From Puccinia triticina (taxonomy: Eukaryota; Basidiomycota; Pucciniomycetes; Pucciniales; Pucciniaceae): a stretch of 64,000 nucleotides of DNA. This document shows positions 1 to 64,000 of the stretch, piece by piece (the stretch's first letter is position 1; each line of letters begins with the position of its first letter). The stretch lies in assembly GCF_026914185.1 (NCBI RefSeq), contig NC_070562.1, forward strand, positions 1,426,001 to 1,490,000. The letters are read 5' to 3'. A model generated the notes under the pieces. It searched no databases. It was not told the origin of the DNA and was given only the letters and a program-made list of their open reading frames with translations. The translations under genes were made by a program, and so were the position numbers.

Positions 1-831
1 GACAGTGGTCTAGTGTAGTTGAATACTTTTCTTACAAGTGACGCACAATGTACTGTGTATTGCAAGATATAAAGCTAGTATTTTATTATGTGGCAGAGAG
101 TGTGAGGGTGACAATTTATTTGAATCTCGTGGGGGGAATGATCTCCTTGATTGGATGCCATTCCATGGATGGGGGGAAAAGGAAGAGAGAGCCCCTCCTT
201 ATATAGGAAAATGTGAGGCATTTGTGCTGGTGGTCTATGTACATGAGGGGTTTTGGCTGGTGTGCCTTTACAAATGCTGTGCAAATACAACTATGTACAG
301 TGTGGCAGTGTAGACATGAGCAAATTTACCTGGTGATCTAGTTACAAGTGTGGCTTACACAGCCCTCTGGTTGCTATGGAGTCTTCTCAAGTGACCCGCA
401 CAGCTTTCTGCATTGCTGTGTAGTCTGCTTGAGTGACTTGCACAGCCCCATGGTTACTATGCCGCTTTATTAATGTGGCTTGTGGTTGCTAGGTTACTGT
501 AATAAGTGGCTTGTGGTTGCTACACAGCCACATCTGAGGCTGGCTGGTTGCTATGTAGCCGCATATATACACACATATATATGTAAAACTGTGTATGTAA
601 GCTGAAGGGAGTGTGTGTATCCCTAGGTGGTGTAATGTAACACTACATATGTAAACTAGAAATTTTTGAATTTTTCCATCCGGAACCAAAGCGTCTACCA
701 CAGCGCTGCACTACAACAAGCGCTGTGGAACTACTCTTGGGATGAATAGAGCTGGAGAGGCAATGGTGCTTTAATGGGCTGCCTCTCTGGGAACAAGAAA
801 AAGATATAAGAGTGTGGACTCTTATGGAAAG
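1..831. other. AT-rich repeat-derived flank, no gene
   Basis: No credible coding region is visible. A TATA-like stretch read on the minus strand (near 200-210, preceding a CCTCC-rich region) resembles the cores of the minus-strand LTRs at 34.1 kb and 44.5 kb, so this may be an LTR remnant. Its ends could not be set. Short CAC/GTG- and TATA-rich runs occur at 560-660. Confidence 0.35.
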
Positions 832-1622
832 AAGCAGTTCGCTTGTGGAGTTTTGCTCCCAGAGCAGGTAAAAGCTTGCTGAGCAGGTAAAAGACCGCCG
901 AGCAGGTACTTTTACCTGCTCGACCATTGGGATGAACTGCTCGCCGAGCAGGTACAGTCACAGGTACCTGCTCCGGCGCGTCCAGCAGGTCAACTGGCCA
1001 AGCAAATAACAGCGCCAAGCAGGTAATTCTTCCCGCTTCAAAGCGGCTACAGCTATCTGCTTGCAGAGCAGGTCAACCTTCTTACCAAGCAGGTAAAAGC
1101 AACTGCTTGGCGGGCAGGTCATCCTAATGGCCGAGCAGGTACTGTTACCTGCGTGGCAAGCAGGATGACCCGCTGGCCAAGCCGAAACAGGTACCTGTAA
1201 CTGTACCCGCCCGGCGACCAGGTTGATGGCCGAGCAGGTAAAAATACCTGCTTGGCGACCTTTTACCTGCTCGGCGAGTAGGTCAACCTGCTCACCGAGC
1301 AGGTACCGTTACCTCCTTGCCAGTAGGATGACCTGCTGGCCGAGAAGGAGTACGTACCTGTAACCAGGCGACCAGATCATCCTGACGGCCAAGCAGCTAA
1401 AAGTACCCGCTCGGCGAACTTTTACCTGCTCGCCGAGCAGGTACTGTTTCCTGGCCAGCAGGTTGACCTGCTGGCCGAGTCGGAGCAAGTACCTGTAACC
1501 ATACAAGCTCGGCGAGCAGGTCATCCTGATGGCCGAGCAGGTAAAAGAGCTTTTACCTGCTGGGCGAGTAGGTCAGCATGCTCGCCGAGCAGGTACTTTT
1601 AACCTCTTTTAACTGCTTGGCC
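832..1622. repeat. 791-bp palindromic GAGCAGGT satellite block, copy 1
   Basis: The block is built from GAGCAGGT/ACCTGCTC words in both orientations, giving many short hairpins. The same 791 bases recur at 10117-10907 in the same orientation with no net length change and roughly ten substitutions seen by eye. At least five of these are CpG in copy 2 and TpG or CpA here, so this copy looks deamination-decayed. It ends abruptly where a gypsy RT fragment starts. Confidence 0.85.
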
Positions 1623-2181
1623 AGCTGATAGATAAATTCTTCAAGGAAGTTCTACAAGATGGCATCATGCGGCCATCAAAATTGCCCTGGTCAGCTCCCC
1701 TGATCCTGGTGAAAAAGCGGGATGGATCTTTGCAGGTGTGTGTATACTACCGTAAACTGAATTCACTAACAATCAAGAACTCATATCCGCTGCCAAGAAT
1801 TGATGACACATACCAATTCTTAGAAGGAGTGTCTGTCTTCAGCTCTATTGATGCAAAGTCTGGCTTTTGGCAAGTAAAACTCTTGGATTGATCAATTGAA
1901 AAAGCAGCCTTCAGTACGCGCAACGGCGCGTACAAGTTCCTTTTTATGCCTTTTGGTCTCTGTAATGCCCAAAAACCTTTCAAAATATGATGAACTCAAT
2001 TCTTTGGGAATGCCTAGGTAAATATGCTTTGGTGTATCTTGACAATGTCATTGTTTCTTCTAAATCTATGGAAGAACACAAGACCCATATGAAAAGGGTA
2101 TTTGAACTGTTGAAAGAAAAAGACCTCGTAATCTCAGAGAAGAAATGCAAGTGGGCCAAGAAAATTCAAAAGTCAGAGGTC
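1622..2181 (+). pseudogene. Ty3/gypsy reverse transcriptase fragment (dead)
   Basis: The translation shows RT landmarks in order: a PWSAPLILVKKRDGS-like segment, an R-LN-T-KN-YPLPRID segment, FSSIDAKSGFWQV, then after a stop (TGA near 1890) a frame change and FLFMPFGLCNAQ, and YLDNVIV. The catalytic YLDD box reads YLDN, so one metal-binding Asp is replaced by Asn. With the stop and frameshift this fragment is inactive. Gag, RNase H and integrase are absent. It abuts the satellite block at 1622, which suggests that one truncated the other. It is a different gypsy lineage from elements A and B, whose RT box is FIDD. Confidence 0.85.
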
Positions 2182-2244
2182 AAAGTAAGAAAACATTTGA
2201 TCAAGAATGTGTTATTGAGCATGTATTGGGTGAGTATTTTGTAA

Positions 2245-4290
2245 TAAAGTGTGTATTGACTGTGTATAGATAAAAAAATAAGGGGAAAGGGCTAGGCCTG
2301 GATGTCTTTACATTTTCTAACTCGTTTTCTTCACAACCTGTGCCAAAGTTAAGCAGTGCGAGATATCTCAAGGATTGATGTTTAGATAAAAGCTAATTCC
2401 CTATCCAATATTTCGGCAAAGTCAAAGCAAAACAGACCAGGAGTACCAATTCCACTCATTGAGCTGGAGCAACGTTGTGGGCGCAGCACAGCGGTTAGCG
2501 CTGCGCTTACCTGCAGTGCAGCAGGCGCAAAAAAGTGTGGAAGCACAGCATGCAGCGCCTTGGGAGTGTTGCACTGCACTTATTTTGCGGAATTAGTGCA
2601 ATATTTGTGCTTTGCTTTTGCTTTATAGGCAGGGTAAGATGTGCGCAGCGGGAATCCGCTTGCCTGGCCGCTTTTTGGGTCAGCTGTGAAGCGCCCCCCA
2701 CTGTGATTTTCTTAAACCACACTTTTTGAAGCAAAGATCAAAAGCACATGCAACATTGCTTGCTGTTGCCATCAGCTTCCACCGCCCCAGTTCACCTGGT
2801 GTTGCGCCCCTACCAGTAAGTCTGTCCATGATTTCCGCAGCCATCCTACTCCTACCAAAACACTAAGTCCGCAGGTACGGAACATGGCTCAAACCCCAGC
2901 TCCTTTGCACCCGTGTTGAGTCCCCAGGTCAGCAGCTTCTCTGATTGCCACTGCCAGGCTTCCCACATCCTGTTGTAGGTATGTAGTACTTTCAAGGTTT
3001 TCCTCAGCTTACATGTGAAATACATAAGCACACCTGCTTATCACCTCAGTTTCAATATTTAGAGCTTTTGTGCTCAGCAAGGGTGAAGCGCTGCACTTGG
3101 CTACAGAAAGCACACCGTTTAGTGAAGCAAAGCCGGCCTGCCCTGCAGCCCCAGCACAATCAGCGCAAGCGCAAGCGGCCGCGCGCTGCGCTTGCGCTAA
3201 GCTTAGCAATTTCGTGCTTCTCTCCCAGAGCCATCAGCACAAGCAAAGCGGATTTGCGCTGCGCTTGACCTATTTTGCAGCATCAAAAGTGCCAAACCCG
3301 TCTTTTTGCCCGCTTTTGCGCGCTACGTAGTGCGCTGCGCAGCGGCACAAGCGCAGCGCAGCGCGGGAGAGGGCCCATTGGCAGGTGAATTGCCCACAGG
3401 TTGCACCTCCTTGCAGATGACCCACTGCAGCACCGCGGCATCTGTTTTTCCCCCATAAAAAAATTGGGGTTTTTTTTTTCTTGAATGTCTTTATTTCCAC
3501 CTGTCACCCCCCTAAAAGTACCGGATATTAAGCGGTTTAAAAGCTCACATCAGCAATAAAAAAGAGGAATTCAGGGCTATATTCCGCGCTTTTAAAGCGC
3601 AAGCATGCCTTGCTATCGCTATAATTAGCGTTTATGCGCTTTTTGTGCGCTGAAAACATAAAAAGAGCAGGCCCCAAACCATTAAGCGCAAGCGCCAGCG
3701 GCCTAGCGCTTTAAATCAGTGAAGCAAAGCGGTGTAGTGTTGAATCCGGCGCGGCGCTTCAAGTTGTCCAACGGGGGGTTTGGGGTGTGCAGTGCTGCGA
3801 AGCACAAGGGCTTCGCAGGCAGCTGGAGCGGCACAGGGCCTTCATTTTTAAGCGGATGCGGAGCGGCGGAGCGCAGTGGCTAGGCGCGGAGCGTGCGGTC
3901 AAAGGCGGCGGAGCTGCGGCGTGCGGAGCAGAGCGGACTTTCTCAGTCCAGGCAGTGCAGCGCGGTGATTGGGGGAAGCCAGTGCAGCCGGAGCAGGTCA
4001 CGTCAGCGGGCGTGGCTGTGGCCGAGGTGGTGTGTGGGATCTCAACACCGCAGGCTAGACAGGGGGGGTGGATGATGGATGATCAAAGGGCTGGTGGCTG
4101 TCTACGGCGAGCGGCGGAGGAGCATATGACAATGGGGGAGCGGAGGCAGGTGGTGTGCGTGGGATGGTAGGAGGAGTTTCTTTTCTACTGTTATTTGTTA
4201 TTTCTATTTCTATTGGGTTATGACGTGTGGCAGAGTTTACTGGGTTCTACTTTCTACGGCGGAGAGGGGGGGATTTCTACTTATACAGTC
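2245..4290. repeat. GCGC/AGCGC-rich interspersed repeat segment, no gene
   Basis: This stretch is dominated by GCGCTGCGC, AAGCGC and CAGCGC words (for example 2460-2530, 3120-3380 and 3590-3740) that form short palindromes. Several overlapping reading frames exist only because the composition is biased. None resembles a known protein. A poly-T run lies near 3468-3480. Confidence 0.5.
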
Positions 4291-5056
4291 ACAGTTTCTT
4301 TCTTCCCCCCTCATCTTATCATCTCATTATTTTATGATTTAACTTACTCTTCCATGGATTATTGATCTGATCATAGATTTTGCTTTACTCTACGGTTTCT
4401 TGCTTATTTCTTGATGGATTGCGTTTTGTGGTGGTGTTTTCTTACGGCTTCTATGTTAGCTTTTACTGCGGTGGTTTACCTTACTTTTGTGGTGGATTCT
4501 TGTGGGTATTATTACTCTTTTTGCTTTATGGATTTCTTCCTTTACCTTCTGCCAATTTCTTCATGTGCTTTACGCGCAGGAGTTTGGATGTTCCCTCGAC
4601 TACCTGGGATATATGTTGCGTAGAAGAGTCACTCCAGTCATTTTATACCGGAGCCCCACTTTCTTCTACCACAGCGGGGGCAAATCGTGCTGCACTTGTT
4701 GTAGTGCAGCGCTTCCACCCTTATACTCAGCTGTATGCTGCTTTCCATTTGCGCTGCGGTGAGTGGAAATGCTACACTGCTTTCCAACATATACCAACAC
4801 AGTAGTCAGCTGCAGTGGCAGGATTCCCCTATTCATCTGAAGGTGATAAAATTGTGGGTGGATTGGGAGCACGTGATAAGATGTAGTGAAACGTAAATGG
4901 GAGCTTAAAGAGCTCAGGAGAAGATTGACCCATTCCAGTTCTCTACTGATCTAGGCGGGAGCAGGGGACAGGGATGAAGGTTGCAAGTCAAGATATTTAA
5001 GTGATTGAGTTTTGAAACCTGCATGGAGCATGGGATTTTACACCAGCCCTTCATTT
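4291..5056. other. T-rich then unremarkable sequence, no gene
   Basis: A T-rich stretch at 4300-4560 gives hydrophobic translations that look compositional. At 4680-4760 a short segment (GTAGTGCAGCGCT) recalls words near 700-725, so it may be repeat-derived. No supported coding feature was found. Confidence 0.3.
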
Positions 5057-5110
5057 AAGGAGGGGGGCAAGTGTCAGCTGGCTACTATGTCAGAGCCACT
5101 GTGACATCAT
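5057..5110 (+). other. Possible polypurine tract and LTR start
   Basis: A purine run (AAGGAGGGGGGCAAG) is directly followed by TGTCAGCTGG at 5072. This layout, a polypurine tract next to TG, is typical of the 3' LTR boundary of a plus-strand LTR retrotransposon. No matching CA end or partner LTR was found, so this is tentative. Confidence 0.3.
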
Positions 5111-6290
5111 ATCAAAAGCAAACATGAAATATCATTACATAAGAAAGAGACATTATTACTGCTATTACTTATGATTCCACATTTAAAACCTGGAATATTA
5201 TTCCATACTAGAGGCCAAGGCGGCTTCGCCGCTGCACTCCCAGGTCCCAGTATCTAAGATTTATGGAATATTTGTGGTACTCATGGAGTACTCTCTCAAT
5301 TTTCTATTTATTATGATGCCACAATTATACCCCTAGCCTAAGTCTGAAAATCAAAATCCTCTTCCTCAGGATATACATACATACTTTGGAAAGAGATTAA
5401 TTAAATTAGACATTGATCTGACCAGAGTACTGTTTTCAAAGTTTTAATCCACAAGGAGGTGGAATATACTTCTATGATTGAGATCCCCAAGTTCTCTCAG
5501 GCTGGTCTTTAGGCTGTACAGTTGCACGCAGCATTCCACTGTACAAGGTTTTTGTCTGGTCCCAAATTTTGGGGTCCAAAACCTAAAAAATACAGTTTTT
5601 TCACATATTTTTGGGCGGCTGGGACATGGTATGGTGTCCTAGCTATGGTTTTACACCCACCAGACACTCCTCAAAGCACTGCATGACAGTTTCTGCCTTC
5701 ATGTGTGGGTTTAGTGCCCAACCAGAAGGCAGAAGTATGGGTTTAGGAGCCCATACATATGTACTTATGCCCCTATTTGGGAGGTGGATCCCAAAATATG
5801 GGCTGTGAACAAAAAAAAAATTGGCTGGACCAAATTGGTTGCCACTTTAGATTTGGAATCCACACACTCTTTATACTCTGTTAGAGTGCTGGACCCCCAA
5901 CCCAGTTGGGGTTTCAATTTTTACGGGTAGCTCTGTACAGTAGAATGTTGCGCGCAACTGTAGATGTACCTTTGAATTGATATCAAATTAATATTCTCTG
6001 AATTAAAAGTAGGATAAGCCTAAATGTACTCCAAACTTGTACTAATTTTTGGCTTTGGGGGAGGTGGGTTAGGAAGATGGTACTCCAAAAAATCTGGAGG
6101 GCCTATTTTACTCTTAACTCCATGTTTGTTGGAGCACATGCCTCGGCACTCCAAAATACACCAAAATGGGATGCACTCCACCCTGATTTTGGCTTTGCAC
6201 TCCAGTGTGCAAATATGAACTGGAGTGCCCACAGTAGTCATCAAGCAGGGCACACCCCACTTGATGACCAGCTAATGTGCAACTCTTCTC
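5111..6290. other. Intergenic sequence with no recognised gene
   Basis: AT-rich sequence containing repeated words such as CCAAAATTTTGG-like and ACTCCA, but no coherent ORF, RNA gene or paired element end that I can support. Confidence 0.3.
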
Positions 6291-6294
6291 AATG

Positions 6295-7150
6295 AGCAGT
6301 ACAGACCAGTCATTGAGAGGTGTGAGACCCCTCAATGGCTGGTACAGATCAGTCTTTGGGAGGTGTGAGACCTCGATGGCCGGTCCGACCGGTCATTGGG
6401 AGGTGAGAGATCAATGGCCGGCACGCGACCGGTCATCGTACTGCGGAGCCCCCCTGATGACCCCTTGATGGCCGGTCCGACCGGTCATCAAGAGGTGTGA
6501 GACCCCTCGATGACCGGTACCAACCGGCCATCGAGAGGTATGAGACCCCTCAATGGCTGGTCCAACCACTCATCGGGAGGTGAGGGACCCCTCGATGGCC
6601 GGCACTGATCTGTCATCGAGGTGTACTGTACTGCGGAGTCCCCTCAATGACTGGTACCGACCGGCCATCAAGAGGTATGAGACCCCTCGATGGCCGGTCC
6701 GACCAGTCATCGAGAGGTGTGAGACCCCTCAATGGCCGGTCCGACCGGTCATTGGGAGGTGAGAGACCCCTTGATGACCGGTCGGACCGACCATCGAGGG
6801 GTAATGTACTGTGGAGTCCCCTCAATGACCGGTACAGACCGGCCATCGAGAGGTATGAATCTCCTCAATGCCGGGCTGTTCCGGTCATCAAGAGGTGTTA
6901 CCTCCCTCAATGACCGCACAGACCGGTCATCGAGAGCTATGACTCCTCTCGATGACCGGCACAGACCAGTCATTGGAGAGGAGGAGAATCTGCTCGAAGC
7001 CGGTCTGTACCGGTCATCGAGGGGACTCCACAGTGCATTACCCCTCGATCGTCGTGTGAATCCCCCCGATACCACTACAGATTGGCATCGAGACGAGATG
7101 GAGACCTCGGGGAGGATGCCTCTCCGGAACATGTCTCGATGACCCTGACT
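6295..7150. repeat. ~43-bp palindromic CCGGTC satellite
   Basis: Tandem degenerate units of about 43 bp each contain a dyad of the type GATGACCGGT..ACCGGTCATC followed by GAGAGGTNTGAGACCCCT. Unit variants differ between the dyad arms (GATGGCC, GATGACC, CAATGG). Long ORFs on both strands are by-products of the repeat. A few units are separated by a shared CTGCGGAGTCCC-like insert. Confidence 0.85.
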
Positions 7151-9048
7151 GGTCATCTTGAGGATTCAAGCTCTCAAGCTGACCTGTAAACACTCGGATG
7201 AGTGTGTACAGGCCAGCATTGTGTCTGCCCAGGTGCAGGGCCCTGACAACCAAAAGTTTTGGTTTGAAGGATGTCAGGGCCCTGTGAGCTTGGTCGGATA
7301 CTTAAAGGGCTGGGGGGGGGGAGCTGTTTGTCCCCCCAGGGGATCTGGTTTCGTCCACCCCCTCCCTGAAGGCCCCCTATTTCATTTGAGTAGGCCCCTT
7401 CTTGATTTCAAAAAACAAAAATTCCAAACCCAAACAAAACTTTAACAATTTAAACTTTAAACTCACACAAAACAAGAAAATTTAAACTTTGAACTCACAC
7501 AACACAAAAAAATTTAATCTTTGAACTCACACAAAACAAAAACATTTGAACACAATCAAAACACACAAAAACATAAAATAAACTCACACAAAAACAATAA
7601 TTATATAAACTCAAACAAACCATAAACTCTGTACATAATGAAAAAAACTTAAACTTTTTAAACTTAAGGAACACAAATTTCAAACTTTTAATTTCTTCTG
7701 CCTACAATTTCAATGAAATGCAGCATGAACCCATGAAGTCAGTTTCTGTGAGACTGTGGTTTTAATAAACTTGGATTCTGAATCTAAGCCTAATTTAACC
7801 TAGGGTAACTCACTTAAAGGTACCCTTAATTGTTATTCCTTCCTTGTGTAAATTGACTTCAAAGCTTAATAGGTGCACCACATCCTGCGTGGATGCACCT
7901 TTATGCTTATGTACATAAGCACATATGCTTTTACCCCAGTTTCAGTGACGAAACTGAGGTGTTGTGTATAGTTTAGAAAATAGCAATATTGTTGTGTGGC
8001 GCATCCAAGCCCGCGTGCTCTGTAGCCAGGCGCACCTGACAACAGTAGATCCCTGTTGCCAGGAGCTCAAGCCCCCACGCGTGGTGTACACATATGCATA
8101 ATGCATAAACCAGCCCGCAACCAAAGCGCCTGGGTTACCAGTACCCAAGAATGGGCCAGAATACGCCCCAATAGGAATATTACATGTGTTACACGTACCA
8201 CACACATGTAATTTACAGCTAGATAAGGTATAATAACCATGTCATCAAATATGGACATCTTACACGTCTCACGAGACCAGAATACCCCTTGTAGCGTGTG
8301 CAGGAGAGCATAGAAGGCGCCCTAGCTCCCTCCTACGCCTCAGCACACATGACCTACACATGTAATAAATATGTAGAATGGGGCAAATGAACTGGAGCAT
8401 TCAATGAGCGCCTCCAGAACATGTATTAACCACTGCTTACACATGTACAACTCCACAGAATCCAGTTCTAGTACATTCTGTGGCACATTTCCACGGAAAT
8501 AAGTGTCACACAACCCCCCAACCAGCCCCTATGACGTGGTAAAGATGGTATAAAATCACGCAGAACCTCCGCAATTGATCCTTGGCAACCCTTGTATCCA
8601 AGTCACAAGGTTCCACGACCATCAGCGCCCTCCTGCGCAGCCAATTTGCCTCAGAAGGCGCCCACAAGTGTCCCCATGTCCCCTGGGCGCCCCTGGAGGC
8701 CTGCCTAGGCTATAAAAAGGGCTCTTTCTCCGCCCAAAAGGAGATTTTCGATGCTTATTTACACTATTATATTTTACCCGCCTTCAACATGTGCTCAATA
8801 GCCTGTTTCCAGCCTGGTAAGACCCTTAGTAGTTATTTTTAGCCTCATTTTTTCGCCAGAAACTACCCAGTTTCCATCCAGCCTTCAGAATCACCTTCTT
8901 CAAGCGCTTCCAACTTCCCATTTTCTATCCTGTAGAACCTCAAGACCCTAAGGGCTTTTTACTAGTAAGTTTAAGCCCCTTCTCTTAAGATTCTCCGCCA
9001 TTCTTTGCTGGGATTTAAACCACCCCTGTTCACAGGCCCCAGTGTGTT
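7151..9048. other. Repeat-derived region with AT-rich minisatellite
   Basis: 7430-7690 is a degenerate AT-rich tandem array around AACTCACACAAAACA and TTTAAACTTTGAA. At 8710-8730 a TATA-like box (CTATAAAAAGGGC) precedes a C-rich stretch, which could be an LTR-type promoter, but no element ends were found. No gene is supported. Confidence 0.4.
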
Positions 9049-10140
9049 CTCCCAGGAAAACGGCTTTAGCAGTTTGCCTGTGGAGTTTTTCTCCCAGGAA
9101 AACTCCTTTAGCAGTTTGCCTGTGGAGTTTTGCTCCCAGGAAAACTTCTAAAGCAGTTTGCCTGTGGAGTTTTGCTCCCAAGAAAACTGCTAAAGCAGTT
9201 TGCCTGTGGAGTTTTGCTCCCAGGAAAACTGCTAAAGCAGTTTGCCTGTGGAGTTTTGCTCCCAGGAAAACTGCTAAAGCAGTTTGCCTGTGGAGTTTTG
9301 CTCCCAGGAAAACTGCTAAAGCAGTTTGCCTGTGGAGTTTTGCTCCCAGGAAAACTGCTAAAGCAGTTTGCCTGTGGAGTTTTGCTCCCAGGAAAACTGC
9401 TAAAGCAGTTTGCCTGTGGAGTTTTGCTCCCAGGAAAACTGCTAAAGCAGTTTGCCTGTGGAGTTTTGCTCCCAGGAAAACTGCTAAAGCAGTTTGCCTG
9501 TGGAGTTTTGCTCCCAGGAAAACTGCTAAAGCAGTTTGCCTGTGGAGTTTTGCTCCCAGGAAAACTGCTAAAGCAGTTTGCCTGTGGAGTTTTGCTCCCA
9601 GGAAAACTGCTAAAGCAGTTTGCCTGTGGAGTTTTGCTCCCAGGAAAACTGCTAAAGCAGTTTGCCTGTGGAGTTTTGCTCCCAGGAAAACTGCTAAAGC
9701 AGTTTGCCTGTGGAGTTTTGCTCCCAGGAAAACTGCTAAAGCAGTTTGCCTGTGGAGTTTTGCTCCCAGGAAAACTGCTAAAGCAGTTTGCCTGTGGAGT
9801 TTTGCTCCCAGGAAAACTGCTAAAGCAGTTTGCCTGTGGAGTTTTGCTCCCAGGAAAACTGCTAAAGCAGTTTGCCTGTGGAGTTTTGCTCCCAGGAAAA
9901 CTGCTAAAGCAGTTTGCCTGTGGAGTTTTGCTCCCAGGAAAACTGCTAAAGCAGTTTGCCTGTGGAGTTTTGCTCCCAGGAAAACTGCTAAAGCAGTTTG
10001 CCTGTGGAGTTTTGCTCCCAGGAAAACTGCTAAAGCAGTTTGCCTGTGGAGTTTTGCTCCCAGGAAAACTGCTAAAGCAGTTTGCCTGTGGAGTTTTGCT
10101 CCCAGGAAAACTGCTAAAGCAGTTCGCTTGTGGAGTTTTG
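9049..10140. repeat. Minisatellite: 26 copies of a 42-bp unit
   Basis: From CTCCCAGG at 9049 to 10140 there are exactly 26 x 42 bp. Each unit carries the dyad AACTGC-TAAA-GCAGTT. The first four units and the last one carry substitutions, while the internal units look identical, the usual pattern of homogenisation by unequal exchange. Because 42 is divisible by 3, the array stays open in several frames (a 14-residue repeat). I do not think it encodes a protein. The array sits directly against the second copy of the 791-bp satellite block. The block copy at 832 has only a partial unit there, so the expansion happened at one locus only. Confidence 0.95.
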
Positions 10141-10907
10141 CTCCCAGAGCAGGTAAAAGCTTGCTGGGCAGGTAAAAGACCGCCGAGCAGGTACTTTTAC
10201 CTGCTCGACCATTGGGATGAACTGCTCGCCGAGCAGGTACAGTTACAGGTACCTGCTCCGGCGCGTCCAGCAGGTCAACTGGCCAAGCAAATAACAGCGC
10301 CGAGCAGGTAATTCTTCCCGCTTCAAAGCGGCTACAGCTATCTGCTTGCAGAGCAGGCCAACCTTCTTACCAAGCAGGTAAAAGCAACTGCTTGGCGGGC
10401 AGGTCATCCTAATGGCCGAGCAGGTACTGTTACCTGCGTGGCAAGCAGGATGACCCGCTGGCCAAGCCGAAACAGGTACCTGTAACTGTACCCGCCCGGC
10501 GACCAGGTTGATGGCCGAGCAGGTAAAAATACCTGCTCGGCGACCTTTTACCTGCTCGGCGAGTAGGTCAACCTGCTCGCCGAGCAGGTACCGTTACCTC
10601 CTTGCCAGTAGGATGACCTGCTGGCCGAGACGGAGTACGTACCTGTAACCAGGCGACCAGATCATCCTGACGGCCGAGCAGCTAAAAGTACCCGCTCGGC
10701 GAACTTTTACCTGCTCGCCGAGCAGGTACTGTTTCCTGGCCAGCAGGTTGACCTGCTGGCCGAGTCGGAGCAAGTACCTGTAACCGTACAAGCTCGGCGA
10801 GCAGGTCATCCTGATGGCCGAGCAGGTAAAAGAGCTTTTACCTGCTCGGCGAGTAGGTCAGCATGCTCGCCGAGCAGGTACTTTTAACCTCTTTTAACTG
10901 CTTGGCC
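10117..10907. repeat. 791-bp palindromic GAGCAGGT satellite block, copy 2
   Basis: Direct repeat of 832-1622 with the same length. This copy keeps CpG at positions where copy 1 has TpG or CpA, so it is the less decayed copy. It shares its first ~24 bases with the last 42-bp minisatellite unit. After 10907 related GAGCAGGT words continue with a different sequence. Confidence 0.85.
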
Positions 10908-11600
10908 TGCAGGTTGACCTGCTCGCTGACCAGGTACCTGAACCTGCTTGGCCTGCAGGTCGACCTACTCGGCCAGCAGCTTGACAGGTTAACCTGCTGG
11001 CGAAGCGGGTATAAGTACCTGCTTGGCAAGCAGGCTGACCTGCTCGCCGAGCAGGTACCTGTACGTGATTGGGCAGCACTGCTCGCCAGTCTGAGCAGTC
11101 TGCTTGGACCGGCGAGTCGACTTCTTGGACCAGCGAGCAGACTGCTCCGGCCACTGTGGCTCGACGTGCTATCTGCCGGAAGGCTCCTCCCCGGGAAAGT
11201 TCTCCGAGGAGGGTGGAACAGCCAATGATTCAAAATCATCGGCTGTTGACCCACCGATGATTTGAAATCATCGGTGATTTACCCACCGATGATTTGAACT
11301 CATCGGTGATTGACCCACCGATATTCATTTTACTCGGTGGGTCCGTAACCGAGCTTTCATATCATATGAAAGCTCGCTTGACCTGTCAACCGAGCTTCCA
11401 TTGCTCGGTTGGTGGCGGCCGAGGTTAACTCGGCTGGCCACTGATCGAGGAATTTGATTCGTCGGTCAGACAGCCTGCCGGTTTTGGCTCGGCCGCGGAC
11501 CAGCCGAGTTTGAATCGGGTGGCCAAACCCTCGGGTTACTGTCCCCCGATATCAACTTGGATGCGGATTGCATCGGATGCGCGCAACCAATGTTAAATCA
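10908..11600. repeat. Further inverted-repeat satellites
   Basis: GAGCAGGT words continue to about 11160. From 11225 to 11330 three short units read ACCCACCGATGATTTGAA..ATCATCGGTG and fold on themselves. At 11335-11530 paired words such as CCGAGCTT/AAGCTCG and CCGAGTT/AACTCGG form more dyads. No coding feature was found. Confidence 0.7.
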
Positions 11601-11690
11601 GTTGTGTGCATCCCAGATTAACGGGGATGGACGCATCCGAGGCTTAAATGCTGGCAGTGGAGAATAGGACAAGGAAGAGGCTGGAACAAC

Positions 11691-12539
11691 ATGAGGGATC
11701 TCGGCACAAATAATATAAGATCGTTTGGGTTCAGCTTGGTTCCACAAGGGCTCAAAATGGGACAGGTTTTGTTATGTTGGATAATGGCCTTGACCATGAT
11801 GATTGTGGAGGGAATCAAGAAGCTATCAAAGATCAGTATGAAAAGCTTTGAGGTTATCAGCGGAATTATATTGGTTATTATTTTATATCTTTTCCCACTT
11901 GGCAAAGAAACAGTCCAAAACATAACCGGGTTGCAAATTTTGTTCCCGGAACAACTCTGTAAAATCTGGAGGAATGGAAAGCTATGGCACATCAAAAACA
12001 ATCAGCTATCAGGAAAGTGTATCAGCCGCATTCAAGATCTCAACAAGCTCAAAGACAAAATCTTCAACAAGCATCTCTTCAAACCTCACTTGGATCAACA
12101 TGAAGAAATTTTCAACAAACCTTCACCTCTGGACCCAGGACCCACAGATACGGACCCTGAAGAAAAGAAAGACAGAACCATCAATCTATGCCACCCAAAT
12201 GACAATTTTACAGATCTCAAACCAATAAACTCACCAACTTCAATCAAACCAAATAAAATTTGTCAGCCTTCTGAAGAAACATTTGAGACTCCGCCGCCAC
12301 CAGTTCCTCCGGATATTGCCTCAAAACCAAATCATTCAAGAAATGAATCAAAACTGAAACAAGAATTCAGATCAATCAACAATCTATCTCAACTCAAATC
12401 ACACAGGAATCAATTTCTCCTCTTATTTTACTTACTCAAGAAGCTCATTTTTAAATCAACCCTGAAGATTCCACCAGACCGCTTTGGACAACTCCAGAAA
12501 ACCTTCAACCTCCCAAGGCTCCTTGTTGGAATTGGTTAA
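11691..12539 (+). CDS. Uncharacterised 282-residue ORF of element C
   Basis: I do not recognise this protein. The first ~80 residues contain two hydrophobic stretches (around residues 20-35 and 55-72). The rest is hydrophilic and rich in Lys, Asn, Pro and Ser, with acidic and proline-rich patches (PPPPVPPD). No zinc knuckle (CX2CX4HX4C), protease DSG/DTG or RT motif is seen. Its position upstream of the polypurine tract and 3' LTR makes it part of element C's internal region, so it could be a decayed Gag or an accessory ORF. An ATG-initiated single exon is assumed; splicing cannot be excluded. Confidence 0.35.
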   Translation: MRDLGTNNIRSFGFSLVPQGLKMGQVLLCWIMALTMMIVEGIKKLSKISMKSFEVISGIILVIILYLFPLGKETVQNITGLQILFPEQLCKIWRNGKLWHIKNNQLSGKCISRIQDLNKLKDKIFNKHLFKPHLDQHEEIFNKPSPLDPGPTDTDPEEKKDRTINLCHPNDNFTDLKPINSPTSIKPNKICQPSEETFETPPPPVPPDIASKPNHSRNESKLKQEFRSINNLSQLKSHRNQFLLLFYLLKKLIFKSTLKIPPDRFGQLQKTFNLPRLLVGIG

Positions 12540-14142
12540 ACATTCATCATTTTTTCCTGTTTTCTTGTTTTCTACACTCATCAAAATCAGATATCAGCTC
12601 TAAATTCTTGCACTCTCTGAGTTAGAATCTTTTCAAGTTGGGGGAGGAACTTACACTTCTTTCACACATCAATCTTTCATTGCCACCTTCCTTCCATCCC
12701 TCTTCATTCTTAAGTTCTACTTTTTCTTATATAAGTTGGGGGAGAAGACCTCTGTGTAGTTTTTTGGCTTACAATTTCTCTTGGTTGAGGACAACCATCT
12801 AAGTTGGGGGAGGGCATCCTTCATTCGGCTAGAATTCTAAAAATTAAAAGCTTTTTGCGGACACAAACTCGTCTCGATGCAGGTTGGACAACTAGAAATA
12901 ACTCGCGGAAGACAGCGCTGGATAAAGTGTTTTGTATTCGCAACCGGATCGGCTGAGGACCGAGGAACCAATCGCCACCAGAAATTCAAAAACAACTAAA
13001 TTATTATCATCATTCATCACAATTCAGACATTTGAAAAGCATCAACAATAATGGGACGGTAGTTTATATTGCGACTTCGAACCAAAATCATCGTTCTAGA
13101 GAAGAAAACCACACAAGGAAACTATGATCAGCTTCAAACAAGACAGAATCTATAGTTGGGAATGATCGAAGAGCATCGAGTACTGGCTACGGAGTTCGAA
13201 GAGTATCGGCAAGTAAGGACGATCAGACAAGTTTGGCGAGGCTCTTAAATACAAAGGAAGCGGAGAACAGGAGTCGATTCCGGATCGTTTCCGCTAGACA
13301 TGGCGAGATTTCATTCAAATGCAAATTGAATACGGGCTGTACTTTGATTCGGATGCATGACAAAGTAACAAGATAAAAAACTCCCAACAAAGATGACAGG
13401 AGACAACTTACCTAGTTGAAGAACTGCTAGCCAAATCGATCGAGTAGTCGTGGATCGTTGATAGGAGGCATAGAAGCTGCTGGAGATCGAAAGCCGGGAT
13501 CGGACCAGCTAGAAAGGATCACAGGCGCGAAGACCTGTCACGGACTCGTACTCCGAATCGGAGGAACGCACACGTCACCAGAAAGCGCAGAGCGCGACTG
13601 CGGGCGCAGCAGCGAGGCCCGCGCGACCAATCACGCAAAACCAATACCCCCCGATGACTACTCAACACCCGAGGCACTTGAAGAGCGCGAAGGCACACGC
13701 AAAGCGGACTCCGCGCACACCAACCAACCACAAAACCCCTGGGAGGCTACAACCTCGAACCTGGTTTCAATTCCCACCAACAAACAAGAATTGAAACCTC
13801 AGCCAGAACGCCGGTTCAACCCCTACTCATGAACCCAGCTTTTTGCGCAAGCGGACTGCAGTTCAAATCCCCAGTAAAACCAACCTCTCTCAGTAATAGA
13901 ACTTGGGTTCAAGTCCCACTCTCTGAAAAACACAAAAACTATCAGATCATGGGTTCAAAACACACACTCAACCAAATTTATACCTCAACCCTCAAACAAA
14001 ATCAGCTCACCACGTCTGCGGAGGATCACTGCTCAATCAACACTCAAGTCAAAGCATGATTTCATCATCTTTTTGGATAAAAGCTCTCCATCATATAAAA
14101 TCAAACACAGTCATAAGTCATAATTGACTGGGGACAGTCAAT

Positions 14143-14156
14143 AAGTTGGGGGAGGA
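14143..14156 (+). promoter_or_regulatory. Polypurine tract of element C
   Basis: AAGTTGGGGGAGGA lies immediately upstream of the TG that opens the C-type LTR, as expected for the plus-strand primer of an LTR retrotransposon. Confidence 0.7.
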
Positions 14157-14555
14157 TGTGGTCATTATTCCTGTGTTTGTAGGAGGAAAATTCAAACTTT
14201 TATGTGTACTCACAAAACGCCTCAAGATACAGCCAACTGGAAAGCAGAAATGGAATCTAGGACCAAAATAGCCCCTAGTCACCCACTGAAACCACCCTCA
14301 TATCTCTACCGGATCAGAAGATACGCAAATCACCCCTTTCACGCACCAGTCCGAGTGGGTTCACACACAGACTCAACTCTTGGCTACCATACTTGGCATA
14401 ATGCATACGGCACATGAATTACTTTTCTTCCTTCCTTTTATCAGGCCTCACCTCCTATTTCCCCTTGCATATGTTTGTTTCCCATTTGCATATCTTTGAT
14501 CTTGGAAAATCCTTGTATGAATATATATGATCCTGTTTGCATATCAAAGGGACGC
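14157..14555 (+). mobile_element. Element C 3' LTR, left part (split by element A)
   Basis: The LTR begins TGTGGTCATTATTCC, matching the solo LTR at 24423 (TGTAGTCGTTATTCC), and continues as a diverged copy up to 14555. It is interrupted there by element A and resumes after 22849. The last four bases (ACGC, 14552-14555) are the target duplication of A. Confidence 0.85.
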
Positions 14556-15380
14556 TGTGGTGTTCAATCTTGTACACGCGGGGTCAACTTTAGAACTCGC
14601 GACGGCGCGCGGGAGACATCAAGACGCGTGGAGGATCAATTTTCCCGGATGTAACCCGTTTCAGGACTCAATCTTTCCGGATCTTTGGCGCGCTGGTTCC
14701 CTTTCTACAATTGCTTTTGGATCTTTTCTTTTGTTTCCTTGCTTTCTTTTATTTTTATTTTTTTTCGCTCTCAGTTGTTGTTTCATTTCTCATATGCGCG
14801 TGTTGGATGGTTGTGCTATGTGCTGGGTTGGTTTGGTTTTGTGTTTTGTTTCCTTTTGTCTGTTTCCTCTCTTTTGTGTTTGTTGCGCGCGTGGGTGTAT
14901 GATGAAGGTCCCGCTGCGTGCTGCGCCCGGAGTCTAAGTTCTGTTCGAACTTAGACAATGGGACGGCACGGGAAGACCCTGAACCATAATCTTCCTATCA
15001 AAATTTTTACGGATCACCTTATCAGCGCACTCGGGGCGCCTTCTGAGCCTTATCCATCCCAACGATCGGGATACTCTTTCATCACGCACGTGGCGTTTTT
15101 TCTTGTCGATCCTCATTCTTCCTGACCCCGCCTTCCGGCGCACTTCGACGACCGCGACATCCCAAACTTTCATCATCCTTCCCGGTTTCCTTTTTTTTTT
15201 CCTTTCTCCTCTCAACTCACAACCCCGCCGACGCGCGCTCAATCGCCGTCGTAAATCAAACACCCCCCTACCTCATCGCTTACAGATCCCCCCTTCTTCC
15301 CGCGACCAATCCCCGGAGGGCATTTCCCAACCTTTTCCCCTCCAACAACTGCCGCTGCCTGGCACGGACGGAGTTCCACA
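14556..15380 (+). repeat. Element A 5' LTR
   Basis: 825-bp LTR with TG..CA ends. It contains a pyrimidine-rich middle (14700-14870), a 10-bp stem-loop at 14932-14956, and a C/T-rich 3' half. It differs from the 3' LTR at least within the stem-loop (G versus A) and near the end (CTGCC versus CCGCC). Confidence 0.95.
14932..14956 (+). other. Conserved LTR stem-loop (element A)
   Basis: GTCTAAGTTC pairs with GAACTTAGAC around a TGTTC loop. The element B LTR has the equivalent hairpin (TCCAAGTTC/GAACTTGGA) in the same context (preceded by CCGGAGT, followed by ATGGGA), with a T-A to C-G compensatory change. It is probably transcribed. Its role is unknown. Confidence 0.7.
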
Positions 15381-15382
15381 TT

Positions 15383-15432
15383 TGGTCCCCCGAGCCGGGA
15401 TCGAACCAGCGACCTCAAGATTTACAGTCTCG
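15383..15432 (+). promoter_or_regulatory. Extended primer-binding site: complement of tRNA-Tyr 27-76
   Basis: The reverse complement is the exact 3' half of a tRNA-Tyr: anticodon stem CGAGA/TCTTG, loop CTGTAAA (anticodon GTA), variable loop AGGTC, T arm GCTGG-TTCGATC-CCGGC, acceptor strand TCGGGGG, discriminator A and CCA. That is 50 nt, positions 27-76. It crosses the usual intron site (37/38) without an intron and includes the non-genomic CCA. It is therefore a copy of mature tRNA. A normal PBS is about 8-18 nt. Confidence 0.9.
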
Positions 15433-15538
15433 CCAATTTTTCACGGTCTCGAGACGCTTGGCGGTCCTCTTTCTTCTTTCTTTTCTTTCTTTCTTTCTTT
15501 TTTTTAGTGTTCAGCGGCGGAGGCATAGGAGCTTAGAA

Positions 15539-15649
15539 GTAAGTCCTCCCAGTTTGTGCACCTCCAGGGCGTCTGCTACACAAGTCAAAGCATTACTTTA
15601 GCCACCGCTGTGAGCCACTCGAATTTTTCGCATACTCTTTTCCAATCAG
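15539..15649 (+). other. Intron-like cassette 1 (element A, 5' leader)
   Basis: Starts GTAAGT after TTAGAA, then CCTCC, GTGCACCTCC, GCCACCGCTGTGAGCC and a pyrimidine tract ending CAG, 111 bp in all. The Gag ATG follows 20 bases later. Three more copies occur in A and four in B. Confidence 0.75.
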
Positions 15650-15669
15650 GTTTCTTTTCCTCGCTTGCG

Positions 15670-17805
15670 ATGGCCGACCCAGTAGAAGGCGCAAGGCGCG
15701 TGAAGATCAAGCCTCAGGACAAAGGCTTGGGTTTCGACGGTACGCATGTCGAGCGGTTTCTAGCGGATTACCAGCTGGCCGCGGACTTGGACGGCGCGTC
15801 AGAGTTTGATATGGCGCAGCAAGTGCGTTTCTTTGTGCGCAAGGTTGAGGTCAAGGACGTGTTGGAGACTCTTGACGGGTACGACCCGCCGAATTGGACT
15901 TCGCTCAAGGCTGCCATGCTCGCGTACTGGGGCCAGGTCGACACGGCGCGTTTCACCTTGCCGAATTTAGAGGCCTTGGCTCAATCGTGGATTGCTAAGG
16001 GTGGGGTCTCGTCTGTGGTGGATTATCAAGACTTTCGGCGCGTCTGGGAGCCGATACAATCCTATCTTCTTCGCAAAGCCCATATTGACTCAGTGGAGGA
16101 AATTCGGACTCTCTATTATCGATCGCTGTCAAGTGGAGTTCAGGAGCGCGTTAGAGATCACCTGATCAAGGCTAACACTATGATCACTACCCTTGATAAC
16201 CGATTTAAGCTTCCCGCTTTCGAGATCTTGAAGACCGCGGTCGCGGAGGTGATGAAAGGCCAAACGGCTTTGACTTTTGAAGACGCAAGGACTTCTTCAC
16301 CTGTTCCCGCAGGTCCTTTTCAGCAGGCCAACGACGTCATGCGGAAGATTGAGCAAGATCGTCGCCCTAAAGCTCCCGCCGCGTCAGAGAAGCCACCCGC
16401 TACCATCGACGACATCTCCCAGATGCTGCAATCTTTTGAGCAGCGCTTGGAGAAGAAATACGGTGCTCAGCCTCCTCAGTCCTCTGGCAAGGTACCGCCG
16501 GCGGAGCGCGGTCCTTTGGTTTGCTACTACTGTCACCGTGAAGGGCACGGTACCGGACGCTGTTTCGAGCTCAAGAAAGACAAAGAAGCCAATCTGGTCG
16601 AGCAGAAGGGCAACAATTTCTTCTTGCCCAACGGGGCACTTATCCCTTTCGATTCCTCGCGGCCCATTCGTCATGTGGTCGCCTCTTTCCAACCTCCCCC
16701 TACCGCTAGCGTAGTCACGCCGGAATTCCGCGCTACGTGTGGCTCCCTCGATCCCTGGTACCCCCCGGCTGTCACTTCGCAGTCTTTTTCTGGATCCTAC
16801 GAGGCGGATCCTGCGCGAAAGAAGCACGAGGCTCCAAATCCTTACAAGGCGCCTGCGGTTCCTCCTTCAGCCGTGCGGAAGCCGGTTAAAAAGTCTACGG
16901 CGCGTGCTCCCAATTCTGAAGTAGATGACTCAGATATGGAAGCTGAATTGTTTGAGAGGGTTCCTGCTTCTCCGACCGCGGGCCCTTCTTCTCCCGAGCA
17001 GTCTTCTTCCGAGCAGCCAGCCAAGCCTGCTAGCGCTGCGCCCAAGGTGCGCTTCGAGCGCGGTATCTCCAAGGATCATCCAAACGCCGTCGAAGGCGTG
17101 CTCAAGAAGATCTCCGGTCTCAAGGTTCCGGATTTGTCGGTTTCGGAGCTTTTAGCGGTGGCACCGTCTGTCGCTGAAGGCATGAAGCGATGGGTATCGC
17201 GCAAGCGCGTAGAGGTTGGAGCGGAGGAGCTGAAGGTCTCTTCGGGTACTCTGGCTGAGGGCGTGGATTTCAAGGCGAACGGATTTGAGCCGCGGCTCTA
17301 CTCGTGCCCGTTGGGCTATTTGCCGTGCTTGGTGGGAGACGAGGAGAGTAATGCATCTCCTTTGGTGGATTCTGGATCCCAGCTTAACCTTATCTCGGAT
17401 GCGATGGCTAACAAGTTCAATATTAGCCCGCGCGTCAACTTTAGTTCAGCAGTCTACGGAATTGGCAATCAAGCCTGTGAACTGGTTGGTGTCGCTGAGG
17501 ACGTTCCGCTCCGCATTGGCAAATCCATCGTGGGCACGTGTCACTTCTGGATCACTCGAATGGCCGGGCCCATGATCTTGGGGCGGCCCTTTCTCATGGA
17601 TTTCGACGCCACTCTCAACTTTTCGGCAGAAGTAGGCGAGAGGATCTTGCTCCCGGACTCAAATGGGAGGAGGATAGAGGTTTCCCTCTGCGCGACGGAT
17701 TCGGGACGGTGGGAGCGCGAATTCCCTAGCAATGGGAAGAAGGCGATCCTGACGCGCTCAAACACGGCGCGCGACGACCCTGTCGAAGGGCGTCATTTTT
17801 TATGA
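15670..17805 (+). CDS. gag: Gag-protease polyprotein of element A
   Basis: 711-residue structural protein plus aspartic protease of a gypsy element, acting in cytoplasmic virus-like particles. The MADPVEG start at 15670 is preferred because it follows cassette 1 and matches the start of element B's Gag. An in-frame upstream ATG at 15556 lies inside the cassette. Residues ~1-220 are the capsid-like region. A zinc knuckle CYYCHREGHGTGRC (CX2CX4HX4C) lies at about 285-298. A proline/serine-rich linker follows (~320-470). A retroviral-type protease lies near 560-670, with PLVDSGSQ as the active-site Asp loop and ILGRPF near its end. The ORF ends at TGA 17803-17805, overlapping the Pol ATG as ATGA. 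This suggests termination-reinitiation rather than frameshifting for Pol. Confidence 0.92.
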   Translation: MADPVEGARRVKIKPQDKGLGFDGTHVERFLADYQLAADLDGASEFDMAQQVRFFVRKVEVKDVLETLDGYDPPNWTSLKAAMLAYWGQVDTARFTLPNLEALAQSWIAKGGVSSVVDYQDFRRVWEPIQSYLLRKAHIDSVEEIRTLYYRSLSSGVQERVRDHLIKANTMITTLDNRFKLPAFEILKTAVAEVMKGQTALTFEDARTSSPVPAGPFQQANDVMRKIEQDRRPKAPAASEKPPATIDDISQMLQSFEQRLEKKYGAQPPQSSGKVPPAERGPLVCYYCHREGHGTGRCFELKKDKEANLVEQKGNNFFLPNGALIPFDSSRPIRHVVASFQPPPTASVVTPEFRATCGSLDPWYPPAVTSQSFSGSYEADPARKKHEAPNPYKAPAVPPSAVRKPVKKSTARAPNSEVDDSDMEAELFERVPASPTAGPSSPEQSSSEQPAKPASAAPKVRFERGISKDHPNAVEGVLKKISGLKVPDLSVSELLAVAPSVAEGMKRWVSRKRVEVGAEELKVSSGTLAEGVDFKANGFEPRLYSCPLGYLPCLVGDEESNASPLVDSGSQLNLISDAMANKFNISPRVNFSSAVYGIGNQACELVGVAEDVPLRIGKSIVGTCHFWITRMAGPMILGRPFLMDFDATLNFSAEVGERILLPDSNGRRIEVSLCATDSGRWEREFPSNGKKAILTRSNTARDDPVEGRHFL

Positions 17806-20800
17806 GTAAAGTTGATCTGTCAAGTGGCCGTGTTAATCTAGGATCTCGCCCACGCGCCGCTGGATCAACTCATCATCAAGAGATTCACCGGCTTTGTTCC
17901 ATTTTCTCGTCCAATAATCAAAATATCAAATCGAAAAAACATGAAGAAAACACTAAACCTCTCAAAAACATATCTTCAGATCTCAGGTCACTTCTTTTTT
18001 CCGGCTCTATTGGCGTTCTTTCTCACGGTCTTTTTTCTTTCTCTGGCGCGGCTCTTGGCGCGTTTTCTTTCGGCGATGGTTTATTGGAGCAGGGTGGAAT
18101 GGAGGATATGGGAAATTCGCGGAGGTTTGGGAGACAGGAAGTAAGTTCCTCCCAGTTATGCACCTCCCAGGGTTCTACTACGTCGTCATTAGCATTACAT
18201 GCCACATCTGTGAGCCTCGCCGGTTGTTCGCCTCTATCTCCCGTTTTAGGCGACTTCCCATCTTCTCAAACTCGTCTCCGCGACGAGAATAAACTAGCGT
18301 CTCAATCCCGTCTCCGCGACGAGAATAAACTAGCGTCTCAATCCCCTCTCTGCGAAGAGAATAAACTAGATACGTCCTATGGCGTCCTCCGCAATGAGGG
18401 TAAAACTAGACTCCGCGATGAGTCTAAACTCCCGAGCCTCCGCAACGAGGAAAAACTAAAGATCCTCCGCAATGAGGTGAATCTACGATTTTCTTTATTT
18501 TGCGAGGGAGGTGAAGTGGAATTTGGGGCACCGTGGAGGGACTTTGGACTGAAAGTAAGTTCCAACCAAAGTGCACCTCCGGAGCGTGATGCTATACCAA
18601 GTTGTTGTACCCTACCGCGTGCCACAGTCGTGAGCAAAGGACATTCGCCTTGTTTTTCGTTTTCAGACAAGGCACCCTTCGAAGATCGCGCCGAACACCG
18701 CACGTGGACACTGATGGAGTGCGGTTTGAAGTTCCAAGAGCAACTTGCGCTGGTGGATGCGTGGTCGCGGGGCGAGTTCCTCACGTTTGCGGCGAAGTAT
18801 AAGCCGGTTTCGAGGAAGGTTAAGCCGGTCAATCAGGCCATGCCTCAAGGTCTAAATCCTCCTTTGCGTCGACCTCCTCTATCACGCGATCCTTATCGGC
18901 CCCTCCCGCGTTCTCTAGCCGGCTCTTTCGTACCGCGCGGACGCGTCACTGCAGACCGGCTTGAAGTCGTGAATTTCGGACCGGACGGGTGGCTATGGCC
19001 TGATGAGTTGAATGTTATCAAGAATGTCTTAGCCGAACGTAATCTAGCCATAGCCTTTGACGAGTCAGAGCGTGGCCTCTTGAAGGATTCATACGGGTTA
19101 CCCTACATCATTCTCGTTGTCGAACACGAGCCGTGGCAGAAGAAAAAGATACCAATCCCGGCCGCTATGTTAGACAAATTCATCAGCCGTGTCCGTGAGC
19201 GGGTTACTACGGGCTTGTACGAGCAGTCTACCTCAAGCTACTCATCTCCGGTCTTCTGCGTGCTTAAGAGTAACGGTAAACTGCGTATAGTTCACGACCT
19301 TCAGCTGCTAAACAAGGTGACTATTAAAGATGCCGGAGTTCCCCCTGCTACAGAAGACTTCGTCGAATCCTTCGCCGGCCGTGCTTGTTACGGTTTGGGA
19401 GACATAATGGGAGGATATGATGAGCGCGCGCTCGACCCTATCTCTCGTCCTTTAACCACTTTCAATACTCCGTTGGGGCGTTTTCAGCTCACTCGCCTCC
19501 CTCAAGGAGCCACGAATTCTGTGGCCGTGTACCAGGCTCAGATGATGTGGATCCTCCAAGAGGAGATCCCTGATCATGCTGGTATTTTCATCGACGACGG
19601 CGGCATCAAGGGGCCAGCGTCCGACTACGACAATGAAGTTCTCACTTGGCACTCTGGTATTCGGCGTTTCATTTGGGAGTACGCGACAACCCTTGAACGG
19701 ATTCTTTTTCGAATCGAAGAAAGCGGACTCACGGTTTCTGCGGCTAAATTGGCAGCTTGCGTGCCGGCTCTCGAGATCGTGGGCAATGTAGTATGCAAGG
19801 AGGGCCGGAGAATGGCAAAGACTAAAGTTAATAAAATTCTCTCTTGGCCAACTCCGGCTAACGCGACGGAAATTCGAGGTTTCCTGGGGGTTGTGGTCTA
19901 CGTTCGCATTTTTATTCCGGCACTTTCGGAAATATGTCTTCCGCTGCGACGCCTTACGCGGAAGGACGTGGATTGGATTTGGTCGGCGGAGTGCGACGCG
20001 GCGTTTGAAAAGCTCAAGTTGATTGTAGGCAAGGACATTGTGCTGGTCAAAATCGAATACGGCCCGGATGCAGGCAAGATCAAACTGGCGGTGGATTCCA
20101 GCTTCCACGCGGCGGGTGCGGTTCTCACCCAGCAAGATTCAAATGGCCTTGATCGCCCCGCTCTCTACGAGTCTCTTTTGTTTTCGGATGTCGAGTCGCG
20201 TTACTCTCAGCCAAAGCTCGAATTGTGTGGTGTAGCGCGGATACTCAAGAAGCTGCAGACCGTTCTTTGGGGGCAGCATTTTGAGCTCCAAGTCGACGCG
20301 ATCTCTTTGATCCAGATGATTAACTCCCCCAGCTTACCCAACGCCCCGATGACGCGCTGGGTGGCTTTTATTCAGCTTTTTTCCTTCGACATCGTTCACC
20401 GTCCGGGTAAATCTTTTACCATGCCGGACAGGCTGTCTCGACGACCGATGGAGGACGATGAGTCCATCCCAGATGCTGAGTTCGATGAAGACGCACCTCT
20501 CATTCATCCTCGATACGTCGGCGCGTCTGGTGCTCAAGGAGAGTATACTGGGTTTCAGGAGGGCTATTGGCGGATGATGGAGAGTTTTCTGGCCACGTTA
20601 TCTAAGCCTAAGGAGATGAATGCTAAAGACTTTCGTGCTTTGAAGCGCAGATCAGCGGAGTTCTTCTTACAGTCCGGGCGCCTCATGAAGAGAGGAAGCC
20701 CCCTGCCAAAGATTGTCGTAACCATTCCCGCAAAACAGGACGAGATCCTCAATCAGCTCCATGAAAGCCTGGGCCACCGAGGCACTACGGAAACTTATCG

Positions 20801-21821
20801 CCGTGTGGCGGAGCGCTTTTGGTGGCCTTCGCTCAAGCAGGCCGTAGTGAAATGGTGTCAGAGTTGTGACGCATGTCAAAAGAGGGACCTCCGTCGGCCT
20901 CAAGAAGTTCATTACCCGACTGGAGAGTCCACGGTCTTTGGTCGCGTCTCGATGGACGCAGTTCATTTGAAAGCTAGCGGCGCCAAATATCTCATTGTCG
21001 CACGGGACGACTTCTCTGGCTGGGTGGAAGCCAAAATTCTCAATAATTTGACCTCAGAGGCTGTGGCTACATTCCTACAAGAACATTGGACGATGCGTTA
21101 CGGGCTAGCACAATCATATTCGACTGACGGTGGATCGGAATTCGGCGGCGCGTTGGCCGACGTGTTGCGGGCACTTCCCGGGCACCATCGTGTTTCTACT
21201 CCTTACTACCCTGAAAGTCAGGGTATGGTTGAGCGCGGGCACGGGCCACTCAAAGCCGCCCTGGTGAAATTGGCTGGCGAGAGCGGCAAGAACTGCCGGA
21301 AATTTCTTCCCTTGGTGCTCTTTGCGGATAGAATCTCGACCAAACGGACCACCGGCTATTCCCCATTCGAGCTGGTTTTTGGCCAGCGGGCCGTTCTTCC
21401 CTTAGATCTAGAGATGGAATCTTTCTTAGGCGTCGATTGGGAGTCGGTGACGAATACTACCGATCTGCTGGCGGCGCGTTCCCTTCAATTGGAGCGCAGC
21501 GAGGAAACGCGTGGCAAGGCGTACCAGAAGATGATGGAATCGAGGGGCGAGTCAGTCCGGTACTGGGAGGAAAGGCGCGCGGGTCATCAGCGGGAACCTT
21601 TCAAGACGGGCGAGCTAGTTTTGGCGTACAATCGATCTCTCGAGGTTCAGTGGGGCCAACTTTTCGCGCATAGGTGGAACGGTCCCTATCGCGTCGTGAA
21701 ACAGGTCCAGGGTGGATCCTATGTCCTGGCGGAGTTGGATGGGACGGAACTTAAACGACGATTTTCGGCGGATCAGGTGAAGCGCTACTTTTCGCGTGGA
21801 GGCACTGGAGAACAAAAGTAA
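17802..21821 (+). CDS. pol: Pol polyprotein of element A (RT, RNase H, integrase)
   Basis: 1339 residues starting at the ATG that overlaps the Gag stop. Residues 1-~345 are unlike known Pol. They contain two translated intron-like cassettes (18141-18249, 18555-18666) flanking an LRDExKL repeat. RT runs from about 400 to 640, with LKSNGKLRIVHDLQ, FQLTRLPQGATNS and FIDD (Asp 598/599). RNase H follows (VDSSFHAAGAVLT near 765). The integrase zinc site H..H..CQSCDAC lies at about 985-1025, and the D,D,E residues at about 1050, 1107 and 1142. A GPY module (HRWNGPYRVV) lies near the C-terminus. There is no chromodomain. The stop TAA lies inside the GTAAGT of cassette 4. Known function: reverse transcription and integration. 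Confidence 0.93.
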   Translation: MSKVDLSSGRVNLGSRPRAAGSTHHQEIHRLCSIFSSNNQNIKSKKHEENTKPLKNISSDLRSLLFSGSIGVLSHGLFSFSGAALGAFSFGDGLLEQGGMEDMGNSRRFGRQEVSSSQLCTSQGSTTSSLALHATSVSLAGCSPLSPVLGDFPSSQTRLRDENKLASQSRLRDENKLASQSPLCEENKLDTSYGVLRNEGKTRLRDESKLPSLRNEEKLKILRNEVNLRFSLFCEGGEVEFGAPWRDFGLKVSSNQSAPPERDAIPSCCTLPRATVVSKGHSPCFSFSDKAPFEDRAEHRTWTLMECGLKFQEQLALVDAWSRGEFLTFAAKYKPVSRKVKPVNQAMPQGLNPPLRRPPLSRDPYRPLPRSLAGSFVPRGRVTADRLEVVNFGPDGWLWPDELNVIKNVLAERNLAIAFDESERGLLKDSYGLPYIILVVEHEPWQKKKIPIPAAMLDKFISRVRERVTTGLYEQSTSSYSSPVFCVLKSNGKLRIVHDLQLLNKVTIKDAGVPPATEDFVESFAGRACYGLGDIMGGYDERALDPISRPLTTFNTPLGRFQLTRLPQGATNSVAVYQAQMMWILQEEIPDHAGIFIDDGGIKGPASDYDNEVLTWHSGIRRFIWEYATTLERILFRIEESGLTVSAAKLAACVPALEIVGNVVCKEGRRMAKTKVNKILSWPTPANATEIRGFLGVVVYVRIFIPALSEICLPLRRLTRKDVDWIWSAECDAAFEKLKLIVGKDIVLVKIEYGPDAGKIKLAVDSSFHAAGAVLTQQDSNGLDRPALYESLLFSDVESRYSQPKLELCGVARILKKLQTVLWGQHFELQVDAISLIQMINSPSLPNAPMTRWVAFIQLFSFDIVHRPGKSFTMPDRLSRRPMEDDESIPDAEFDEDAPLIHPRYVGASGAQGEYTGFQEGYWRMMESFLATLSKPKEMNAKDFRALKRRSAEFFLQSGRLMKRGSPLPKIVVTIPAKQDEILNQLHESLGHRGTTETYRRVAERFWWPSLKQAVVKWCQSCDACQKRDLRRPQEVHYPTGESTVFGRVSMDAVHLKASGAKYLIVARDDFSGWVEAKILNNLTSEAVATFLQEHWTMRYGLAQSYSTDGGSEFGGALADVLRALPGHHRVSTPYYPESQGMVERGHGPLKAALVKLAGESGKNCRKFLPLVLFADRISTKRTTGYSPFELVFGQRAVLPLDLEMESFLGVDWESVTNTTDLLAARSLQLERSEETRGKAYQKMMESRGESVRYWEERRAGHQREPFKTGELVLAYNRSLEVQWGQLFAHRWNGPYRVVKQVQGGSYVLAELDGTELKRRFSADQVKRYFSRGGTGEQK
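18141..18249 (+). other. Intron-like cassette 2 (element A, Pol N-terminus)
   Basis: GTAAGTTCCTCCC, ATGCACCTCC, TGCCACATCTGTGAGCC, pyrimidines, TTTTAG. 109 bp, phase 0 in Pol, with no stop codon when retained. Splicing would shift the frame (109 = 1 mod 3) and reach TAG after about 15 codons. Confidence 0.75.
18275..18477 (+). other. Array of seven CUC-YGCRAN-GAG hairpins in Pol (element A)
   Basis: Hairpins lie at 18275-18288, 18311-18324, 18347-18360, 18386-18399, 18410-18423, 18437-18450 and 18464-18477. Each has a CTC/GAG stem and a loop containing GCGA or GCAA. The next outer pair is T-A, T-A, T-A, C-G, A-T, C-G, C-G, so it is complementary in all seven while the base varies. The DNA also encodes the peptide repeat LR(D/N)ExKL. 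The outer pair joins a third codon position to a first codon position, so the covariation is not forced by the repeated peptide alone. Confidence 0.75.
18555..18666 (+). other. Intron-like cassette 3 (element A, before RT)
   Basis: GTAAGTTCCAACC, GTGCACCTCCGGAG, GTGCCACAGTCGTGAGC, pyrimidines, TTTTCAG. 112 bp, phase 0, open when retained. The same length is found in element B. Confidence 0.75.
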
Positions 21822-21948
21822 GTTCTCTCCAGTTGTGCACCTCCGGGCTAGATGCTCTTAAGTATTTTCGAAAACTCTACTCTATGCCACATTTGTGAGC
21901 ACCGCGGCGGCCCTTGGTTTCTTTTCCTTCTCTTTCTGGACCTCTTAG
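21818..21948 (+). other. Intron-like cassette 4 (element A, across Pol stop)
   Basis: GTAAGTTCTCTCC, GTGCACCTCCGGGC, ATGCCACATTTGTGAGC, a long pyrimidine tract, CTCTTAG. 131 bp. The Pol stop TAA is bases 2-4 of the cassette, so removing it fuses Pol in frame with an ORF that stays open to 22402 in the 3' LTR and encodes two hydrophobic stretches. Confidence 0.75.
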
Positions 21949-22010
21949 GCGCGGATTTCAGTTCAATTTTCGGCGACAGGCGCGCAGCAGTCTAGGGACA
22001 GACTGCATTT

Positions 22011-22020
22011 GGGGAGGAGA
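22011..22020 (+). promoter_or_regulatory. Polypurine tract of element A
   Basis: GGGGAGGAGA directly precedes the TG of the 3' LTR. Confidence 0.85.
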
Positions 22021-22845
22021 TGTGGTGTTCAATCTTGTACACGCGGGGTCAACTTTAGAACTCGCGACGGCGCGCGGGAGACATCAAGACGCGTGGAGGA
22101 TCAATTTTCCCGGATGTAACCCGTTTCAGGACTCAATCTTTCCGGATCTTTGGCGCGCTGGTTCCCTTTCTACAATTGCTTTTGGATCTTTTCTTTTGTT
22201 TCCTTGCTTTCTTTTATTTTTATTTTTTTTCGCTCTCAGTTGTTGTTTCATTTCTCATATGCGCGTGTTGGATGGTTGTGCTATGTGCTGGGTTGGTTTG
22301 GTTTTGTGTTTTGTTTCCTTTTGTCTGTTTCCTCTCTTTTGTGTTTGTTGCGCGCGTGGGTGTATGATGAAGGTCCCGCTGCGTGCTGCGCCCGGAGTCT
22401 AAGTTCTGTTCAAACTTAGACAATGGGACGGCACGGGAAGACCCTGAACCATAATCTTCCTATCAAAATTTTTACGGATCACCTTATCAGCGCACTCGGG
22501 GCGCCTTCTGAGCCTTATCCATCCCAACGATCGGGATACTCTTTCATCACGCACGTGGCGTTTTTTCTTGTCGATCCTCATTCTTCCTGACCCCGCCTTC
22601 CGGCGCACTTCGACGACCGCGACATCCCAAACTTTCATCATCCTTCCCGGTTTCCTTTTTTTTTTCCTTTCTCCTCTCAACTCACAACCCCGCCGACGCG
22701 CGCTCAATCGCCGTCGTAAATCAAACACCCCCCTACCTCATCGCTTACAGATCCCCCCTTCTTCCCGCGACCAATCCCCGGAGGGCATTTCCCAACCTTT
22801 TCCCCTCCAACAACTGCCGCCGCCTGGCACGGACGGAGTTCCACA
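22021..22845 (+). repeat. Element A 3' LTR
   Basis: 825 bp and almost identical to the 5' LTR. Its stem-loop at 22397-22421 carries one mismatch (CAAAC for CGAAC). It is followed by ACGC, the target duplication. Confidence 0.95.
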
Positions 22846-22849
22846 ACGC

Positions 22850-23454
22850 ATTGTAAACAGTCTAGCTAAATTCCCTCATCATTGTCTATATAAGGAGGCC
22901 TCTGCCTGCCAGTTGTTTTCTCCTCATCCCATCAGGGGACATTCCCCCTCAGATCCTCATGCCATCTGGCGGTCTATATTCCCTACTCACTTATCACTCA
23001 TATTATCTATCCATATCACAGTTATCAGCTCACACCACCACTCAGTTCACATACCTTTCACACTTTATTTGAAATTCATATCACCGCTCAGTCACACACC
23101 TTTCACCAGTAACCAGTCCCCGGTTCCACTCCTGGTTGAGCTTAGCTCCCTCTCACCCTCATCACCCCTCACGTTCTGAACTTATATACCCTCAGGCAAA
23201 GGACCTAGGTTCAAGCCCCACTCGAGACATCAAGTCACCGTCACCTATCACATACATCAGTAACCCCATCAACCTCGGACATCGACAACAATCCTCTTAT
23301 ATATCTCATCTTCGAACATATCCTATCACAAAATAAATTGCCAAGCTTACCTTGGTGGTCTTGTTTTCTAATATACAGAAAGGCAGAGCTTGCACCTCAT
23401 CCATACCTTTCGCCATTCAGCAAAAGGGTCTCACGACACCTTTTGAGTCTTACA
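22850..23454 (+). mobile_element. Element C 3' LTR, right part
   Basis: Continues the C LTR after element A and its target duplication. It has a TATATAAGGAGGCC promoter-like box at ~22888, the stretch GCCAAGCTTACCTTGGTGG near 23340, and ends ..GAGTCTTACA at 23454. All of this matches the solo LTR ending at 25338. Joined length is about 1004 bp. Confidence 0.85.
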
Positions 23455-24161
23455 GCGCAAGCGGAGCAGATGGACATTACATAGACTAGGCTGACCATAT
23501 CAGGCTCGTAGGAGAGTGTTGAAGAGATAAATACATGACATTAAGTGATGGTAACCATTCAAATCCGGAGTTATCTAGAAAAGAGGTGGAGCACCTTATT
23601 TTATCAGGCAACACTCTTTTCTAGAGAATGTAGATTGGTACCCATGGTGGGTACCACACACACCTGCCTCACACCTGTGAAGCAGTGCCAGGTTTGGTGT
23701 GAGGTACCTGATTTGGGCCCACAAATGGTGTGGTACCCGGGTACCGCTCATCCCCTATTGGTCCCCGGGCTCCACAGCTGGGGAGACCCGGACAACATTG
23801 CGCGGGCTCTGTGTGCAGCTTTGCACCAATGATCAACACCAAACTTTTGCCTGCCGGGGGGCGCGGCGCAAAGCGCCTTGCACAAAGTGCAACATCTTAA
23901 TCTGACCAAGCCTTGGCCACTGTTGCTTGAAGATGAACTGAATCACCAAACAATGGCTCCAACCCGCAAACAAGTCAAAATCCGACTATCTTGTGCCTCT
24001 TCAACCAAAAAAGATCCAACAAACCAAGACAAAAAGAGCACCAAGCACAAAGAACTCAATCAAGTCCCCAGCAAAAAGAATGATAGTGATTCTCCACCTA
24101 GAACACAGCCCCCGTCATTTGTAGAGACTGTAAAATGAAGATTTCTCTGGTGAGAGTCAAA
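23455..24161. other. Repeat-like flank with GGTACC words
   Basis: 23640-23760 is rich in GGTACC/GGTACCC words and resembles 53.84-54.26 kb, so it belongs to a dispersed repeat. A short ORF (23953-24138, Lys/Ser-rich, 61 residues) has no recognisable domain. I do not call it a gene. Confidence 0.4.
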
Positions 24162-25469
24162 CCAACGGTGGGCCGCTGCGCTGCGCTAGAAATCAGCTAA
24201 CTGCCAATTACAGCGGCGCAGCTGGCACCAGGATTTTCCAAGCTCTCTGAATTGTGCAGTCCTAATTGACTGATCCCTCAGGGAGGCTTATAGTTCAATC
24301 CACGCAAGGCAAGCAGCTGAATGCTGCAAAACAGACCATGTTAGCTGAACCGTCCTCAAAATGGAATTTTGGCTCTGCATCTGGTAACCAGGATGTCCTG
24401 ACTCCCTGATGCAAGGGTCCGGTGTAGTCGTTATTCCTGTGTTTGTAGGAGAAAAATTAAAACTTTTATTGGTACTCTATAAACCCCTCAAGATAGCAAC
24501 AGATGGACGGCAGAAATGGAATCTACGGCCAAAATAACCCCGCAGTCACCAACTGGAACCACCTTCATATATCTACTGGATCAGAAGATACACGGATCAC
24601 ACCTTTCACATGCTAGTCCGGGACAGTTCACAGAGTATTTCACATATGATTTCACACACAACTCAGCTCTAGGATACTTTGCATAGGATATTGAATACCT
24701 CATATTGAATTCCTTTGTTTCTTTTATTTCCTTCCTTTTATTTCACTCAACCACAAGTTGGCCACTGTTTTGATATTGCATACATGTGAAACTCATGTAA
24801 CCCCCTAGAAGTTAGACCCCTTCTCAGTTTACTATATAAGGAGGCCTCTGCCTGCCAGTTGTTTCCTCCCTCATGCCATCTGGCTCCCATCATCCATCTA
24901 CTCACCTGTCACAGTTATTTATTACACATACATATCACAGTTACTTGCAATTCACACTCATAGTTGATTTCACAAAACTTTCACAAGCCTCTCAAGGTAC
25001 TGGGTTCCAATACTGGTGGAAGCATAGCTTTCAAACCTTGACCTTCTCTTTTTCACTTTATATACCCTCTGCTCACAGACCTGGGTTCAAGCCCCATCCA
25101 AGTCATCAGTATTTTCTGCCCATTTCAGACTCCTCATCTGTTTCTTAGACACTCAGAACTTTCCACCATAAAATCCAACTATGCTCTTCATCTCTGAACA
25201 TATCCTTATCACTGAATAAAACTGCCAAGCTTAGCTTGGTGGTCTTGTTTTCTGATATCCAGAAAGGCAGAGTTTGCACCTCATCCATACCTTTTGCCAT
25301 TCAGCAAAAGGGTCTCACAACACCTTTTGAGTCTTACACCGGCTGGACCATTTTGATCAGGGAGGCTCCTAGAATATTCTCACCAGTTTAAGTGGTTGAA
25401 TGCTGCTGAAAGGGCCGCGTAATCTGCTGTTAGCTCATTTTTTGGCGTAGCGTAGCGTCCCACCGTTGG
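24162..25469. mobile_element. MITE with ~40-bp TIRs, split by a solo LTR
   Basis: The left end CCAACGGTGGGCCGCTGCGC and the right end (reverse complement CCAACGGTGGGACGCTACGC) are inverted copies, and the match extends to GCTAAC about 40 bp in. The flanks share TCAAA (24157-24161 and 25470-25474). Without the solo LTR the MITE is about 390 bp. It encodes nothing visible. The mobilising family is not identified. Confidence 0.85.
24423..25338 (+). mobile_element. Solo LTR of family C
   Basis: 916 bp from TGTAGTCGTT to GTCTTACA, homologous to the split LTR at 14157/22850. The flanks share CCGG (24419-24422 and 25339-25342), which shows a single insertion followed by LTR-LTR recombination. A TATATAAGGAGGCC box lies near 24834. 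Confidence 0.9.
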
Positions 25470-25474
25470 TCAAA

Positions 25475-25734
25475 ATCACAACCTCAGCTATGCTGAGACA
25501 CATACTAGAGTGCTGCCTTTACCAACTAGGCTACAGACGCTTGTGGCTGCCAGCTGGGTGGTTGGTTGGTAGTGCCCATGGGTCAATCCAACAGCCCTCC
25601 ATACCGTGGTGATGCATCACGGTAGCAGACTAACAGACAACTCAAAATCATTGATGACTGATGAAGATGATTTTTGTGAGTACTACCAGTAATTTTTTGT
25701 TTCATTCTTGAAAAGCCTTTTCTGACTACTGAAT
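25475..25734. other. Short spacer between MITE and fold-back element
   Basis: No feature was recognised here. Confidence 0.3.
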
Positions 25735-26619
25735 TACATGCACCAGGAAAAAAAAGTAGTCACTTGATGGCAAGTGACATGACACAGCTTTGTTTTCAGC
25801 TCCAACACTGCTCCAATGCTGCTCCTCTCCACCAGCACATCTGGGGCTCACATGATAGGTGTCAGGATCAAAGCACGCAATGTGAAAAAACCAGATGATG
25901 CTCAGCTTTGGCCCTGGCCCAGCTGATGCACAGCTTTTACCCTGGCTCAGCTGATGCTCAGTTTTTCCCCTGGCCCAGCTGATGCTCAGCTTTGGAACTG
26001 GCCACCTGATGATCATCTTTGGCCCTGGCACAGCTGATTCTCAGCCTTGTCCATGGCTCAGCTGATGCTCAGCTTTGTCCCTAGCCTAGCTGATTTTCAG
26101 CTCTGGTCCTGTCCAAGCTGATTCCCATCTTTTTCCCTGGCCTGGCTCAGCTGATACTCAGCAAGCTGAGCATCAGCTGGCCAGCTATCCCAGGACTGGG
26201 CCAAAGCTGAGCATCAGCTGGGACAGAACTAGGAGAAGGCTGAGCAAGGACTGGTACAAAGCTGAGCATCAGCTGCACCAGGACTAGTACAAAGCTGAGC
26301 ATCACCTGAGAAAGGAATGGTCAAACAGATTTATTCCAATTCTGAGAGTGAGCTGTGTGAAAAAGCTGAGTATGAGCTGGGCAGAAAAGCTGAGTATGAG
26401 CTGGGTGCCAAAGCTGAGTATCAGCTGGACAGAACTGAGGACCAGTTGGGCTCATCAAAAACTGAAAAGGACCTCCTTGGTAAATTTTGGAAGTTGAGGA
26501 GATGGTTGGGAGATTGGGGTAGATAGTGGATAGATATTGGATAGATGGTGGGTAGCTGGCTAGAGCTGGTGTAATGTCACTTGTCATCAACTGACTATTT
26601 TATTTTGCTGGTGATGTAG
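25735..26619. mobile_element. Fold-back element with minisatellite arms, copy 1
   Basis: The outer ~50 bp are inverted copies (left TTACATGCACCAGG.., AGTCACTTGATGGCAAGTGACA; right reverse complement TACATCACCAG.., AGTCAGTTGATGACAAGTGACA). Inside, the left arm repeats CAGCTGATGCTCAGC and the right arm repeats its complement GCTGAGCATCAGCTG, meeting near 26160. No ORF belongs to it. A second copy, split by element B, lies at 38273-51997. The build recalls fold-back (FB-like) transposons whose inverted repeats are tandem arrays. The mobilising transposase is unknown. Confidence 0.75.
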
Positions 26620-26789
26620 GAAAAGCTGAGAGAATTGCTGAAACCTCCTTCAGTCCAAGCTACACCTAGTATGAAGTGCCCAAGCTTTCCAAACAGCTGG
26701 ACAAGTATGGTTGACATATGATTGCTTACCCTTGCAAGCTATAAGCCCTTTTTCATTCAATTTTCAATCCTTTACCTGACAACCAGCTT

Positions 26790-28105
26790 CAGATGTAGCA
26801 TCAGAATCAAACTCCCAGCCTCTGACTCATCTTTTAGATACCTCAACAAGAATGCTTCAATATGCATCCACAAAAGTCAAGAATCAAAACAGACCTTGTC
26901 GGTGGCAGCATTTGGAATTACAGCAACTGGGGAATTGAATAAAAAAGAGGTAAGCCCTTTTTGGAAAGTTCTGTTTCAATCATAAAGATGCAGATTTAAA
27001 TGAATCATTTAATTTCAGATTCCACAGCTATGCGCTATATGGTTCCCAGAAGCTGCAAGGCCATTTTCATCTATTTCCAATTCCAGCCTCAAAGCAATCC
27101 TCCATCCAACAGTTGTGAAACACTTACCCAAGCCACACAAAACTTTGAAGGACATTCTCATGCTCTATTCTGCCATAAAACATGAATACACAGCTGTTTT
27201 GAATTTTGGATGTGTTTTCATTTTATGTTTATCCTTACTAAATGACTCATTTTAGTCTTTTAATTTTTAATTTTTAGGTGCACAAAGGTGCCTTGCATCT
27301 AGGATTTGATGTGTGGCAGTCCCCAAATGGATTTGACATACTTGGTATAGGCATTGATTGATTAGTAGACAATGCTGCTGGGGAACTAGATCTTGAGGCC
27401 ATGCCTCTTGACTTTGTCCAGCTTTCTCAAAGCCACACCGGCAAGTACTTGGAAAAGATAGTAAGTCTTGTTGTGGAAAGATTTAGTATTAAGTATAAGG
27501 TGAGTCAAGTTTCCATTTCCATCTTTATCCTGTTGTTTTGATTCATTTTGTACACCAATTAATTATTTTTAGATATGTGGCATTGTCAGCAACAATGCCA
27601 CAAATAACCAGGTTATGGTGAGGGAGCTCAAGAAAAAAAAGTGGGAACAGTTCAGAGGCAAGCCACAATAGATTTGTTGCTTTGCACACATCCTCAACCT
27701 GATTGTACAGGCAATTCTCCGACCTTTTGGAACTCATCAGAAAAATAGAACTATTAAACATCAAAGCTCTTCTGCTGGTAGTGATGGATCTGATGCAGAG
27801 GATGGGGAGGATCAAATAAGAGTGTAAGGCCAATTTGAATGATTCCAATTCCCAATCTGATTTCTTTATCAAACACTACTCTAGACTTTCCCAGGAGGGC
27901 AAAGAAAAATATCTTGCAGAAGAAGATGAAGCAAGCAAAGTTGGATCTCTTGATTAAATTAATCAAGACAATAAAAAATCTCTCACTGAGGCAGATATTG
28001 ATCAAGTTAGCTGCAAAGATGAAGATGATTGCTATACCACTGATTTGTGCAAGAGGTCATTGGCAAAGGTGAAAGAGACATGGAGGTTATATTAATATAT
28101 TATAA
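26790..28105 (+). pseudogene. hAT transposase, 5' half (pseudogene)
   Basis: Translated pieces in order, separated by likely introns near 26950-27018, 27220-27280 and 27505-27572: SLSVAAFGITATGELNKKE-type, IPQLCAIWFPEAARPFSS, GFDILGI, LDLEAMPLDFVQLSQSHTG, ICGIVSNNATNNQVM and CCFAHILNLIVQAILRPFG. These match, from memory, the RNase H-fold part of rust hAT transposases (the DN-A-NN and FAHILNL motifs). It has stops in the reading frame (for example near 27360 and 27670) and no C-terminal half. It ends at the MULE insertion at 28106. An unrelated or displaced hAT C-terminal fragment sits at 52950. Confidence 0.8.
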
Positions 28106-28180
28106 GGGGCTGTTGATTTTTACAATTCCTCTTTTACAATGTAAGGACATTGTAAAATGATAACATTGCAAAATTACACA
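28106..28180. repeat. MULE terminal inverted repeat, left
   Basis: Opens GGGGCTGTTGATTTTTACAA and contains ACAATG/CATTGT dyads. Pairs with 33549-33623. Confidence 0.85.
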
Positions 28181-28723
28181 TTATCCACAAAACAAATAAT
28201 TTTACAAAATTGCTCACAATTGAGGGCATTGCAAAACCAGAGAATGTAAAAACTAATTTGTAGATTTGCACATGATCCCTTTTTATGTACAAATTTACCA
28301 TGTCATTCTTACCACGCCCAGACATTGCAAAATCTGACATTGCAATGGTGCACCAGAGAGGCAAAACAATTAATTTTGCAAATTAATTGCTTTACCAAGT
28401 GGGGCCCATTGTAAAAAAAGTAATGTAAAATTACATATCCCTCCGCAGGCGGGCAATTTTGCATTGCCTTGCAAAAAAAGGCCCTATGGCCAAGAAAAAA
28501 ATCAAAACAAAGCAAAACCGCCACGTATCAGAGGGAGAACAATAGTGAAATCAGATGACTTAAAAAGAAGCCCAAGTAAAAAGCAAGGAGGCGGAGGAGA
28601 AATGATGGGGAGAAGAAAGCACAATAAATCAAAACAGGCGAATCAAACACCTGTGGTACCCCTCGAGGACCTGCGCAACCCTACTCTTGTCGGTCTCGCC
28701 GCCAATGGCCCACCTGCACCTTT

Positions 28724-31700
28724 TCAAGGTGCAGGTTGGCTCGCCATTTGATGAGGTTGATCCTCCTTGCCAATCACCGATTGTGCTGGTTGGCTGGCCA
28801 ATTGAGCATGTTGATTTTTCCGGGTCACCGCATACTTTTCTTTCTTGATGTTCCAGTGAGATTTCCAGTTGGCAGCCGCGCGTGCCGTAATGCGCTCCCA
28901 ATCCGAATCGTTTAACGGGGCAGACACAAAGTTCAACCGGTTTGCTTCAGCAGCCTCCTTCCTAGGTCGTCCTCGCTTCCCGGTCGGTTTATTTGCAGCT
29001 GTGGATTTCTGCATTGGTTGATTATCTGAGGCACGGTCACAAGCTGGGTGTTTGGGTCCGGTGTCATGATCACTGTGGTCCGGATGGGAAGGGTCGCCAA
29101 TCTGAGCAGTCTGAACAACCGGGCGGACCTTTGGAGGGCGGCCACGCCGGGCTGGGAGCTTTTCAGTGGGGTTGATCATTGGTGCACGAGATTCCACTTC
29201 TTCGGATTGAGGTTTCGGCTTGGTAGAAACCGGCTGAGCCTTCTTCAGACGAAGAAGGATCTTGATTGGTTTGCTTGGTGGACTCAAAGGATTGCCTGGA
29301 GCATCATGTTGCTCACCATCTTCACTGGAATCTTCTCCAGTTTCTTCGCCGCTAACCTCAGTGGAATCTTCGCTGGAATTGTCAGAGCTGGAATGTTGGG
29401 AATCAGATGAATAGTCCGAGATTTTCTCCTTCAGGTTCTTGGTAGATTTGTTTCTGATGATCGCCGGTTCGGCCGGTTTCAAAGAGTCCACGGTAGCTTC
29501 ACCATCGTAAGATATTTTCAACAGGCTCTTCATGTGTGTGAAAGGAAAACCCGAGGAGATTGTGGGGTTATCGCGGCGGATCCTCTCGATACTTTGGTCA
29601 ACAAAACTAGCTTCATCGTCCGTCCACTCTCGCGAGTAAAGAAGCCAGCTGGTATTTGGGTGAGCTCCACTGATCTTTCCGGGGACGGTGTCGACCATCT
29701 GAGCGTAGCCGGCATTCACACGGTCATTGTGTAGCCAAATCCCGGTAACTCCTCGAACGGTTCGCAGTACCTTTCCCCAATAGTGACCATCTCCCCAATA
29801 TCCTCGCAACATGAGTGTGTATACCTCCCCCGATATGGTGAGCTTGAAAGGCCAATTCATCTCACCCATGAATTCAACCTGTTTCTGTTCATTGATGATT
29901 GTTGCCGAGTCGATTTGAAAGTAAAGGTGAGGGGGTGATTTGCCATCGGGGAATGAGATGATTGATGTTTGTTCTAGGAAGTTGCTGGGGGAGGGATTGT
30001 CTTCACACTCCAAAGGCTTACTTCGACGGGGTTTTTTGGATCGCTCGGCACCACAACTCTGGCATTGTAGACCGGAAGTTCCAGCCAGTCCAGAAGTTGA
30101 CCACCGGGTGATCAGAAGCCCAGCGTCGGCGCAGTTGATTGCATTGGCTTCAAACATAGAGTTAGTGACCTTTAGGGCCACCAAGCGGCGATCTCCTCGG
30201 GGATGATTGATTGGCTTCTTGTGAATCTTCCGGGGGCAAGAGAATTCTCGAGTTTCTTGAATGGAAAACAGACTCTTGAGGACCTCCGACGAGTTCGTTT
30301 TTGGATCCAAGATGATTTCCATGAAGAAATCGCACGATGCAAAGGAACCCGGGATGAAGGAGTCAGGATGGAGGCTCCTAGCCGCTTCGAATAGTTTGTT
30401 TGATCCACGAGTGAGGATCGATTTGAGATTCTTGTTCTGGATGAGCTCATTGGTGGTCCGGGAAGTAAAATGGGAGACAAGAGTGTGGAATAGACTGGTA
30501 TTTTTCCCGCCGGGGCTTTGGAGCCAAAGAGGGCTGTAGATTGCATAAAGGGAGTCCAACGCAGCCGCCAACCAACATCGATTCCGTGTTAGCGAATCCT
30601 TTGAGGCAGCGTACGACATGAAAGTTGTGTGCATCGCCCTGTTGATGTTAAGAGATTTTGGGGGCCTGCCGAGCTTTACTCGTTTGGTTGGATGATCGAC
30701 AAGGGCTTGGGTGGTGTCTGGAGGGCGCCCATTGTTCATTGCGGCCCTCTGCCGCTTGGTAGGTTTGATCCAACCAATTGAGTGGGCGATGTCTTGCTGG
30801 TTCTTTGGCTTGATCCCATACCGGATGGGGATGCCACGCATAGTGAGCTCGTGGTCCTTCTCCAAAGCTTTGACAAATGCAAAGAGCTCGGCAAAACCTG
30901 GAATCAAAGCCTTCTTTCCAGAACTGATCAATCAATCAAGTCAGTGTTTTTTTTATCTCCAAACCAGATTTAAGATGAAAAGACGAGGAACCGAACCTAC
31001 CTGAACATGTAGTAGACTCGGTGCATGCTCTCCTGAGCATTAGTAGAACTTGGGAGCTGATCATTGCCGTTAGGACAGTCCTCGAGCATCTTGCGGCGGC
31101 TGGGGAAAAGCATCGATTCGACATCGGCCATAGTTCACCAGTCAAGCCAAGCCTTGACCTTGGGGAATCTGCGCCGCATCTCATCGATTCTCTCGTTGTG
31201 GGTTGGCCCACCTTTTTCACACGGCTGCAGCAGGGCGAGACACTTGGCTTCAAATAAAGCCTAAAGTGAGATTAAATGTAAGCTAGTGTTGACGTCTCAA
31301 ATAAGAAAACAAACCAGAACTAACCTGCTCATCAGGCATGATGACCGCCCGGTTCCGCTTGACCCTTGTCACTGATTGTCGGAAGTGCTCGCGGCATCCC
31401 TTCAGTTTCTTCATGGCTTCCTCACAGTTGGTTTCGCCAAAAACATCCATGTACGCCGCCACAAATCCAGATTGTTGAGCTTTGGAGAAATCCACAACAC
31501 TTCGCGCCATGTTCTCGCGCTCGCTTTGCAGGAGTGAGGGGATGAGGAATTGGCGGAAAAGGACAGAGAAGTGGACTTTGTAGTACGATTCACTCAGCCC
31601 ACGTATCCAGCTGAGCTGGACGGGAATCCATCGAGAAATTTCGTCGCAGTACATGGAGGTTGTGAGCAGATAACCTGTGGCAAAGAAGCGGTAAGTGACG

Positions 31701-33022
31701 TCCAAGATCAAGCCGCCCGAGTACAGATTGTTGTTGTCTTCGCGACGATCCAGAAGCCTCTGAGACATCCACTCAGTCTGGAAGGTGATGTGTTCATGTC
31801 CTGCGTTGCACGCAATCGATATGGTTTCCATGCCGTTCCTGTCAAATTAGATCATTAGATTGTAAAGTTAGCAAATGTAAATGTAGACAAATCGATTCAA
31901 AAATAAAATTACTCAACAGCTGCCATTGAAAAAGGTCGTGCATGAACCTATCACTACTATCATTAACACCCTTCCCTGAACCAAAATCGATCTGCTGAAG
32001 TATCTGACGACGAAGGTGACAAAGCCGGTCCGAGTGGCCGAGGGATTCATGGATGTTAACAACACTGTCACTTGGCTCGCCAGGCCCACCGGCTTTACCA
32101 ATCTATATTTTGATCGGAAAATATTTTAAAGGTCAGCTTATCTGGGTGAAATGAAATTGGAGGGAGGGGGAGCTGGGCAGAAACAAAAAAATCAAACCTT
32201 GAGCTGGAGCGCGGATGCCTTAGGATTTTTTTTGACAGTTTCAACTAGATCCTTCTTTGCCAAGGGGTCTGGTTTCTTCGACGATGGCCACCGATGATTG
32301 TGATTACCTCGGTGTCGGAGGAGACCCCATCCAGTTTTCTTGTGGATATCGAATCGACATTGAGTTCCCGAGCAGCTTTGCCAGCGGATCTTCCCTGGGC
32401 ATCAACCTGCAAGCCCTTTGCATGAGGGGTTACTGAAATGAAGAAAAAAGTTTGCATTCATTCCTGATGTTGTAATGAATGAGAGGGAACTAAGGACTTA
32501 CGTGCTGAGAAGCTCTTCAATTTTACCGTGTCCAGTCGGCGGGGGGCCAGCATAATCACAACCATTCTCATCGCATCGTAAAACACCACGGCAGTAATAT
32601 CGCGTGACTTGCCACTCGTCGGACTTGGTGTCGTTGCTGGATCTCTTGGTGAACCCAACCGATCCAAAATTCACAATCTCGGTACCGGCGGTGAGGACAA
32701 AAGTGGTAGATCCATTCGGGTAAAGCGGATACCCCTGCCTGTCTAACCGGCAACCATGATCAATAAAATTATTGAAGCCTTCATCCATGGCGGTAGGGTA
32801 CTGCCAGTTTGGCTCGTCTTCAGGTTCGGTAGGATTCGGCTTTTCAATTTCAGGGTGGGCGGAGGTTTTGGAAGTCTGTGTGTTTCCGGAATTGGGAATG
32901 GATATTGCGGGGGTCTTCACTATTTTGGGCGCCGATATCGTGGGGGTAGCAGATAATGTCGGATGATTGAGAGGAGGAGTGGGAGGAGGGTTGCGGGCGG
33001 TGTTTTTCTTTTTGCGGGCCAT
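28724..33022 (-). pseudogene. MULE transposase with WRKY-GCM1 finger and USP-like C-terminus
   Basis: Inferred exons: 32502-33022, 32198-32432, 31918-32102, 31325-31838, 31001-31260, 28724-30923, about 1300 residues in total. N-terminus: a C..C..HNH pattern typical of WRKY-GCM1 DNA-binding fingers (WQVTRYYCRG, CDENGCDY, GLLRHRGNHNHRWP). Core: Asp in LILDVTYRF, Asp in VVDFSKAQQSGF, then CREHFRQSV, as in MULE RNase H-fold transposases. C-terminus: NRCWLAAALDSLYA (Cys codon 30575-30577), a C-x2-C segment, GDGHYWGKV (His 29783-29785) and WLHNDRVN (29723-29728), the order of ubiquitin-specific peptidases. AT-hooks: KLGRPPKS, RRGRPPK, KRGRPRK. Two in-frame TGA codons, at 32402-32404 (in the finger) and 31135-31137, disable it. 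The stop is TGA at 28724-28726. Confidence 0.82.
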
Positions 33023-33548
33023 GGCCGCCGTATCAAAGGATATGTATTAAGGAATAAGCAAGGTTATAGCTTATCAGGTATTAGGCGTGCAGATTATTGG
33101 AATATATCAGGATAGATGTCTATTAACGTATCAGGAGCTCTATTAAGGTTGTTGATACCTGTGGGAAAGTCTGAAAAAAAGTGATCGATCAGGCTGACAA
33201 AGAAACCTAGAATCTCTCGACTGACCAGCTGGAAGATGGTTGTGTCAAGCCCTAACCTAGGCCGTCACTGTGGAGATATAAGCTATCTAGGGGGGTGAGA
33301 TAAGCTTCCCAGAGCTTGGATGGGCTGCAAGTCTGAGAGGTTGTAAGCTAAGGTATTGTAATACTAATTGTTTGGTAGGTTATGTACAGGTTTACATGCA
33401 CTGTAACATGCAATGTAACAGCGCAGACCGTAAAAGTAAAGATTACAGGTCACCCGGGTGTGAATTACAAAATGTAATTTACATCCTGTGAGCTTACATT
33501 GCGCGGTTGGGACGACATAAATTGTAAAACTAATTAAATGCATGTATT

Positions 33549-33623
33549 TTTGCATTTTTACAATGCCCCCGCTTTACAATGGGGTAGCATTGTAAAACAC
33601 AGTTTGTAAAAATCATTCACCCC
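33549..33623. repeat. MULE terminal inverted repeat, right
   Basis: Inverted partner of the left TIR, ending CACCCC at 33623 and followed by the TSD TATTATAA. Confidence 0.85.
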
Positions 33624-33754
33624 TATTATAATCAAATTAGTTTTGCTGATTTTACAAGAAATTGAGGTACTCACCAAGCTCAAGAGCTGATTTTGTGGCA
33701 ATATGTCTAGATAAAAACTGTCAGAGTACATATACAGTTTAGAGAGATGTATGT

Positions 33755-33844
33755 TGTAAGACTCAAGAGTGGTTGTGAAACTTGTTTGCTGAATGGAGAA
33801 GGGGATGAAGGAGGTGCAAGCTCTGCCCTTCTATACTACCAGCT

Positions 33845-33875
<31 letters not shown>

Positions 33876-34057
33876 TTAATAAGTGATAGGATTGGTTAGC
33901 TCAAGATAGGTTTTCTTGTGACACAGTATAAAAAGGTTTTTATTCAATATGAAAGGGTTGTTATATGTAAGTAAAAGGGTTGAGTGTGTACGTAAGTGGT
34001 TGAGTTGTGACTGGTGAGTAGAAAACTTGATGGGTGATAAACTGAGGAGCTACAAAT

Positions 34058-34088
<31 letters not shown>

Positions 34089-34518
34089 GAGAGCTCCTTA
34101 TATAGACAAATGCAAGGGATTTTGGCTCCAGGGTAGCTCCTGAGTGAGGCATTTTAGCTTGCCTGGGCCGTACAACATGGAGTTAAGAGGGAGTGGCTGT
34201 GTACAATTTATGCAAGGGGTGCATACATGAGGTGGAGCTGTGCAAGATGATGTCATATTTTATGCAAGGGGTGCATAAGCTGTGTGGAGAATGATCAGGT
34301 GATGTAATAAGACCAGACACGATGGAGTTAGAAGGAACTAGAATGCGGGGAACCATTCAGTTGAATGGGCACAGCATGCAGAGGCACAAACTTAATGTTG
34401 TGACATATGTCACATAGCCTACTTAGCTGCGGCTCAGCCCAGAGGAGAAGGTACTTACCCTCCAACTGGGAACTGGTGGAATAATATCACTCAATCCATT
34501 GCTACATAATGTCCAACA
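33755..34518 (-). mobile_element. Minus-strand LTR related to family C
   Basis: On the minus strand it opens TGTTGGACATTATG at 34518 and ends CTTACA at 33755. Its end region (plus strand TGTAAGACTC.., GCAAGCTCTGCC, ACCACCAAGGTAAGCTTGG-like) is the inverted counterpart of the C LTR end. A TATATAAGGAG box lies near 34100. A purine-rich, palindromic tract (CCCTCCCGC/GCGGGAGGG, 34521-34540) abuts its start like a polypurine tract, so it is probably the 3' LTR of a truncated minus-strand element. Confidence 0.65.
34058..34087 (+). repeat. Homopolymer run of 30 G
   Basis: Thirty consecutive G inside the minus-strand LTR. It is a likely site of length polymorphism or assembly error and could form a G-quadruplex. 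Confidence 0.95.
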
Positions 34519-34702
34519 TTCCCTCCCGCTTGCGGGAGGGACTTGTACCTATTGTCCAACATTTGGCCTGAGGCTGCCCAGCCAAATGAAAAAAATCCTT
34601 CTAATCCACATATCACCACATACCCCTCTGATTTCTTCACAGCCTCCAGTACCATTAGAATCAGCTCCTTGTTGTACAGTGGGTCATCTAATGTTTTTGG
34701 CA

Positions 34703-35326
34703 CCACATTTTTGAATGCAGAAGCTCAGCCCACAGCCTGCAAGTCATGAAATTGGCCACAGAGGTGGAAAAGAAGTTCCAAAGAATGATTATGAAATAAA
34801 AAAAAGTAAAAATAAAAAATGAAAAATGTGGAAATTTTTCAATTTCTTGCAAATTTCTCAGAATGTTCATTACTGTTCAAACCAAGGGGGGGAAATTAGA
34901 GAGCACAGTATGACATGCAACAAGAATGATAAAAAATGAAAATTTTTGAAACCATTGCCAATGATTTTTATTGGATAAAATAAATTGAGTCAAATTAGAG
35001 GTGATTTGGGCTACAGTCCCTGAGTTCAAATGAAATTGGTTGATAACCCATCCACCCAAAAAATCATTGATCATGTGGTTTCAAAATTTTTCATTTTTTA
35101 TCATTCTTGTTGTATGCCGCACTTTGCTCTCTAATTTCCCTCCCTTGGTTTGAACAGTAATGAACATTCTGAGAAATTTGCAAGAAATTGAAAAATTTCC
35201 ACATTTTTCATTTTTTTTATTTTTACTTTTTTTTATTTCATAATCATTCTTAGGAACTTATTTTCGACCCCTGTAGCCAATCTCATGACTTTGGCTGTGG
35301 CCTGAGCTTCCGAGTTCAAAAATGTG
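34703..35326. mobile_element. Long hairpin (inverted-repeat) element
   Basis: The left arm from CCACATTTTTGAATGC (34703) to about 34960 is repeated in inverse from about 35075 to GTTCAAAAATGTGG (35326). The arms are ~255 bp with mismatches and small indels, around a ~110-bp centre. It encodes nothing. It could be a MITE, and a transcript across it would form long double-stranded RNA. Confidence 0.85.
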
Positions 35327-36459
35327 GCTGTCAGCGGTGGTGATACCAAGACTAGGGTCTTCTAGCTACACCAGCTGCAAGGAGTACAGTATAGTACTCT
35401 AAGGACAGATGAATAGCTCGGATTCTGGGATAAAATACCGGAGCAAAGGAATGATATTTTTAGGTTTTAAGCAGAGGGGCTTAACTCAAAGAGCTAAGGG
35501 TGTTTAAGTGCCCTCCGTAACTATTCAGGGCCTGTAGAACAGGGGTGGTAGAATGCCTGAAGCAGCAAGGGCCTGGAATTCAGGTTTGGTTCGCTGGAAT
35601 AACCCCTGAACAGATATTTTCTAACAAAAGGATCCGAGAGAAATAAGGAAACTTGAGCAGACTCACTAAGAACCTAGGATTTCAAGGAAGCTATCTGAGG
35701 GTCGGCTGAAAGTTCCTTTTGCAATGAACAGCGGAATCTAGCGGTGAGGCAATGAGAAGCGTACCACCACGTAAACTCTAACACTTCAGGCTAATCTGAC
35801 AAGACGAATGAGTAATCAGGACGGATTTGAGGTCAAGTGGTTACTGGGAAGGTTTTGTCGGGTTGTGTGAAGATGTCCTTTCTCCTTTGGTGGAGAAGAG
35901 TCTCTTTATATAGCATTCTCTATGGATCTCTTACTTCACCGTAGAGATCCAGGTCTCCAGGGATCATTCGCGACTTTTAGCGGGAGCTTGTCTCTTCGTC
36001 ATGACTTCTTGTCACGGAGATGAGCCCTTCTCTTTTAGGGAAGCTAAGATGAGCGCTTTCTATGTTACCGCAAATCTTTTTGTAATGTTTTGCCCATGTC
36101 TTTTTTTTTAGCAATCATAGTCGCATGTCTTCAGTCGCGAGTGTAGCAGCTTTCTTGAGCTATCATAGTCTCAAACGCTTTCTTTTTTAGTCTTTTTCTT
36201 ATGGATTTTTTGTATTTTTGTGCCTCCTTTCTTATTTTAAGGAGGCGCTTTTTATTTATGTATTTTTTTTCTTTATACTTAGATTTTTTGTATGCTAAAA
36301 AAGGAAGTGCTTTTTAATATTTTATTTATTGTCCAGCTAGCTCTGGTACAGTAGCTAGCTGACAGTGGTGCCAAAAACATTAGCTGACCCACTGTGCATG
36401 TTACCATGGGTCCAATCAAAGTTGTGTGTTGAAACTGCAACTGCCCAGGTTTCCATTTC
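35327..36459. other. AT-rich spacer, no gene
   Basis: No coherent coding or RNA feature was seen. 36060-36330 is a T-rich low-complexity stretch. Confidence 0.3.
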
Positions 36460-36765
36460 TCTCACTGTCACATCACTTTCACTCTTTTTTCTCCCTCCTT
36501 GATGAATATGCATGTCCACCTTCTGCCCACAACCTGTCCCTCAGTTTTAATAGCTATAAAAGTTTGTGCATCTAGATAATGAATCCTCATCAGTTCCTGC
36601 GCCTGTTCCCTGAGACCTGAGAGTCTCTTGTAGTGAGGGGCCTTTTTCCCCTTCACAGCTAAAGCAGCTTGGCCCTTTCTTGGGCTCCCTTGTTTTGTTC
36701 TCCACCTCAAGCTTTCTTCCTCAGGCTTGTTATCCACTCATCCCTCCGGCTCTGAGTCCAAAATT
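36460..36765 (-). pseudogene. Dispersed coding fragment, copy 1
   Basis: An 89-residue reading frame with the block KQGSPRKGQAALAVKGKK followed by APHYKRLSGLREQAQEL. The same block occurs almost unchanged on the plus strand at 52294-52476. A basic Lys/Arg-rich N-terminus and a helical second part are visible. I do not recognise a family. Duplication in inverse orientation, both times near fold-back and hAT remains, suggests a transposon exon. Confidence 0.5.
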
Positions 36766-38272
36766 CATCATTGTGTCCTCATCCCTTGGAAGTAATTGTG
36801 ATGTAAAAAAGCTACCTTGGGCCAAGTTGGGAGGTCTTTTGAGCCAAAATCGTGAGAACCTGTCCAATCTTGACCAGCAAGTGGCCCAATGGGTCCATCA
36901 CATTGCTCAGAAAAAGCCCTGGCAAGAATGGCTGCTGAGCAGCCAATTTTTGTTGAGAATACTTGAGAAAATATGTACAAGATAGCTGAGATCAAGGCCT
37001 ACAACATGGTCAGCTGAGATTTGAAGTAAAACCGTAGAGCTAATCATAAAATAAATGTAAATACAAAATTGCACATTTTCTTCAAAAAACCATGTCAGCC
37101 TCAGGCCAAGAATCCAACTTAAGCTTGGCAAAGGCAGTGCTGCATGATGGAATGTACATAACAAAAAAATCTAAACCAATATACGTAGTGGGGATAGAAT
37201 GGTGCAGTGAAAGGTGACTTGAGGCGCCTGACAGGTGGTTGACTGGGTGCTACATGTTGTCCAAAGGGTCTAACTTCCAGTGTAGTGGGGCTCCAGTGAT
37301 GCTTCCAGTGGGGAATAGGGGTTACTTTAGCCTTAGATTCCATTTATTGTGTCCAATGGATGTTATCTTGAGGTCTTCTATATGTACATGAGAAACATTT
37401 TTGATTTTTCACATTTTTGAGTACCACAACGTACACAATGGAGCTCAACCCTTGCTCAACTAAAAATTCTTCTCTGGTGTGAAGCTGCTGTGTAAGTAAC
37501 TCTTTATATTTGGCAGTATTTCTAGATTAATAATGTCTTATTCCCCAGTGTGGAGTGGCAGCACAACAAATGTCAGCCTGTAGGTAACCAACCATGTCTG
37601 AGAGGGTTGTTACTAGCAAGATGATAGTGTAAGATGCCAAGGATGGTTCAATGGGTTTGTGGTAAGACCTGTAAAAGGTTTCACTCTATCAGTAATCTTG
37701 ACTGAGAGGCTTGCTCAATTAAGGCGCATCCAGATCAACACAGGGTGTTAATAGGCATCCAAGGAATAACTCAACTTGGGTTTGTGGTTTTACATACAGA
37801 AAGGTAAGGGTAATCAAGAGTTGATGTTAACCCTGAATTGAAAGATGGTTGAGAATGAAGGCACTGTTTAACTATGTATGTGTTAAACCTTGCTGTAATA
37901 ATATTCTGAGGAATAAACAGTCCTGGGGGGCGTGATTATATAGAGGGGAAAAGAGCAGGAGGGAACATGAGGCGCTTGGAGGCGCTTCAGGACCAGGGGG
38001 GAACTGGAAGCACTCAAGGGAAGCAGATCCTCATGAGGATCAACATTGGAAATGATCAGGGCAGTGTAATGATCAGTACTGATCCTAGATCAGTAGCTGT
38101 GCACACTAGCTGATCATAACCAATCAGTGATTCCATTCAGTGCTCTTTGAATTGGATTATATCATGTATTGTTTATGTATTTATATAATAACCAATATTT
38201 TATGTGAATAGGGACTGAGGTGTAACAGGGGATAAATGAGTGATACCTGTCTTGGGGTATTTCACGTGTGCA
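36766..38272. other. Repeat-derived spacer
   Basis: 37270-37500 matches 53985-54160 in the same orientation (GATGC.TC.AG, TTAGATTC, TATCTTGAGG.CTTCTAT, TTTCACATTTTTG), so it is a dispersed repeat of unknown type. The rest shows no gene. Confidence 0.45.
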
Positions 38273-38898
38273 GTAATCACCATGAAAAAAAGTAGTCACT
38301 TGGTGGCAAGTGACATGATGCAGCTTTGTTTTCAGTTCCAACACTGCTCCAATGCTGCTCCTCTCCACCAGAACATCTAGGGCTCACATGACAGGTGTTA
38401 GGATCAAAGCACTCAATGTGACAAAACCAGATGATGCTAAGCTTTGGCCCTGGCCTAGCTGATGCTCAGCTTTTACCCTGTCTCAGCTTATGCTCAGTTT
38501 TTTCCCTGGCCCAGCTGATGCTCAGCTTTGGCACCGGCCACCTGATGATCATCTTTGGCCTTGGAACAGCTGATGCTCAGCCTTGGCCGTGGCTCAGCTG
38601 ATGCTCAGCCTTGGCCGTGACTCAGCTGATGCTCAGCTTTGGCCGTGGCTCAGCTGATGCTCAGCCTTGGCCGTGGCTCAGCTGATGCTCAGCCTTGGCC
38701 GTGGCTCAGCTGATGCTCAGCCTTGGCCGTGGCTCAGCTGATGCTCAGCCTTGGCCGTGGCTCAGCTGATGCTCAGCCTTGGCCGTGGCTCAGCTGATGC
38801 TCAGCCTTGGCCGTGGCTCAGCTGATGCTCAGCCTTGGCCGTGGCTCAGCTGATGCTCAGCCTTGGCCGTGGCTCAGCTGATGCTCAGCCTTGGCCGT
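38273..38898. mobile_element. Fold-back element copy 2, left part
   Basis: Starts with the same ~50-bp end as copy 1 (AGTCACTTGGTGGCAAGTGACA) and runs into a regular 28-bp minisatellite CAGCTGATGCTCAGCCTTGG+CCGTGGCT (about 11 units, 38590-38898). Element B interrupts the array; the other half is 51318-51997. Confidence 0.8.
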
Positions 38899-39791
38899 TG
38901 AGGGACTCCTGTCTGTACAAGCGGAGGCAGTCGTGTGAGGGGATGGGTGCTGTTTAGGCTGCCCTCGTGGCTGGGTGGTCCGTGGTGATGAGCGCTGAAA
39001 ATGGGGGGGGATCAGGGATAGCTATTGGGTTTTGGGTGGTTTTGAGAAGTTCGCCGGGGTTTTGGATCCTTGGCGGCGGTTGTTTTGTTTGAGGGGAAGG
39101 GAGATGTGATCTTAAGGAAGAGGAAGGAAAAAGATCCGGAAAACTCTGATGAAGGATGATCGGCGGGCGGAGCCTGTAAGTTGAAACTCTGAAGATAGGA
39201 TCTATAAGCTCCGTGATGGTCCGTATTCTGGGGATCAGAATGCCATGCCTCTCCCATCATCCAAGTTCGGCGAACTTGGACTCCGGGAGAGCCACATGTC
39301 ACATAGATTTCATCATATCCTCCGCGCGCTACTCGCGCACACACACACAACAGACAACAGAAGAAGGAGAAAAGAAGACACAACACAAAGAAATGAGGAA
39401 ATCAGAATGAGATGAGACAGAAGGAGAAGAAACAGAGAAAAGAAAGGGAAAGAGAACAGAGGAGAAAGAAACACTCAAGACAGACAAAAATCAAACAGGA
39501 GAGAAGGAGCCAGAAGACAAAAACAGGGAATAAACCCACAGCAGATGCTGTGTTAGGACCAAGAAAGATGAGACAGGGACGGAGACTGAGAAGAAGAGGG
39601 GGATTTTGAGGATGAAGGAAAAAAGGGGGAATGGAAAGGAAAGAGGAGATGGAAAGGTGGAAAGGAGGAAGAAGAAGAAGGGCAGAAAGATCTTGAAGGA
39701 GGTTGGAAGATGAGGGGAAAAGAGGGACCTTGATGATCTCGCTGGCGGCGGTGTTGCTCCTGACTAGCTGGCCACGAGAGGGGCCACCACA
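38899..39791 (-). repeat. Element B 3' LTR
   Basis: 893 bp, preceded on the minus strand by a purine-rich tract (GGTGGGTGGA, 39792-39801). Contains the conserved stem-loop at 39260-39280. Confidence 0.92.
39260..39280 (-). other. Conserved LTR stem-loop (element B)
   Basis: TCCAAGTTC and GAACTTGGA pair perfectly around a 3-base loop. Relative to element A one pair is changed from T-A to C-G on both sides. The other LTR copy (50785-50805) has one mismatch. Confidence 0.7.
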
Positions 39792-39861
39792 TCCACCCAC
39801 CATTTGGAGTCTATCCCCAGACTCCTTCGACGGATGCGCGACCAGGAGAGAAAGGGAAAAC

Positions 39862-39979
39862 CTAAAACAAACGAAAAGAGGAGGGGTTCCCCGCGAGCGG
39901 CTCACGACAGTGGCTGGAGTAGAGCTTACGACTATGATGGCAGTAGAGCCCGAGGTGCATACTAAGGAGGGGGACTTAC
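39862..39979 (-). other. Intron-like cassette 4 (element B, across Pol stop)
   Basis: On the minus strand: GTAAGTCCCCCTCC, ATGCACCTCGGGC, GCCACTGTCGTGAGCC, TTTTCGTTTGTTTTAG. 118 bp. The Pol stop TAA (39976-39978) is inside. Removal joins Pol in frame with an ORF open to 39402 in the LTR, ending in a strongly hydrophobic segment. Confidence 0.75.
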
Positions 39980-42970
39980 TTCTGGTCAGTAATGCCCCCA
40001 CGCGGAAAGTACCGCTTGACCTGATCCGCCGCGAAACGGCCTTTGAGCTCCGTCCCGTCAAGCTCGGCGAGGACGTAGGAGCCCCCTTGAACCTGCTGGA
40101 CGATCCGGTAGGGCCCGTTCCACTTGTGGGCGAAAAGCTGCCCCCACTGCACTTCTAGCGATCAATTGTAGGCGAGGACGAGGTCGCCAGGCTTGAGTGG
40201 ATCCCAAAATTTACCGAGGTTCTTTTCGTGCCAGTAACGGATAGACTCTTGCCGCGAGTTCATCATTCGATCATACGCAAGACGCCGAGAATCTTCGCTC
40301 CGCTCAAGCTGTCGAGATCGAGCCACCAACAGATCCGAAGTGTCACGTACGTCTTCCCAGTCGACGCCCAGAAAGGATTTGATGTCTAGGTCAATTGGGA
40401 GCGCTGCCCGCTGCCCAAAAATCAACTCGTAAGGCGAGTATCCCGTAGTTTGCTTTGTCGAAATCCGATCAGCGAACAGCACCAGGGGCAAGAATTTGCG
40501 ACAGTTCTTGCCCGAGTCGCCTGCTAACTTGACTAGCGCCGCTTTCAAAGGCCCGTGCCCGCGCTCGACCATGCCTTGAGCTTCGAGGTAGTAAGGCGTT
40601 GAGACCCTGTGCTGACCTGGAAGGGCCCTCAGCATCTCCGCAAGAGCGCCACCGAACTCCGATCCGCCGTCGGTGGAATAGGACCTAGCCAAACCATACC
40701 TCATGGTCCAGTGTTCCTGGAGGAAGGCGGCCACCGCCTCCGAGGTAATGTTATTGAGAAACTTTGCCTCCACCCACCCAGAAAAATCATCGCGCGCGAC
40801 TATAAGATATTTGGCGCCGCCCGCCTTTATGTGAACCACGTCCATTGATACCCGCCCAAAAACAGTCGCCTCTCCGGTCGGGTACCGCATCTCTAGGGGC
40901 CGGCGGAGGTCCCTCTTCTGGCAGGGCTCACAGCTCTGACACCAGCACGCGACGGCCTGCTTCAAAGAGGGCCACCAGAATCGGTCCGCAATCCGGCAAT
41001 AAGTTTCTGCAACTCTGCGGTGCCCCAAGCCTTCGTGGAGATTTCCTAGGATTTCTTCTTGCTTGCTGGGTATCGTGACGACAATTCGAGGTAGCGGGCT
41101 GCCGCGCTTCATAAGCCGATTGGCCTGAATGAAAAATTCAGATGACTTGCGCTTAAGGGCCTGAAACTCCTTAGTGCTCAACCCGGGTGGGTGAACCAGA
41201 GTCGTGAGGTACTGCTCTAACTTCCGCCAAAAACCTTCTTGATACCCGCTGTAAGAGTGACCGGAGCTCGCTGAATACGCCTGCAAAGGTTTAACGTGAG
41301 GCGCGTCTTCATCGAAGTCAGAAGCCGGTGGATCTGAGTCGTCGTCCCCTTGAGGGCGCCTGGAGAGACTGTCGGGAAACGTGAATGCTTTGCCTGGCCG
41401 ATGGACAATGTAAAAGGAGAAGAGTTGAATAAAGGCGACCCAACGGGTCATCGGAGCGTTCGGTAAGCTGGGCGCGTTAATCATTTGAATGAGGGATTGC
41501 GCGTCGACTTGGAGCTTGAAATACTGGCCCCACAACACCGTCTGGAGCTTCTTCAGTATCCTCGCCACCCCGCAGAGCTCGAGCTTAGCCTGAGAATAGC
41601 AAGATTCTACGTCCGTAAACAAAAGGGACTCGTACAACGCCGGTCGGTCCCGACCCTCCAAATCCGCCTGAGTGAGCACCGCTCCCGCCGCGTGGAAACT
41701 AGAGTCTACGGCGAGCTTAATTAGTCCTCCTTCAGGCCCATAGTTGATTTTTGCCAGCACAATGTCCTTGCCCACGATTGTTTTCAAAGCCGCGAAAGCC
41801 TCCTCGCACTCTGTCGTCCAAACAAATTCCGCGTCCTTCCTCGTCAGACGCCGCAAAGGTACACAAATTTGGGACAAGGAGGGAATAAAGATTCGGACAT
41901 ACACTACCACACCCAAGAACCCGCGCACCTCCGTCGCATCTTTTGGTTGAGGCCACGAGAGTATCTTGTTCACCTTGCTCCGCGCCATTTTCCGACCCTC
42001 CTTACAAACCACGTGCCCCACTATCTCAAGCGCCGGGACGCAGGCAGCTAACTTTGACGCGGACACCGTCAAGCCGGACTCCTCAATTCGAAAAAGAATC
42101 CGCTCCAGTGTCTCGGCGTATTCCCAAATGAATCGCCGAATGCCGGGATGCCACGAAAGGAGCTCGTTGTCGTAATCGGAAGTGGGCCCCTTTATACCCC
42201 CGTCATCGATGAAGATGCCAGCGTGGTCCGGAATCTCATCCTGGAGGATCCAGACCATTTGAGCTTGGTACACCGCCACCGAGTTGGTGGCTCCCTGGGG
42301 GAGACGCGTCAGCTGAAACCTCCCGAGAGGAGTATCAAAAGTTGTCAGAGGCCGCGTAATTGGATGCAGCGCGCGCTCGTCGTAGCCGCCCATAATATCT
42401 CCGAGCCTGTAGCAGGCCCGTCCAGAAAACGACTCCACGAAATCTTCCGTAGCCGGCGGGACGCCAGCATCCCTAACCGTGACCTTATTGAGCGGCTGGA
42501 GGTCGTGCACAATATGCAACTTCCCATTACTCTTGACTACACAAAAGAATGGGCTACTGTAGCTCGACGTAGATTGCTCGTACAGCCCGGTGCTGATGCA
42601 TTCTCTGATGAGTCGAATATACTCGTCCATCTTAGCTGCCGGTACCGGAATCTTCCTCTTTTGCCAAGGCTCGTGCTCCACGACCAGGATGATGTAAGGC
42701 ATCCCGTAAGATTCCTTAAGTAGTCCACACTCCGATTCCTGGAACGCAATCAACTGATTACGGAAGGAAAGAACATTTTTGATGAGGTCAAGCTCGCTAG
42801 GGTACAACCAGCCCGCCGGCGCGAAATTAACCACCGCTAGCCTCTCTTTGGTGACCCGCCCTTGGGGAACGAAAGGACCGGCGAGGGATCTTGGTAAACC
42901 ACAGTAAGGGTCCCGTGACAATGGAGGCCGTTGGAGTGGGGGGTTGATATCCTGCGGCATTGGCTGGTTG
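39976..42970 (-). pseudogene. pol: Element B Pol, RT to integrase part
   Basis: Closely matches element A Pol from just before RT to the C-terminus. RT has the same LKSNGKL/VKSNGKL, LTRLPQG and FIDD boxes. RNase H (VDSSFHAAGAVLT), the integrase zinc site (CQSCEPCQKR) and the DDE region (TDGGSEFGG) are present. A TGA at 40162-40164 replaces the Arg codon of AYNRSLEVQW (CGA to TGA, a CpG transition), truncating the GPY module. The ancestral stop is TAA at 39976-39978. The N-terminal part of the same gene lies beyond element D at 46695-47771. Confidence 0.9.
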
Positions 42971-42975
42971 ACCGG

Positions 42976-43296
42976 TGTAAACCCCCCTCCTCCTCTGGGG
43001 TTCACAAGGTGTCACCAATGGACACCTGCCCTGTCACAGACTTGTAGATAGCCCGTTCCTCCTCCTTCCTTGGCTCAGCAGAGAACTGACATGCAGTCTC
43101 TCTGAGCCAGGTAAGCTCCCTTCCTTTTGTCTCTCTTCTTTCCTTCTTCTTCCTCTCAAGCAGAGAACTGACATGCAGTCTCTCTGAGCCAGTCCTAGCA
43201 ATCAAAGCCCCCTGAGTTTGGTCCTAGAACTCCTCCTCCGCGCCCGTGCCATTGCTCCTCCGTCTCCAGCTCCAGTGAAGGGATTCAACCCTTACA
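42976..43296 (+). repeat. Element D 5' LTR
   Basis: 321 bp. Contains a ~30-bp direct repeat (AGAGAACTGACATGCAGTCT..GAGCCAG at 43079-43110 and 43162-43192) around a stretch that looks like a short intron (GTAAGC at 43111 to CAG at 43163). Confidence 0.92.
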
Positions 43297-43639
43297 CTTT
43301 TTTTTTCTAACACCCAAACTCTCAACCAACTCTATCCGTTCCGTTCCGTTCCGACTCTCTGTTCCGTTCCGTTCCGACTCCGACTATCCGTTCTGTTCCA
43401 AATCTGCTCCGCCCGACCTCAATTCCATCTCCAATGATTTTTTTTCTCGGTTTTTTTACTCCTTTCTTCCTTGGTTATTCCCTTGACAACCTCCCTTCCA
43501 ATCTCCAAACGCTCCAACATACCAAGAATGGCAACTAATCAGCCCAGATCACCGAGCATCCTGGCCTCGATCCCCAAAACGATGAAAACAAGGATTCGCG
43601 TTGGATACTTACTCGACCCCTTGTGCCAAGGCTTGCGGG

Positions 43640-45464
43640 GCCGATTTACCGAAATTGACGGGCTCATGTTCATTGGGGAGTGCTTAGTCCTTCCAGCAGA
43701 CCCAGTCCTACGCCTCAAACTCGTTGAATCAACACATCACCGGCTTGGACATGCGAACGCTTTGGATACAATTGCTGATCTGCGTCGTAGATTTGTTTGG
43801 CGTGGAATGTCATCCGAAGTGAAGATTTTCACCGTTGTAGGGACTCTTGTGGGACACTAAATGTTTATTTGGTGAAAATATCCTCTGAGGGGGAAATAAA
43901 TTGCTAATAGGTTGAAAGGCTATTACAACTTACGGGTGGTTTGAAAGACCTGCCCCTCTAATGGTACTATGCAAATAACTAAGAGTCTTGTAATCAATAT
44001 TTATAAAGATGTGGCTGATTCCAAGATAGATCTTACTTTTGTATAGTAATCTCTATCAGACCTAGATTCCTCAAATCACTATTCTTGCAGATCTGTTACA
44101 ACTTCTGATGCTGGAGGGATAATGTAATCCAGTGGGATCAATTATGTAAAATACAATTGTTGTTGATGTTGGGTTGTTGATGAGAAGGTTGGTAATGATC
44201 TCTTCCTTAAGCAATCTCTTGATAAGGCACTTTAATCAATACTAGAGCTCCTGGTTGCTACTACACTACTACTACTTGTTATAATTGTTGTTGATGAAGT
44301 TGGTAATAATCTCTTCCTTAACAATCTCTTGATAAGGCACTTTAATTACTACTAGAGCTCCTGACTACTACTACTACTACTACTGACTCAAACTTAACAC
44401 TACCACTACCACTACCACTACCACTAAAATACCACTAAACTACCACTGTAACTAAACTAACCACTGTGACCAAACCTCTGTAGGCTGATGGGGAAAAGAT
44501 CTGATGAGGGGGGGAAAGAGGCCTCCTTATATATTGAAGGGTGAGGGAATTTAGCTCCAGGGGAACTCCTTGTGAGGGCTATTTTCTGCAGGGGATATCA
44601 GTTGCACAGCAAGATATGCATGTGTTGCACTGCCTGCCAAACAATGAGGTAATGGATTCTGCAGGAGGGGATATCAGTTGCACAGCAATATATGCATGTG
44701 TTGCACTGCCTGCCAAACAATGATGTAATTGATCCTGCAGGCAGGCTCCTTGAACACCTTATCTGCCTGCATATGCTGCACTGCATGATATCATGTGTTG
44801 CTAGGTGACCCAAACAACCTTCCGTAACCTACCATATGCCTGCATGTCCAGCTGTTGCCTTCTTCCATCCAGAATATTGGGGGTCAAAGCCTCTCCTCCC
44901 ACCTTGCTCCATCCTTCCTTCTTCCTCCTCCCTAATTAATACTTACATCCATATCCCATCATACTGAATCCTAGACCCTTATAAAGTAATATACCACCCT
45001 TATAAAGATAATATACCCTTACAACACTGCCTTACTTGATACACCACACCATCCTCCCTTCCATTCCTGGTTGAGACATGTGCTCCCAATACCTTCCACC
45101 TCTTCTATTGATAACATCCTTCCACCTCCCTGCCATCCTACCTAGTCATGGTCCTCCATTCCATCCCTGATCACGCCGTCCATCCTACATGATCCTAGTC
45201 TGCCGTTCCGTCCGTGCTAACACTATCCCTCATCCATCTGTCTGTATCTGTAATGAATCCATTCCTCCCATCAACACATACACTGCTTGTATTATATATA
45301 ACTTCCTCCTCTTATAATGAATGATAGCTGTATCTATGCTGTCTCAATACCTCTGCAATGTGCTTTTGGCATTGTCACACCAATGGAGCACCACACCGTG
45401 ACCTGTCCCAGTTGCCGAAAAACAAAAGTTTTGGAAACGAAATCACCCAGCAACGTTTGATCAG
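43640..45464 (+). pseudogene. Integrase zinc-binding (HHCC) fragment of element D
   Basis: HHRLGHANALDTIADLRRRF (about 43733-43792) supplies the His pair of a gypsy integrase_H2C2 domain. The matching Cys pair (CPSCRKTK) lies on the far side of solo LTR E, at about 45403-45426, in frame once E and one CCGT are removed. A TGA follows soon after (45451-45453). RT, RNase H and the DDE core are missing, so this is a relic. Confidence 0.75.
43836..45395 (-). mobile_element. Solo LTR E inside element D
   Basis: 1560 bp, TGTAGGG..CACCACA on the plus strand, flanked by CCGT (43832-43835 and 45396-45399). On the minus strand it has a TATATAAGGAGGCC-like box (~44520-44533), as in families C and F. Inside, a ~71-bp block (GGGGATATCAGTTGCACAGC..TGCCTGCCAAACAATGA) is tandemly duplicated at 44597-44740, and ACTACT/CACTAC microsatellites occur at 44260-44450. 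Confidence 0.85.
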
Positions 45465-45529
45465 CCGCTTCACTGCTTGACATTGCCACCAACAACCGAG
45501 GTGGCTCCCTCACGCCTCCCTCTCTTTCT

Positions 45530-46444
45530 TTGACCAGCAATGAACCCTTCGCGGGTCGCAACTGCGACGCCAATTCACCTGCCTGCAGCAACAACTCAGA
45601 CAGCCGCTGCCTCACGCCTCTCGCCCCTCCTCGAAATGTCTGCTCGCCCTTCTCCTCGGAGCCTGTTCTCGCGGCCACTATACCGTCTAGCAAGCTTCCT
45701 GAGTGCTCCACGGTCCTAGTTCCGCCTCCCTCCCTTCAACCACATCATCATCACCCCTCCGCGCCATCTCCCACTTCGTCGACCTCACCGACACCCCCTA
45801 CACCATCTCCTACTTCATCAACCTCGCCGAAGCCCTCTGCGCCATATCCCACTTCATCGACCTCGCCGACACCCTTTGTGCCATCTCTTGCCTGTCCCGC
45901 CACCCTACTCTGCCCGCCCGTACCTCCGTACCCGCCCCTGCTAACCCCAATCATACAGGCTCGTCCATCACTCCTGCATGCAACTGGACCTCAAAGACTC
46001 GACATACTACAGCCCCCCAAAATAAATCTACAAAGCCTCAATTGCTGTCTGACACAGATCCGATGTCTTCTTGGTGATCGATTCAACCAGCTCTTAGCCA
46101 AAAGCAGGCCTACTGCGCGACAAACTCCCCAGTCTACACTACATCCCCTCTGCTCTATTGTCTCACCTCCGCCGTACAGCCCTCCCACACCAGCACGACC
46201 ATCCTCTGCTTGTCAACACCAAGAAAATTCCCCACTTCCACAACTGCACCCCCACCTTCCCTCTAGTCTCCCTCCCGCCTCTCCTCAAGTTCATCCTTCC
46301 CCTTACATTACTCCTTTTTTTCAACCATTTCTTTTTCTTCCTTTTTTCTTTTTTGTAGGAGGGGAGACTGTAAACCCCCCTCCTCCTCTGGGGTTCACAA
46401 GGTGTCACCAATGGACACCTGCCCTGTCACAGACTTGTAGATAG
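45530..46444 (+). CDS. Pro/Ser/Thr-rich reading frame in element D
   Basis: A 304-residue frame between the integrase relic and the 3' LTR of D. Most of it is proline, serine and threonine (tandem SPTSSTSPTP-like units at residues 75-115). I see no domain. The last residues run into the LTR. It may be a composition artefact of a C-rich pyrimidine stretch. I list it because it is the only long frame in D. Confidence 0.2.
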   Translation: MTSNEPFAGRNCDANSPACSNNSDSRCLTPLAPPRNVCSPFSSEPVLAATIPSSKLPECSTVLVPPPSLQPHHHHPSAPSPTSSTSPTPPTPSPTSSTSPKPSAPYPTSSTSPTPFVPSLACPATLLCPPVPPYPPLLTPIIQARPSLLHATGPQRLDILQPPKINLQSLNCCLTQIRCLLGDRFNQLLAKSRPTARQTPQSTLHPLCSIVSPPPYSPPTPARPSSACQHQENSPLPQLHPHLPSSLPPASPQVHPSPYITPFFQPFLFLPFFFFVGGETVNPPPPLGFTRCHQWTPALSQTCR

Positions 46445-46689
46445 CCCGTTCCTCCTCCTTCCTTGGCTCAGCAGAGAACTGACATGCAGTCTCTCTGAGC
46501 CAGGTAAGCTCCCTTCCTTTTGTCTCTCTTCTTTCCTTCTTCTTCCTCTCAAGCAGAGAACTGACATGCAGTCTCTCTGAGCCAGTCCTAGCAATCAAAG
46601 CCCCCTGAGTTTGGTACTAGAACTCCTCCTCCGCGCCCGTGCCATCGCTCCTCCGTCTCCAGCTCCAGTGAAGGGATTCAACCCTTACA
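46369..46689 (+). repeat. Element D 3' LTR
   Basis: 321 bp, directly after a purine tract and followed by the ACCGG target duplication. Confidence 0.92.
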
Positions 46690-46852
46690 ACCGGCTTGAT
46701 CTTGCGGGCCACCGGCTTGTATTTTGCCGCGAAAGAAAGCGCTCCGCCCCCCCGCCAAGCGTCCACAAGAGCAAGCTGAGCCGTGTTACTGAGGCCGCAA
46801 TCCAAAAGTCGAAAGGTCCGATGCTCCGCGCCGTCCTCAAACGCCGCCTTTT

Positions 46853-46964
46853 CTGCGAATGAAGAGCGAAAGGTACATTCGGGGCTCACGAGTGTGGTGC
46901 GTGGTAGAGTTTTCGAAAGTTGCGGAGCATCACGCCTCGGAGGTGCACATTGGGAGGAACTTAC
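46853..46964 (-). other. Intron-like cassette 3 (element B)
   Basis: GTAAGTTCCTCCC, GTGCACCTCCGAGG, TTTCGAAAAC, CACCACACTCGTGAGC, TTCATTCGCAG on the minus strand. 112 bp, phase 0, open when retained, the same length as in A. Confidence 0.75.
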
Positions 46965-47044
46965 TTCTACCCCAAGTTGCCTCCACGGCAGAAAGTACTC
47001 CACTTCTCCCTCTTCGCATACCAATTTCCAGGAGCATAGTTTAT

Positions 47045-47271
47045 GCTCGTCGCGGATTCGGGTCGGATCTGATGTTGGTAGTTTCACCTCATCTCGGAGG
47101 ATCATTAGTTTTCCCTCGTCGCGGAGGCTCGGAAGTTTTGCCTCGTTGCGGAGGGCCCTTGCGGACACGCCTAGTTTATTCTCATCGCGGAGTGTCTTCA
47201 AACAAGACGAAACTAGTTTATTCTCATCGCGGAGAAGAGCGTCGGGAGGTAGTTTAGTCTCGTCGCGGAGA
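47045..47271 (-). other. Array of seven hairpins in Pol (element B)
   Basis: Plus-strand positions: 47045-47058, 47087-47100, 47114-47127, 47141-47154, 47180-47193, 47222-47235 and 47258-47271. The stem is CTC/GAG and the loop mostly contains GCGA, GCAA or GAGA. The outer pair is complementary in five of seven (C-G three times, T-A twice); two copies are decayed. Encodes the same LR(D/N)ExKL peptide repeat as element A. Confidence 0.7.
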
Positions 47272-47296
47272 CGAGACGAGTGAGATAGGGGTTCGC

Positions 47297-47411
47297 CTGG
47301 ACAAATAAACAAACCAGGATCCGGCGGGTCACTCACGAGTGTGGCCAAAGGTAATGTTTTCGACTTGACGGTAGAATCTACCCGGAGATGCATACTTTGG
47401 AGGGGACTTAC
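47297..47411 (-). other. Intron-like cassette 2 (element B)
   Basis: GTAAGTCCCCTCC, ATGCATCTCCGGG, AGTCGAAAAC, GGCCACACTCGTGAGTG, TTTATTTGTCCAG. 115 bp (1 mod 3, as in A), phase 0, open when retained. Confidence 0.75.
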
Positions 47412-47767
47412 TTCTGGTTTGAGTGCCCCCGCGGCATCACCAAGATGCAAGGCCTCTCTCGCGCCAGTCGCGCGGGCCCGTCGGATTCTTTTTGTTGGTT
47501 CAAGAGAAAAGGAGTCGGCAAGAAGAGGAATTGGAGATTGGAAGTTGGAATTGGCTCTGTTTTTTGATGTTTGACCATTTTGTAGATGTTTTTGGGTTTT
47601 AAAATTTTGACAAGAAGAGAACGGAGTCGGGAAAGAAGTGAAAGGAGTCGGAGACGAAAATGAAAATGGAGCTGATCGAAAGATTTGAGCCTCAGGAAAG
47701 GGAGTCGATTCACCGGACAGAATGCGAGGCTTGAGATTAAAACTGCCAGTCAACGAATCGACTCCCT

Positions 47768-49937
47768 TCATAAAAAAGGTTGATCGGGCCCATCGTCGGG
47801 CATTTCAAGAATACGCCCGCAATGAGTGAGTACCGCCTTTCGTCCGTGAGCCGGAAACTCACTTTCCCATCGTCCCTTCTCGACAGGACAGAGTGACACT
47901 TCAATGTTGCGGCCTTCCGAGTCCGGAAGAATGATCCGCTCCCCCGCTGTGGGGGAAAACAGAAGGGTCGCCTCAAAGTCAATCAGAAACGGCCGACCCA
48001 GAATGAACGGACTTTTGTGTTGAGTGATCCAAAAGTGGCAAGTGCCAACAATGCTCTTTCCCACCCGAATAGGAACGTCCTCAGCGACGCCGATCAACTT
48101 GCACGCTTGGTTGTTGATCCCATAGACCGCCGAGCTGAAGTTGACCCTGGGGGTCAAGTTGAACCTGTTCGCCATTGCGTCCGATATGATGTTGAGCTGA
48201 GAGCCCGAGTCGATCAGAGGTGATGCTGCACTCTCCCCCGCCCCAACCAAACACGCTAAATAACCCAGTGGGCAGGAGTATAGGCAGGGTTCAGGATCGT
48301 TTTCCCTGAACTCCCCTCCCTCGGCTAGAGTTCCGGAATGTACCTTGAGCTCCTCCGGTCCCACCTCCACGCGGCGACGAGAGACCCACTTTTTAACGCC
48401 GTCCGAGACGGCTGGTGAAATCGAACAGATTTCCGACACCGTCGTTGAAACCGGCAAATCGAAAATCTTCTTGATGAACCCATCCACCGCCGCGGGATGG
48501 TCGCGTGAGACATCGCGCTCGAAACGAACCTTGGGCTGAGAGCTGGTCGTCTTTGGGGGGGTTCCCGACTGAGCCGTGGTCTCGTTTGGCGTGGCAGCCT
48601 GAGGGTCTGGGTCGTTCATGATGCGATCAAAGACTTCCTGCTCGTCGGATGGATCCCGGTCAGCAGGACCGCTAGGCACAACGGCTGGCTTTCGGAGCGG
48701 CCGCTTCAGTTGGGAAGGAGGATTTAGCGGGGCCTTATAAGGCTTGGCCTCTTCATGCCGCTTTCTCCCCGCCGCGTCTGACTCGTAATTCCCGGCAAAC
48801 GATTGCGATGAGACCGCAGGTGGGTACCACTGCTCTAGGGACCCGCAGGTTGCCTTGAACTCTACCGAGGCCGAATGAGTCGATGGGCGGGGTCCCGGAG
48901 ACTGAGGTCGAGTAGTGGAGTGTTGATTCGGCTGATAAGACGCCACCACGTGACGGATCGGACGACTTCGATCGAAAGGAATCAGAGCGCCGTTTGGCAG
49001 GAAGTAGTTGTTCCCTCGCTGCTCCACCAGCCCGGCCTCTTTATCCTTCTGTAACTCGGCGCAACGAAGAGTCCCGTGGTTCTCACGATGACAATAGTAG
49101 CATATCATCGGCCCACGCTCGTTCGACGGCCCAGTCTTCCCATTTCCCTGCTTCATGTACTGCTCGAACGCCTTAAACATCTTGGTGAGTTCGTCCATTG
49201 AGGGGTCGGCTTTGGGAGCCGAGGGCGATGCTGCGGGTCGCTGATCGGACAACATTTTCTTCATAGTGTCATTTGCCTCTTGAAAAGGCGACACTACCGG
49301 GGCTGCGGATCGAGTATCCTCAAAAGAAAGGGAAATCTGCCCCTTCATGACGGTGTCGACAGCACCGCGAAGGATCCTGAAAGCCGGCAAGCGTGCCCGA
49401 TTGTCCGCCGTCGTGACGAGGGTGCTGTCCTTAATCATCTGGTCCCGGATGCGCCCTTGAAACCCCACCGAGAAAGCCTGGTAGAACTGTTTCTTCAGCT
49501 CTTCATCGGACTCGATGTGTCCCTTGGAGACGAGATAGGCCTGGATTGGGTCCCAGGCCTTGCGAAACTCGTGATAATCCGAGACCGACGACACTCCGCC
49601 CTTCACTACCCACTTGGCCACCAAACTAGCGATGTCCCTTTCGGTAAAGAGCGCGGTGTCTACATCTGCCCAGTAGCTGAGCATGGCGGCTTTCAGCTTA
49701 GACCGATTCGGCGGAACATTGCCTTCCAGCGTCTCCAAAACGGCGCGCGTCTCGCCGTTTTCGACGAAGCGCACGACCTGTCGAGCCTTGTCGTAGTCTG
49801 AAGCTTCGTCTAACTCAGCCGCTAGCTCGTAGTCGGCCAGGAAACGCTCTAGGTTTGAGCCGTCGAATTTCAAGCCCTCCTGCGGCTTGATTTTCCTTCA
49901 TTTTCGAGGGTTGTGGATCGCCCCCCAAATCGGCCAT
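47768..49937 (-). pseudogene. gag: Element B Gag-protease
   Basis: Homologous to element A Gag over its length: capsid-like region, zinc knuckle CYYCHRENHGTLRC, Pro-rich linker, protease loop PLIDSGSQ and FILGRPF. The ancestral start MADLGG (ATG at 49937) is separated from the long frame by a one-base shift at about 49895-49905, just before KIKPQEG. This copy is therefore probably not translated from its own start. The stop overlaps the Pol ATG (ATGA at 47768-47771). Confidence 0.88.
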
Positions 49938-49964
49938 GGCAAAGAAGAAAAAAAAAAAAAAGAA

Positions 49965-50069
49965 CTGCGAAGGCAAACAAGCGAAATACGGGGGCGGCTC
50001 ACAGAGTGGCGATGATGTTTTCGACACGAGTGTAGACTTCGGAGGTGCTACTGAGTGGAGGGGACTTAC
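49965..50069 (-). other. Intron-like cassette 1 (element B, 5' leader)
   Basis: GTAAGTCCCCTCC, GCACCTCCGAAGTC, GTGTCGAAAAC, GCCACTCTGTGAGCC, TTTGCCTTCGCAG. 105 bp. Ends 27 bases before the ancestral Gag ATG. Confidence 0.75.
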
Positions 50070-50371
50070 TTCTACAACCTAAGTGCCCCGCCGCTGAACC
50101 CTAAAAAAGAGGAGAAGAAAACAAAAGGACAAGAGGAGAGCTCCGAGGGTGAATGACTCCTGAAACGTCTTGATCCCAATCAAAACGACGACTAGCGCGA
50201 TCGTTCGAAAGACGATGATGCCGAAACGCGATGACCAGTTGTCCTTGTTGAAGAAAATAAGATCAAGGATTTCAGTAATTGTTTTATGCGGAGATGTTTT
50301 GATGAGAGACCGGTAGAGAAGCGAAAAGAAAGAAAAATTGGAAACCGCTCAGAGCGCCTCAAAACCACAGC

Positions 50372-50421
50372 CGAGACTGTAAATCTTGAGGTCGCTGGTT
50401 TGATCCCGGCTCGGGGGACCA
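50372..50421 (-). promoter_or_regulatory. Extended primer-binding site: tRNA-Tyr 27-76 (element B)
   Basis: The plus strand reads as the 3' half of mature tRNA-Tyr(GUA) with CCA, 50 nt, with one change from element A (T loop TTTGATC for TTCGATC). The homology to tRNA and to A stops at the same base, position 27; sequence beyond is unrelated in A and B. Confidence 0.9.
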
Positions 50422-50423
50422 AA

Positions 50424-51317
50424 TGAGGGACTCCTGTCCGTACAAGCGGAGGCAGTTGTGTGAGGGGATGGGTGCTGTTTAGGCTGCCCTCGTGGCTGGG
50501 TGGTCCGTGGTGATGAGCGCTGAAAATGGGGGGGGATCAGGGATAGCTATTGGGTTTTGGGTGGTTTTGAGAAGTTCGCCGGGGTTTTGGATCCTCGGCG
50601 GCGGTTGTTTTGTTTGAGGGGAAGGGAGATGTGATCTTAAGGAAGAGGAAGGAAAAAGATCCGGAAAACTCTGATGAAGGATGATCGGCGGGCAGAGCCT
50701 GTAAGTTGAAACTCTGAAGATAGGATCTATAAGCTCCGTGATGGTCCGTATTCTGGGGATCAGAATGCCATGCCTCTCCCATCATCCAAGTTCGGCTAAC
50801 TTGGACTCCGGGAGAGCCACATGTCACATAGATTTCATCATATCCTCCGCGCGCTACTCGCGCACACACACACAACAGACAACAGAAGAAGGAGAAAAGA
50901 AGACACAACACAAAGAAATGAGGAAATCAGAATGAGATGAGACAGAAGGAGAAGAAACAGAGAAAAGAAAGGGAAAGAGAACAGAGGAGAAAGAAACACT
51001 CAAGACAGACAAAAATCAAACAGGAGAGAAGGAGCCAGAAGACAAAAACAGGGAATAAACCCACAGCAGATGCTGTGTTAGGACCAAGAAAGATGAGACA
51101 GGGACGGAGACTGAGAAGAAGAGGGGGATTTTGAGGATGAAGGAAAAAAGGGGGAATGGAAAGGAAAGAGGAGATGGAAAGGTGGAAAGGAGGAAGAAGG
51201 AAGAAGGGCAGAAAGATCTTGAAGGAGGTTGGAAGATGAGGGGAAAAGAGGGACCTTGATGATCTCGCTGGCGGCGGTGTTGCTCCTGACTAGCTGGCCA
51301 CGAGAGGGGCCACCACA
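50424..51317 (-). repeat. Element B 5' LTR
   Basis: 894 bp, partner of 38899-39791. On the minus strand it begins TGTGGTGGCC and ends CCCTCA next to the primer region. Confidence 0.92.
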
Positions 51318-51997
51318 CCGTGGCTCAGCTGATGCTCAGCCTTGGCCGTGGATCAGCTGATGCTCAGCCTTGGCCGTGGCTCAGCTGATGCTCAGCCTTG
51401 GCCGTGGATCAGCTGATGCTCAGCCTTGGCCGTGGCTCAGCTGATGCTCAGCTTTGGCCCTAGCCTAGCTGATTTTCAGCTCTGGTCCTGTGCAAGCTGA
51501 TTCCCATCTTTTCCCTGGCCTGGCTCAGCTAATACTCAGCAAGCTGAGCATCAGCTGGCCAGCTGGCCCAGGACTGGGTCAAAGCTGAGCATCAGCTGGT
51601 ACAGGACTAGGAAAAGGCTGAACATGGACTGGTACAAAGCTGAGAATCAGCTGCTCCAGGACTAGTACAAAGCTAAGCATCACCTGGGCAAGGACTGGTG
51701 AAAAGGCTTTATTCCAATTCGGAGAGTGAGCTGCGTGAAAAGGCTGAGTATGAGCTGGGCAAAAAAGCTGAGTATGAGCTGGGTACCCAAGCTGAGTATC
51801 AGCTCAGCAGGACTGAGGATCAGTTGAGTACATCAAAAACTGAACAGGACCTACTTGGTAAATTTTAGAAGGTGATGAGATGGTTGGGAGATTGGGGTAG
51901 ATAGTGGATAGATATTGGATAGATGGTGGGTAGCTGGCTGGAGCTGGTGTGATGTCACTTGTCATCAACTGACTATTTACTTTCCTGGTGAATGTTA
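51318..51997. mobile_element. Fold-back element copy 2, right part
   Basis: Continues the 28-bp satellite (CCGTGGCTCAGCTGATGCTC), passes the centre near 51540, then shows the inverted arm (GCTGAGCATCAGCTG words) and the same end as copy 1 (TGTCACTTGTCATCAACTGACTA..CACCAG in inverse). Confidence 0.8.
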
Positions 51998-52234
51998 CAA
52001 TGTATTGTAGTCTTACTGTTTGCACGTAACTTAACTCTTATAACAACAGTACATTATGGTAACTGTATTTAACTATGGTTATCTGTAATGTAATGTATAA
52101 CAAGAGTACATTCTTAAGCTTGTATCTAATGATATACATATGTAATAAAAGGTGTAAAAGGAATGTACTATATGTAATGTGAACAATTGCAGGTACTTGG
52201 TACGTGTAAGGTACTGTGACATGTACTCTGTGGC
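51998..52234. other. AT-rich spacer
   Basis: No gene. TGTAATGTAA-like words recur. Confidence 0.3.
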
Positions 52235-52560
52235 TGACAACAAACAACACAGCCTCAAGCTGATGGATTTTGGACTCAGAGCCGGAGGGATGAGTGAAAA
52301 ACAAGCCTGAGGAAGGAAGCTTGAGGCGGAGAACAAAACAAGGGAGCCCAAGAAAGGGCCAAGCTGCTTTAGCTGTGAAGGGGAAAAAGGCCCCTCACTA
52401 CAAGAGACTCTCAGGTCTCAGGGAACAGGCGCAGGAACTGATTATGTTTCATTGTCAGGATGTGCACAATATATGAATATTACAACTAGGGGCCAGGTTG
52501 TGGGCAGAAGGTGGAACTGCATATTCATTTGAAGGGAGAGAAGGGAGTGACATATGGGCA
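52235..52560 (+). pseudogene. Dispersed coding fragment, copy 2
   Basis: Near-identical inverse copy of 36460-36765 over the KQGSPRKGQAALAVKGKK block. The frame diverges and stops after LREQAQELI, so this copy is shorter. Followed by hAT remains. Confidence 0.5.
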
Positions 52561-52674
52561 AAAGGGAGAGAAAACGGGAGAGAGAGATGTGGAGTTTCAA
52601 CACAAGCGCAGGCATCATTTGGATCAGTCAGATTCTGACTTGGCCTGAAATTTGGTCAAAGTCCCAAGCATAGA

Positions 52675-52705
52675 CTTGAAGTGTTAACTTAACACTTCAA
52701 GTCTC
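52675..52705. repeat. Perfect 15-bp inverted repeat
   Basis: GACTTGAAGTGTTAA and TTAACACTTCAAGTC flank a single C. It could be a hairpin or a fold-back relic; no poly-T follows. Confidence 0.8.
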
Positions 52706-52949
52706 CATTTCAGGATCCTCTTGCTTGTCAAATATTTTTGTATAAATTGACCAAATAACTGAGCACCCATTATCAGTTATCAGTGATCCAAACTACCCAC
52801 CAGCAATGAGGAATGCCAGCTGTTCAGGATTGAAAATAATTAATAAATATTACATTTTAACTGAAATCTCCCTGCTTTACAGAATAGCAATTTCTATGTA
52901 TTCTTTTTGTTGGATTTGTTTGTAATTACTCAGTGGCCTGTGTGTTTCA

Positions 52950-53674
52950 GTTTTACAGCCGTCCTTCAAGGACAAGTACTTCAAGCTGGCCAAATTGCAG
53001 CCCAAATGGATTGCTGAAGCAATCCGCTTGGCCCGAGATATGTGGGTATCATTTTACAAGCCCCAATTACCAACTCCTCCATCTACTGCACCAATTATGG
53101 CCTCAAAGGTAATCCATGTACTTCATTCATGAATTGCCATGTAAATATTATTGATTGGTCTCTATTTTCACAGCGCAAGACAACCATGCTTGCTGGACTT
53201 GAAAATGCTGCTGCAGTCCAAGGAGGAAACTGATTGATGGACACATTTGATAGCTGGCTGGCCGGCAAATTGTGCAATAATCCAGTAAACCCACTGAAGT
53301 GGTTGATTCAACAGAAATGTTACATTAACACCCACAGCGGGCTTTTACACATGTCAATTGATGTTTGAGGTTGTCCAGGTGAGCTGGCTAACAATACATC
53401 ATAATTTTCTGCTTCATCTAACATTTCTTGTACTTGATTGACTAGCAATGTCTGTTGATGTGGAAAGAGCCTTTAGCTTTGGTCGGGATTACATCTCCTC
53501 AAAAAGGCACCGACTCAAACCAAACTCAATCAGCAGCGGAATCAATGTTGTGTTCTACTCAAAGAATAAACAAATCAAAGAAGGCACATTGGCCACGTGG
53601 AAACAGGGATATGACACTGCCAGCAAGACCAATAGGAAGTCAAAAAGAAATATTGTAGTATTGGATGATGATTG
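52950..53674 (+). pseudogene. hAT transposase C-terminal fragment
   Basis: Pieces in order: VLQPSFKDKYFKLAKLQPKW and AEAIRLARDMW, then NPLKWLIQQ, HSGLLHMSIDV and SVDVERAFSFGRDYISSKRH. These match the C-terminal dimerisation region of hAT transposases (the 'S-x-ERxFS' segment). Stops and frame changes break it (for example TGA at 53232 and within GLLHMSIDV). An intron-like gap lies near 53110-53170. The N-terminal half at 26.8-28.1 kb could be from the same family, but 25 kb of other elements lie between. Confidence 0.8.
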
Positions 53675-53689
53675 AGCTTGATTAAATAT

Positions 53690-54660
53690 TTTGCATAGCA
53701 CTTAGTTTATACAGCCTAGTTTGTAGTAAAAAGAATTATAGCAGAAATTAAGGTGGATTTTGAAGGCTTTTATTCATCATAAAATTTTTGGTAGTATTTT
53801 TTGCATCAATTTCATTCTTACAAAGAGGGAGACAGAAAATAGCCCTGGCGGTACCCACGGTACCGGTGGTACCTGCCAAGCAGTGCGGGGTGTGGTGTGA
53901 GGTACATGTTTTTAGTCACAAAACACGGCGGTACCCGTTGGTACCAGGGACCCAATCAACATTCTCTAGGTTCCAGTGATGCCTCTAGCGGTGACTAGGG
54001 GTCAAGTTGGCTTTAGATTCAATTTCTGGGGTCCATTTGATTTTATCTTGAGGCCTTCTATGATTCAATATACATATTTTTAATATTTCACATTTTTGTA
54101 TGCCACAATATTTGAGTGAGGGTGTGAAACCCTCATAAAAACTTTCCTGAAGTAAGCTCAGGGAGTCACTATTTTTTAGTGTGGCTTTCACCACACAGGC
54201 ATGCCCCAGCCTGGCGGGTGCAAGCAGCACTCACCAAGCAGTGCGGGGTACCCCTCAACAGGTACCAATTGGTGTTCCCTGAAGCCAGGCGTGAAAATTT
54301 CCTGTGGTGAACATGAAGGTGAGTGATTCCATCCAGGATTCTGAAAAGGTGATGGCTACATAGACATAGATAATGTTCTGGATAATACATCTATCTAGCA
54401 CCCCAAGATTGGGACTGCTGGTTTTAACATGAGTCGTTCTAGTACCTTTGACAAAACCGGATGTTATGCTTGAAATCAACACAAAAGTGCCGCAGATAGC
54501 ATTCACCAATGTTTCTGGAAGCATGATTGACTGATGAAATAAGAGCGACAATTGGTTACACAAATAAGCGAGAGAGAGCGGCCTTGATGGTGGTTTGGGG
54601 AATGGGCCGAGATATACATTTCCAGATCCTCAAAGGGTTTCTCCATCCTATCCGCCCCGC
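53690..54660. repeat. Dispersed GGTACC-rich repeat and spacer
   Basis: 53845-53960 and 54240-54275 carry GGTACC words and AAGCAGTGCGGGGT, as at 23640-23760. 53985-54160 matches 37270-37500. No gene recognised. Confidence 0.45.
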
Positions 54661-54766
54661 ATCAACTCTTCTTTAACGAACACTTAGCCGTCCTTGGAAT
54701 CGAATTCGCTCTCGTCCATGTTCTCGTCACCGAAGTGGAGATCGTCACTAGGTCTTTGTGATTGAG

Positions 54767-56129
54767 CTATCTCCAGTGCGGATCGTTCGTAGTTACCGCG
54801 AAATTTAGAATCCCCAATATGAACTGTTCCGTCCAAGATTTGAGCCACTGACGAGCTTGGCAAAGCACTTCCCCATTGACTCCCGGATCGGTGCTTTCCA
54901 ACAAAGAGTCCCAATATTCCTGCAAGAGTGGCGACAAACCTCCAACTCCAACTACGTTATCTAGAAGCATTTTTGCCGCCTCAACAAAGTGCTCTTTTTC
55001 GCAGCCGGCATCTATCGCGAGAATGAATTCAGATATATCAGATACGGCTTGGTGGGTTGATTTGAATAACTTTTTTAATTGGTCCATGTCTATATGCATC
55101 GATGGATCAAGAAATATTAAACGCTGGGTGCTGATTGATCGTCGCGCAAGCTGGTTTAAATATATGCGACACAGCTTCAGGAGCGGAACCGCGGCTCGAA
55201 ATATATCCTTTTGTGGCTTTTCGTATATTTCGATGAACTGCAAAGTCTCTTCATCCGGTTCGTCATAATAGGGGTCGAGCGGATGCCTACGTATGTCTAG
55301 AAGAACCGATTCGATTGAGTCGTCAACATGCTCGACCAGCTTCTGCCATTCTTGCTCCACAAGTTTGATCATAGAGGTGTGGAGCCATTGAATCAAGGCA
55401 TTGATTTTATCCGTGGATATCGCGGTCATTCGAGCGCAATCATTGGTTCCTTTAGTAATCGAGAGGTTGTAAGTCGATGGGTTGGAGAGACTGAACCCAT
55501 CATCAAAAAACGTGCTGCATGTCGTAACGACTTGAAGAAGTTCTGTTTCGAAGAGCTCTTTGACCTGGCATACAAGGCTTCTGATGCGAGAGGGATCCAA
55601 GTATGGCATATGTTGGTACATTCCGCGATGCGGATTCCAGGGTTTGTGGTCGGCTCGAATCGCGATGATCGACGCATCAATTCGATCCACAAGGTCATCG
55701 ATTTCCATCAAGGTGTCCAAAATACCGTCGTACCAGGAGCTACAGTCATTTTGCGAGCTGGGTGAGCTCAAGGCGAGTGATAATGATTGCAGCTCTCCTC
55801 GTAATCCGGGCAAGAGAGATTGTCCCAATCGGTACGGAGTTTCGTTCCGTATGTCTGTTGCGTTTCTATCCGCCGGGGCTGGGTCGCAAGCAGGCAACGG
55901 CCGGTCTACACCGTTATCAAGTCGTTTGCGTAGGAGGCTGACCGATCCCCTGAAAATGTCTAAGTTCCGCACAACAGATTTGTATCAGCATGGACGATGG
56001 CTTCCTGGCGTTTAGAATGTTCACAAAGGAGATACCTTGATACTGCTGTTCGGACTTTCCATGGTGGTTCATTGATTGAAAGGATTGGACGATACCCGCC
56101 ACCGATTCGGTTATAGCAGGCTCAGCCAT
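54767..56129 (-). CDS. Uncharacterised two-exon protein, 428 residues
   Basis: Exon 1 is 56036-56129 (MAEPAITESVAGIVQSFQSM) and exon 2 is 54767-55959. The intron 55960-56035 uses GTATCT and CTTAG. This choice joins YQ to DIFRG in frame; an alternative AG a few bases on would hit a stop. I do not recognise a domain. The sequence is mostly alpha-helical and acidic, with several Leu-rich stretches (for example LPGLRGELQSLSLALSS and DQLKKLFKSTHQAVSDI), and no signal peptide or membrane segment. It resembles, from memory, lineage-specific multi-copy proteins of rust genomes, but I cannot name one. A second frame (54684-54914) overlaps its end, so the last exon may be different. It lies tail-to-head upstream of the flippase gene's 3' end, same strand. 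Confidence 0.7.
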
Positions 56130-57636
56130 CTTGCGAATCGATTTTCGACGGCGTCAAGCTACGGAGGTCCCGGGCGCGCTGGTGTTTGGTGTGGCGGTGG
56201 TGTGGCAAGCGTCGCAGCATATGAAAGACAATGTGAGTCAAGACAACGATTGTCAAGAGCTAAAGAAATGAAGGACAGTGGAATCAAATAAAATCATACC
56301 TGTGATAAATTCAAGACAATGATGCCGATCTCAGTAATCGTAATTCGTACTAGGTAATGCCTGAACGATGATAACCAAGTTGGTATGTAATATGTAAGAC
56401 GACGAATCAAACAACGAAAGAGAACGCGACGCTTGCTTTGTGTTAGAACTTGCTTTTGCCTGTTGTTGGAGTTGAAAGCGATAAGGAAGGAAGGGCCAGC
56501 ACCTTATGATGAAAGGAGATTCCGATTCGGGCAGAAACAAGTCCAAAAGACAGGCGAAAATACACAGACACGAGGAAGCCCAGGCTCTGATGACGTCAAT
56601 AGTGTGATGATCGCCATGGATCAGGCAGGATCATGCGGGATCCGTTAATTTAGAGAACCCTCGATGTATGCGCTCATCACAGGATCTCCGAATTTCGCAT
56701 TTTTCTCCGCACGAGCCCCGCTTTTTTTGCAGCCAGCCCTTGCCGCCTGAAGTTGTTTGAGGAGCCAGGGTGCTCTGGAAAGTCAGATCTGAGTCACCAG
56801 ATATCAAATTTCGCAGGGAAATCTGGGTCCCCGAAGATCCCCGAAGTGATCCAGAGTTCCAGATTCCAGATTTCCCTGCGAAATCTGAAATTCCAGATCT
56901 GTTCAAAAGTGACGGGAAGTCCTCCACTCTTTGGCCCAAAATCTGAGAACTCCACCCGCCGACAAGAAATTCATTGGCCAGTTTTGAAGGCTGTCATCTG
57001 CTGCTTGGTGCAGCGTCCAGGCGGTACCTATCCTCGGCGGGCAGGCTCAGACCTCCTTGGCCGCCGGCCGGCCGCCTGTACCACGAGAAAAGCCAGCGAG
57101 ATCTGTCCTAGCCGAGTTCATCCATCCATCCATGAGACTGAAACAACGACATGAAGAAAGATGCACGGATGTGATGATGATTCCAATCCTACTACCCTTT
57201 CCCCCCAAACACCCAAAATGAAGATCGACTTGTGAAAAGAGCCGCGAAAACGAAGTAGAGAACGAAAGAAGAAAGGACTTGGGAGCTGTATATATATATA
57301 TAACTACTAAAACTACGTATTCAAAAACACACAAAACGAAAAGGGAACGAAAAGGGAACGAAGGATGATAATAATACTGATGGTGATGAAAAAAAAATGA
57401 TATCTTTGGGAGGTAGTTGAAAAAGATGGATCGGATAGCTTCCCTGTACTTCTATAAAAAAACCCCTTGGTTGTTGATGAAAATACTCTGGTTATGTTAA
57501 AAAGAGGCAAGACAAAAGACGGGCGGATGATGACGAAGCGAGGAGAGGAAGGGTAAGGCGAAGTGAGGGGGGAGAGAAGCGATATGGAAGAAGGGATGCA
57601 GAACGAAGAAGGAAGAGAGGAAAGGAGTAGGAGTGG
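56130..57636. other. Intergenic region between two minus-strand genes
   Basis: Serves as the promoter region of the 428-residue protein gene and the 3' flank of the flippase. Contains an inverted repeat at 56779-56903, a TATATATATATA run near 57288, and CATCCATCCATC at 57119-57134. No RNA gene seen. Confidence 0.5.
56779..56903. repeat. Inverted repeat with CAGATTTCC arms
   Basis: AATTTCGCAGGGAAATCTGG (from about 56808) is mirrored by CCAGATTTCCCTGCGAAAT (about 56867-56885), with outer CAGATCTG-like words. About 125 bp in all, so it may be a very small MITE close to the start of the upstream gene. Confidence 0.7.
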
Positions 57637-60600
57637 TTATCCTTTGGCTTTTTTGATCGTTGTCTGCATACGACCGACCGACCGAAGGTGAAAAAAAAAC
57701 GAGAGGGATCAATACACACATCGAAGACCAAGAGTGAAAAGGAGAAAGTGGGCACTGACGTCGTACGAGCGGATGAGCTGTTCTTGGCCTTCTTCAGTCT
57801 GCGAGAACGCGAAGCCTCTATTCCTCCGCAGTCTCTGAACGGCCCTAACCTTCTTGATAGCCTGTTACACACCACACCACCACCATCCTCGTCATGAGTT
57901 TCTCGTCTTTCCAAGAGCGATCTGATCGAAAAAGGGGAGAGAGAGAGAGAGGACGGACCTTCTGGAACTGCTCCATCCGGGGCCTGTAGTCTGGCAAGTT
58001 GAATTTCTGGATCTCTTGGACGATGTGGTACGCCTCTGGTCTGAACAATCTCTTGTACCTATATATTCACAGCACCGACGAAAGGCCTTCAATGAGAGCC
58101 ATTATCATGTGAGGCAGGAGGGGGAAGAAGGGACGCACGCTTTCCAGGCCAAGTCCCGGGCCAGACAACCGATGGGGATCAGCAGCAGACAGAAGTAGAA
58201 GACCGAGCTGGAGAGCATGCGGGGCATGAGCCCGTAGTACTCCTTGCTCACGCCGATGTGTGGGGCGGTGGAGGCGTATGTGGGCAGGATGAAGAGCGTC
58301 AGGGCGAACGAGCCGGGGATCGCCAGCAGCGTCCATTTCGTCCACAAACTGGCGCCCGAAAATCCCCGTCAGCGAAGCTAAATCTTGCTCTCGCACTCCG
58401 GGACTCACTCAGAGATGATCGCGGCCTTCCCGAGCACCGTCAATAGGGTCACCAAATACGTCGTCGTGCCCCATAGCCACTGGCCCGAGATCCATCCTTG
58501 ATGCAAGATCAGGTCGTCTTTGAAGATGAGAGCGGTGACAAAGAAGATGAACTAAACAAATCCAACACAAGAAGAAGCTCTGAGCATTAGGAGGTTTCAC
58601 GCGTGTATGTGGAAAAGTGTGAGGGGTTACGGACGACTGAATGATACACCGCTGTGGCAACCCACTCCCAGAATATCCGACGAGTGAACTGCAAAGGAAG
58701 GAGAGACAGATGAGTGGCAGAGCAAGACCGAAAAGTGGGGGGGAGAGACTGAACAAAGATGTTGCGCTGGCCAAGGGTGTAGAGCTCGGGATACCGATCC
58801 AGCATCCGGGCGCTGACGAACTGGTCGAGGACGCCGAGAACGAAGGGCGGCATGACTATGAAAACCGGCAAGAATTATGAGTATAGAGGATGGAGAGAGA
58901 CCGATTCGGCCGGGTTTCGAGATGCACGGACCGGTGAAGAGCACGTTGTAGAACGTCAAGGTCCATGATTCGAATAACACTTGGCCCGAAAACCCGTTCG
59001 CAAACGAGAACTGTAAGCGTGCAGATGGTGTCGTTGTGTGAGTCGCATGAGAGCTTGCAAAGAGTTGGAAAGAAAACTCACATAAAACCCAATGAGATAC
59101 AGAGTGATGTTCTAAGGATTCATGATGTCAGTTTCAGAGTTTGTGTACTTTTAGACCAAGAGAAGAGGAGACAGACTTTATAGAATCTAAAACAAGGCAG
59201 GAAAAGAGATGGTTAGTAAGAAGGACGATGGCGATAGAAGAGGAAGAAGAAAAAACTGACGAGTAAAGGATCAACTTAGTCAATCTAACATAACTCCATG
59301 TACCATGGACGAGGAGGAGTTTCTTGAGGAACCTGAACTGGGAGATAGCGACGTCGGCGGAGCGGGCGGCCTGGAGGCCCTCGACACCGCTGATCCCGAT
59401 GCCGACATGAGCGGCCTGGATCATGCTGACGTCGTTGGCGCCGTCGCCGATGGCCAAGGTGATCGAGCCCTTGATGTTCTTCTTCACGAGCTTGACCACT
59501 AGCGCTTTCTGTAACGGCGACACTCGACCTGTCCTCTCCCTCGTCAATCTCTTGCCTCTCTCTCCCCCGTCAACCTCGTAAGATCTTCTACTCACAACAT
59601 ACGACCGCTTTGCATAGCACCGCCAGTTCCAGAAACGCCTTCGAAATCGACTTGTCCAATGCGAATCCCAAACTTTTCCCATCTAAATAAACAACATGCG
59701 TGGATGGGAGAGTGAGCGACAGTTAAGCAAGAGAGTGAGAGTGAGAGATGAACAGACCGATGATGAGCGCGAGGTCTTCAGAATCGGCAGTGTTGTTAGA
59801 GGCGGAGCGAAGAGCGAGGAGCCGTTTATGGATGAAGTCAGCGGTAGCGTCAGCAGACTCTTCGTTGACGATGACGAGGTTCATAGATTCGGAGATGAGG
59901 CGACAACTGAGGCCGATGTTGATCGCGGTTTCCTGGCGGTCGCCGGTGAGGACCCAGACCTTGATGCCAGCCTGTTGGAGGGTATAGATGGTGTCGGGGA
60001 CGCCTTCCTGGAGCTTATCCTCGATCGCCGTCGCGCCCAGGAGGAACAAGTTCTTCTCGATCAGCTCCGAGGCTTTGTCGATCTCCTCCGTCCGCCCATT
60101 CACCGTCGCCGCCGCCCGCTCATAGATCGCCGCCCACGGCTGGTACTCTTCCTCCGGAATCTCTCGCATCGCTATACATAACGTCCGCAGCCCTTCTGTC
60201 GCATACTCCTCGAGATGGACTAGTGTGCTCTCCTTGTACGGCTGGTGCGGCGCACATCGCTCCAGGATTACCGTGTCGGCTCCCTTGCAATATAGGATGA
60301 TCCTCCCGTCGGGTGCCCGGATGATCGACGACATCCGTTTCCGGGTACTGTTAAATTCGAGAATGTTGAGTACTTGATACTCTTCTGATATTCCATTGGC
60401 CTGAATCAAGATTGACTGAGGCTTGCGCACCTATCAATCATCGAGGAAAGAACTATGTCGTCAGCAAAAAAAGAAAAAGAAACCAGCTATAAAGACCATC
60501 ACAGCGAAAGTCATTCACTTGGAATCGGTAGTTTAGAACTTCTGCGCCAGCAACCAAAGCGGCTTCGTCGGGACTACTGGCTTGATAGATGATTTTCCCA

Positions 60601-62995
60601 TCTTTCTCTTCGGGAATGACGGTATGGCAGGTAGCAAGGAGGGTCAAGAATTCTCTGGTGACCTTTTCGCCGTCGTCGTTCTTGGCGAGGACGGAGGGGA
60701 GATCAGAGAATGGGAAGATCTCTCCCTTGCGGTTCTCGTCTACCACGTCCGAGTAGGGCACCCCGCCAATCGAGCACTGTCGGAACTCCATCACGTTCCT
60801 CGTTAGTGTGCCCGTCTTGTCCGAAAACACGTAGTCGATCTGGCCCAGTTCCTCGACCAGTGATGATGTTCGACAGAGCGCTGCCGTATCTGTCACCGGG
60901 TAGTACATGTCCAAGTCTGAGTTGATTAGAGCGGCTTGTTGGTACTTGACCACCTCCATGGTAACGATCAATCTAAGAAAAAAAAAAGGTGATGATGAGT
61001 GGTGAAGATACATGGGTAATGAAGAAAGAGACTAACGAGATGGGGATCAAGTTGTTATAGAGGATGATGAAGGTCAGAATATCTTCGATGAAAGACGTCG
61101 GCTTGTCTTTGCCGGAGTCGGCCTGCATGATATACCAGAGCTGGTCTCCGAGAGAGTACTGGTGAAATGAAGAAGAGGGTCAAGATGGGTTGCTGTTTGT
61201 GATGTGCTCCTAGGTGGGTAAGACTGACTGTGCGGATAAAGCTTCCGATGGATGAGCCGACCGATAAGACTAGGAGGATGATGAACAGGAAGACGATTTG
61301 GACGTTAACCATTCGTTCGACGGCGGTCCGCTTGATGGGTGCCGCTCTGAAGAGTCATTAGGTATCTAAATCAGCATGGATTCCTGGAGATGGGGAAGGG
61401 GAGCGTCTCTTACGTTGCGTTGCGCATCAACTTGGTTTCATGTCCGGTGAAGACGACGAGGCCGTACATCCAGGCAGTATTCCTGAGCTGGGCGCCTCTG
61501 AGCAGCATTTGATCGGGGGAGATTGAGATTTGTTTCTGGGCCATTTGAGAGGTTTCGAGGGTCATGGTGCCTTCGTAGGTGTAGAGCGAGTTATTAGGTT
61601 GTTCGGATCGGAGCTGTCCGCGGATGCTTGAGGCCAGCTGGGGGCTTGTGAGATGGGCTGTGGAGAGGTGGGCCTGTTTGATCTTCAGGTTGGTTTCGCC
61701 ATCCAGGTTGCTGGTTTCGATGTATGCTAGTCCGTCGGGCTCGGAGGAGCTGAGCAGGATCAAGTCGGCTGGGAAGTGTTCGTTGGATTCGAGTCTGACG
61801 ATGTCCCCCACCTTGATATCCTGCCAGGGCTTCTTGATGTAACTCTCTCCTGATAGGATGTTCGCCGCCCGGGTGTTCAGCTCGGCATCCGATTTGCCCC
61901 GCTTGATATCTTCGGTCATTTCCTTGAAGGCGGCGACGAGTAGGACGAGGGTGAGTGGTGCGATGGTCGTGTATGGGTTGGTGGGGGAGACATTAGGGAT
62001 TTGTTGGATGCATGCCGTAAACAAGAAAAACAGATTGGCGTATTTACTGAATTGTTCTTTTTTTTTTTTTTGTAGTAGTAGTAGTGAGAATAGTGTGTCA
62101 GTTTGAATGCAATTTGTGTATGTGTGTGTGTGTGGTTTGGCAGAATAAGAGATTTACCTAGTAGGAACTTTGGAAGAAAGGTGATGATATTATACTTTGT
62201 CGTGCTGACGTGGTTGCTGATAAATTTGAATTCACGTTGGTTGCGTGGGGTGTCGTTGAGATAGAGCAGCCGTTCGCCGGTGAGTTCTTTGGGCTGGCGG
62301 CTGAAGAGTTGCTCGAGCCGGTCCTTGAGGGGGACGGATTTTTTGCAGGGGGATTTTTTGGAGATTGGGCGTTTGCTGTTGGCTGAAGGATGGTTGTCGA
62401 CGAGGGGGATGGAGCGGATGCCGTGGATGATATCCTGGTCGTCATCGTCCTCTGGGGCATACTTTGAGCTGGGGGATGTGGGGCGGAGATGATGGGCTGA
62501 TAGGGAGTGTGAGTAGGACTGCCGGTTGTTGCTGTTCTGGGGGTTTCTTGACTGGTTGAAGCTCGTCTTGAATGGGGCGGCAGAGTGGGAGTTGATGCTC
62601 GAGGGGCTCTGGTCGTCGTAGAGCGGGTTGTAGGTGGGCTGGCTGGGGCTCGAGTTGAGGTCCTGCATGGTCCCGCGCGGGTTGCTGGGATGGCCGCCTC
62701 CGTAGGCCGCCGGGTTCTGGTCCTGGTCGAAGTGCGGCTGGAGATGGTCGTGGTAGGGCGGCTCGTCCTCGTCCTCCTCCTCCTCGTCGTCGTCGTCGGG
62801 GAGGGCCGAGTGGTGGGGGTAGTAGCCGTAGGGGGGCGTTGGCTGGTGGCTGAGCGGGAGATGGGTCTGCTGGCTGCTGGCGTGGAAGCTGTCGAGCAGT
62901 TCTGGGGCGTAGGGGTCGTGGGTGGGCCTGGATGCGGATGGTTGCTGGCCGAACTGGCTCTGCTCGTCCTCGTCCCCCAGGATGTGGCTGGGCAT
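57637..62995 (-). CDS. DRS2-like: P4-type ATPase (Drs2-like phospholipid flippase)
   Basis: 18 exons give 1352 residues: 62158-62995, 61414-62056, 61229-61346, 61037-61158, 60519-60972, 59758-60430, 59596-59682, 59261-59528, 59177-59186, 59082-59111, 58932-59010, 58755-58855, 58635-58688, 58409-58551, 58139-58348, 57959-58058, 57760-57861, 57637-57663. All joins keep frame. Motifs: DGET (398-401), the P4-specific PISL (~572-575), the phosphorylation site DKTG (Asp ~625), [18 protein letters not shown] (~1006-1011) and about ten hydrophobic segments. The C-tail [20 protein letters not shown] (~1322 on) is the Drs2/ATP8A regulatory motif. The N-terminus (~1-230) is long, acidic and Pro/Ser-rich. 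Known role of the family: flipping phosphatidylserine/ethanolamine to the cytosolic leaflet in late Golgi and endosomes with a Cdc50 partner. The last join (donor GTCAGT) rests on the SYDTT match. Confidence 0.93.
59177..59186 (-). other. 10-nt microexon of the flippase gene
   Basis: ATTCTATAAA between a TTTTAG acceptor and a GTCTGT donor completes S-F-Y-K in the invariant P4-ATPase stretch [19 protein letters not shown]. Without it the conserved residues and the frame are lost. Confidence 0.88.
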
Positions 62996-64000
62996 GGCGG
63001 CGGGCGGTGGGCGGTTTGGGTGGTTCGGATTGGGAAGAAGCGGGTGAAACACGCCACACCCACACTCCAAAAAGGGCTTCTCCACACAGAGTGGAGTTCC
63101 TCCAGGGGGCTGATGAAACAAATCCAGATGGAAGCTCAAAGCACTCATCCACTTTGTCCCTGCATCTAAACTTAACATGCTAGATAAATAACCCAAGGAG
63201 CATAAACACAGGCCTGCTGTGGGCCAATGAATCCCCCCATTCAGAATCAGGTGTGTGTCTACTTTTAGGCCCCAGTTATATTTCATTTATCATGTGCAAC
63301 CCCCGGGGGCTCAAAAAATTTGGATTGCGCATGACAAATTGAGCCCATTTATCACTTATCATGGCACTGATCTCATCAATACTGCCACAAATTGATTGGT
63401 TGCCTCACATATCATTTTTTAAATAAATATGCATCTAGCAACTTGAAATTCAATTTGATCTGGGGTTTTCAAACCAATTCTTGTCAGGGATCCTTAGTGG
63501 TGTAGATATCTCTCTATATACAAATGTGGCAGCACTGGGATCAGAGTTCAGTCAAACTCCTGGAAGTAATCTAGGAGACCCCTGGAATATCCCTCTCACA
63601 GACCTGCTGGGCTCAAAAATCAGCTGATGGCCAGGCTGTTGATCATTTTTGCCCAGGGTGCTGTGTGCTGATGGAGAATGCTCAGCTACTGACAGGTGAT
63701 TAAATGAGACAAAAACAGGACAATACAGGAGAAAACCAAAACAACACACAACAGGAATCAACCAATATAAAGACTAAGAACGGATCCGTTGGAGCAGAGC
63801 AAAGTCGGAGTGGGGAAACACACTGAAATCTGGATTATCATTGGTCTGCCATGCTTGAGAGTTGTGCATCTTGAATAGGGTGATCTTCAGACGGAGGCGG
63901 AGCTGAAATTTGAAGTCTTGCAGATGAGTGCAAATGGCCGTACACCACAGCGGCCCCTGCATTCCAGTTTCTGCACTGTCTCAGTCTGGAATAGCAGACG
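62996..64000. other. 5' flank of the flippase gene and repeat-like DNA
   Basis: The frame stays open upstream of the chosen ATG to 63286 but shows no conserved sequence. 62996-63060 is G/C-biased and the character changes near 63060, which may mark an old insertion close to the promoter. No TATA box is obvious. A 62-residue minus-strand frame (63774-63962) is unassigned. Confidence 0.35.

What the first reader, a model, noticed from the sequence alone, without database searches (positions are those of the whole stretch)
15539..21948. Four intron-like cassettes per element, conserved between two diverged gypsy retrotransposons
Seen: element A has cassettes at 15539-15649, 18141-18249, 18555-18666 and 21818-21948; element B has the equivalents at 49965-50069, 47297-47411, 46853-46964 and 39862-39979. 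All eight start GTAAGT, carry a TGCACCTCC-like box, then GCCAC..GTGAGC, then a pyrimidine tract and YAG. Those inside Pol are phase 0 and 1 mod 3 in length in both elements (109/115 and 112/112) and have no stop when retained. Cassette 4, whose interior is not translated, differs mod 3 (131/118). Spliced genomic RNA would lose introns on reverse transcription, so conservation implies retention in genomic RNA and possibly regulated splicing. Inference: Pol comes from unspliced RNA, and splicing cassette 2 or 3 ends Pol early. The GTGAGC box may be the branch region. I know of no described gypsy element with a repeated intron module of this kind.
Basis: partly seen in the sequence, partly recalled or inferred. 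Interest (0 to 1): 0.92.

Follow-up and report, generated by a model that had tools for sequence, protein, structure and literature searches.

The report
Intron-like RNA tags in rust retrotransposons
Retrotransposons of this genome, likely a rust fungus, carry one intron-like sequence module up to five times each, kept in reading frame inside the enzyme gene and not found spliced out in the copies checked; it is predicted to fold around its splice donor and likely marks the full-length RNA for copying, so that splicing would disqualify an RNA.

Summary
All eight cassettes are present. They belong to a module with 1,215 exact pattern hits in the 122.8-Mb genome against 0 for the reversed control. 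In-Pol modules keep codon spacing (36 of 36) and have no in-frame stop; leader and 3' modules do not keep it. Donor and acceptor are sharp: at acceptor 3, 167 copies have YAG and 2 hits (control 1) have another base for its A, a wobble position. No spliced copy was found in the checks made, although an intron of a copia element in the same genome has a precisely spliced copy. New: an exon box at -20 pairs with the intron CCTCC box and puts GTAAG in a predicted hairpin loop; branch consensus CTRAY is absent (0 of 68); the module recurs in a Ty1/copia lineage; a second gypsy lineage keeps the core without an acceptor. Best reading: a structured tag of genomic RNA, flanked by splice sites so that splicing would erase it. 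Splicing and packaging are inferred. BARE1 and HIV-1 are the nearest known logic. New variant of a known kind.

The parts
15515..15649 (+). Element A module 1 (leader): exon arm from 15515, intron-like part 15539-15649, 20 nt upstream of the gag-PR ATG (15670)
18117..18249 (+). Element A module 2, in Pol frame between PR and RT: exon arm from 18117, intron-like part 18141-18249 (109 nt, phase 0)
18531..18666 (+). Element A module 3, in Pol frame: exon arm from 18531, intron-like part 18555-18666 (112 nt, phase 0), 558 nt before the RT anchor
21794..21948 (+). Element A module 4: exon arm from 21794, intron-like part 21818-21948; the Pol stop TAA lies inside its GTAAGT
49965..50093 (-). Element B module 1 with exon arm
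47297..47435 (-). Element B module 2 with exon arm
46853..46988 (-). Element B module 3 with exon arm
39862..40003 (-). Element B module 4 with exon arm
15670..17805 (+). Element A Gag-PR frame; aspartic protease match (PF13975, below its curated cut-off)
17802..21821 (+). Element A Pol frame from the ATG overlapping the Gag-PR stop: RT, RNase H, integrase (PF00078, PF17917, PF17921, PF00665); runs through modules 2 and 3
18250..18554 (+). Spacer between modules 2 and 3 with seven CTCCGCRAYGAG-like repeats, all a multiple of 3 apart
14556..15380 (+). Element A 5' LTR; 3' LTR 22021-22845; 823 of 825 bases identical

Best explanation
Each cassette is one copy of a module that keeps splice-donor and splice-acceptor sequences at its ends and a conserved core between, and it likely works as a tag of the full-length genomic RNA that splicing would erase. 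The core is predicted to fold: the exon box GYGGAGG pairs with the intron box CCTCC, a second short stem lies inside, and GTAAG sits in the loop; a second hairpin, GCCAC-N3-5-GTG(A)GC, has one bulged A. Shown by sequence: modules sit at ORF borders (before Gag, between PR and RT, at the Pol stop), keep the reading frame where they must be read through, keep donor and acceptor, lack branch consensus, and were not found removed in the copies checked. Inferred: the hidden donor and missing branch site make splicing rare, so most RNA stays whole; whole RNA makes Gag-PR and Pol and is packaged through the cores; RNA spliced at module 2 or 3 (3n+1 long) can make only Gag-PR, and any spliced RNA loses part of the tag, so it is not copied back.
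For: 1,215 exact hits against 0 control. In-Pol modules: spacing 0 mod 3 in 36 of 36 and no in-frame stop, against 7 of 16 (leader) and 0 of 9 (3' module). Acceptor 3: 167 hits with YAG, the first 100 listed all CAG, against 2 (control 1) with another base in place of the A, a wobble position in the RT frame. AG within 20 nt after GTGAGC in 12 of 68 tails against 72% of random windows. Exon-intron pairing around the donor in 45 of 46 non-redundant modules; native halves -17.4 against -15.7 kcal/mol for swapped halves, 0 of 5000 swaps as good. CTRAY in 0 of 68. Junction pattern into acceptor 3: 2 hits, neither in an element; 171 of 194 exon boxes are followed by GTAAGT, and of six exceptions fetched, four are mutated donors and two unrelated DNA. 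Positive control: copia L048 lacks exactly the 85-nt GT..CTAAC..AG intron of L047, flanks 126 of 126 and 180 of 180 identical. Core conserved without an acceptor in L061-L063. Same module in the leader and at the ORF stop of a copia element. HIV-1 precedent for a sequestered donor in a packaging signal: PMC4576207, passages.
Against: No RNA data: neither splicing nor packaging was observed. Column-wise covariation is weak: RNAalifold keeps only the near-invariant hairpin, 0 pairs with compensatory change; in the pair count 84 of 500 shuffles reach the number of pairs with both-side changes, 28 of 500 the percentage paired, 21 of 500 the covariation score. The swap test is not significant for leader modules alone (503 of 5000, n=11) or 3' modules alone (503 of 5000, n=5). 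If the tag alone mattered, the sharp acceptor needs separate selection. L061-L063 look decayed, so their missing acceptor could be a lineage quirk. Sixteen of the 23 exon boxes without GTAAGT were not read. Relatedness of copies inflates all counts.
Confidence: 0.42

Rival explanations
1. BARE1-like regulated introns: the modules are ordinary but weak spliceosomal introns, and a fraction of RNA is spliced to give Gag-PR-only messages; the core boxes and the donor hairpin only tune splicing.
For: Donor, pyrimidine tract, AG depletion and a conserved acceptor AG at a wobble site; splicing of 2 or 3 would shift the frame of Pol; BARE1 has a 104-nt intron with the same effect and no spliced genomic copies amplified (PMC3735527, passages).
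Against: CTRAY in 0 of 68 modules; a second gypsy lineage keeps the core without an acceptor; splicing of module 1 would leave Gag-PR and Pol intact and splicing of module 4 would only move the Pol stop, yet no spliced exon box was seen among those read.
Confidence: 0.3
2. Decoy splice sites: the modules bind U1 and U2AF but are not spliced; their use is to block early polyadenylation, hold the RNA in the nucleus, or aid export of the long RNA.
For: Strong donor and acceptor with no branch consensus, and no spliced copies in the checks made. Module 1 begins 159 nt after the 5' LTR.
Against: Conserved CCTCC, AAAAC..CTAC and GCCAC/GTGAGC boxes are more than a decoy needs; donor GTGAGC in the first module of L061-L063 is a weak U1 site (strength by recall).
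Confidence: 0.18
3. Introners: a mobile intron family that inserts into many genes, retrotransposons included.
For: Many similar intron-like sequences in one genome.
Against: 20 of 20 sampled 10-kb loci hold retroelement coding sequence (L009 by 31 residues only); nearest neighbour of a module in another element is of the same position class in 56 of 63, which is descent in place, not fresh insertion.
Confidence: 0.04
4. Protein conservation only: the boxes are codons of a conserved Pol spacer.
For: Pol relatives in other data sets read through module 3 with a conserved VS..AP..AT.VS pattern.
Against: The same boxes recur outside Pol in the leader and at the ORF end, in other frames.
Confidence: 0.02

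Closest known systems
BARE1 (Ty1/copia, barley) alternatively spliced intron, PMC3735527 (passages)
   Same: About 100-nt retained intron in the coding frame; splicing shifts the frame so that only Gag is made; [quoted passage not shown]
   Different: One intron and no repeated structured module in the passages seen; packaged RNA there comes from a separate promoter; splicing there was shown by cDNA, here it is not shown
Ogre (Ty3/gypsy, legumes) intron: recalled; only its citation was seen
   Same: Gypsy-type element with an intron between PR and RT (recalled)
   Different: As recalled, splicing there joins the frame for Pol; here splicing would break it, and near-complete elements have four or five modules
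HIV-1 packaging signal with sequestered major splice donor, PMC4576207 (passages)
   Same: Splice donor held in base pairing; splicing breaks the packaging structure
   Different: One site in the leader; here modules are spread over the RNA and also lie in coding sequence; the packaging role here is inferred
Introner-like elements of fungi (PMC4457414, PMC9860276: listing and start of abstract only)
   Same: Family of similar intron-like sequences in one genome
   Different: The modules sampled here are with retroelements at fixed positions

Membership tests
U2-type spliceosomal intron | 5' splice site consensus | tested here: met
   GTAAGT in all eight; 171 of 194 exon boxes followed by GTAAGT
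U2-type spliceosomal intron | Pyrimidine tract and YAG with AG depletion | tested here: met
   Pyrimidine class means 0.70-0.84 before the first YAG; AG in 12 of 68 tails. Not met in L061-L063, 6 of 6 modules
U2-type spliceosomal intron | Branch consensus (CTRAY/YTNAY, recalled; in this genome CTAAC in the copia intron of L047 and CTAAT in a tubulin intron, by eye) | tested here: not met
   CTRAY 0 of 68, YTNAY 5 of 68 against 48% of random windows; tubulin
U2-type spliceosomal intron | Removed from RNA | not testable with these tools
   No RNA data held; no spliced genomic copy in the checks made
BARE1/Ogre-type retained retrotransposon intron | Intron in an LTR element whose splicing would change the Gag/Pol frame | tested here: met
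   Modules 2/3 of A are phase 0 and 3n+1; effect on RNA only predicted
BARE1/Ogre-type retained retrotransposon intron | Spliced RNA shown | not testable with these tools
   No RNA data
Introner | Insertions in many host genes | tested here: inconclusive
   20 of 20 sampled loci are retroelement loci; no gene-annotated survey of the 1,215 places
Retroviral-type packaging signal | Structured RNA lost on splicing | tested here: inconclusive
   Predicted donor hairpin spans exon and intron; second hairpin near-invariant, so without covariation
Retroviral-type packaging signal | Binds Gag and directs packaging | not testable with these tools
   Inferred only
Ty3/gypsy (elements A and B) | Domain order PR-RT-RH-INT | tested here: met
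   for A (PR match below its cut-off); B by order of piece matches
Ty1/copia (L023) | RVT_2 type RT, integrase before RT | tested here: met
   RVT_2 and gag_pre-integrs; integrase position read by eye from the frame

The most novel reading that the evidence does not exclude
One RNA module, shared between Ty3/gypsy and Ty1/copia elements of one genome and placed at the borders of their reading frames, is a splice-erasable identity tag of genomic RNA: a donor locked in an exon-intron hairpin, no U2-pairing branch site, and an internal bulged-A hairpin in its place, so that splicing state and copying state of the RNA are the same thing.
Probability: 0.27. Interest if true: 0.92.

Novelty: new variant of a known kind. 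Interest (0 to 1): 0.77.

Why it matters
How LTR elements keep spliced RNA out of the next generation is little known outside retroviruses and BARE. Here one genome offers over a thousand module copies, a natural control (a copia intron that was spliced and copied back) and a sister lineage with the core but no acceptor. The question can be tested from RNA reads. It would also show overlapping selection for codons, splice sites and RNA structure on the same 110 bases, repeated several times per element.

Tried and rejected
Rfam on window 14000-52000 at E up to 1: three matches, all below their gathering scores; one (E 0.87, 15407-15543) overlaps the exon arm and donor of module 1 and is taken as chance. 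RNAalifold on 59 modules found only the near-invariant hairpin; a test with short arms was weaker (58 of 2000 swaps as good) and led to the longer exon arm. Column register of the donor stem slips between modules, so column covariation was weak. Introners: rejected as main reading. One scan of viral contigs found no relative of P0001. Papers: (listings); PMC3735527, PMC4576207 and PMC9927501 (passages). Stalled-spliceosome silencing of transposons (Cryptococcus, listing only) was considered; nothing here tests it. The GTGAGC-is-branch idea was neither proved nor excluded. On rereading I mended one wrong remark of my own: B does have TTTTTTATGA.

Full report
What was checked. The whole genome behind the window (122.8 Mb, 18 contigs, unnamed) was searched by pattern: GTAAGT-N5-30-TGCACCTCC gives 952 hits against 3 for the reversed control, GTAAGT-N50-80-GCCACNNNNGTGAGC gives 1,215 against 0. 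Austropuccinia, Puccinia coronata and P. striiformis proteins among the named relatives make a rust fungus likely; that is inference.

Anatomy. Element A has LTRs 14556-15380 and 22021-22845, 823 of 825 bases identical, a Gag-PR frame from 15670 to 17805 and a Pol frame with RT, RNase H and integrase. Module 1 ends 20 nt before the Gag ATG, modules 2 and 3 lie between PR and RT, and module 4 begins at the Pol stop: the TAA of GTAAGT is the stop codon. Element B is alike on the other strand, with inserted DNA in Pol. Twenty loci of 10 kb were read, chosen from the first hits. They hold 60 of the 68 modules studied; the window holds eight. A covariance model built from 59 of them finds a further module in L019, its fifth. 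L013 and L019 have three in the Pol spacer. All 20 loci carry retroelement coding sequence, L009 by 31 residues only; fragments such as L009, L011 and L012 show one module.

Translation of the retained modules. In the 36 in-Pol modules the distance from GTAAGT to GTGAGC is a multiple of 3 in 36 of 36, with no stop in the frame read from the GT. In leader modules it is a multiple of 3 in 7 of 16 and in 3' modules in 0 of 9; seven further modules were of uncertain class: two of L010 in the Pol spacer (both 0 mod 3) and five others. Thirty of 36 are at phase 0 of the RT frame; six lie where that frame does not run back to the module. With a first-YAG rule 30 of 36 are 3n+1 long. Database proteins P0001 and P0006 (no organism given) and P0025 (P. 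coronata) read through module 3, and P0025 through module 2 as well; P0014 and P0032 lack the segment, P0051 shows no module peptide there; P0041, P0052 and P0103 were read but not aligned (nine of 120 listed proteins, 197 found). So the unspliced frame is kept, and the module is absent from some relatives.

Splice-site constraint. At acceptor 3, 167 hits have YAG before the conserved exon, the first 100 listed all CAG; 2 have another base in place of the A, control 1, and whether those two lie in elements was not looked at. In the RT frame that A is a wobble position. AG occurs in the first 20 nt after GTGAGC in 12 of 68 tails against 72% of random windows. Class means for pyrimidines in the 20 nt before the acceptor are 0.70-0.84, against 0.47-0.67 downstream. 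Donor and acceptor are therefore kept as RNA signals even where codons would let them go.

No spliced copies, with a positive control. A junction pattern into acceptor 3 gave 2 hits (control 1), neither in an element. Of 194 exon boxes (control 7) 171 are followed by GTAAGT (control 0). Of the 23 exceptions, six were fetched: four have mutated donors, two are unrelated DNA; a seventh is the GTAATT donor of L025. Sixteen were not read. Spliced RNA can return to this genome: copia copy L048 lacks exactly the 85-nt GTTCGT..CTAAC..CACAG intron of L047, with 126 of 126 and 180 of 180 identical flanking bases.

Structure. An exon box GYGGAGG about 20 nt before the donor pairs with the CCTCC box, with a second stem inside and GTAAG in the loop. 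Of 46 non-redundant modules (of 68), 45 fold with at least five exon-intron pairs. Native halves fold at -17.4 kcal/mol on average, swapped halves at -15.7 (sd 0.35), 0 of 5000 as good; within in-Pol modules 26 of 5000 (n=22), within leader modules 503 of 5000 (n=11), within 3' modules 503 of 5000 (n=5), within the unclassed 10 of 5000 (n=8). Column counts are weaker (covariation score reached by 21 of 500 shuffles, percentage paired by 28, pairs with both-side changes by 84, pair types by 240), since the stem slips in register. The GCCAC/GTG(A)GC hairpin has four invariant pairs of five and so gives no covariation.

No branch consensus. In the stretch from -60 to -12 of the acceptor, CTRAY occurs in 0 of 68 and YTNAY in 5 of 68, against 13% and 48% of random windows; the modules are related, so these are not 68 independent cases. 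The copia intron of L047 has CTAAC and a tubulin intron of the same genome CTAAT, read by eye. The consensus itself is recalled.

Beyond the main gypsy lineage. L023 is a copia element (RVT_2) with a module in the leader and one at the ORF end, where the stop TGA overlaps the donor GTGAG-TGA. Among its relatives, the five sampled at 76-84% identity all have the 3' module. Fifteen sampled from other copia lineages (42-50%) do not; only about 450 nt around the ORF end were read. L061-L063 are a second gypsy lineage (RT of L061 39-59% identical to that of A): each holds two modules in the Pol spacer with the core but with a purine-rich tail (pyrimidine 0.32-0.40, 3-6 AG in 40 nt, 6 of 6 modules) and no acceptor; the first has donor GTGAGC. 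In L061 both modules keep spacing 66, a multiple of 3, though its other frames look decayed.

Descent. The nearest neighbour of a module in another element is of the same position class in 56 of 63: the modules are old at their places.

Reading. The core has a use of its own (L061-L063), the ends are kept as splice sites in the main lineages, retention is built in, and removal is not seen even for modules 1 and 4, whose loss would leave the enzyme domains whole (loss of module 4 would move the Pol stop). The simplest account is a tag of genomic RNA that splicing erases, as in HIV-1, where the donor is sequestered in the packaging signal and splicing breaks it (PMC4576207, passages). BARE1 shows a retained 104-nt intron whose splicing leaves Gag only and whose spliced form was not amplified from the genome (PMC3735527, passages). 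Packaging and splicing here are inferred. I put the tag model at 0.42, BARE1-like regulated splicing at 0.30, decoy splice sites at 0.18.

Novelty. Ten literature searches were answered. No listing showed a repeated structured intron-like module in LTR elements; most subscription papers are not held, and listings were capped. I file it as a new variant of the retained-intron retrotransposon.

Noticed in passing
window 17796-17805 and B near 47768: The Gag-PR stop and the Pol ATG overlap in TTTTTTATGA, which is also a U UUU UUA -1 slippery heptamer (motif recalled) followed by UGA; seen in 6 of 11 copies tested and in B.
   Followed up: partly
window 18250-18554 and 46965-47296: Seven (A) and eight (B) CTCCGCRAYGAG-like repeats between modules 2 and 3, all spaced by multiples of 3; each could form a small CTC/GAG hairpin and encodes LRDE-like repeats.
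   Followed up: partly
window 15381-15427: The stretch after the 5' LTR of A looks like the complement of the 3' half of a tRNA over more than 40 nt (tRNA-Tyr by recall, not tested); B has nearly the same.
   Followed up: no
L046-L051: A different copia lineage has its own 3' intron-like stretch with CTAAC or TTAAC (by eye); one of six sampled copies (L048) is a precise spliced copy.
   Followed up: partly
L023 1989-2069 and 6962-7042: The copia element seems to have very short LTRs: only an 81-nt direct repeat flanks it.
   Followed up: no
window 42976-46668: Inserted DNA inside Pol of element B bounded by 300-nt direct repeats at 99% identity.
   Followed up: no
window 8923-10272 and 832-1594 / 10117-10880: A 42-nt tandem array and duplicated GAGCAGGT-rich repeats.
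   Followed up: no
window 14556-22845: Element A is young: its two LTRs differ at 2 of 825 bases.
   Followed up: no
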